From: a virus
Virus record (IMG/VR): IMGVR_UViG_3300044825_003900
Span: 1-28,759 of that record
Direction: 5' to 3' (one strand)
DNA: 28,759 nucleotides
The position numbers were made by a program, and so were the translations under genes. Positions 1 to 28,759 of this stretch are shown here, piece after piece. How positions within the stretch are numbered: the stretch's first letter is position 1; each line of letters begins with the position of its first letter. The notes below the pieces were generated by a model that was given only the letters and a program-made list of their open reading frames with translations, was not told the origin of the DNA and searched no databases.

Positions 1-1
1 C

Positions 2-277
2 GAGGAGGTGCGCAACCTCGTCGCGAAGCTCCGCGATCACCGGACGAACACCGGACGCATCGCCAAGGGCAAGGTCACCCTCACGATCGACTTCGCTCTC
101 GGCAGCGACGGGACGTTCGACGTCACCGGTGACTTCACCGTCAAGTCGCCGAAGCCGGTCCGCTCGCGCACGGTCCTCTGGGCCACCGAGGGCAACAACC
201 TCGTCCCGCAGAACCCCGCCCAGCCCGAGCTCCCCGGCGTCCGCAAGGTCTCGACGCCGGCCCGCAAGGCCATCTAG
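2..277 (+). CDS. Hypothetical phage protein, 5' end missing
   Basis: The reading frame is open from the first bases of the window, with two Glu codons before the GTG at 8, so this is probably the C-terminal part of a longer gene that starts upstream; GTG 8 remains a possible start. The visible 91 residues are basic at the N-terminus and then contain beta-strand-like stretches (KVTLTIDF, TFDVTGDFTVKSPKP), ending in a segment containing NNLVPQNP and a basic tail. I do not recognise a characterised family; similar short proteins occur in phage early regions. It lies 47 bp before the DUF2303 gene, in the same direction, and is probably co-transcribed with it. Third codon positions are almost all G or C, which supports coding. 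Function unknown. Confidence 0.7.
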   Translation, partial: EEVRNLVAKLRDHRTNTGRIAKGKVTLTIDFALGSDGTFDVTGDFTVKSPKPVRSRTVLWATEGNNLVPQNPAQPELPGVRKVSTPARKAI

Positions 278-324
278 CCGCACGCCTTCCCCACCCCGCA
301 GCACACGCACGACCGGAGTCCCCC

Positions 325-1230
325 ATGGCCGATGTTCCCCAGAAGTCCGAAGCCGAGGCGCTCGCCGAGTTCCTCCAGAACGAGACCGCTCCGACCGTCG
401 TGAGGGTCGGTGTCGGCGCCGACGGCACGCCGATCGAGTACCTCGTCGCGGGCAAGAACCGCCAGGTCGTCGACCTCCGCGGCGCCCACGAGTCGACGCG
501 CACGGCGCCGCTCCGCCGCCGCGGCACCGCGACGCACCAGACCCTCAAGTCCTTCATCGCGCACGTGCTCCGGTTCAAGGACGACGGGTCCGCCGTGTTC
601 GCCGACGTCGGCGAGGAACCGAAGCTCGTGGCGGTCCTCGACTACCACCCCGCCGGTGCCGCCTCCGCGCCCCGCTTCGGCGTCCACCGCTCGCAGTACT
701 CGTTCCCGCTGTCGGAGCAGTGGGACGCGTGGATCGAGAGCGACCGGAAGCCGATGGACCAGGCGGCCTTCGCCGAGTTCATCGAGAACCGCATCCTCGA
801 CGTGGCCGCGCCCGAGGGCATGGGCCAGACCTCGACCGAGATCGCCGAGAAGCTCGGCCAGTCGTTCGCCTCGCCGCAGAAGCTGCTCGAACTCTCGCGC
901 GGCCTGCAGGTGCGCGAGGGGTCGATCGTCCGCAACGCGAAGAACCTCTCCACCGGCGAGGTCCAGATCCAGTTCGACACGACCCACACGGACGAGAACG
1001 GCGCGCCGCTGAAGGTCCCGGGGCTCTTCCTCCTCGCGATCCCCGTGTTCGAGGCCGGCCAGCCGTACGAGATCGCGGTGCGCCTGCGCTACCGCCTCTC
1101 GCAGGGCCGCATCACCTGGTTCTACGAGCTGCACAGCGCCGACGTCGTCCTGCGCGACGCGATCGAGGAGGCCGCGACCGCCGTCGAGAAGGAGACCGGG
1201 CTCCCGGTCTTCCGCGGCTCGCCCGAGTAG
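325..1230 (+). CDS. DUF2303 family (YfdQ-like) phage protein
   Basis: A 301-residue protein matching the overall look of DUF2303, the family of E. coli prophage protein YfdQ. The N-terminus is an acidic helix (ALAEFLQNE), followed by a TLKSFIAHV segment, a central SQYSFPLSEQWDAWI region typical of the family, and a C-terminal part that compares well with the family (VPGLFLLAIPVF then YEIAVRLRYRLSQGRITWFYEL). Its length is normal for the family. The ATG is preceded by a CGGAG ribosome binding site about 8 nt upstream. DUF2303 proteins are usually found in phage early regions near recombination or replication genes, but their biochemical role is not established. Neighbours are the truncated upstream ORF and a Cys-rich miniprotein 42 bp downstream. 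Family assignment is from recall of motifs, not a search. Confidence 0.8.
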   Translation: MADVPQKSEAEALAEFLQNETAPTVVRVGVGADGTPIEYLVAGKNRQVVDLRGAHESTRTAPLRRRGTATHQTLKSFIAHVLRFKDDGSAVFADVGEEPKLVAVLDYHPAGAASAPRFGVHRSQYSFPLSEQWDAWIESDRKPMDQAAFAEFIENRILDVAAPEGMGQTSTEIAEKLGQSFASPQKLLELSRGLQVREGSIVRNAKNLSTGEVQIQFDTTHTDENGAPLKVPGLFLLAIPVFEAGQPYEIAVRLRYRLSQGRITWFYELHSADVVLRDAIEEAATAVEKETGLPVFRGSPE

Positions 1231-1272
1231 CCGCGCGCTCGCCAGCCGTCCGATCAGCAGGAGTCCCGGCAG

Positions 1273-1455
1273 ATGCCCCGCCACCCCGCAAAGCGATGCC
1301 AGCACCTCTTCGCCTGCGTGGTGTGCGGGGACTGCCCAGCCGTCATCGACACCGGCGGCGGCTCGATCGCCACGCTCTGCGGCGAGCACGCCGTCCTCCT
1401 CGCTCAGCTGCGTGAGCGGGGAATCGATCGCAAGAAGGCTGAGGCGTCGCGATGA
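1273..1455 (+). CDS. Cys-rich miniprotein, putative zinc-binding
   Basis: A 60-residue basic protein with five cysteines and several histidines: C9, C15, C18, C21, then LCGEH about 16 residues later. The CVVCGDC plus LCGEH arrangement looks like a small zinc-ribbon or treble-clef fold, so nucleic-acid or protein binding is plausible but not shown. An AGGAG ribosome binding site lies about 9 nt upstream of the ATG. The stop codon overlaps the start of the next ORF (ATGA at 1452-1455), indicating translational coupling. No specific family recognised. Confidence 0.65.
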   Translation: MPRHPAKRCQHLFACVVCGDCPAVIDTGGGSIATLCGEHAVLLAQLRERGIDRKKAEASR

Positions 1456-1829
1456 GCCCGACGTTCGGCTGGAACGCCCCGCTCATCCACCTCCCCGACC
1501 CGCGACCGCGCAACGCCGCCGTCTGGGACCAGCCCGACGAGAAGGAGCCCGAAGATGCGTCAGCACCGCGGAGTCGGGAACCGCAAGAACCGACGCAGCG
1601 TGAAGCACCGCCTCCGCGAGCAGATCCCGTCGAGGCCGCCGTTGAGCCCGCCGCCCGAGCCCACCGGCCGCACCGTCCTCGTCGAGTCGTCGCACGCCGA
1701 GCGCCGCCGGCTCGCGAAAGCGATCGCGACGTCCTCGGACTCGACGCCGATCTCTGGGGATCACTGAGCCCCAAGGCTCGCCGCAACCTGAGGGATCTCG
1801 CCCGCCGCGTCAGGAGGATTCGCTCGTGA
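1452..1829 (+). CDS. Hypothetical protein, outer member of an overlapping ORF pair
   Basis: A 125-residue frame coupled at both ends: its ATG overlaps the previous stop (ATGA) and its TGA overlaps the helicase GTG (GTGA, 1826-1829). The N-terminal 34 codons and the C-terminal 37 or so (DVLGLDADLWGSLSPKARRNL, then a basic tail) use G/C at third positions and look like protein. The middle, about 1555-1715, has poor third-position GC in this frame and yields a Pro/Arg/Ala-rich sequence, because another ORF (1555-1767) carries the strong codon bias there. It may be a real protein whose low-complexity linker tolerates an overlapping gene, or two pieces of an older arrangement. No family recognised. 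Confidence 0.5.
   Translation: MSPTFGWNAPLIHLPDPRPRNAAVWDQPDEKEPEDASAPRSREPQEPTQREAPPPRADPVEAAVEPAARAHRPHRPRRVVARRAPPARESDRDVLGLDADLWGSLSPKARRNLRDLARRVRRIRS
1555..1767 (+). CDS. Small basic protein nested in another frame
   Basis: A 70-residue ORF lying wholly inside 1452-1829 in a different frame. It has its own AAGGAG ribosome binding site at 1542-1547, 7 nt before the ATG. Between 1555 and about 1715 nearly all of its codons end in G or C, whereas the enclosing frame does not, so codon bias favours this frame here. The N-terminus is strongly basic (RKNRRSVKHRLRE), suggesting nucleic-acid binding, then a Pro-rich stretch (SRPPLSPPPEP) and an acidic-basic helix. I recognise no family. It is either a true nested gene or the sign of a compensating frameshift pair in the enclosing ORF. 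Confidence 0.5.
   Translation: MRQHRGVGNRKNRRSVKHRLREQIPSRPPLSPPPEPTGRTVLVESSHAERRRLAKAIATSSDSTPISGDH
1812..1817 (+). promoter_or_regulatory. Shine-Dalgarno AGGAGG for the helicase
   Basis: A near-perfect AGGAGG sits 8 nt before the GTG at 1826, inside the 3' end of the upstream ORF. It is one of the strongest ribosome binding sites in the window and fixes the helicase start at the GTGA overlap. Confidence 0.75.
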
Positions 1830-3373
1830 GGCCCACACTCCGCGACTACCAGCTCGAGGCGATCGAGAAGGCTGCGGGCCTTTTCGGCGAGGGGTATCGG
1901 CGCGTGCTCATCGTCGCGCCGACGGGCAGCGGGAAGACCGTGATCGCGGCCGAGATCATTCGTCGGCTGCGCGAGCGCCGGAACCGCGCGCTGTTCCTCG
2001 CGGCCGCACGCGAGCTCATCTTCCAGACCAGCAACAAGCTGAACGACATCGACGTCTCGCACGGCATCATCATGGCCGGCGTCAAGCCGCGCCTCTCCGA
2101 CGTGCAGGTTGCGAGCGTGCAGACGCTCGCGCGTCGCGAGTCCCTGCCGCCCGCCGAGCTCGTCGTCATCGACGAGGCCGACCTCGCCCGCGCCTCGACG
2201 TACGAGAAGATCCTCGCGCACTACCCGGACGCGATGATTCTCGGGCTCACCGCGACGCCGTGGCGCTCTGACGGCAAGGGCCTCGGCGAGCTATTCGAGG
2301 CCTCGGTCGTCGCTGCAACGCCCCGCAGCCTCATGGACGTCGGGCACCTCGTCGAGGCCGACGGCTACACGTTCCAGCCCCTCGACCTCGACGGAGTGAA
2401 GATTCGCGCGGGAGACTTCGACGAGCAGGAGCAGGGGCGGCGCGCGACGCAGACCGCGGATGGCAAGCGTCTCGCCGGGGACATCGTCCGGGAGTTCAAG
2501 GCGCGGGCGGTCGAGTCCATCGTTGACGGCCAGCCCGTCTATCGGCGCGCGATCGTGTTCGCGGTGAACATCGAGCACAGCGAGTTGCTCGCGCAGCAGT
2601 TCCGCGAAGCCGGCGTCCCTGCCGAGCACATCGAGGGATCGAGCGTCGACCGCGACGGAATTCTCCGCCGCCTGCGCGACGGCACGACGCGCGTCGTCAC
2701 GAACTGCAGCGTCCTCACGCGCGGCGTCGACATTCCGGCCGTCGAGGTCGTGGTCCTCGCCCGACGGACGAAGTCGCTCTCCCTGTTCCTGCAGATGATC
2801 GGCCGTGGGCTGCGCCCGTCGCCGGGGAAGACCCGCGCGCTCATCCTCGATCACGCCGCCTGCATCCTGCACAAGGGCGAGGTCGTGCACGGCCTGCCCG
2901 ACACGGAGCGCGACTACTCGCTCAAGGCGGACGCGAAGGCCCGCAGCAAGAAGTCCGAAGCGAACGACGTCGAGGGCCCGAGCATCGTGCAGTGCCGCAC
3001 GTGCTTCTTCATCGCTCCGGGCGGCGCCGAGGCCTGCCCTCGCTGCGGCGCCGTGATGAAGGTCGCACGCACGCAGATCGAGCTCGTCGGGCGCGAGGCC
3101 GAGGCGGTCGCTTTCACCGAGGTCGCGAAGATCGCCGCGTCGAACGCCGCGCAGGTCACGCACCTGCGGGACGACATCTGGACCGGGCTCGAGCGCGGGT
3201 GGAAGCCCAAGGCGCCGTGCGTGCGGTTCAAGGCCCGGTTCGGCACCTGGCCGTCGAAGGCCCTGTGCGAGCGCGCGATCGACGCGGCCGGCCTGCGCTC
3301 CGGCGAGCCGCGCGAGAAGGCGCTCGTCCTCCTCGGGCTCAAGGCTGCGGAACCTGCGGGGGTGGCTGCGTGA
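1826..3373 (+). CDS. Superfamily 2 DEAD-type DNA helicase with C-terminal zinc motif
   Basis: A 515-residue ATP-dependent helicase of the SSL2/RadD/type III restriction-like SF2 group. Visible motifs in order: Q-like region RDYQLEA (6-12), Walker A APTGSGKT (31-38), Walker B DEAD (116-119), motif III LTATP (141-145), TRGVDIP (298-304) and the arginine-finger motif QMIGRGLRP (323-331). After the second RecA domain come four cysteines spaced CxxC-x10-CxxC (390, 393, 404, 407), a zinc ribbon, and a short helical tail containing GWKPKAPCVRF. Starts at GTG after a strong AGGAGG. Its stop overlaps the GTG of the VRR-NUC gene (GTGA), and the Prim-Pol follows two genes later, so it is likely the replicative or origin-remodelling helicase, supplying the helicase domain that the Prim-Pol lacks. 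Helicase identity is firm; direction and exact role are inferred. Confidence 0.93.
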   Translation: MRPTLRDYQLEAIEKAAGLFGEGYRRVLIVAPTGSGKTVIAAEIIRRLRERRNRALFLAAARELIFQTSNKLNDIDVSHGIIMAGVKPRLSDVQVASVQTLARRESLPPAELVVIDEADLARASTYEKILAHYPDAMILGLTATPWRSDGKGLGELFEASVVAATPRSLMDVGHLVEADGYTFQPLDLDGVKIRAGDFDEQEQGRRATQTADGKRLAGDIVREFKARAVESIVDGQPVYRRAIVFAVNIEHSELLAQQFREAGVPAEHIEGSSVDRDGILRRLRDGTTRVVTNCSVLTRGVDIPAVEVVVLARRTKSLSLFLQMIGRGLRPSPGKTRALILDHAACILHKGEVVHGLPDTERDYSLKADAKARSKKSEANDVEGPSIVQCRTCFFIAPGGAEACPRCGAVMKVARTQIELVGREAEAVAFTEVAKIAASNAAQVTHLRDDIWTGLERGWKPKAPCVRFKARFGTWPSKALCERAIDAAGLRSGEPREKALVLLGLKAAEPAGVAA

Positions 3374-3705
3374 GCCCGCACACCGCCCTCGTGAACGAGA
3401 TCCTCCTCGACCTCGGGCAGATTCCCGACGTCGTCGTGTGGAAGAACAACACCGGCGTCGCGCGGTCCTTCGACGACCCCGACCGGAAGATCCGTTACGG
3501 ACTCACGGGGTCGGGCGACATTCTCGGCGTCGTCGCACCCCACGGGCGGCTGCTCGCTGTCGAGGCGAAGACCGGCGGCGGCACGCAGTCGAAGCGCCAG
3601 AAGGCGTTCCAGCGCGCGATCGAGTCCGTCGGCGGCGTCTACGTGGTCGCGCGCTCGGTCGCTGACGCACGTGCGGGGCTCGAGCGAGCGAGGGCGCCGC
3701 GATGA
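3370..3705 (+). CDS. VRR-NUC domain nuclease
   Basis: A 111-residue stand-alone VRR-NUC (PD-(D/E)XK superfamily) endonuclease. Catalytic motifs are readable: GSGDILGV (Asp of the core), LLAVEAKTGGG (E-x-K) and then the Q of SKRQKAFQRAIES, with the final strand GGVYVVARS. Length is typical for the phage single-domain form. Family members cut branched or flap DNA; phage copies sit in replication gene clusters. I chose GTG 3370 because it overlaps the helicase stop (GTGA) and matches the domain boundary; the same frame stays open upstream to 2992 but runs antiphase through the helicase and is not coding there. Its own stop overlaps the next ATG (ATGA). Likely a replication or recombination-intermediate nuclease working with the helicase. 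Confidence 0.9.
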   Translation: MSPHTALVNEILLDLGQIPDVVVWKNNTGVARSFDDPDRKIRYGLTGSGDILGVVAPHGRLLAVEAKTGGGTQSKRQKAFQRAIESVGGVYVVARSVADARAGLERARAPR

Positions 3706-3974
3706 CCGCGCTCCCGTCCACCTCGTCGCAGATCGAGCGCCTCCGGGCCTGGGCGCGTGAATTCGCCGACGCGATCGAGTCCATTGCGGTCGAAACCAGG
3801 ACCCGCAACCCGTTCCACGACGAATCGTGGGCGCGCGCGTTCTGGACGGTCCTCGTGACGCTCGTCGTGGACGACACCTCGCTGCCGATCGACCTCACCG
3901 ACGACGAGCTACTCGCGACGTATGCGGCCTTCGCCGCCACAGAATTTCTGCTCGACCAGGCGGTGCTCGGATGA
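3702..3974 (+). CDS. Small acidic hypothetical protein
   Basis: A 90-residue predicted all-helical protein coupled to both neighbours by ATGA overlaps (3702-3705 and 3971-3974). The N-terminal half is amphipathic, the middle contains FWTVLVTLVVDD, and the C-terminal half is LTDDELLATYAAFAATEFLL. It has no cysteines and no motif I recognise. Position between a VRR-NUC nuclease and a Prim-Pol suggests an accessory replication factor, but this rests on context only. Confidence 0.7.
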   Translation: MTALPSTSSQIERLRAWAREFADAIESIAVETRTRNPFHDESWARAFWTVLVTLVVDDTSLPIDLTDDELLATYAAFAATEFLLDQAVLG

Positions 3975-5959
3975 CGACGACGGTCTCGAACGACGTGAAG
4001 GACCTCGCCGACCGCCTCGCCGCGGGCGCGATCGCGCTCGCCCAGCTCGGCTGGCTCGTGCTTCCGCTGCACTCGCTTCGGACGAGCGCCGAGGACGACG
4101 GCCGGTTCTCGTGCACCTGCGGCAACGACGCGTGCACGTCGCCCGGGAAGCACACCGTCTCGCCGTTCAAGGCCGCGCTCGAGCGCGCCACCGCGGACGT
4201 CGACACCGTGACCCGCTGGTGGAAGGACCGCTCGAAGCCCCGCAACGTCGGCGTGCGCACCGGCAAGGCGTCCGGGATCTTCGTCGTCGACGTCGACGCG
4301 GGCGGCACGGCGGGCGTCGCCGAGCTCGAGCGGCGCTTTGGCCCGCTCCCCGAGACCCTCGAGGCCGTGAGCGGCACGGGCGGCAGGCACCTCTACTTCG
4401 CCTACCCGGCCGGCGTGGTCGTTCCGACGACGCGCGAGCAGCTCGCCCCCCGCGTGAACACCATCGGCGAGGGCGACTACGTCGTCGCGCCACCGTCGCT
4501 CCACCGCACCGGCAGCAGCTACACGTGGGTGCAGCGCCCGGTCGTCCCCGCACCCGACTGGCTCGTGCGTCTCGTCGCCCCGTCTCCGGTCGCGCCCGCC
4601 GCCGAGAGGCCCGCGGCCGACCTCCTCTCCTCCGGCGACGAGACCGCGGCTCGCCCGCTCCTCGCCGAGAGCACCTGGAAGGGCAGCCCCTACGCGGCCG
4701 CCACGGGTCGCGTCACCGGAGAGAACGTGGCGCCGGCGCTCGAGGCCCTCGCGCGCGTCCTCGCCCGCGAGGAGCTCGATCCTGACGCGGTGATCGAGGC
4801 CACGGTTCGCGCGAACACGCTGCACTGCACGCCGCCCCTCTCGCGCGCCGAGGCCGAGCGTCTCGCGCACTTCGCGCTCGCGGCCGATCACGAGCGCCGA
4901 GTGGTCGCGAACGCCTCGCCTCGGGCGAAGAAGATCGATCCGGCGACGATCGAGGGTCAGGAAATCGCCGCGCGTGAACGCCGCACCGAGCGCGCCGCCG
5001 GCGGCCGCGCGCCCCACATCTCAGCGCTGAAGGCATGGACGTCTGTCTGGTTCCAGGTCGTCGACTTCGACGAGCACCGCGCCGAACTCCGCCTGAAGTG
5101 GACCGAGACCTCCGCCGACATCTCGCTGCCCGTGTTCGGCACGCCGGCGGAGGTCGAGCGCGCGCTGCTCCGCTACACCGGCTCGCTCGAGACGTTCGCC
5201 GGCCGGGCGCACGAGAAGGCCAACGGCCGCCAGTTCCTCCGCGTGCTCAAGGACCTCGCGCGCGTCGCCCCGCCCCGCAAGCGCGAGGACGCCGACGCGG
5301 CCCCGATCCAGCTCGTCCGCGCCATCCTCGCGCTGAAGGTGTGGATCCAGACCCGGGACGATCGCGGGGAGACGAAGCGGTTCCCGAAGATGCTGTCGAG
5401 CGCCGAGGGCTTCTTCGCCGACGAGGGCGTCGGCATCGTCCGCGACCGCTCGACCCAGCAGAGGCTGCTCATCGTCAGCGTGCCGGCGCTCGCGAACGGC
5501 GCGTTCGCCCGGAACGCGGAATTCCGTGGATCGACCGGCCGCGAGCTCGTGGAGCTCCTGCGCCAGGCGCCCGGGTACGCCGGCGTCCGCCGCCCGCGCG
5601 AAGCCCGCAGGGTCATCGACACCGATTTCCACGCGATCGACCTCGACCAGTTCACGGCGGTCGTGGGCCGCGTCGTGGGGCCGGTGGCCGATCTCGACTT
5701 CGACGAATCGTTCCCCCGTTCCCCCACCGCCGAAAATCCTGAGCTTTTCCCGACAGAAGCGGCCGATTCCGTGGGGGAACCACTGTTCCCCCAGCCTTCC
5801 CCCAGTTCCCCCACCGGCGACGACGACGACCGATGGCTGGGGGAACGGGGGAACGATGGGGGAACGACACTTCCCCCACAGAATCCTGCGTTTTCCTCGG
5901 AAATTGATGAGGTTTTCTACGGCCGGGGGAACGGGGGAACGAATTCGTCGCTCTCTTAG
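3971..5959 (+). CDS. Bifunctional primase-polymerase (Prim-Pol, AEP superfamily)
   Basis: A 662-residue protein with an N-terminal archaeo-eukaryotic-primase-type Prim-Pol domain. Visible signatures are the Cys/His insertion CTCGNDACTSPGKH (48-61), the catalytic D-x-D in VVDVDAGG (D107, D109), SGTGGRHLYF with H140, and GDYVVAPPS (169-176). About 250-320 is a PriCT-like helical domain (TGENVAPALEAL, then CTPPLSRAEAERL). The rest lacks a helicase domain; helicase activity is supplied by the separate SF2 gene upstream. Residues about 580-657 are low-complexity Pro/Ser then Gly/Asn, because the DNA there is packed with GTTCCCCC/GGGGGAAC repeats. The ATG at 3971 overlaps the previous stop and fits the family N-terminus; the frame is open back to 3827 but that is not needed. 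Likely the replication initiator or primase of this element. Confidence 0.9.
   Translation: MTTTVSNDVKDLADRLAAGAIALAQLGWLVLPLHSLRTSAEDDGRFSCTCGNDACTSPGKHTVSPFKAALERATADVDTVTRWWKDRSKPRNVGVRTGKASGIFVVDVDAGGTAGVAELERRFGPLPETLEAVSGTGGRHLYFAYPAGVVVPTTREQLAPRVNTIGEGDYVVAPPSLHRTGSSYTWVQRPVVPAPDWLVRLVAPSPVAPAAERPAADLLSSGDETAARPLLAESTWKGSPYAAATGRVTGENVAPALEALARVLAREELDPDAVIEATVRANTLHCTPPLSRAEAERLAHFALAADHERRVVANASPRAKKIDPATIEGQEIAARERRTERAAGGRAPHISALKAWTSVWFQVVDFDEHRAELRLKWTETSADISLPVFGTPAEVERALLRYTGSLETFAGRAHEKANGRQFLRVLKDLARVAPPRKREDADAAPIQLVRAILALKVWIQTRDDRGETKRFPKMLSSAEGFFADEGVGIVRDRSTQQRLLIVSVPALANGAFARNAEFRGSTGRELVELLRQAPGYAGVRRPREARRVIDTDFHAIDLDQFTAVVGRVVGPVADLDFDESFPRSPTAENPELFPTEAADSVGEPLFPQPSPSSPTGDDDDRWLGERGNDGGTTLPPQNPAFSSEIDEVFYGRGNGGTNSSLS
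5710..5940. repeat. Iteron-like cluster of GTTCCCCC / GGGGGAAC
   Basis: Ten perfect copies of one 8-mer occur in 231 bp. GTTCCCCC starts at 5710, 5718, 5785 and 5805; its complement GGGGGAAC starts at 5773, 5839, 5847, 5858, 5925 and 5933. Near copies CTTCCCCC lie at 5796 and 5870. Three pairs are exact head-to-tail tandems with 8-bp period (5710/5718, 5839/5847, 5925/5933). Copies fall in all three codon phases of the Prim-Pol gene, so the DNA is repeated rather than the peptide. Short A/T-rich patches separate the groups, two of them sharing AATCCTGnGnTTTTCC (about 5735 and 5882). The layout resembles replication-origin iterons or an initiator/regulator binding array; function is inferred. 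Confidence 0.85.
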
Positions 5960-5968
5960 AGAAGAGAG
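5951..5968 (+). other. Perfect inverted repeat at the Prim-Pol stop codon
   Basis: CTCTCTT (5951-5957) and AAGAGAG (5962-5968) form a perfect 7-bp stem with an AGAG loop spanning the TAG at 5957-5959. It sits just before the AGGGGAA ribosome binding site of the next gene and just after the repeat cluster. There is no U-tract, so an intrinsic terminator is unlikely; a protein-binding site or mRNA hairpin is possible. Confidence 0.5.
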
Positions 5969-5985
5969 TAGAGGGGAAATCCTGA

Positions 5986-6573
5986 ATGGGTCACAACGCC
6001 ACGAACGCCCCGCGACCGATCACCACGGCACTCGCCCAGCTGCGCCTTCCCGTCCGCGACGCGGCCGATCTCCGCTGGCTGCTCCAGGGCGACTACGAGG
6101 GCGACCTCGGGCTCAAGTCCCGGCAGGGCGACCTGCAGGACTTCCTCGAGCTCCAGACCGTTCAGGAGCGCCGCTACGCTCGCAAGCCCGTCGAGCTCGA
6201 CGAGCGCATCCTGAAGACCGCCGGCCGCCTCGGTGCACTTCGTCGTCGGTGGGCGGTGGTCGACCCCTCGCAGCAGGGCGTGCTGCAGGCCTTCTACGGC
6301 GAGACCCGCCGCGTGCTCCCGGAGTGGGGTGACCTCGGGCCCATCATCGTGCGCCTGAAGCGCGCCCACGAGCTCCACGCGCGATCCCCGGCCCGAGACC
6401 GCCCCCTCGAGTCCTGGCTCGCGAAGCTCCCGTCCCGGGGAACGCAGGTCACGGTCGCTGGCGAGCTGCGCCGCCTCGCCGAGCAGCGCCTTCAGGCCGC
6501 GAACCGGGCCTGGCTCGAGACCTGGGCGCGCGTCCGTCCGTCGCGTCGTCCCGAGGCCGCTCGTGCCGCCTGA
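5986..6573 (+). CDS. Hypothetical basic helical protein
   Basis: A 195-residue, Arg-rich, apparently all-helical protein. It starts at ATG after an AGGGGAA ribosome binding site. The segment DLRWLLQGDYEGDLGLKSR near residue 25-45 and the long charged helices toward the C-terminus do not match a family I recognise. Its place, after the replication genes and immediately before a small HTH protein and the late-gene spacer, is where many phages keep a late regulator or antiterminator, but nothing in the sequence proves that. The gene overlaps the start of the HTH gene by 11 bp. Confidence 0.7.
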   Translation: MGHNATNAPRPITTALAQLRLPVRDAADLRWLLQGDYEGDLGLKSRQGDLQDFLELQTVQERRYARKPVELDERILKTAGRLGALRRRWAVVDPSQQGVLQAFYGETRRVLPEWGDLGPIIVRLKRAHELHARSPARDRPLESWLAKLPSRGTQVTVAGELRRLAEQRLQAANRAWLETWARVRPSRRPEAARAA

Positions 6574-6802
6574 ACGACGCACGGCCACCCTGCGGGCCGC
6601 GTACACGGTCGCCGAGCTCGCCCGCGTCGGGAACGTGTCCACGAAGGTGATGCGCCGCCTCCTCGCCGACGCCGGCGTTCCGGTCGTCGACGAAGCACCG
6701 CGTCGGTCAGGCCTCGTGCGGATCTCGGACGTCCGCCGACTCTCGCCCGTCCTGTGGGACAGCCTGCAGGAGGTCGAATCCGTAACCACTGAGAATCGTT
6801 AG
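6563..6802 (+). CDS. Small helix-turn-helix protein
   Basis: A 79-residue protein starting at GTG 6563, overlapping the previous gene's end. Residues about 13-40 read as a MerR/excisionase-like winged helix-turn-helix: AAYTVAELARVGNVSTKVMRRLL, then a short wing with GVPVVDEAP and GLVRISDVRRLSPVLWDSL. DNA-binding is likely. It is the last gene before the 122-bp spacer preceding the terminase genes, making it a candidate regulator of the packaging and structural operon. It could equally be an excisionase-type accessory factor; no integrase is visible in the window to favour that. Confidence 0.7.
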   Translation: MPPERRTATLRAAYTVAELARVGNVSTKVMRRLLADAGVPVVDEAPRRSGLVRISDVRRLSPVLWDSLQEVESVTTENR

Positions 6803-6924
6803 CGTTTTCGGAATCCTATTCGTCATCTGCCTCAATCTGATCCCTCGCTGCCGGTACCTATTAAGGGCCCGCGAGGACGCGCCAAGCACGCCACGGCCGA
6901 CCGCGGCGCCCCGTCGGACGTCCC
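6803..6924 (+). promoter_or_regulatory. Spacer before the late operon, candidate promoter region
   Basis: A 122-bp non-coding stretch, one of the longest in the window, with a clear local drop in GC at about 6791-6865. TATTAA at 6859-6864 could serve as a -10 box, but I see no good -35 partner at the right distance. The downstream half is again GC-rich. It separates the HTH gene from the packaging genes, so it is the natural place for a late promoter or operator. No terminator hairpin with a U-tract is evident. Confidence 0.4.
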
Positions 6925-7380
6925 GTGGCCGAGCAGACCCGCAAAATTCCGCCCGATCTCGTGCCCGAGCTCCTCGCCCGGCACGGGCGCGGTGAGACGA
7001 GCCCGCAGCTCTCGTCGTGGCTCCTCGAGGCGCACAAGATCGAGATCACCGGGCGCTCGATCCGGCGGTTCATCGCGAACCGGGCGGACGAGCGCCGCGA
7101 GGCGGTGCGCAGCGTCGTCGCCGAGAAGCTCGCGCCCGTGGTCGACGCCGACCTCGTGGCGCTCGGTGAGATCGCGGAGCGGCTGAAGGGCTACGCCTCG
7201 AAGGCCGAAGCGCTCGGGAAGATGAGCCTGGCGATCCGGGCCTCCGAGGCCGAAGCGAACGTGCGCGTCTCCCGGCTGAAGCTCGCGGGCGCTGGCGGCG
7301 ACGACAAGCCGCCCGAGAAGTCCGCGCGCGACCGCCTGCTCGAGAAGCTCGAACGAATCGTTTCCCCCGCGGCCGCGTAG
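6925..7380 (+). CDS. Small terminase subunit, putative
   Basis: A 151-residue protein starting at GTG 6925. The N-terminal 55 residues resemble a helix-turn-helix (IPPDLVPELLARHGRGETSPQLSSWLLE then GRSIRRFIANR), as expected of a DNA-recognition subunit. The middle is a long charged helix suited to oligomerisation (REAVRSVVAEKLAPVVDADL onward) and the C-terminus ends in an RDRLLEKLERI helix that may contact the large subunit. It lies 15 bp upstream of the large terminase, the standard position. Small terminases diverge quickly, so the call depends mainly on architecture and context. Confidence 0.7.
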   Translation: MAEQTRKIPPDLVPELLARHGRGETSPQLSSWLLEAHKIEITGRSIRRFIANRADERREAVRSVVAEKLAPVVDADLVALGEIAERLKGYASKAEALGKMSLAIRASEAEANVRVSRLKLAGAGGDDKPPEKSARDRLLEKLERIVSPAAA

Positions 7381-7395
7381 CCGCACGGAGCCCAC

Positions 7396-8847
7396 ATGCT
7401 GCAGACCCGCACGCCGCCCCTCGTGATCCTCGCGCTGCTCGCCTCGATCGCCGTGATGCTCGTCCTCACCCGCGACGCCCAGGCATCCCCCATGGCCGAC
7501 ACCTCGGACCAGCGGTCGCTCGTCGAACGCCTCGCCGCGATGCCCCCCGACGCGCGGGCCGCCGCCCTCGCGGACTTCACCGACCACGAGCTCGCGGAGC
7601 TCGAGTACCTCTGGCCCGCGCACGCTCGCCCGAAGCAGCTCGCCCCCGCCGGCGCATGGCGCACCTGGCTCGTGATGGCCGGCCGCGGGTTCGGCAAGAC
7701 CCGCATCGGCGCCGAGTGGATCCGCGAGAAGGCCGAGGCGAACCCGCGTGGCCGGTTCGCCCTCGTCGCACGCACCGCGCCCGACGCCCGCGACGTCATG
7801 GTCGAGGGCGAGTCCGGCATCCTCGCGATCTCGCCGCCCTCGTTCCGCCCGAAGTACGAGCCGTCCAAGCGCCGCCTCACCTGGCCCAATGGCGCCGTCG
7901 CGACCACCTTCTCTGCCGACGAGCCCGACCTCCTGCGTGGCCCCCAGCACCACGCCGCGTGGGCCGACGAACTCGCCGCGTGGCGCTACGACGACGCGTG
8001 GGACCAGCTCCAGTTCGGCCTCCGCCTCGGCACCGACCCGCGCGCGGTCGTGACCACCACGCCCCGGCCCACGAAGCTCGTGCGCTCGATCCTCAGCGAC
8101 CCGACCACCGCCGTGACCCGCGGATCGATGTTCGAGAACCGGTCGAACCTGCCGCCGGCCTTCATCGAGAAGATCGTGCGGAAGTACGGTGGCACGCGCC
8201 TCGGCCGCCAGGAGATCGAGGCCGAGATGCTCGACGACGTTCCGGGCGCCCTCTGGAAGCGCGCGGACCTGGACCTCCGGCGCGTGCGGCAGGCTCCCGA
8301 GCTCCGCCGTGTCGTCGTCGCGATCGACCCGGCCGTCTCGGCCGACGAGGAATCCGACGAGACCGGCATCGTGATCGCCGGCGCCGGTACCTGCCGATGC
8401 AACCGCGGCGTTCCGGAGCTCCACGGCTTCGTGCTCGACGACCGCTCCGGCCGGAAGCACCCCGCCGAGTGGGCGAAGGACGCCGTCTCCGCGTACCAGC
8501 GCCACAAGGCCGACCGGATCGTCGCCGAGGTGAACCAGGGCGGCGACCTCGTCGAGCACACCGTCCGCACCGTCAGCAATGCGGTCTCGTACCGGGCCGT
8601 GCACGCCGCGAAGGGCAAGCGCACCCGCGCCGAGCCGGTCGCCGCCCTCTACGAGCAGGGCAAGGTCCACCACGTGGGCACCTTCGCGTCGCTCGAGGAC
8701 CAGATGGCGACGTGGGACCCGCTCCTCGACGACAAGAGCCCGGACCGCGTCGACGCGCTCGTCTACGCGCTCACCGACCTCCTCATCGAAGGCTCTGCGC
8801 CGGGCTTCGCCGGCCTGCCGGGCTCGATCTCCGCCCGACGCACGTAG
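7396..8847 (+). CDS. Large terminase subunit (COG5323/RcGTA type) with N-terminal hydrophobic extension
   Basis: A 483-residue packaging motor. The ATPase domain has Walker A GRGFGKT (96-102) and Walker B ending ADE (D191, E192); the RNase H-like nuclease domain shows AIDPAVS (D311), VAEVNQGG (E378) and DRVDALVYA (D453). Overall it matches the COG5323 group that includes gene-transfer-agent terminases, not Mu gp28. The first 32 residues are unusual: a hydrophobic run (LVILALLASIAVMLVL) then DAQASP, like a secretion signal. ATG 7396 has a CGGAG site 6 nt upstream and the extension has strong third-position GC, so it appears translated. ATG 7492 (residue 33) would give a family-typical N-terminus but lacks a convincing ribosome binding site. 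Confidence 0.93.
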   Translation: MLQTRTPPLVILALLASIAVMLVLTRDAQASPMADTSDQRSLVERLAAMPPDARAAALADFTDHELAELEYLWPAHARPKQLAPAGAWRTWLVMAGRGFGKTRIGAEWIREKAEANPRGRFALVARTAPDARDVMVEGESGILAISPPSFRPKYEPSKRRLTWPNGAVATTFSADEPDLLRGPQHHAAWADELAAWRYDDAWDQLQFGLRLGTDPRAVVTTTPRPTKLVRSILSDPTTAVTRGSMFENRSNLPPAFIEKIVRKYGGTRLGRQEIEAEMLDDVPGALWKRADLDLRRVRQAPELRRVVVAIDPAVSADEESDETGIVIAGAGTCRCNRGVPELHGFVLDDRSGRKHPAEWAKDAVSAYQRHKADRIVAEVNQGGDLVEHTVRTVSNAVSYRAVHAAKGKRTRAEPVAALYEQGKVHHVGTFASLEDQMATWDPLLDDKSPDRVDALVYALTDLLIEGSAPGFAGLPGSISARRT

Positions 8848-8874
8848 CTCGACCCAGGATCGGTCCCCGCCACC

Positions 8875-10383
8875 ATGTCGAACCCGCCGCGGCAGGAATT
8901 CCGGGACCATCCGGTCCTGTCGTCGTTCTCGGCATTCGACACGGTCGGCGCGGTTCGCGCGGCGCTGAACGAGCTCGAGGAGGGTGTCTTCCAGCGGTCG
9001 GCGCAGCTCGTCGACCGGATGGGCCGCGACGACCGGATCCGAGCGGCGCTCGAGACCCGCATTCGCGGGCTCCTCGGGCAGCCCCTCTCCTTCGAGGAGC
9101 AGGGCGACAAGCGGCGCAAGAGCGCGCTCGTGCGCGAGCTCGACGAGCGCTTCTGGACCTTCGCGCCCGAGTCCGAGGTCGGGCAGCTGCTCCGGTGGGG
9201 CCTGACGATCGGCGTCGGGCTCGCCGAGAACGTGTGGGAGCGCGGGCCCCGTCGCTGGGAGCCGCGTCTCAAGGTGTGGCACCCCGAGCACCTGCGGTGG
9301 GACTGGACGAAGCGCCGGTTCGTGGTCTCGACGCAGGACGGCGACCTCACGATCGAGCCCGGCGACCCGAAGTGGGTGGTCTTCGAACCCTTCGGCACGC
9401 GGGGCTGGATGCACGGCCTCGTCCGGGCGCTCGCGATCCCCTGGCTCGTTCGGCAGTGGGCCTACCGCGATTGGGCCCGGTACTCCGAGGTGCACGGACT
9501 GCCGATCCGCAAGGCGGTGGTGCCGTCGAACGCGTCGGACGCTGACAAGACGCGCTTCTTCGACAGCCTGAAGCGGCTCGGCTCCGAGTCGACGGTGCTC
9601 GCGCCGGCGGGCCAGACCGCGCAGGACGCGGCCTTCGACCTCGAGCTCGTTGAGGCCGAGGCGAACACGTGGGAGGGCTTCGACCGGCTCATCGGCCGGA
9701 CCGAGAGCTCGATCTCGATCGCGGTGCTCGGCCAGAACCTCACGACCGAGGTTCAGGGCGGCTCGCGCGCGGCCGCCGAGGTGCACGACCGGGTCCGCAA
9801 CGACCTGGTCGAGTCCGACGGCGAGCAGCTCGCGACGTGCCTGCACGTGCAGGTCCTCCAGCCGTGGGCCGAGTTCAACTACGGGTCGGGCGACGACGCC
9901 CCCTGGCCGTGCTGGGAGACCGAGCCGCCGATCGACACGAAGGCGCGGGCGGACACGCTCAACGCCGCGGCCGACGCACTGAACAAGTTCCGCACGGGCG
10001 GCGTGCCCGTGGATGTTCAGGAGTACGCGGACGAGTTCGAGCTCGAGCTCATCGACGGCGCACCGATCGGCGAGCCGCCGACGCCCGCACCGACTGACGC
10101 TCCGCCGAAGCAGCTCTCGCAGGGCGAGGACGATCCCGAAGGCCTGCCGTACGCCGACCGGGTCGGTGACGAGGCCGTTCGGATCGCAAGCGATGCGGTC
10201 GCGCCGGACCTCGCTGTGCTGCTGAAGGCGATCGACGAGGCCACCTCGCTCGAGCAGCTGCAGGCCGCTCTGCCGGGGATCTTCGAGTCGATGGACCCGT
10301 CGGCGCTCGCGAGCGTGAGCGCCGGGTCCGAGCAGCTCGCGGAGCTGGCGGGCCGGCGCGCGATGCGTCGTCGAAAGGCGTGA
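8875..10383 (+). CDS. Portal protein, Mu gp29-like (DUF935)
   Basis: A 502-residue protein of the DUF935 family, the Mu-type portal that forms the dodecameric ring for DNA entry and tail attachment. Recognisable stretches are DRIRAALETRIRGLLGQP near 55-75, the WGLTIGVGLAENVW segment, KVWHPEHLRWDW, VVFEPFGTRGWMHGL, and SISIAVLGQNLTTE in the C-terminal half, all in family order. Length is as expected. It follows the large terminase after 27 bp and precedes the gpF gene, matching the Mu head-gene order. The last 100 or so residues are a divergent acidic tail. It starts at ATG with an AGGATCGG site upstream. Confidence 0.92.
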   Translation: MSNPPRQEFRDHPVLSSFSAFDTVGAVRAALNELEEGVFQRSAQLVDRMGRDDRIRAALETRIRGLLGQPLSFEEQGDKRRKSALVRELDERFWTFAPESEVGQLLRWGLTIGVGLAENVWERGPRRWEPRLKVWHPEHLRWDWTKRRFVVSTQDGDLTIEPGDPKWVVFEPFGTRGWMHGLVRALAIPWLVRQWAYRDWARYSEVHGLPIRKAVVPSNASDADKTRFFDSLKRLGSESTVLAPAGQTAQDAAFDLELVEAEANTWEGFDRLIGRTESSISIAVLGQNLTTEVQGGSRAAAEVHDRVRNDLVESDGEQLATCLHVQVLQPWAEFNYGSGDDAPWPCWETEPPIDTKARADTLNAAADALNKFRTGGVPVDVQEYADEFELELIDGAPIGEPPTPAPTDAPPKQLSQGEDDPEGLPYADRVGDEAVRIASDAVAPDLAVLLKAIDEATSLEQLQAALPGIFESMDPSALASVSAGSEQLAELAGRRAMRRRKA

Positions 10384-10387
10384 CGGG

Positions 10388-11590
10388 GTGTCCACGTCGG
10401 TGCTCGCCGCCGCGCTCAGCGCTGCGGTGCGACGGCTCGCGGCCGACGGCGGGCGCGTGCCCGACCCGGCGGCAGGAACCGGCGCGCCGTTCGCCGAGGC
10501 GATCGCCTGGCATCGGTCGCGCGAGCCGCTGACCGACGAGGAGTGGAGCAAGCGCCAGGACTGGTACCGGCGGCGATCGTTCACCGTCGCGAACGTCGCG
10601 CAGCTCGACCTCGTCAGCGACGTGCACCGCGCGATCGACACCGCGATCGCGGAGGGCACGACGCTCGCGGACTTCAAGAAGGAGGTCGGCGACAAGCTCA
10701 AGGCCGCGTGGGGCGGCGACGTGAAGAACCCCGCGTGGCGCCTCGAGGTGATCTTCCGGCAGGGGACGCTCTCGGCCTACGGGGCTGGCCGCTACTACCA
10801 GGCGAGCTCGCCCGAGGTCCTGAAGCGCCGCCCGTACTGGGGCCTCGAGGTCGTCGTCGACAGCCGCACGACGAAGGAGATCTGCCGGCCGCTCGTCGGC
10901 ACGGTGCTCGCGGCGAACGATCCGTGGTGGCGGGTGCACATCCCGCCGCTCCACATGCTCTGCCGCACGGCGCTCACGACCTACACCGAGGAGCAGGCGA
11001 AGAAGCGCGGGATCACCGCGAAGCCGACGCTGAAGCCGGTGCAGGACGGGTTTGGTCTCGCGCCGGACGCGATCGAGAGCGACGGGCCGACGGCGAGCCG
11101 CTGGTACGAGGAGAAGCTGAAGCGCGCGCCGGCGAAGCTCGCCGAGGTCGCGAAGGCGAAGCAGGCGGCGGCCGAGTCAGGTGGCTCCGGCGGCGGCCGC
11201 GGTGGCCGATCGGGCGATGGCGGTGGGGACGGACCAGGGAAGCCCGGGGATCACCAAATCGCGTGGCTTCCGAAGGAGCTCGCTGAGGCCGTCGGCGCGA
11301 AGGAAGGGCCCGTGTGGCTCTCCCTGGAGACGAAGATCAAGAACCAGAAGCACCACCCCGACGTGCCGGAGGTGGCCTGGACGGCAGTCCAGCAGATGAT
11401 CGACGGCGCCGACCTGATCACCACCGACAAGCCCAAACACCTCGCGGTGCTCCACAGCGCTGACCGTTGGTACCTCGTCGTGAAGGCACTGCCCGACAAG
11501 CCGAACCACTTCGCCGTCTCACTGCGTCGTCCGAAGAGGAACGAGGCGGAGCGGATGCGGAAGCGCGGACGGGTGATTCGGGAGAAATGA
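10388..11590 (+). CDS. Mu gpF-like head morphogenesis protein fused to a C-terminal nuclease-like domain
   Basis: A 400-residue two-part protein starting at GTG, 4 bp after the portal gene. Residues about 60-205 are the phage Mu protein F (MuF) domain: VIFRQGTLSAYGAGRY, VVVDSRTTKEIC with C166, and IPPLHMLCRT with H189 and C192. A Gly-rich linker (about 265-287) follows. Residues about 290-400 form a separate domain (VWLSLETKIKNQKHHPDVP, then HLAVLHSADRWYLVVKAL and HFAVSLRR) resembling the PBECR family (phage Barnase/EndoU/ColicinE5-D/RelE-like nucleases) known to be attached to MuF proteins. Such proteins are thought to be carried in the capsid and injected. The gpF call is firm; the nuclease call is recall-based. 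Confidence 0.88.
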   Translation: MSTSVLAAALSAAVRRLAADGGRVPDPAAGTGAPFAEAIAWHRSREPLTDEEWSKRQDWYRRRSFTVANVAQLDLVSDVHRAIDTAIAEGTTLADFKKEVGDKLKAAWGGDVKNPAWRLEVIFRQGTLSAYGAGRYYQASSPEVLKRRPYWGLEVVVDSRTTKEICRPLVGTVLAANDPWWRVHIPPLHMLCRTALTTYTEEQAKKRGITAKPTLKPVQDGFGLAPDAIESDGPTASRWYEEKLKRAPAKLAEVAKAKQAAAESGGSGGGRGGRSGDGGGDGPGKPGDHQIAWLPKELAEAVGAKEGPVWLSLETKIKNQKHHPDVPEVAWTAVQQMIDGADLITTDKPKHLAVLHSADRWYLVVKALPDKPNHFAVSLRRPKRNEAERMRKRGRVIREK

Positions 11591-11694
11591 ACAACCGCTG
11601 CTGGAGGGACCCCCGAGTCTCCCTCTACTCCAACCCTCTCGGGCGGTACGGCCGGGGGATTTACCGTTTCAGCAGCGGCTACCGAGAATTCTAG
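11587..11694 (+). CDS. Small ORF of 35 codons coupled to the gpF-nuclease gene
   Basis: The ATG at 11587 overlaps the gpF stop (ATGA) and follows a GGGAG at 11579-11583. It encodes a 35-residue Arg/Tyr/Ser-rich basic peptide (starts MNNRCWRDPR, ends SSGYREF). Codon third positions are mostly G/C. The ORF coincides with a long hairpin (11595-11678), so the base pattern may instead be set by RNA structure. No family recognised. It could be a capsid-packaged basic peptide, a leader-type ORF, a small antagonist of the nuclease domain, or a chance ORF. Confidence 0.4.
   Translation: MNNRCWRDPRVSLYSNPLGRYGRGIYRFSSGYREF
11595..11678 (+). other. Long stem-loop between the gpF and protease genes
   Basis: CCGCTGCTG (11595-11603) pairs perfectly with CAGCAGCGG (11670-11678), and the stem extends inward three more pairs with G-U (GAG with TTT). 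Inside, CCCCC (11610-11614) can pair with GGGGG (11654-11658), or CCCGAG (11612-11617) with CTCGGG (11638-11643). No U-tract follows, so a standard intrinsic terminator is not supported; an RNA-processing, attenuation or structured-RNA element is possible. Confidence 0.6.
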
Positions 11695-11720
11695 GCCGCC
11701 CGCCGTCGCGAGGCAACACC

Positions 11721-12683
11721 GTGTCGCCCAACGTCGCCCTCCAGATCGAGCTCGCCGCCGGGAAGTCCCCGCCGACCGAGTTCCGCCTGTTCACGAAGGG
11801 CAACGTCGAGACCACGAAGGGCACGTTCCTCTTCGACGACCTCGCCGCGGCGACCGTGATCGCGAACGCCCAGGACTGGGGGAACGAGTTCCCGCTCGAC
11901 TACGACCACGCGATGGTGCGGTGGGACGCGCCCGCCGACGGCGGCATCGCGGCCGGCTGGTTCAAGCCCGAGCTCCGCGACGGCGAGCTGTGGGCGACGA
12001 ACGTCTCCTGGACGCCGAAGGCGACGAAGCACCTGACCGACCGCGAGTACCGCTACTGCTCGCCCACGTTCCGCGTCGACGACAACCGGCGCATCACGCA
12101 GCTCATCAACTGCGCGCTCACCAACCTGCCGGCCACGAAGCGGATGGACCCGCTCGTCGCGTCGCAGCGGCCGCACGGCCACCAGTCCGAGGCGGCTCCG
12201 CCGACCTCTCCGGAGACCACCATGTCGAAGCTCTTCCTGATCGCCCTCGGCCTGCCCGAGACCACCCCCGAGGCCGAAGCCGTCGCCCGCGCCTCCCGCA
12301 TGCGCGAACTCGTCAGCCTCACCGGCAAGGGCACCCCCGACGAGGCCTTCGGCGTCGTCCTCGCGTGGAAGAAGGCCTTCGACGAGCTGCCCGAGCTCGT
12401 GAAGAAGGTCGCTGCGCTCGAGGCGGCCGCGCAGGACCGCGACATCACGCTCGCGATCGACGAGGCCACGAAGCAGGGCAAGGTCACGCCGGCGCAGCGC
12501 GAGTCGCTCCTCGCCCTCGGCAAGTCGAACCCGACCAGCCTGAAGACCTTCCTCGACGCGGCCCCCACGCTCTCCGCCGCCGCGCCGGCCGCGAACGAGA
12601 AGCCCGCCGCGAAGCCCGCCCCGTCGCCCGACCAGGTGAAGCTCGCCCAGCAGCTCGGCGTGAAGCCCGAGGACCTCGTCTAG
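11721..12683 (+). CDS. Capsid protease, Mu gpI-like, with C-terminal scaffold
   Basis: A 320-residue head-maturation protease of the Mu gpI family. The N-terminal about 150 residues hold the protease region with FPLDYDHAMV, GGIAAGWFKPELRDGELWA, YRYCSPTF and INCALTNLPAT, in the order seen in the family. From residue 168 the sequence becomes helical and charged (VKKVAALEAAAQDRD, TPAQRESLLALGKSN) and ends in a Pro/Ala-rich tail with VKLAQQLGVKPEDL, typical of the scaffold part. It starts at GTG 11721 after CGCGAGG; the spacing is good. In Mu the same arrangement yields protease I and scaffold Z from nested starts. Confidence 0.88.
   Translation: MSPNVALQIELAAGKSPPTEFRLFTKGNVETTKGTFLFDDLAAATVIANAQDWGNEFPLDYDHAMVRWDAPADGGIAAGWFKPELRDGELWATNVSWTPKATKHLTDREYRYCSPTFRVDDNRRITQLINCALTNLPATKRMDPLVASQRPHGHQSEAAPPTSPETTMSKLFLIALGLPETTPEAEAVARASRMRELVSLTGKGTPDEAFGVVLAWKKAFDELPELVKKVAALEAAAQDRDITLAIDEATKQGKVTPAQRESLLALGKSNPTSLKTFLDAAPTLSAAAPAANEKPAAKPAPSPDQVKLAQQLGVKPEDLV
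12222..12683 (+). CDS. Nested in-frame scaffold protein, Mu gpZ-like
   Basis: An in-frame ATG at 12222 inside the protease gene is preceded by GGAG at 12212-12215 (6-nt spacer) and would give a 153-residue protein covering only the scaffold portion. This is the same layout as Mu I/Z, where scaffold is made in excess from an internal start. The scaffold would direct capsid assembly and be cleaved by the full-length protease. Sequence gives the start and ribosome binding site; production of the short form is inferred. Confidence 0.65.
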   Translation: MSKLFLIALGLPETTPEAEAVARASRMRELVSLTGKGTPDEAFGVVLAWKKAFDELPELVKKVAALEAAAQDRDITLAIDEATKQGKVTPAQRESLLALGKSNPTSLKTFLDAAPTLSAAAPAANEKPAAKPAPSPDQVKLAQQLGVKPEDLV

Positions 12684-12763
12684 CCAGACCCGGCCCGATC
12701 CAACCTCCCACACGAAACGAACGACTGGCGGCGGGCTGAAGCCTCGACCGCACGGAGACCCTC

Positions 12764-13627
12764 ATGACCGCTCTCGCCAAGAACCGCAGCACCGTCCGCG
12801 TCGGTGACCGCTCGACCGTCGCGCTCCTCGTCGTCGCCGTCGCGGCCGCGAAGGAGATCTTCCAGGGCTCGCTCGTCGCGATCGACGCCTCGGGCAACCT
12901 CGTGCCGGCCGACGACGACGCGTCGCTGCGCATCGTCGGCATGGCCGAGCAGCACGTCGACAATTTGGACGGCAGCGCCGGCGACCTCAGCTGCCGGGTG
13001 CGCACCGGCGTCTTCCAGTGGGCGAACAGCGCCGGGGTCGACGCGATCACCGCGGCCGACATCGGCAACGCCTGCTACGCGGTCGACGACCAGACGGTCG
13101 CGCGCTCGAGCGCCGGTGGGACCCGGCCCCCGGCGGGCATCGTGGTCGGCGTCGACTCGACCGACGGCGTCTCCGTGGAGACCCACTTCGGCGTCGCGGT
13201 GCCGCCGACCTTCACCGCCGTGCACCTGCTCGCGGGTGCGGACCTCTCGGCCGTCGGCAAGATCGCGGTGAAGGTGAACAGCTCCGGCAAGGTCGTCGCG
13301 GCCGGCGCGGGCGAGTTCGCGATCGGCATCCTGCAGAACGCGCCGGTCGCCGACGCGGTCGCCGTCGTCGCGGTGGGCGGCGTCGCCCTCGCGAAGGCCG
13401 GCACCGGCGGCGTCACCGCGGGCCAGCAGGTCGTGCCGGAGTCCGACGGCGAGCTCATCACCGCGATCGGCAGCTACACGAAGACCGACGACGCGGGCGC
13501 CGCCTCCGACGCGCTCAAGGGCCCGAGCATCGTCGGCACCGCGCTCTCGACGGCCACCGCTGGGAACGAGTTCCGCGTGCTCGTGAACCCGAGCGGCGCG
13601 ATCCCGACCACCGCGACCACCACGTAA
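12764..13627 (+). CDS. Putative head decoration/cement protein with two domains
   Basis: A 287-residue, Ala/Val/Gly-rich beta protein between scaffold and major capsid, the usual place for a decoration protein. The N-terminal half (FQGSLVAIDASGNLVPADDD, VGMAEQHVDN, GNACYAVDDQTVAR, AGIVVGVD) and the C-terminal half (LSAVGKIAVKVNSSGKVVAA, FAIGILQNAPV, VTAGQQVVPESDGELI) each resemble the small beta-barrel capsid-cement folds (DUF2190 and similar). They look like two related modules in tandem. CGCACGGAG upstream of the ATG gives a good ribosome binding site. Mu itself lacks a gene at this exact position. Function by position and composition. Confidence 0.7.
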   Translation: MTALAKNRSTVRVGDRSTVALLVVAVAAAKEIFQGSLVAIDASGNLVPADDDASLRIVGMAEQHVDNLDGSAGDLSCRVRTGVFQWANSAGVDAITAADIGNACYAVDDQTVARSSAGGTRPPAGIVVGVDSTDGVSVETHFGVAVPPTFTAVHLLAGADLSAVGKIAVKVNSSGKVVAAGAGEFAIGILQNAPVADAVAVVAVGGVALAKAGTGGVTAGQQVVPESDGELITAIGSYTKTDDAGAASDALKGPSIVGTALSTATAGNEFRVLVNPSGAIPTTATTT

Positions 13628-13652
13628 GACCTGACGCCCACCCACCTCTCCC

Positions 13653-13698
13653 CGTCAGCCCAGCCCCATTCAGCGTCACCGGCAAGGCCGGGCTGACG
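13653..13698 (+). other. Inverted repeat in the leader of the major capsid gene
   Basis: CGTCAGCCC (13653-13661) is perfectly complementary to GGGCTGACG (13690-13698). Inside lies a second, competing hairpin, CCGGC-AAG-GCCGG (13679-13691), which shares two bases with the outer stem. The outer stem ends just before the ribosome binding site CGCACGGAG (13697-13705). It lacks a U-tract. An mRNA-stabilising or processing hairpin for the most abundant late message is plausible. Confidence 0.55.
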
Positions 13699-13712
13699 CA
13701 CGGAGTACCGCC

Positions 13713-14618
13713 ATGCGCATCACGACCGACCTGCTCGAAAGCCTGCGGAAGGGCTTCTCGAAGCGCTTCCAGGACGCCTTCTCCGCCCAGACGCCGATGT
13801 ACGAGCAGTTCGCGAGCGTCATGCCCTCGAACACGAAGACGAACGTGCACGGGTTCATCGACCGCATCCCGAAGATGCGCGAGTGGGTCGGCGAGCGCGT
13901 CATCAAGAACTTCGCCGAGCGCAGCTACGAGATCGAGAACAAGAAGCACGAGCTCACCATCGGCGTGAAGCGCGACGACATCGAGGACGACAACCTCGGC
14001 ACCTACTCGCCCCTGTTCGACCTCATGGGCCAGCAGGCCCGCATGTACCCCGACGACCTCGTGCTCGACCTGATCGAGGCCGGCACGTCGCGCGAGTGCT
14101 ACGACGGCCAGTACTTCTTCGACACGGACCACCCGAAGAACCTCGACGACGCCGGCGCGGGCACGCAGTCGAACAACTTCACCTCGAAGGCCCTCAGCCA
14201 CGACAACCTGCAGAGCGTCCGCACCGCGATGCGCAAGCTCGTCGGCGCCGACGGCCGGACCCTCGGCGTGAACCCGACGCACCTCGTCGTCCCGCCCGCG
14301 CTCGAGAAGACGGCGCTCCAGATCCTGAACGCGGAGATGGTCGCCGAGGGCGGCGTGAGCGTGACGAACGTCCTGCGCGGCAGCCTGAAGCTGATCGTGT
14401 GGGACCGCCTCACCAGCGACACGACCTGGTACCTGCTCGACCTCTCGAAGCCGATCAAGCCGTTCGTGTTCCAGAACCGCTCCACGCCCGAATTCCAGTA
14501 CCTGACCGAGGGCAAGGACGAGAACGTCTTCATGCGCGACGAGTACCTCTACGGCATCCGGGCCCGCGGCAACGCCGGCTACGCGCTGTGGTTCCTCGCC
14601 GCCCGCGCGATCGCGTAA
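13713..14618 (+). CDS. Major capsid protein, Mu gpT-like
   Basis: A 301-residue protein matching the Mu major head subunit family (gpT, HK97-type fold). Family features in order: RKGFSKRFQDAF near the N-terminus, IPKMREWVGERVIKNF, the strongly conserved KKHELTIGVKRDDIEDD around 80-96, YDGQYFFDTDHP around 130-140, a VNPTHLVVPP region and a C-terminal ARGNAGYALWFLAARA. Length is normal. It is preceded by a CGCACGGAG ribosome binding site and a leader hairpin. The protease/scaffold upstream and gp35-like gene downstream reproduce the Mu order apart from the inserted decoration gene. Confidence 0.94.
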   Translation: MRITTDLLESLRKGFSKRFQDAFSAQTPMYEQFASVMPSNTKTNVHGFIDRIPKMREWVGERVIKNFAERSYEIENKKHELTIGVKRDDIEDDNLGTYSPLFDLMGQQARMYPDDLVLDLIEAGTSRECYDGQYFFDTDHPKNLDDAGAGTQSNNFTSKALSHDNLQSVRTAMRKLVGADGRTLGVNPTHLVVPPALEKTALQILNAEMVAEGGVSVTNVLRGSLKLIVWDRLTSDTTWYLLDLSKPIKPFVFQNRSTPEFQYLTEGKDENVFMRDEYLYGIRARGNAGYALWFLAARAIA

Positions 14619-14687
14619 GCAACCGACCACCCCTCACCGCCCTGACGGCGCGCCTCCTCGGGCGCCGCGGGGTCGCGTGGATGCACC

Positions 14688-14942
14688 ATGCCCAAGATCC
14701 CCGTCATCGTCCGCGCGGTCCCGAAGAACGGCTTCTTCCGCGCTGGCCAGCACTGGCCGAACAAGCCCCTCGAGATCGAGCTCGATCCCGACGTGATCGA
14801 GGTGCTCTCGCGCGAGCCGAAGCTCGTCGTCACCGACAACCGGCCCGAGCGCGATCGCGAGCCGGCGCCGAAGCCGCCCAAGACGCCGAAGTCCGAGCCG
14901 AAGCCCGAGCCGAAGCCCGACGGCAAGCCGAACGAGGGGTAG
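14688..14942 (+). CDS. FluMu gp35/HI1506-like protein
   Basis: An 84-residue protein whose first 50 residues resemble the Mu-like FluMu N-terminal domain (HI1506 type): IPVIVRAVPKNGFFRAGQHWPNKPL followed by LDPDVIEVLSREPKLVV. The rest is a Pro/Lys-rich repeat tail (KPPKTPKSEPKPEPKP). It sits directly after the major capsid gene, as gene 35 does in Mu. Role in head completion is not well defined. Confidence 0.75.
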   Translation: MPKIPVIVRAVPKNGFFRAGQHWPNKPLEIELDPDVIEVLSREPKLVVTDNRPERDREPAPKPPKTPKSEPKPEPKPDGKPNEG

Positions 14943-14945
14943 CCC

Positions 14946-15356
14946 GTGGCCTACGCGACGCGCACCCAACTCGGCCAGTTCGGTATCCGGGCGGCGGCGC
15001 TCGCGGGCATCCCGACCGGCGACCAGGACGCGGCGCTCGAAGCCGCGAGCGACCTCGCCGACAGCTACCTGCGCTCCCGCTTCACGCTGCCGCTCACCGT
15101 CTGGCAGGACGACCTCCGGCGTGCGGTCTGCTCGATCGCCGCGTACGACCTCCTCAGCTCGCGCGGGTACAACCCCGACGCGGGCGCCGACACAAACGTT
15201 CGGCAGCGGTACGAGGACGCGATCCGGTGGCTCGAGCGCGTCGCGGCCGGGCAGGTCACGCCCGACGTCACCGACAGCGGTTCGGGCGGTGACGAGGGCA
15301 ACGGGAGCGCCGCCGGCGCCGCACGGGTCTTCTCGAGCGAACCACGAGGCTGGTGA
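14946..15356 (+). CDS. Head-tail connector/completion protein, Mu gp36-like (DUF1320)
   Basis: A 136-residue protein starting at GTG 14946, 3 bp after the previous stop. The N-terminal YATRTQLGQFG, then DAALEAASDLADSYLRSRFTLPL, LRRAVCSIAAYDLLSSRG and YEDAIRWLERVAAGQ follow the DUF1320 pattern closely. The C-terminal 25 residues are Gly/Ser/Ala-rich with SEPRGW, also seen in this family. Mu gp36 is assigned to the neck or head completion. The stop overlaps the next gene's start (TGATG). Confidence 0.85.
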   Translation: MAYATRTQLGQFGIRAAALAGIPTGDQDAALEAASDLADSYLRSRFTLPLTVWQDDLRRAVCSIAAYDLLSSRGYNPDAGADTNVRQRYEDAIRWLERVAAGQVTPDVTDSGSGGDEGNGSAAGAARVFSSEPRGW

Positions 15357-15901
15357 TGGCAGGCGTGACGGGCGACTTCGGCGCGCTGCGCAACCTCGTC
15401 GTCACGCTCTCCGGGCTCTCCACGTTCGCCGAGGAGGGGAAACGTCGCCTCGGGGAGGAGGGCATCCGCCAGATCCACGACGAGTTCGCGAAGTCGCGCG
15501 ACCCCTACGACCGCACGTGGAAGCCGGCGTTCCGCGGCGGCCAGACGCTGCTCGACACCGGGCGTCTCCGTGCGTCGTTCTCGTCGCAGCCGACGGCCCC
15601 CGGCTTCCAGATCTCGACGAACGTGAAGTACGCCGCGATCCACCAGTACGGCGGCGTGATCCGACCGAAAAAGCCGGGCGGCGTGCTGGTCTTCAACCTG
15701 CAGACCGGGACCCGCTTCGCCGGGCGCGGTGGCCGACGGCTGAAGTCGCCCAAGGCCGTGCAGACGAAGGTCTTCGCGACGAGCGTGACGATGCCGCGTC
15801 GCCAGATCGTTCCCGAAGGCCGCCTCGGCGTGAACTGGACCGACGGCTTCATCCGGGAGAGCGAGGCGATCATGCGCGAACGCCTCGCCGGGACCCGCTG
15901 A
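15356..15901 (+). CDS. Virion morphogenesis protein, Mu gpG-like
   Basis: A 181-residue protein of the phage virion morphogenesis (gpG, Phage_tail_S) family. The family marks are visible: RDPYDRTWKPAFRGGQTLLDTGRLRAS split over about 45-75, and YAAIHQYGGVI about residue 95-105. I take ATG 15356, giving the TGATG overlap used at other junctions here; GTG 15353 would add one residue. It probably acts at the head-tail joining or tail-completion step. In Mu, gene G sits between F and I, whereas here it lies between the gp36-like gene and a gp37-like gene. Confidence 0.85.
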   Translation: MAGVTGDFGALRNLVVTLSGLSTFAEEGKRRLGEEGIRQIHDEFAKSRDPYDRTWKPAFRGGQTLLDTGRLRASFSSQPTAPGFQISTNVKYAAIHQYGGVIRPKKPGGVLVFNLQTGTRFAGRGGRRLKSPKAVQTKVFATSVTMPRRQIVPEGRLGVNWTDGFIRESEAIMRERLAGTR

Positions 15902-15902
15902 C

Positions 15903-16367
15903 GTGGCGATCTCGTCGATTCTGAGCGCCGTCGAGGACCAGCTCGACGCGTGGAACAGCGTCTACGGCGACTCGATCCTCATCGGCTCCGAGCACGTCTA
16001 CGCCCACGACAAGCCTCCTCGAATCGTCGCGGTCCTTCGCGGCGGGCCGGGCCGGCCGGTCGTGCACGGCGGCGCGAATCCGAAGCCGGTCTGGACCCGC
16101 TCGGTCGAGGTCGAGTTCCACGTGTGGGGCGCCGATCCCGACGGCGCTGAGTCCCTCCTGAACGACCTCATCGCCGCGATCCACGCTGTTGCCCACGGGT
16201 CGGCGCAGTTCGGCGGCGAGGAGTGGCCCGAGCTCAACGGCGAGTTCCTCGCCCTGGGCCGGGTCGTCATCACGCGGGCGACCTTCCTCGTGCCCGTGAC
16301 CCGACCGCAGCACCGCACCACCACGGTCGAAACGGTCGTGCAGTCCGCGACCGTCGACTCCGACTGA
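15903..16367 (+). CDS. Tail terminator/completion-like protein
   Basis: A 154-residue protein starting at GTG right after the gpG stop. It has the length and alpha/beta look of tail terminator proteins placed before the sheath gene: an N-terminal helix (SILSAVEDQLDAW), a strand pair with PRIVAVLRGGPGR, SVEVEFHVWGADPDGAESLLNDL, and a final strand VVITRATFLVPVTRP. It corresponds in position to Mu gp37. No catalytic motif. The name is based on position and fold impression. Confidence 0.65.
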   Translation: MAISSILSAVEDQLDAWNSVYGDSILIGSEHVYAHDKPPRIVAVLRGGPGRPVVHGGANPKPVWTRSVEVEFHVWGADPDGAESLLNDLIAAIHAVAHGSAQFGGEEWPELNGEFLALGRVVITRATFLVPVTRPQHRTTTVETVVQSATVDSD

Positions 16368-16394
16368 CCCTCCCCCTCCCAAGAGGCAATCCCC

Positions 16395-17777
16395 ATGGGT
16401 TCGATCTCCATCGAAGTCAGCGACGGCGCGCTCGGCATCCTCCCGCCGAACACCGACAGCGCCAACGTGAAGGTCGGCGTCTGCTCGTCCGGCACCGCGC
16501 TCGAGCTGTACTCGTTCAGCGACATCAAGACGCTGCGCGAGACCCTGGGCGAGGGCCCGCTGGTCGAGGCCGCCGCGCACGCGCTCTCGGTCGCGGGCGG
16601 CCCGGTGTACTGCATGCGCGTCACGCCCTCGACGGCCGGCGCCGCGGGTTCGGTCACCAAGTCGAACGGCTCGGCGCCCAACGTCTCGGTCGCCGGCGCG
16701 GCCTACGACTCCTACTCGGTGCGGATCCGCATCACGAAGACCGGGATCCTCGGCGCGGGCAAGTGCCGGATCTCGCTCGACGGCGGCGAGAACGAGCTCG
16801 AGGAGATCGTGATCCCCGGTGGCGGGACGTACGCGATCCCCCGCACGAACCTCACGCTCACCTTCGCTTCCGGCACCTACACGGCGGCCGACACCTTCAC
16901 CTTCGCGACGACGCAGCCCCTCTACACCGAGTCCGAGATGACCGCCGCGGTCGCGGCGCTGCTCGCTGACTCGCGCGAGTGGGCGTTCGTGCACTTCGTG
17001 AACCTGCCCGCCGACGGGCCCAAGACCGAGGACTTCGCCGGGCAGGCGTCGACCGACATGACGACCGCCGAGGGGGCCGCGCGCTTCGCCTTCGCGGTCC
17101 TCGACTGCGGCCCGGACTCCGACGCGGACATGCTCTCGGCCTTCGCCTCGTTCTCGTCGCCTCGCGTGATGGTCGCCGCCGGCGAGGTGATGCTCCGGAG
17201 CTCGATCTACGCGCGGGTGCTCAGCCGTCCGGCCGCGTGGGTGGTCGCCGCTCGCCTCGCCGCGATCGCGCCGAGCGAGAGCCCGGGCTACGTCGGCCGC
17301 GGCGCGCTCCCGAGCGTCTCGGAGCTGGTCCGCGACGAGCGCGTGACCTCGGGCCTCGAGGACGCGCGCTTCACCGTGCTGCAGACCTACGTCGGGCTCG
17401 CCGGTGCTTACGTCGCGGACGGCCGCATGATGGCCGCGTCGGGCAGCGACTTCGGCACCGTCCAGAACCGCCGCGTCATCGACAAGGCCTCGAAGATCGC
17501 CCGGGCCGCGCTGCTCCCGTTCATCAACAGCTCGGTCCGCGTGAACGCCGACGGCACGATCCTCGAGGAGGACGCGATCCGCATCGAGAGCCGCGTCGAA
17601 GCCCAGCTCCGCGCCGGCATCGTCGCCCCCGGTGACGCGACGCGCGCGAGCGCCCAGGTGAACCGCGCGACCGACGTGCTCGCGACGAGCGAGCTCAACG
17701 TCACCGTCCGCGTGCGCCCCCTCGGCTACGCCAAGGACATCACCGTCGACATCGGCTTCGAGGCGAACGCCTCGTAA
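16395..17777 (+). CDS. Tail sheath protein
   Basis: A 460-residue protein in the sheath position, 27 bp after the terminator-like gene and just before the tail tube. N-terminal GSISIEVSDGALGILPP and NVKVGVCSSGT, then IKTLRETLGEGPLVEAAAHAL, GGPVYCMRV, an inserted beta domain (about 95-185), and a C-terminal region with VIDKASKIARAALLPFIN, RVNADGTILEEDAI and ELNVTVRVRPLGYAKDITV. This is the DUF2586/Mu gpL-like sheath pattern and shows that the tail is contractile. An AAGAGG ribosome binding site precedes the ATG. Confidence 0.85.
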   Translation: MGSISIEVSDGALGILPPNTDSANVKVGVCSSGTALELYSFSDIKTLRETLGEGPLVEAAAHALSVAGGPVYCMRVTPSTAGAAGSVTKSNGSAPNVSVAGAAYDSYSVRIRITKTGILGAGKCRISLDGGENELEEIVIPGGGTYAIPRTNLTLTFASGTYTAADTFTFATTQPLYTESEMTAAVAALLADSREWAFVHFVNLPADGPKTEDFAGQASTDMTTAEGAARFAFAVLDCGPDSDADMLSAFASFSSPRVMVAAGEVMLRSSIYARVLSRPAAWVVAARLAAIAPSESPGYVGRGALPSVSELVRDERVTSGLEDARFTVLQTYVGLAGAYVADGRMMAASGSDFGTVQNRRVIDKASKIARAALLPFINSSVRVNADGTILEEDAIRIESRVEAQLRAGIVAPGDATRASAQVNRATDVLATSELNVTVRVRPLGYAKDITVDIGFEANAS

Positions 17778-17798
17778 CCGCCGCTCCCGGCCACCCCC

Positions 17799-17828
17799 TG
17801 CCGCGCGGCACCGTCGCGCCCTCGGTGA
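17799..17828 (+). promoter_or_regulatory. Palindrome and leader motif before the tail tube gene
   Basis: TGCCGCGCGGCA (17799-17810) is a perfect 12-bp palindrome. It is followed by GTCGCGCCCTCGGTGA (17813-17828), whose GGTGA lies just ahead of the ATG at 17832. Nearly the same motif recurs ahead of the tail chaperone gene at 18322-18338, so the two leaders appear related. Confidence 0.5.
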
Positions 17829-17831
17829 AAC

Positions 17832-18305
17832 ATGCCCGCCATCCAGTTCCCCCTCGTGAACGGCGTCCGGAAGGACTTCTCCTCGATCACGCTGAACATC
17901 GCCGGCCGCCAGTTCGTGGGCTTCACGGCGATCAACTACACGGACTCGCTGCGGCCCGGGAGCGTCTTCGGGAACTCGGCGCAGCGCCTCGGCCGCACGC
18001 GCGGGCAGCGTGAGATCTCCGCGTCGCTCACGATGTTCCGCACCGAGTGGAAGCAGCTGCGCGAGCTGCTCCTGCTCTCCGCCGCCGGCTACATGGAGGC
18101 CATCTTCGACATCACGGTCTCGTACGGCGACGTCGGCGAGGAGCTCGAGACCGACAAGCTGCTCAGCTGCCGCGTGACGAGCGAGGCGAACAACAACGCC
18201 GTGGGCGGCGAGGCCCTGACCGTCGACATCGAGCTCGACGTCATGGACATGCTCCACAACGGCCTCTCGCCGCTCACCAAGCCCCTCCTCGCGCCCCCGG
18301 TCTGA
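17832..18305 (+). CDS. Tail tube protein
   Basis: A 157-residue protein directly after the sheath gene, in the position of Mu gpM. Beta-rich sequence: FSSITLNIAGRQFVGFTAINY at the N-terminus, GRTRGQREISASLTMFR in the middle, and EALTVDIELDVMDML near the end, as seen in contractile tube proteins. Size is typical. The ATG follows CGGTGAAAC. Subunits would stack to form the inner tube under the sheath. Confidence 0.8.
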   Translation: MPAIQFPLVNGVRKDFSSITLNIAGRQFVGFTAINYTDSLRPGSVFGNSAQRLGRTRGQREISASLTMFRTEWKQLRELLLLSAAGYMEAIFDITVSYGDVGEELETDKLLSCRVTSEANNNAVGGEALTVDIELDVMDMLHNGLSPLTKPLLAPPV

Positions 18306-18314
18306 CCCTGAACG

Positions 18315-18331
18315 GGCGCGCGTCGCGCGCC
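18315..18331 (+). other. Strong GC hairpin before the tail chaperone gene
   Basis: GGCGCGC (18315-18321) and GCGCGCC (18325-18331) form a perfect 7-bp stem with a GTC loop. It is followed by TCGGTGA and the ATG at 18342. It may limit read-through or expression between the abundant tube protein and the low-abundance chaperone; it has no U-tract. Confidence 0.55.
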
Positions 18332-18341
18332 TCGGTGACCC

Positions 18342-18659
18342 ATGATCGAACCCTCCAAGATCGAAGAGCTCCGCCAGAAGTTCCCGTCGGCCGAGCTCCA
18401 CCGCCTCCGTGTCGCCGGCGAAGAGCTGGTCGTGCGGGCGCCCACGTCCGCCGCGTGGGAGCGCTTCACGGCGAAGCGCGGCGACCCCGCGACCCGCTTC
18501 GCGGCCTGCCGGCAGCTGATCGTCGACTGCGCGGGCGTGCCGTCGGGCCAGGAGCTCGCCGAGATGCTCGAGCGGCGACCGGGACTCATCGACTCCGTGT
18601 CGGCCAAGCTCGCGGAGATCTGCGGCGCCGCCCAGGAGGCCGAGGCGGAAAAACTCTGA
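18342..18659 (+). CDS. Tail assembly chaperone, short form
   Basis: A 105-residue acidic helical protein between the tail tube and tape measure genes, the standard position of the tail assembly chaperone (lambda gpG / Mu gp41 type). It contains EELRQKFPSAELHRLRVAGE, a WERFTAKRGD segment and an Ala/Glu-rich end (GAAQEAEAEKL). A second frame overlaps its 3' end and continues to 18808 without its own start codon, as expected for a -1 frameshift product. The chaperones bind the tape measure during tail assembly and are absent from the finished virion. The role rests on position and architecture. Confidence 0.75.
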   Translation: MIEPSKIEELRQKFPSAELHRLRVAGEELVVRAPTSAAWERFTAKRGDPATRFAACRQLIVDCAGVPSGQELAEMLERRPGLIDSVSAKLAEICGAAQEAEAEKL

Positions 18660-18808
18660 GCCTCTTCGAGCGCGCGAAGGCGAATCGGTGGGTTGCTGCC
18701 GATTGCCTCCTCGCGTTTCGCAGAGGCGACGATTCGTCACAGGCTCGCGTCGGCGCGCTCCTCGAGGCCGACTTCTACGCCCAGATCCGATCGGTCCTCA
18801 GCGGGTAG
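18342..18808 (+). CDS. Tail assembly chaperone, -1 frameshift fusion form
   Basis: If ribosomes slip back one base at GGAAAAAC (18647-18654), Lys104 is followed by TLSLFERAKANRWVAADCLL and then a further 31 residues, giving a 155-residue fusion ending at TAG 18806-18808. The extension has normal GC-rich codons and lies in frame 2, which has no ATG, GTG or TTG start between 18650 and 18808 that would give it independent translation. This copies the lambda G/GT and Mu-type programmed frameshift between chaperone and tape measure. The run of five A's lets the AAA codon re-pair exactly; GAA to GGA is imperfect, so this is not a classical XXXYYYZ heptamer. Confidence 0.65.
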
Positions 18809-18811
18809 CCC

Positions 18812-20542
18812 ATGTCGACGCACGTCATGTCCTGGGACTTCACCCTGGGCGACCGCATGTCGGCCGCCGCGAAGGGGATGTCCACGGCGCTCGACAAGGT
18901 GCTGAACAAGCTGAAGGCGAACGACCGCGCGATCGTCGGCGTCGAGAAGCGCACCAAGGCCTTCGGCGCGGCCGCGAGCGGGACCCGGTCGGGGCTCGGC
19001 GCGGAGACCGATGCCGTGAAGAAGGCGAACGCCGCGCTCGACAAGCACGCGGACGCGCTCGCGAAGGCGGCAGCGGCGACCGGGCGCCTTCGTGACGCGC
19101 GTGGCCGGTTCCTCGGTGGTGGTGGCGGCTCGAAGGGCATGTTCGGCGGCCTCGGCCTGCCCAGCATTCCCGGGCTCGGTGCGATGGGTGGACTGCTCGG
19201 CGCGGGCTACCTCGCGAAGCAGGGGTTCGACGCCGGGCTGAACCTACTCGTGAAGGGCGTCCAGGAGGCCTCGTTCAAGCGGAACGCGATCTCGCAGTCC
19301 CAGATGCTCGGCGACTCGCCCGCGCAGGCCCGCTCGACCTACGACTGGATGATGAAGCTCTCCGACGCGACGGCGTTCAACGACCAGACCGTCGTCGGAG
19401 GGGTGAACAAGTTCCGGTCCGCGGGCTTCGGGCTGAAGGAGACCGAGACGCTCATGCTCGGCATCGCCGACGCCGCCGGCACGAGCGCCGAGAACGCCGC
19501 GGAGATGGTGAACCAGTTCCTCCAGATCAAGTCCGTGGGGAAGGTCACCCTCGACAACCTGAACACGTTCCTCGAGCGAACGGGCGGCGTGCTCGGCCGC
19601 GACGACATCTTCGGGCGGGTCGCGCAGCGCCGGGGCGTGTCCGCGAAGACGATGAACCGTGAGGAGGTGACCTTCGACGAGTTCGCGAACGCCTTCCTCG
19701 ACGCGGTGCAGTCGAAGCTGAACCGCGGCGGCCTCTTCGGAGCCCGTTCGGTGAAGCTGGGCCGCGAGACGATCGAGGGCCAGTGGGAGGCCCTGAAGAA
19801 CAACTACGACCGGCTGTTCCGCGACGTCGGTGTCGACCCCGTCGTGAACATGCTCGAGCGCCTGAACAAGGAGCTCACCGGCGCGTTCGGCGACGACCTG
19901 AAGCTGGGGATCAACAAGCTCTTCAGCGACACCTTCGACTCGCTGTTCGGGAAGTACCAGGGCGCGGGCGGGTTCGACCGTCTGAAGGACGATCTGAAGC
20001 AGCTCGGCGAGCGGGCGCTCACGTTTGCGGCAGCTCTCGAGAAGATCGTCGTGGCGGCCGCGAAGGTGGCCGACCTCGGCCTCAAGGCAGCCGGCGGAGC
20101 TTCGACGGTCTGGACCGCGACGTTCGGAAGCGGTGCGGAGCGCGCAGATGCCGATGCGCGGATGTCTCGCTGGGCGCGGGACACGTTGGGCGCCCCGTCG
20201 TGGATGTTCACGCAGGACAAGCTCAACGCGATGGCGTCGCTCGACCTGCGTGAGCGCCTGGCCTCGGGTGGGTCGATCGCCGATCTTCCGCTCGACGAGT
20301 CGGTCCCAAAGCTCGCGTCGGGCGGCGTCGTGCGGCGCCCGACGATGGCGATCGTCGGCGAGGCGGGACCCGAGGCGATCGTTCCGCTGAGCGGCGGCCG
20401 CGGCCTCGGCTCGTCGCAGATCACCATCGTCCAGAACATCCACGGGGCCAGCGACGAGCTCGCCCGCCGCGTAGCAGAAGAGACCCGCCGCGCGCTCACC
20501 GAGGCGCTCGAGGCCCTGTCCCTGCGCGCCGGAGTTGCGTGA
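18812..20542 (+). CDS. Tail tape measure protein
   Basis: A 576-residue protein in the tape measure position. The N-terminal 100 residues are long charged helices (coiled-coil-like), followed by a Gly-rich hydrophobic stretch about 105-140 (GGLGLPSIPGLGAMGGLLGAG) that may cross the membrane during DNA entry. Residues about 150-300 contain the TMP-type domain (TYDWMMKLSDATAF, VNKFRSAGFGLKETE, AAEMVNQFLQI). The C-terminus has the common tape-measure motif ASGGVVRRPTMAIVGEAGPE. At about 0.15 nm per residue the tail would be short, in the region of 85 nm. Its stop overlaps the next start (TGATG). Confidence 0.92.
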   Translation: MSTHVMSWDFTLGDRMSAAAKGMSTALDKVLNKLKANDRAIVGVEKRTKAFGAAASGTRSGLGAETDAVKKANAALDKHADALAKAAAATGRLRDARGRFLGGGGGSKGMFGGLGLPSIPGLGAMGGLLGAGYLAKQGFDAGLNLLVKGVQEASFKRNAISQSQMLGDSPAQARSTYDWMMKLSDATAFNDQTVVGGVNKFRSAGFGLKETETLMLGIADAAGTSAENAAEMVNQFLQIKSVGKVTLDNLNTFLERTGGVLGRDDIFGRVAQRRGVSAKTMNREEVTFDEFANAFLDAVQSKLNRGGLFGARSVKLGRETIEGQWEALKNNYDRLFRDVGVDPVVNMLERLNKELTGAFGDDLKLGINKLFSDTFDSLFGKYQGAGGFDRLKDDLKQLGERALTFAAALEKIVVAAAKVADLGLKAAGGASTVWTATFGSGAERADADARMSRWARDTLGAPSWMFTQDKLNAMASLDLRERLASGGSIADLPLDESVPKLASGGVVRRPTMAIVGEAGPEAIVPLSGGRGLGSSQITIVQNIHGASDELARRVAEETRRALTEALEALSLRAGVA

Positions 20543-21111
20543 TGTCATCGCCGGTCGCGTGGAGCGGCGCGAGCACCGCCGAGGCGCTCGAGTCGAACGA
20601 CCCGTGGGATCGAATGACGATCCTTGGCGTCGACGTGCCAGGCATCGTTCAGGTTTCGGGCGCCATCGCGCGCAAGCTCGACGTGAAGAAGGCCGCAGGG
20701 AGCGACGGCGCGAAGGTCGCACACCTTGGCGCCGAACCCGCGCGCTTCGAGATCACCGTCATGTTGTGGACGGCGAGCCAGCTCGAGGTCTGGGACACGA
20801 TCGCGTGGGGGCTTAGGAACGCGAACCAGGGCGGCGTACCGGCCGCTGTCGACGTGTCTCACCCGGCGCTGTCGATGTCCGGGATCACCAAGGCGATCGC
20901 CGAGCGCATCGGGTTTCCGCAGCGACGTGACCACGGCGTGTTCGAAGTGCGGGTCACCATGGTCGAGTCGCGCCAGCCGCAGCCGGTCAGCAAGTCGGGC
21001 ACGACCGAGTTCACTGGATCGCTCTCCCGCTCGACCGTGCTCGGCCCCGCCCCCGAGACGACGCGCGCAGCGAAGGACCCGGCACGCGACGCGAGCGCGA
21101 CGGCACCTTGA
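20542..21111 (+). CDS. Tail/baseplate hub-associated protein
   Basis: A 189-residue protein starting at ATG 20542 in a TGATG overlap, with CGGAG upstream. N-terminal PWDRMTILGVDVPGIVQVSG, then RKLDVKKAAGSDGAKVAHLG and FEITVMLWTASQLEVWDTI resemble small tail proteins that follow the tape measure and connect to the hub in contractile phages. Mu's gpN at this position is much longer, so it is a different family or a reduced version. The C-terminal 40 residues are low-complexity Ser/Thr/Ala. Confidence 0.6.
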   Translation: MSSPVAWSGASTAEALESNDPWDRMTILGVDVPGIVQVSGAIARKLDVKKAAGSDGAKVAHLGAEPARFEITVMLWTASQLEVWDTIAWGLRNANQGGVPAAVDVSHPALSMSGITKAIAERIGFPQRRDHGVFEVRVTMVESRQPQPVSKSGTTEFTGSLSRSTVLGPAPETTRAAKDPARDASATAP

Positions 21112-21761
21112 TGGCGGTCGCGACCCTCAACACCGTCCCGCTGGTGCGGGCGCACCTGGTCATGCCGCGCGTCGGCGCATGGACCGGCGAGGTCGAGCTC
21201 GATCGCGAGGTGACGCCGGCGGGCCCACAGACGCTGGTGGTCGGCGAGGTCTCCCTCGTCGGCGCCGTAGTGCGGTCCGGTCCGTGGGCAGGCGGGACAC
21301 GGCTGCTCCTCATCGGCGGTGCCGGCGGACTCGCCGCCGACCTGCCCGCGAAGGCCTTCAGGAACGCGCCGTTCAGGATCCCCGTGCTCGACACGCTCGG
21401 GGCCTGCGGGGAGGCGCTCGACGCTGCCTCCGACGCCGCCGCGCTCGGTCTCGGGTTCGGCCACTGGGTGCGTGGCGCCGGGCGAGCAGGGGCGGCGCTG
21501 AACGAGCTTGCGTCCGCGATGGGCGTCGGCTGGCGGTTCGGCGCGGCGGGCCAGATCCGGTTCGCAGCGGAGACGTGGCCCGACGCCGGCATCGGACCGT
21601 TCGACGTTCTGCACGAGTCGCCGGCGCACGACCGAGCTGAGCTCGGGGTGTCGTCGCCTGCGCTGCAGCCCGGGACGACGCTGTCCGGCCGCCGGGTGAG
21701 CGTCGCCGAGCACTTCGTTGCGCCCGACCGAGTTCGAACGGTCGCCTGGTTCGAATCATGA
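21111..21761 (+). CDS. Baseplate hub-like protein
   Basis: A 216-residue protein starting at ATG 21111 (TGATG overlap). The N-terminus VRAHLVMPRVGAWTGEVELD, then LVGAVVRSGPWAGGTRLLLIGGAGG (spanning two strands) and DTLGACGEALDAASD match a recurrent phage family of hub-type proteins with a first beta domain and later helical part. Context between tape measure and spike supports a gp27/Mu gp44-like hub. Its stop overlaps the next ATG (ATGA). Confidence 0.65.
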   Translation: MAVATLNTVPLVRAHLVMPRVGAWTGEVELDREVTPAGPQTLVVGEVSLVGAVVRSGPWAGGTRLLLIGGAGGLAADLPAKAFRNAPFRIPVLDTLGACGEALDAASDAAALGLGFGHWVRGAGRAGAALNELASAMGVGWRFGAAGQIRFAAETWPDAGIGPFDVLHESPAHDRAELGVSSPALQPGTTLSGRRVSVAEHFVAPDRVRTVAWFES

Positions 21762-22231
21762 GCGTCGACCGCCTGCTCGCCCCGTTCGAGGCGCTCGTGA
21801 AGCGCTTCACCTCGCGGCTCGACTACTGCGCGCTCTACGCGTGCAAGGTGGTCGCGCAGAACGCCGACGGAACGCTCGAGCTGCAGCCCGACGACGCGCG
21901 CATGCCGCAGGTCTCGGGAGTGCCGATTCGGCATGGAATTCCCGGAATTTCGGTGACCGTCGCCGGCGGCTCGCGGGTGCTGCTCGGGTTCGAGAACGCG
22001 TCGCCGGCGCGGCCGTTCGCCGCGCTGTGGGACGCGAGCTCGGTGACGGAGATCAAGTTCAACGGGGGCACGAAGGCGGTGGCGCGCGTGGACGACACGG
22101 TCGAGGTCACGTTCTCGGTGGACGACGTCGCTGCAATGGTGATGTCGAACGCGGGCGGACCCGTCGTTGCTGTGCACCCGGTCACCCTGTCCGGAAAGAT
22201 CACGAGCGGCGTCGCCGCGGTGAAGGCCTGA
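21758..22231 (+). CDS. Baseplate spike/assembly protein, Mu gp45-like (gpV family)
   Basis: A 157-residue protein. The N-terminal half is an OB-fold type (YACKVVAQNADGTLELQPDD, VPIRHGIPGISVTVAGGSRVLL) followed by beta repeats (VTEIKFNGGTKAVARVDDTVE, AMVMSNAGGPVVAVHPVTLSG) like the triple-stranded beta helix of the central spike. This is the Mu gp45 / P2 gpV family that punctures the outer membrane, which fits a Gram-negative host. Starts at ATG in an ATGA overlap with the hub gene. Length is a little shorter than Mu gp45. Confidence 0.8.
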   Translation: MSVDRLLAPFEALVKRFTSRLDYCALYACKVVAQNADGTLELQPDDARMPQVSGVPIRHGIPGISVTVAGGSRVLLGFENASPARPFAALWDASSVTEIKFNGGTKAVARVDDTVEVTFSVDDVAAMVMSNAGGPVVAVHPVTLSGKITSGVAAVKA

Positions 22232-22234
22232 ACC

Positions 22235-23611
22235 ATGGGACGCGTCTCGTACGGGCCCGCCGCGCCGCTGCCGCACGCATCGGTGCACAAGAACAGCGGT
22301 TCGGACGAGGTCGCGACTGCGACCCCCGGCGCGAACGCGATTCCGAAGGCCGGCGCCGGAGGCACGCTCGCGACCGGATGGCTGCCGCCGGCAACCACGA
22401 GCGCGCCGGGCGTCGTTCAACTCGACTCCGTCGGCAATACCTCGAAGTTTCTGAATGGCGCCGGCGCGTGGGCTGCGCCGAGCGGTGGTGGTGGCGGGTA
22501 CGGCGGGTACACGCGGCAGGCCGTATCGACCGCGACGGTGCTGTCCGGGACGTCGAACATCTACGCCGGGATCACCGCATCGTTCAACGGCGCGATCACC
22601 CTGCCGGCCGCGAACACTGCGGGTCGGCTCGTCACCGTCACGGACGAAGCCGGCATCGGCAGCGGTGACGCGAACGGCTCGTCCTCGAACCTGCAGTACC
22701 TCGTGGTCTCCAACACCGGGACCGAGTCGATCACCGGGCACGGACTGGCGACGTCGCGCACCCGGCTGCTGCTCTGGAAGCGGTACGGCACGGTCACGCT
22801 GCTCGACGACGGCGCGGGCGGCTGGCACGCCGTCCACCGGCGCGGGTGGCACGTCGATCTCCGGGCGATCACCTCGGCCACTGGGAAGTGCTGGTTCGAC
22901 GCGCGTCGCGGCGTCACGCTGAACTCGTCGACCGTCTCCGCGCACGCCGATCTCAGCGGCAATTCCGTGAACGTCGTGCAGGGCACCGCCGGGAGCCAGC
23001 CGACGTACATCCAGCAGTCGAACGCCATGAACCAGATGGCGGGCGAGTCCGTGATCGTGCTGTCCGGTTCGCGCACGCTGCTCTCGAGTGCGACACCGAC
23101 CTTCAACAGCGGCGGGCTGACGATCATCGCGGCCTACGCGCTGGTCATCGACCCGAACGGGTCGTCCTCGAACGCGAACATCCTCATCCAGTCCGAGCTG
23201 ACCACGAGCGTCGGCTTTCGCTTCTCGCCGAAGACCAGCGTGTCGATCGCAGCTGGCACCGTCGCGGCGGTCGACACGACCTTCGCTCAGGGCGCCGGCA
23301 CGAACTCGAACGCGCCCTACGTCAGCGTGATCCGTCGCCCCTACGGCTACGGAAACGTGCGTGCCGTGACGATCACGAAGCTGAGCTCGAGCGACCAAAG
23401 CATCCGCTCGAACCGCGTCTCGGGAGCGAACCGCGCTTCGGCCGGCGCCGGTGCAGTCCCGTCGTTCACGCAGGCGATTCGGATCGGCAGCGACGTCGAT
23501 GCGTCCCGGCCCATCTACCTCGCGAACGTCGCCGTGTTCGACGGCGAGCTCTCGGCGGCGGACATCGCCGACATCGAGGCCGCCCTGTGCGAGACCTACG
23601 AGGTGGGCTGA
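22235..23611 (+). CDS. Tail fibre-like protein with LamG-type C-terminal domain
   Basis: A 458-residue Ser/Thr/Gly-rich protein. N-terminal HASVHKNSGSDEV, ATGWLPPATTSAPGVVQLD and NTSKFLNGAGAWAAPSGGGG are typical of phage fibre shafts. The second half reads as a concanavalin/LamG-like lectin domain: CWFDARRGVTLN, then IYLANVAVFDGELSAADIAD and EAALCETYEVG, the usual end of such domains in phage receptor-binding proteins. It lies between the spike and wedge genes, where Mu has no fibre. Probably binds a cell-surface glycan. The stop overlaps the next ATG. Confidence 0.75.
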   Translation: MGRVSYGPAAPLPHASVHKNSGSDEVATATPGANAIPKAGAGGTLATGWLPPATTSAPGVVQLDSVGNTSKFLNGAGAWAAPSGGGGGYGGYTRQAVSTATVLSGTSNIYAGITASFNGAITLPAANTAGRLVTVTDEAGIGSGDANGSSSNLQYLVVSNTGTESITGHGLATSRTRLLLWKRYGTVTLLDDGAGGWHAVHRRGWHVDLRAITSATGKCWFDARRGVTLNSSTVSAHADLSGNSVNVVQGTAGSQPTYIQQSNAMNQMAGESVIVLSGSRTLLSSATPTFNSGGLTIIAAYALVIDPNGSSSNANILIQSELTTSVGFRFSPKTSVSIAAGTVAAVDTTFAQGAGTNSNAPYVSVIRRPYGYGNVRAVTITKLSSSDQSIRSNRVSGANRASAGAGAVPSFTQAIRIGSDVDASRPIYLANVAVFDGELSAADIADIEAALCETYEVG

Positions 23612-23835
23612 TGGTCGCGACCTTCCCCGACGCCGTGACCGCTGCCGCCTACAGAGACGCCTGCAACGCGGTCGAGGGCCTTCCCCGCGCCGGATCGCCG
23701 CCGGCGGAGTTTCCGTACGGCTGGACCCTCACCTGGGCCGACGTGGTCGAGGTCGACGGAGCGTTCCCCGTTCCCGTTCATTCGCTGGTCCCGGTCCCCG
23801 ACGGCGTGCCCGTGCGCGCCGACGAAGTTCCCTGA
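23611..23835 (+). CDS. Small hypothetical protein after the fibre gene
   Basis: A 74-residue ORF with its ATG overlapping the fibre stop (TGATG). It reads ATFPDAVTAAAYRDACNAVE and then a Pro/Val-rich end. No recognised family. Position suggests a fibre-associated assembly factor or structural accessory protein, without direct evidence. Confidence 0.6.
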   Translation: MVATFPDAVTAAAYRDACNAVEGLPRAGSPPAEFPYGWTLTWADVVEVDGAFPVPVHSLVPVPDGVPVRADEVP

Positions 23836-23850
23836 GCCGCCGGGTCCCCG

Positions 23851-24630
23851 ATGTCCATCGACGTCATCACCGCGTTCGACGTGAACGGAGCGCCGCTCGC
23901 CGGGCTCACCCCGACGTGGGCCGCCTACAAGGCGCTCGACGGTGGCGCGGCCGGCACGGAACCGACGATCGAGGCGATCGGCGGCGGCCAGTACCGGGTG
24001 CTCGACATGCCCGTCGATCGCTGCGGGATCGTCGACCTCGGGGCGACCGCCGCGCCCAGGTACGCGGTGGTGGATGCGAAGTCGGGAGTGACATTCGCGG
24101 CATTCGATGCCGCCGGAACCCGGCTCGCCGGACTCACCCCGAGCTGGGCGACGGTGCGGGTCGCGGCGACTGGTGCGGTCGTCGGCAGCCCGCCGACGTT
24201 CGCCGATCTCGGAGGCGGCCTGTACCGGGTCGACGGCCTCGACACCGACGTCTGCGGAATCATCGACCTCGGAGCTTCGGCCAACCCACGTGGGCTCGTC
24301 GTGGACCTGCCGGCCGCCGATCAGGTGGCACCGGTCGTGGCGAACGTCTCGCCGTCGTCCGGAACGACCATCGGCCGCGGCGCGTCGGTCACCTTCGAGG
24401 TCACCGACACCTTCCCGGGGCTTCGCCGAGCGATGGTGATCGCGAAGTTCGACGCGGAGTGGGAGGTCGTCCACGACGGCGACTCCTTCGGTCCGAAGTA
24501 CTCGCGCGCGTCCGTGCGCGAGGCGATCTCGGGCGGCTACCGCTTCCGGATCTCACGCATTGGTGGCTGGCCCAGCTCGCCGACTCTCCTCCCGATCGCC
24601 ATCGACCAGGCCGGAAACGAGAACGCGTAG
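23851..24630 (+). CDS. Structural protein with a duplicated beta module and Ig-like tail
   Basis: A 259-residue protein with two tandem copies of a roughly 75-residue module. Copy 1 has FDVNGAPLAGLTPTWAAYKA, GGGQYRVLDM and CGIVDLGATAAPRYAVV; copy 2 has FDAAGTRLAGLTPSWATVRV, GGGLYRVDGL and CGIIDLGASANPRGLVV. Each carries one conserved Cys. A third part (from VAPVVANVSPSSGTTIG) looks like an Ig/fibronectin-type beta domain ending in DQAGNENA. Likely a baseplate or fibre-network adhesin-type component. It stops one base before the gp46-like start. Confidence 0.7.
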   Translation: MSIDVITAFDVNGAPLAGLTPTWAAYKALDGGAAGTEPTIEAIGGGQYRVLDMPVDRCGIVDLGATAAPRYAVVDAKSGVTFAAFDAAGTRLAGLTPSWATVRVAATGAVVGSPPTFADLGGGLYRVDGLDTDVCGIIDLGASANPRGLVVDLPAADQVAPVVANVSPSSGTTIGRGASVTFEVTDTFPGLRRAMVIAKFDAEWEVVHDGDSFGPKYSRASVREAISGGYRFRISRIGGWPSSPTLLPIAIDQAGNENA

Positions 24631-25083
24631 ATGCCGACCTCGATCACCTGGCCGCTGGCGAGCTCGTCGTCGTCGGTCGCTCCCTCCGGCCCGGCGGACC
24701 CCTACGGACTCGGCATCGACGTCTCGACGTTCGTCGACGGCGATCTCGACCCGACCTTCGCCCTGATCTCCGGCCCCCGCGTCGTCGCGGAGGCCATCGC
24801 GCGCCGCCTGCAGACCCCGCGCGGCGGGCTGGTGCGCAACCCCGACTACGGCACCGACCTGCGGCAGTGGGTCAACGCGTCGCTCACCTCGGCACGCCGC
24901 GCCGCGCTCCAGAACGCGATCGCGGGCGAGGCGGGCGCCGATCCGCGTGTCGACACGGTCGAGGTTGAGTTCGTGGAATCGGAGGGCGAGCTCCGCGTGT
25001 CGATCTCCGGAACGTGTGCCGCTGGTCCCTTCGACCTCGTGCTCGACGTGGCCAGCCTGACCGTCGACCTGCTGAACGCCTGA
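24631..25083 (+). CDS. Baseplate wedge protein, Mu gp46-like (gp25/gpW family)
   Basis: A 150-residue protein with the gp25/gpW-like wedge pattern: RVVAEAIARRLQTPRGGLVR, NPDYGTDLRQWVN, and a C-terminal VEVEFVESEGELRVSISG. Family members form the wedge that joins baseplate to sheath. The next gene is the J-like protein, exactly as in Mu (46 then 47). The N-terminus carries an extra Ser-rich segment. Confidence rests on motif and gene order. Confidence 0.85.
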   Translation: MPTSITWPLASSSSSVAPSGPADPYGLGIDVSTFVDGDLDPTFALISGPRVVAEAIARRLQTPRGGLVRNPDYGTDLRQWVNASLTSARRAALQNAIAGEAGADPRVDTVEVEFVESEGELRVSISGTCAAGPFDLVLDVASLTVDLLNA

Positions 25084-25090
25084 GGCCCCC

Positions 25091-26182
25091 GTGTCCCTCT
25101 CCGACCTGATCGCCGCGAAGTCCTCGGACACGCTCCTCGCAGAGCTGCTCGCCGCGCTGCAGCTGCGCGGCTTCCCCGCGACCGACTGGCAGCAGGGGAG
25201 CGTGCCCAGGACGCTGCTCGAGGCCTACGCCGAGCAGCTCGCGTCATTCTCGACCGCGCAGGCCGCCGTGGCTGCAGGCGGCTTCCTCGACACTGCGACG
25301 GGGGCGTGGCTCACGCTCCTCGCCGAGCAGAACTTCGACGTCGCGCGCAAGGAGGCGCTCACCACGAAGGGGACCGTGCGGCTCACCGCCGCGGGCGGCT
25401 CCGGGCCCCACACGATCGCCGTCGGGCAGCTGTGGGTCTCGACGTCGTCCGGGAAGCGCTTCACGAACGTCGAGGGCGGGACGCTCACCCTCGGAGGCAC
25501 GCTCGACCTGGAATTCGAGGCCGAATCGCCCGGCTCGGCCTTCAACGTCGGGTCGTCGACCATCACCACGCTCATCACCTCGCTCGCCGGCGTCACGGTG
25601 AACAACCCGGCGTCGCCCTGGATCACGCGGGCGGGCACCGACGAGGAGTCGGACACGTCGCTCCGCCAGCGCTGCCGAGATCGCCTCCCGACGATCGGGA
25701 CCGGTGCGACGGCGAGCGCGTACCGCACGTGGGCGCAGGAGGCCTCCGAGGAGGTCCGCCGCGTCCTCGTGAGCACGGACGACGGGACGGGGCTCGTCTC
25801 GGTGGTCGTCGCCGGCGACGATGGCCCGGTGTCCGGCGACGCGCTCACGGACGTCGAGGACTACGTCGCCGACCGGAAGCCGCTCACCGACACGGTCGAC
25901 GTCGCGAACGCCACTGCGGTGCCCGTGGACGTCACCGCGACGCTCTACGGGGCCGCCACCTTCGAGACCGCGGCGCTCGCCGCCGCCGAGGACGCCGTCG
26001 CGGCGGTCATCAACGGCTTCGAGATCGGCGGGACGGCGTTCCGGGCCGCGCTCATCGAAGCGCTCATGTCTCCCGAGGGCGTGCAGAACGTCGTCATCGC
26101 GACGCCGTCGGGCGACACGGCGCTCGCCGACGACGAGGTCGCGACCGTGGGCACGCTCACCCTCACCTGGTCGAGCCTGTAG
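25091..26182 (+). CDS. Baseplate J-like protein, Mu gp47
   Basis: A 363-residue baseplate J family protein starting at GTG. Family features: TDWQQGSVPRTLLEAYAEQLA in the N-terminal part, FLDTATGAWLTLLAEQNFDV, GTVRLTAAGGSGPHTIAVG, FEAESPGSAFNVGSSTI, then ESDTSLRQRCRDRLPTIGTG and ADRKPLTDTVDV in the C-terminal half. The J protein forms the outer wedge of the contractile baseplate. It runs directly into the next gene (TAG then ATG). Confidence 0.92.
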   Translation: MSLSDLIAAKSSDTLLAELLAALQLRGFPATDWQQGSVPRTLLEAYAEQLASFSTAQAAVAAGGFLDTATGAWLTLLAEQNFDVARKEALTTKGTVRLTAAGGSGPHTIAVGQLWVSTSSGKRFTNVEGGTLTLGGTLDLEFEAESPGSAFNVGSSTITTLITSLAGVTVNNPASPWITRAGTDEESDTSLRQRCRDRLPTIGTGATASAYRTWAQEASEEVRRVLVSTDDGTGLVSVVVAGDDGPVSGDALTDVEDYVADRKPLTDTVDVANATAVPVDVTATLYGAATFETAALAAAEDAVAAVINGFEIGGTAFRAALIEALMSPEGVQNVVIATPSGDTALADDEVATVGTLTLTWSSL

Positions 26183-26860
26183 ATGCCCGCCACCTACGAG
26201 GAATTCGCGAAGGAAACGCACCCGACGTGGCTGCGCGGTCCGTTCGGCGAGGCATGGGCGGCCGAGCACGGCGTCGCGCTCGACGAGCTGCTCACGACCA
26301 CGAAGGAGGGCGTGAAGGCGCGCTTCCCCGACGACGCGCCCGACGATGCTCTCCCGCGGCTCGCGGCCGATCGGCTCCTCGTGCGCGGCGGCGCCGAGAC
26401 GGACGACCAGTTCCGGGACCGGCTGAAGGCGGCGCTCGCCGCCTGGCAGTGGGCGGGCACGAAGAAGGGTCTCCTTGAGCACGGGCTCGCGCCGCTCGGC
26501 CTCGAGACCACCGGCGTCACGATCAACGCGGAGTGGGGCACGCCCCCGGACGGCGACACCGCGAAATGGGCGCGTTTTTGGCTCGTGATCGGCGAGGACC
26601 ACCCGTGGGACGACGACGGGCTCTGGGGCGACGCAGGCACGTACGACGACGGCACGTGGGGCAGCACCGCGACGGCCGCCGAGGTCGCCCAGCTCCGGTC
26701 GATCGTGAAGCTCTGGAAGGGCGCCCGCGACGTGTGCTTCGCGATCGTCATCACCTTCGGCACCTCCGTCGAGTTCGCGTCGTCGACCGAAGCCTTCGGT
26801 GTCATCACCTACGAGCTCGCGGACAGCGCGCTCAACATCGCGTGGGACGGCGTCTCGTAG
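26183..26860 (+). CDS. Tail protein, Mu gp48-like (gpI-type baseplate protein)
   Basis: A 225-residue protein following the J-like gene without spacing. The DDQFRDRLKAALAAWQWAGTKKGL region, HGLAPLGLETTGVTINAEW and a Trp/Asp-rich segment (HPWDDDGLWGDAGTYDDGTW) are similar to tail protein families placed after J, and C-terminal LRSIVKLWKGARDVCFAIVI is a common ending. It probably links the wedge to fibres. Exact family is less certain than for gp46 and gp47. Confidence 0.7.
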   Translation: MPATYEEFAKETHPTWLRGPFGEAWAAEHGVALDELLTTTKEGVKARFPDDAPDDALPRLAADRLLVRGGAETDDQFRDRLKAALAAWQWAGTKKGLLEHGLAPLGLETTGVTINAEWGTPPDGDTAKWARFWLVIGEDHPWDDDGLWGDAGTYDDGTWGSTATAAEVAQLRSIVKLWKGARDVCFAIVITFGTSVEFASSTEAFGVITYELADSALNIAWDGVS

Positions 26861-26882
26861 CCGCGCCCCGCCCGAGTACTTC

Positions 26883-27629
26883 ATGCCGACCAGCATCCCC
26901 GGCTCGTCGTCGAGCTTCCCCGCGAACATCACGGCGCCGTCGGACGGCGACACCCGCAACGCGGCGTCGGTCGCCACCGCGCTTGGCCAGCTCGCCGACC
27001 GCACCGCCTACCTGAAGGCGAAGGCGGGGATCGACGACAACGGCGCGAAGCGCATCCGCACCGTGGCGGACGTGTCCGCCCTCAAGGCGATCGGGAGCTC
27101 CGACCGGGCCGACAAGGACGTCGCCCTGGTACTCGGCACCGGCTCCGGCCTCTACGTCTTCTCGTCGGGGAGCTCGATCACCGGCGACGACATGAACGTC
27201 GTGCAGCCGACGACCGGAACCGGGCGTTGGATCAACATCGACTACTTCCGGCGCGGATGGGACAAGGGCGTCGCTCCGATCGACGAGAACGGCGTCGTCC
27301 CCGACCAGTTCATGCCGTACCAGTGCGGACGGGTGGACTGCTCGGGCGCGTCGCCGACGTACTCCGGCAACGTCGCGTCCGCCTCGTTCGAGACATGGAC
27401 GGGTGGGTACAAGAAGCTCAGGGTGAACCTCGACGTCGCGCGTCCGAGCGCGGAGTACCCGGTGCTCGTGACCGCCTACGAAATGCCCGACCCCAGCCCC
27501 AAGGTCTTCCTGCAGGCGACACCGGTCGACGCGGACACCTTCGACGTCTTCGCGTGGGACGGCAGCAACGGAAAGGTCTCGCTCGACGCCGGTGCGATCA
27601 AGATCTCGTTCTTCGTCGCGGGGGGCTAG
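26883..27629 (+). CDS. Tail fibre-like protein
   Basis: A 248-residue protein starting at ATG 26883, after CCGAGTACTTC. N-terminal FPANITAPSDGDTRNAASV and LGQLADRTAYLKAK are seen in baseplate-attachment parts of phage fibres. A middle TVADVSALKAIGSSDRADKD and GTGRWINIDYFRRGWDKG resemble fibre domains that display values on a shaft; the C-terminal half is beta-rich and ends with DAGAIKISFFVAGG. The frame is open back to 26799 but that is the previous gene's coding region. The TAG overlaps the convergent stop of the minus-strand gene (palindromic CTAG). Confidence 0.7.
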   Translation: MPTSIPGSSSSFPANITAPSDGDTRNAASVATALGQLADRTAYLKAKAGIDDNGAKRIRTVADVSALKAIGSSDRADKDVALVLGTGSGLYVFSSGSSITGDDMNVVQPTTGTGRWINIDYFRRGWDKGVAPIDENGVVPDQFMPYQCGRVDCSGASPTYSGNVASASFETWTGGYKKLRVNLDVARPSAEYPVLVTAYEMPDPSPKVFLQATPVDADTFDVFAWDGSNGKVSLDAGAIKISFFVAGG

Positions 27630-28147
27630 TCGAGAGTCTTCGAGTCGAACGCGACGAACGACTCAAGGCTGATCGGACTACCTCGGGCGTAGACATCGAC
27701 CCCGTACGGCGGGCCCGCAGAGCACGGCGTGCCGCCGAAGGCTGAGTCGAGCTTCGCCCCGGCCGTCCCGATGGCGGTCACCACACCCGCAGCGCTCCAG
27801 TCGATCCAGTACTTCGGCGCCGTGGAGCCGATTCCGACGGCCGGCACGGACGATGAGCAAGTTTCGTCCGTGAAGTAGATCGTGCTCAGCGTGGCGATTC
27901 CGATTGGAAGGCACCTCATCCCTGTCGTCGTCTCGCGGACGACGCAGTCCTCCTGCCGCTGCGAATCGAAGAGGCCCGCGAAGACCTGGGCTCCGTCGCC
28001 GGAGCGCAGCACCTTCACCTTGATCCGCGTCCCGGACTTGTAGATCCCGTCTCCGGTCGCACCGTTCGCGCCCGGGACGCCGCCGCATGTGACGAGGAAC
28101 GCGACCGCCGCGGCCGCGCCGACGAAGAACGTGAACCACCGATTCAT
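27626..28147 (-). CDS. Secreted protein or lipoprotein, candidate moron
   Basis: A 173-residue gene on the minus strand, the only well supported one there. A GGGGAGG ribosome binding site lies 6 nt before its ATG. The N-terminus MNRWFTFFVGAAAAVAFLVTC is an export signal; LVTC could be a weak lipobox (Thr before Cys21 is unusual), or Cys21 may be retained with a later cleavage near GANGA. The mature part contains GTRIKVKVLRSGDGAQVFAG, QEDCVVRETTTGMRCLP and STIYFTDETCSSSV, a Cys pattern I associate with secreted proteins of Myxococcota (DUF7481-like). It lies convergent to the tail operon and divergent to the endolysin, the typical place for a lysogenic conversion gene. Function unknown. Confidence 0.75.
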   Translation of the reverse strand: MNRWFTFFVGAAAAVAFLVTCGGVPGANGATGDGIYKSGTRIKVKVLRSGDGAQVFAGLFDSQRQEDCVVRETTTGMRCLPIGIATLSTIYFTDETCSSSVPAVGIGSTAPKYWIDWSAAGVVTAIGTAGAKLDSAFGGTPCSAGPPYGVDVYARGSPISLESFVAFDSKTLD

Positions 28148-28153
28148 CTGCAA

Positions 28154-28177
28154 CCTCCCCGGAAAGGTGCGGGGAGG
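28154..28177 (-). promoter_or_regulatory. Hairpin sequestering the ribosome binding site of the minus-strand gene
   Basis: CCTCCCC (28154-28160) and GGGGAGG (28171-28177) are perfectly complementary around a 10-nt loop. On the minus-strand transcript the 3' arm GGGGAGG is the ribosome binding site itself, 6 nt before the ATG, so the hairpin would hide it. A second pairing, GGGG (28171-28174) with CCCC (28182-28185), could compete. This suggests control of translation, for example by blocking read-through transcripts. Confidence 0.55.
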
Positions 28178-28225
28178 CTCGCCCCTTTCGCGTCGTCCGG
28201 CAAGCCCGGCCGCGCCGAGCGTCCC

Positions 28226-28759
28226 ATGCCGAACATGCCCTGCCCGCGCTGCCGCGGCCGGAAGCTCGAAGGCAAAGCGCCGTGTGCGCGCTGCGCCGGC
28301 ACCGGCCTCGTCGAGGACCTGCAGCTCTCGAAGTACTTCCGGCTGAGCGAGGTCACGCGCGCGGACATCGCGGACCGTCGGGGCCTTGCGAACGATCCGA
28401 ACGACCAGCAGCTCGCGAACCTGCGCGCCGCGTGCGCGGTCCTCGACCGGGTGCGCGACGCGGTCGGCCCGATCCGTGTGAACTCGGGGTTCCGGTCGGC
28501 GCAGGTGAACACGCTCATCGGAGGCTCGCCGACGACCGCGCACACGGAAGGCCTCGCGATCGACTTCGTCCCGCTGAAGTGCTCCCTGCGCGAGGCGGTG
28601 AAGTGGATCGTCGAGCACCTTCCGGAGCTCGAGATCGACCAGGTCATCTACGAGGGCACGTGGATTCACCTCGGGATCCGCAACCGTCGCGGGCAGACCC
28701 GCCGGCAGGCGCTGATGATGTTCGGCGGCCGCTACGAGCCGCTCGACCTGAACGACCCA
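28226..28759 (+). CDS. Endolysin, M15 peptidase with N-terminal zinc-finger motif, 3' end missing
   Basis: The frame is open from ATG 28226 to the window end (178 codons, no stop). The first 30 residues hold four cysteines (CPRCRGRKLEGKAPCARCAGTG), a DnaJ-like CxxCxGx motif pair. From about residue 35 the protein is a peptidase M15 domain: LRAACAVLDRVRDAVGPIRV, NSGFRSAQVN, the zinc-binding HTEGLAIDFV (HxxGxAxD) and a WIHLGI histidine near the C-terminus. M15 phage enzymes cut peptide cross-links in peptidoglycan for lysis. No convincing ribosome binding site is visible before ATG 28226; ATG 28235 is an alternative. No holin is recognised in the window. Confidence 0.85.
   Translation, partial: MPNMPCPRCRGRKLEGKAPCARCAGTGLVEDLQLSKYFRLSEVTRADIADRRGLANDPNDQQLANLRAACAVLDRVRDAVGPIRVNSGFRSAQVNTLIGGSPTTAHTEGLAIDFVPLKCSLREAVKWIVEHLPELEIDQVIYEGTWIHLGIRNRRGQTRRQALMMFGGRYEPLDLNDP

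Follow-up and report, generated by a model that had tools for sequence, protein, structure and literature searches.

A dense 8-mer array within the 3′ end of a phage Prim-Pol gene is a probable iteron replication origin

The last part of a phage gene for a primase-polymerase (Prim-Pol) carries one 8-mer over and over, in both orientations, which raises the question of what these repeats do there. We analysed the window in which they lie, the whole 28,759-bp IMG/VR virus record IMGVR_UViG_3300044825_003900. The initial annotation had reported ten perfect copies of the 8-mer in both orientations at 5710–5940, and a recount confirmed them: exact copies of GTTCCCCC/GGGGGAAC start at 5710, 5718, 5785 and 5805 in the plus orientation and at 5773, 5839, 5847, 5858, 5925 and 5933 in the minus orientation. 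Three pairs are tandems with an 8-bp period, and each of the three codon phases is represented among the copies, both as previously described. The spacing is otherwise irregular. Two copies of CTTCCCCC, at 5796 and 5870, differ from the repeat by one mismatch and bring the array, which has no strand of its own, to 12 sites.

This clustering is unique in the window. There are 12 exact copies of GTTCCCCC/GGGGGAAC in the whole record, ten of them in the array and two elsewhere, whereas 100 dinucleotide shuffles of the record gave a mean of 1.07 copies of GTTCCCCC and a maximum of 4. The density outside the array predicts 0.19 sites with up to one mismatch for a stretch as long as the array. For every other 8-mer, a 250-bp stretch contains at most 4 copies anywhere in the record, as against 10 for the array, and the same ceiling of 4 held for any 8-mer in 20 Markov-simulated genomes. 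An equal density of the 8-mer elsewhere, which would have spoken against a special site, did not occur. Short repeats are thus clustered far above chance, as is expected of an iteron origin. The copies show weak helical phasing that varies with the assumed period (p ~0.003 at the best of five periods, with tandem copies that are not independent), and we therefore left it out as evidence for the function of the array.

A second word is interleaved with the repeats. AATCCTG occurs in the whole record only at 5735, 5882 and 5978, that is, between and just after the array copies, and each time it lies in an A/T-rich stretch. The first block spans 5735–5752. The second, at 5882–5899, falls inside 5866–5930, which is among the lowest-GC stretches of the record and is a candidate unwinding element. 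The third stretch, at 5941–5985, carries its AATCCTG past the stop codon of the Prim-Pol gene and may also be part of an origin. The 50-bp windows at 5866–5881 and 5931–5956 are among the lowest in GC of this GC-rich record. The alternation of A/T-rich patches with repeat groups noted in the initial annotation therefore stands, but its claim of an identical shared block does not, as the second copy is one base shorter than AATCCTGnGnTTTTCC. An A/T-rich region between or next to the repeats, another feature of iteron origins, is thus present as judged by base composition. The annotation had also suggested looking for a GC-skew inflection at the array; such a change would support an iteron origin without defining it, but skew over the record has no inflection at 5.7–5.9 kb, and a local minimum lies near 9 kb. 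The remaining deep minimum of the 50-bp GC windows, at 6771–6811, falls outside the array. The lowest-GC stretch of the record (0.44), at 6771–6816 around the end of the 79-aa gene, is outside the array and could be a promoter or an unwinding site.

The gene that contains the array (3971–5959, plus strand) encodes a 662-aa protein with an N-terminal Prim-Pol domain at residues 20–197 (E=8.6e-39), which makes it a candidate initiator and gives the array the link to a replication gene (initiator, primase or helicase) that iteron origins have. Beyond this domain the protein has no significant family match; no helicase domain was recognisable in it, and no DNA-binding domain was recognised in its C-terminus. 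Third-position GC (GC3) is 0.94 in the body of the gene and 0.65 in the array part. Given that the lowest GC3 over 912 85-codon windows of 14 genes is 0.81, the usual codon constraint does not govern the array segment. Directly after the array lies the gene for a 195-aa protein of no known family (5986–6573, plus strand), an alternative candidate for the protein that binds the repeats. AlphaFold predictions from single sequences gave a mean pLDDT of 43 for the Prim-Pol C-terminus and 39 for the 195-aa protein, and their Foldseek matches are meaningless. The surrounding cluster includes a DEAD/DEAH-type helicase (1826–3373, plus strand), a VRR-NUC-like nuclease and the 195-aa and 79-aa proteins, followed by terminase and Mu-like head genes. 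The head genes, for a Mu-like portal, gpF, protease and gpT (7396–20542), co-occur with a Prim-Pol module, and the scanned proteins of the fragment included no recognisable Mu transposase. Rfam and tRNA scans returned nothing relevant.

We scanned viral contigs for arrays of the same word, defined as three copies in mixed orientation at short distances and divided into two orientation classes. The two classes contained 20 and 10 loci for GTTCCCCC, as compared with 3 and 4 for the reversed word, which has the same composition and was the sole control word; 30 against 7 hits, not all of them independent and set against one control, are too few to claim a special role for GTTCCCC. Because these loci were chosen by the word, their common word proves nothing; their common placement was unselected. 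In most loci with the true word, the array lies at a replication gene. In Pseudomonas prophages (L040, L031, L037 and others) and in L181 it directly follows a DUF927 gene, and a scan for tandem words found a smaller array 3′ of DUF927 in L016. Elsewhere it is downstream of a Prim-Pol-VapE gene (L177), downstream of a Prim-Pol gene with its first base 2 bp past the stop (L185), beside DUF3987 (L039), close to the 3′ end of a DnaB-like gene (L179) and, in a bacterial contig, downstream of VapE (L057). Arrays within coding sequence recur as well: GTTCCCC repeats lie within O-like initiator genes (L180, L183/L205), in similar genes with no Pfam assignment (L178/L206, adjoining DnaB; L182/L184; L210) and, in L207, between the two domains of a Prim-Pol/DUF3987 gene. 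Several of the arrays are neighbours of DnaB. At least one control-word array (L212) is inside an initiator-like gene, a DnaD-like helicase loader by PHROGs, and intragenic arrays of many words therefore exist. Four mixed-orientation GTTCCCCC arrays have no assignable replication gene (L034, 1673–1707; L186, 645–691; L208, 1035–1154; L209, 898–1165). Same-strand intergenic GTTCCCCC repeats in Streptomyces DNA (L075) were set aside, that locus not being replication-related.

Literature searches combining this 8-mer with iterons turned up, in titles and abstracts, no phage origin made of this repeat; the one phage-origin paper among the hits concerns lambdoid O proteins (PMC7466680). That a single 8-mer recurs in modules that are unrelated is intriguing, although the loci were chosen by the word, and it raises the question of what recognises it. 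GTTCCCC(C) might be an origin word shared by unrelated modules (Prim-Pol, VapE, DUF927, DUF3987 and O-like/DnaB) from several bacterial phyla and read by a common small DNA-binding domain or a host factor, an idea that we put forward tentatively and think rather doubtful.

The initial annotation had proposed that the Prim-Pol genes of related phages be compared for a different repeat unit at the same place. Searches of viral contigs with the Prim-Pol protein, its C-terminus and the helicase found no close relative of the phage; such repeat units were found in more distant relatives. We collected 19 Prim-Pol loci by protein similarity and checked each for any dense 7- or 8-mer array. Seven of them have a dense array 3′ of the Prim-Pol gene, mostly built from another word, and five of these seven arrays begin where the Prim-Pol gene or primase operon ends, or close to that point. 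The remaining 12 have no exact dense array, and either the placement of arrays 3′ of Prim-Pol is not universal or the repeats there are imperfect. In the Rhizobium phages 16-3 (L196, 6982–7350) and RHph_X2_25 (L201, 6824–7190), CGTGACA forms arrays in both orientations, with 11 exact 7-mers per 250 bp, from the 3′ end of the Prim-Pol gene. These share their position and mixed orientation with the array described here, but are noncoding and use their own word. They are candidate origins, and a limited literature search found no paper calling the CGTGACA array of the Rhizobium phages an origin. The other three of the five are in a Pseudonocardia plasmid (GCCCCGC), a Nitriliruptoraceae genome (CCTCACG) and a Mycobacterium genome (CGTTCCCC), the last beginning ~90 bp past the Prim-Pol stop. 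Two further arrays, of CGTCACC (L221) and ATGACAG (L223), lie ~1–2 kb farther downstream of Prim-Pol. Since six bacterial genomes of the set were reached via a tandem GTTCCCCC somewhere in each, the Mycobacterium word cannot count as independent evidence; the other genomes have words that differ from the query. A different word in each relative is what would be expected of iterons specific to their initiator.

Several known systems share parts of this arrangement. In the record of the phage and satellite P4, the annotated crr lies just 3′ of the alpha gene and consists of two 120-bp repeats, each containing five type 1 repeats, 8-mers that occur in both orientations. As in P4, the sites described here are 8-mers in both orientations on the 3′ side of a replication gene (in P4, that of the primase-helicase alpha), and the P4 type 1 word TGTTCACC has GTTC.CC in common with GTTCCCCC. 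However, crr lies outside the alpha gene and is required in cis, and a separate ori has more of the type 1 repeats. The locus does not belong to the alpha/crr class, as its protein carries a Prim-Pol domain, with no helicase domain recognised in it, and alpha is a different protein; on this comparison the likeness is one of analogy, not homology. A Thermaerobacter plasmid (L202, 2801–3050) has five copies of GTTCACA, which resembles P4 TGTTCACC, upstream of a P4-family primase. In SaPI and, as a putative origin, in SCCmec (Cch2) (PMC7581432), as well as at SGI1 oriV (PMC7433901), an iteron origin immediately follows the initiator gene or operon; these differ from the phage array in their initiators, their iteron words and their intergenic position. 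In lambda, the iterons of ori lie within the gene for the replication protein O (PMC5043065). Those are 19-bp inverted repeats bound by O dimers, whereas here short 8-mers occupy the last part of a Prim-Pol gene; with a Prim-Pol and not an O-like gene as its bearer, the array falls outside the lambda O type. In the plasmid pRN1, a region needed in cis closely follows the primase-polymerase gene orf904, but that element is a stem-loop, and its authors found no iterons (PMC4234260).

The comparative evidence favours a replication origin, and other functions have to be weighed against it. The repeats could be an operator through which a phage regulator, such as the 79-aa or 195-aa protein, controls downstream transcription with no origin involved. 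The array is just upstream of the genes for these two proteins, repeats in both orientations are compatible with a repressor or an activator, and the four comparable arrays in L034, L186, L208 and L209 lack a tie to a replication gene. However, a scan for sigma-70-type promoters found no promoter-like site in 5400–7000, twelve sites across 230 bp within a gene are many for an operator, and arrays of this kind track the replication gene across phages, on its 3′ side or inside it; we consider an operator unlikely. Very unlikely, in our estimate, is a site for partition, packaging or another structural role, or a site at which a host factor binds, close to the genes for replication and terminase. 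The terminase genes are within 1.5 kb downstream, and centromere-like sites are repeat arrays too, but no parA/parB-like gene was recognised among the scanned proteins of the window, and related arrays follow primase or helicase genes with mostly another word in each phage, which is ill-suited to a common host factor.

The initial annotation had offered a G-quadruplex as an alternative on the strength of three G5 runs within 24 nt (5839–5862), and these G-runs might act in that way or as another DNA structure. This alternative is weakened: there is no canonical four-tract G-quadruplex in the array on either strand, the copies are in mixed orientations, and at the corresponding place several relatives have arrays of words without G-runs. 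We regard it as highly improbable. Hardly any weight attaches, in our view, to a functionless expansion of a chance or low-complexity repeat in a disordered protein tail, even though the Prim-Pol tail has no domain match and the Streptomyces locus has GTTCCCCC repeats, on one strand, in intergenic DNA. Against such an expansion are the two orientations, the irregular spacing, the use of all codon phases, the second private word interleaved with the first and the recurrence of arrays at replication genes in other phages.

We conclude that the 3′ end of the Prim-Pol gene (~5710–5985) is likely a replication origin, with the 8-mers serving as iterons for an initiator of the phage, most likely the C-terminal part of Prim-Pol or a partner encoded by a neighbouring gene. 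The array would probably be a genuine iteron origin that lies inside a coding region, a known type of origin in a new phage. We infer the following course of initiation. The phage-encoded initiator, whether the Prim-Pol C-terminal part or a partner from an adjacent gene, would bind the 8-mers; the DNA would come under strain as the ~12 sites, which face both ways, are bound cooperatively; the strain would open the A/T-rich spacers that bear AATCCTG; and a helicase, together with the primase activity of Prim-Pol itself, would begin synthesis at the opened spacers.

An origin at this position would give a phage that combines, within the fragment, Mu-like head genes with a Prim-Pol module a testable site of replication. 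The comparisons also suggest a rule, namely a dense array of a short word at the 3′ end of, or within, a primase, helicase or initiator gene, which can help to find origins in unannotated phages and plasmids. By its portal protein (39.5%), the nearest relative of the phage is Myxococcus phage Mx4. Its p24 gene, of no known family, contains ten copies of CGTCACGC within 250 bp (L191, 5680–5980), a candidate for another intragenic origin or regulatory array.
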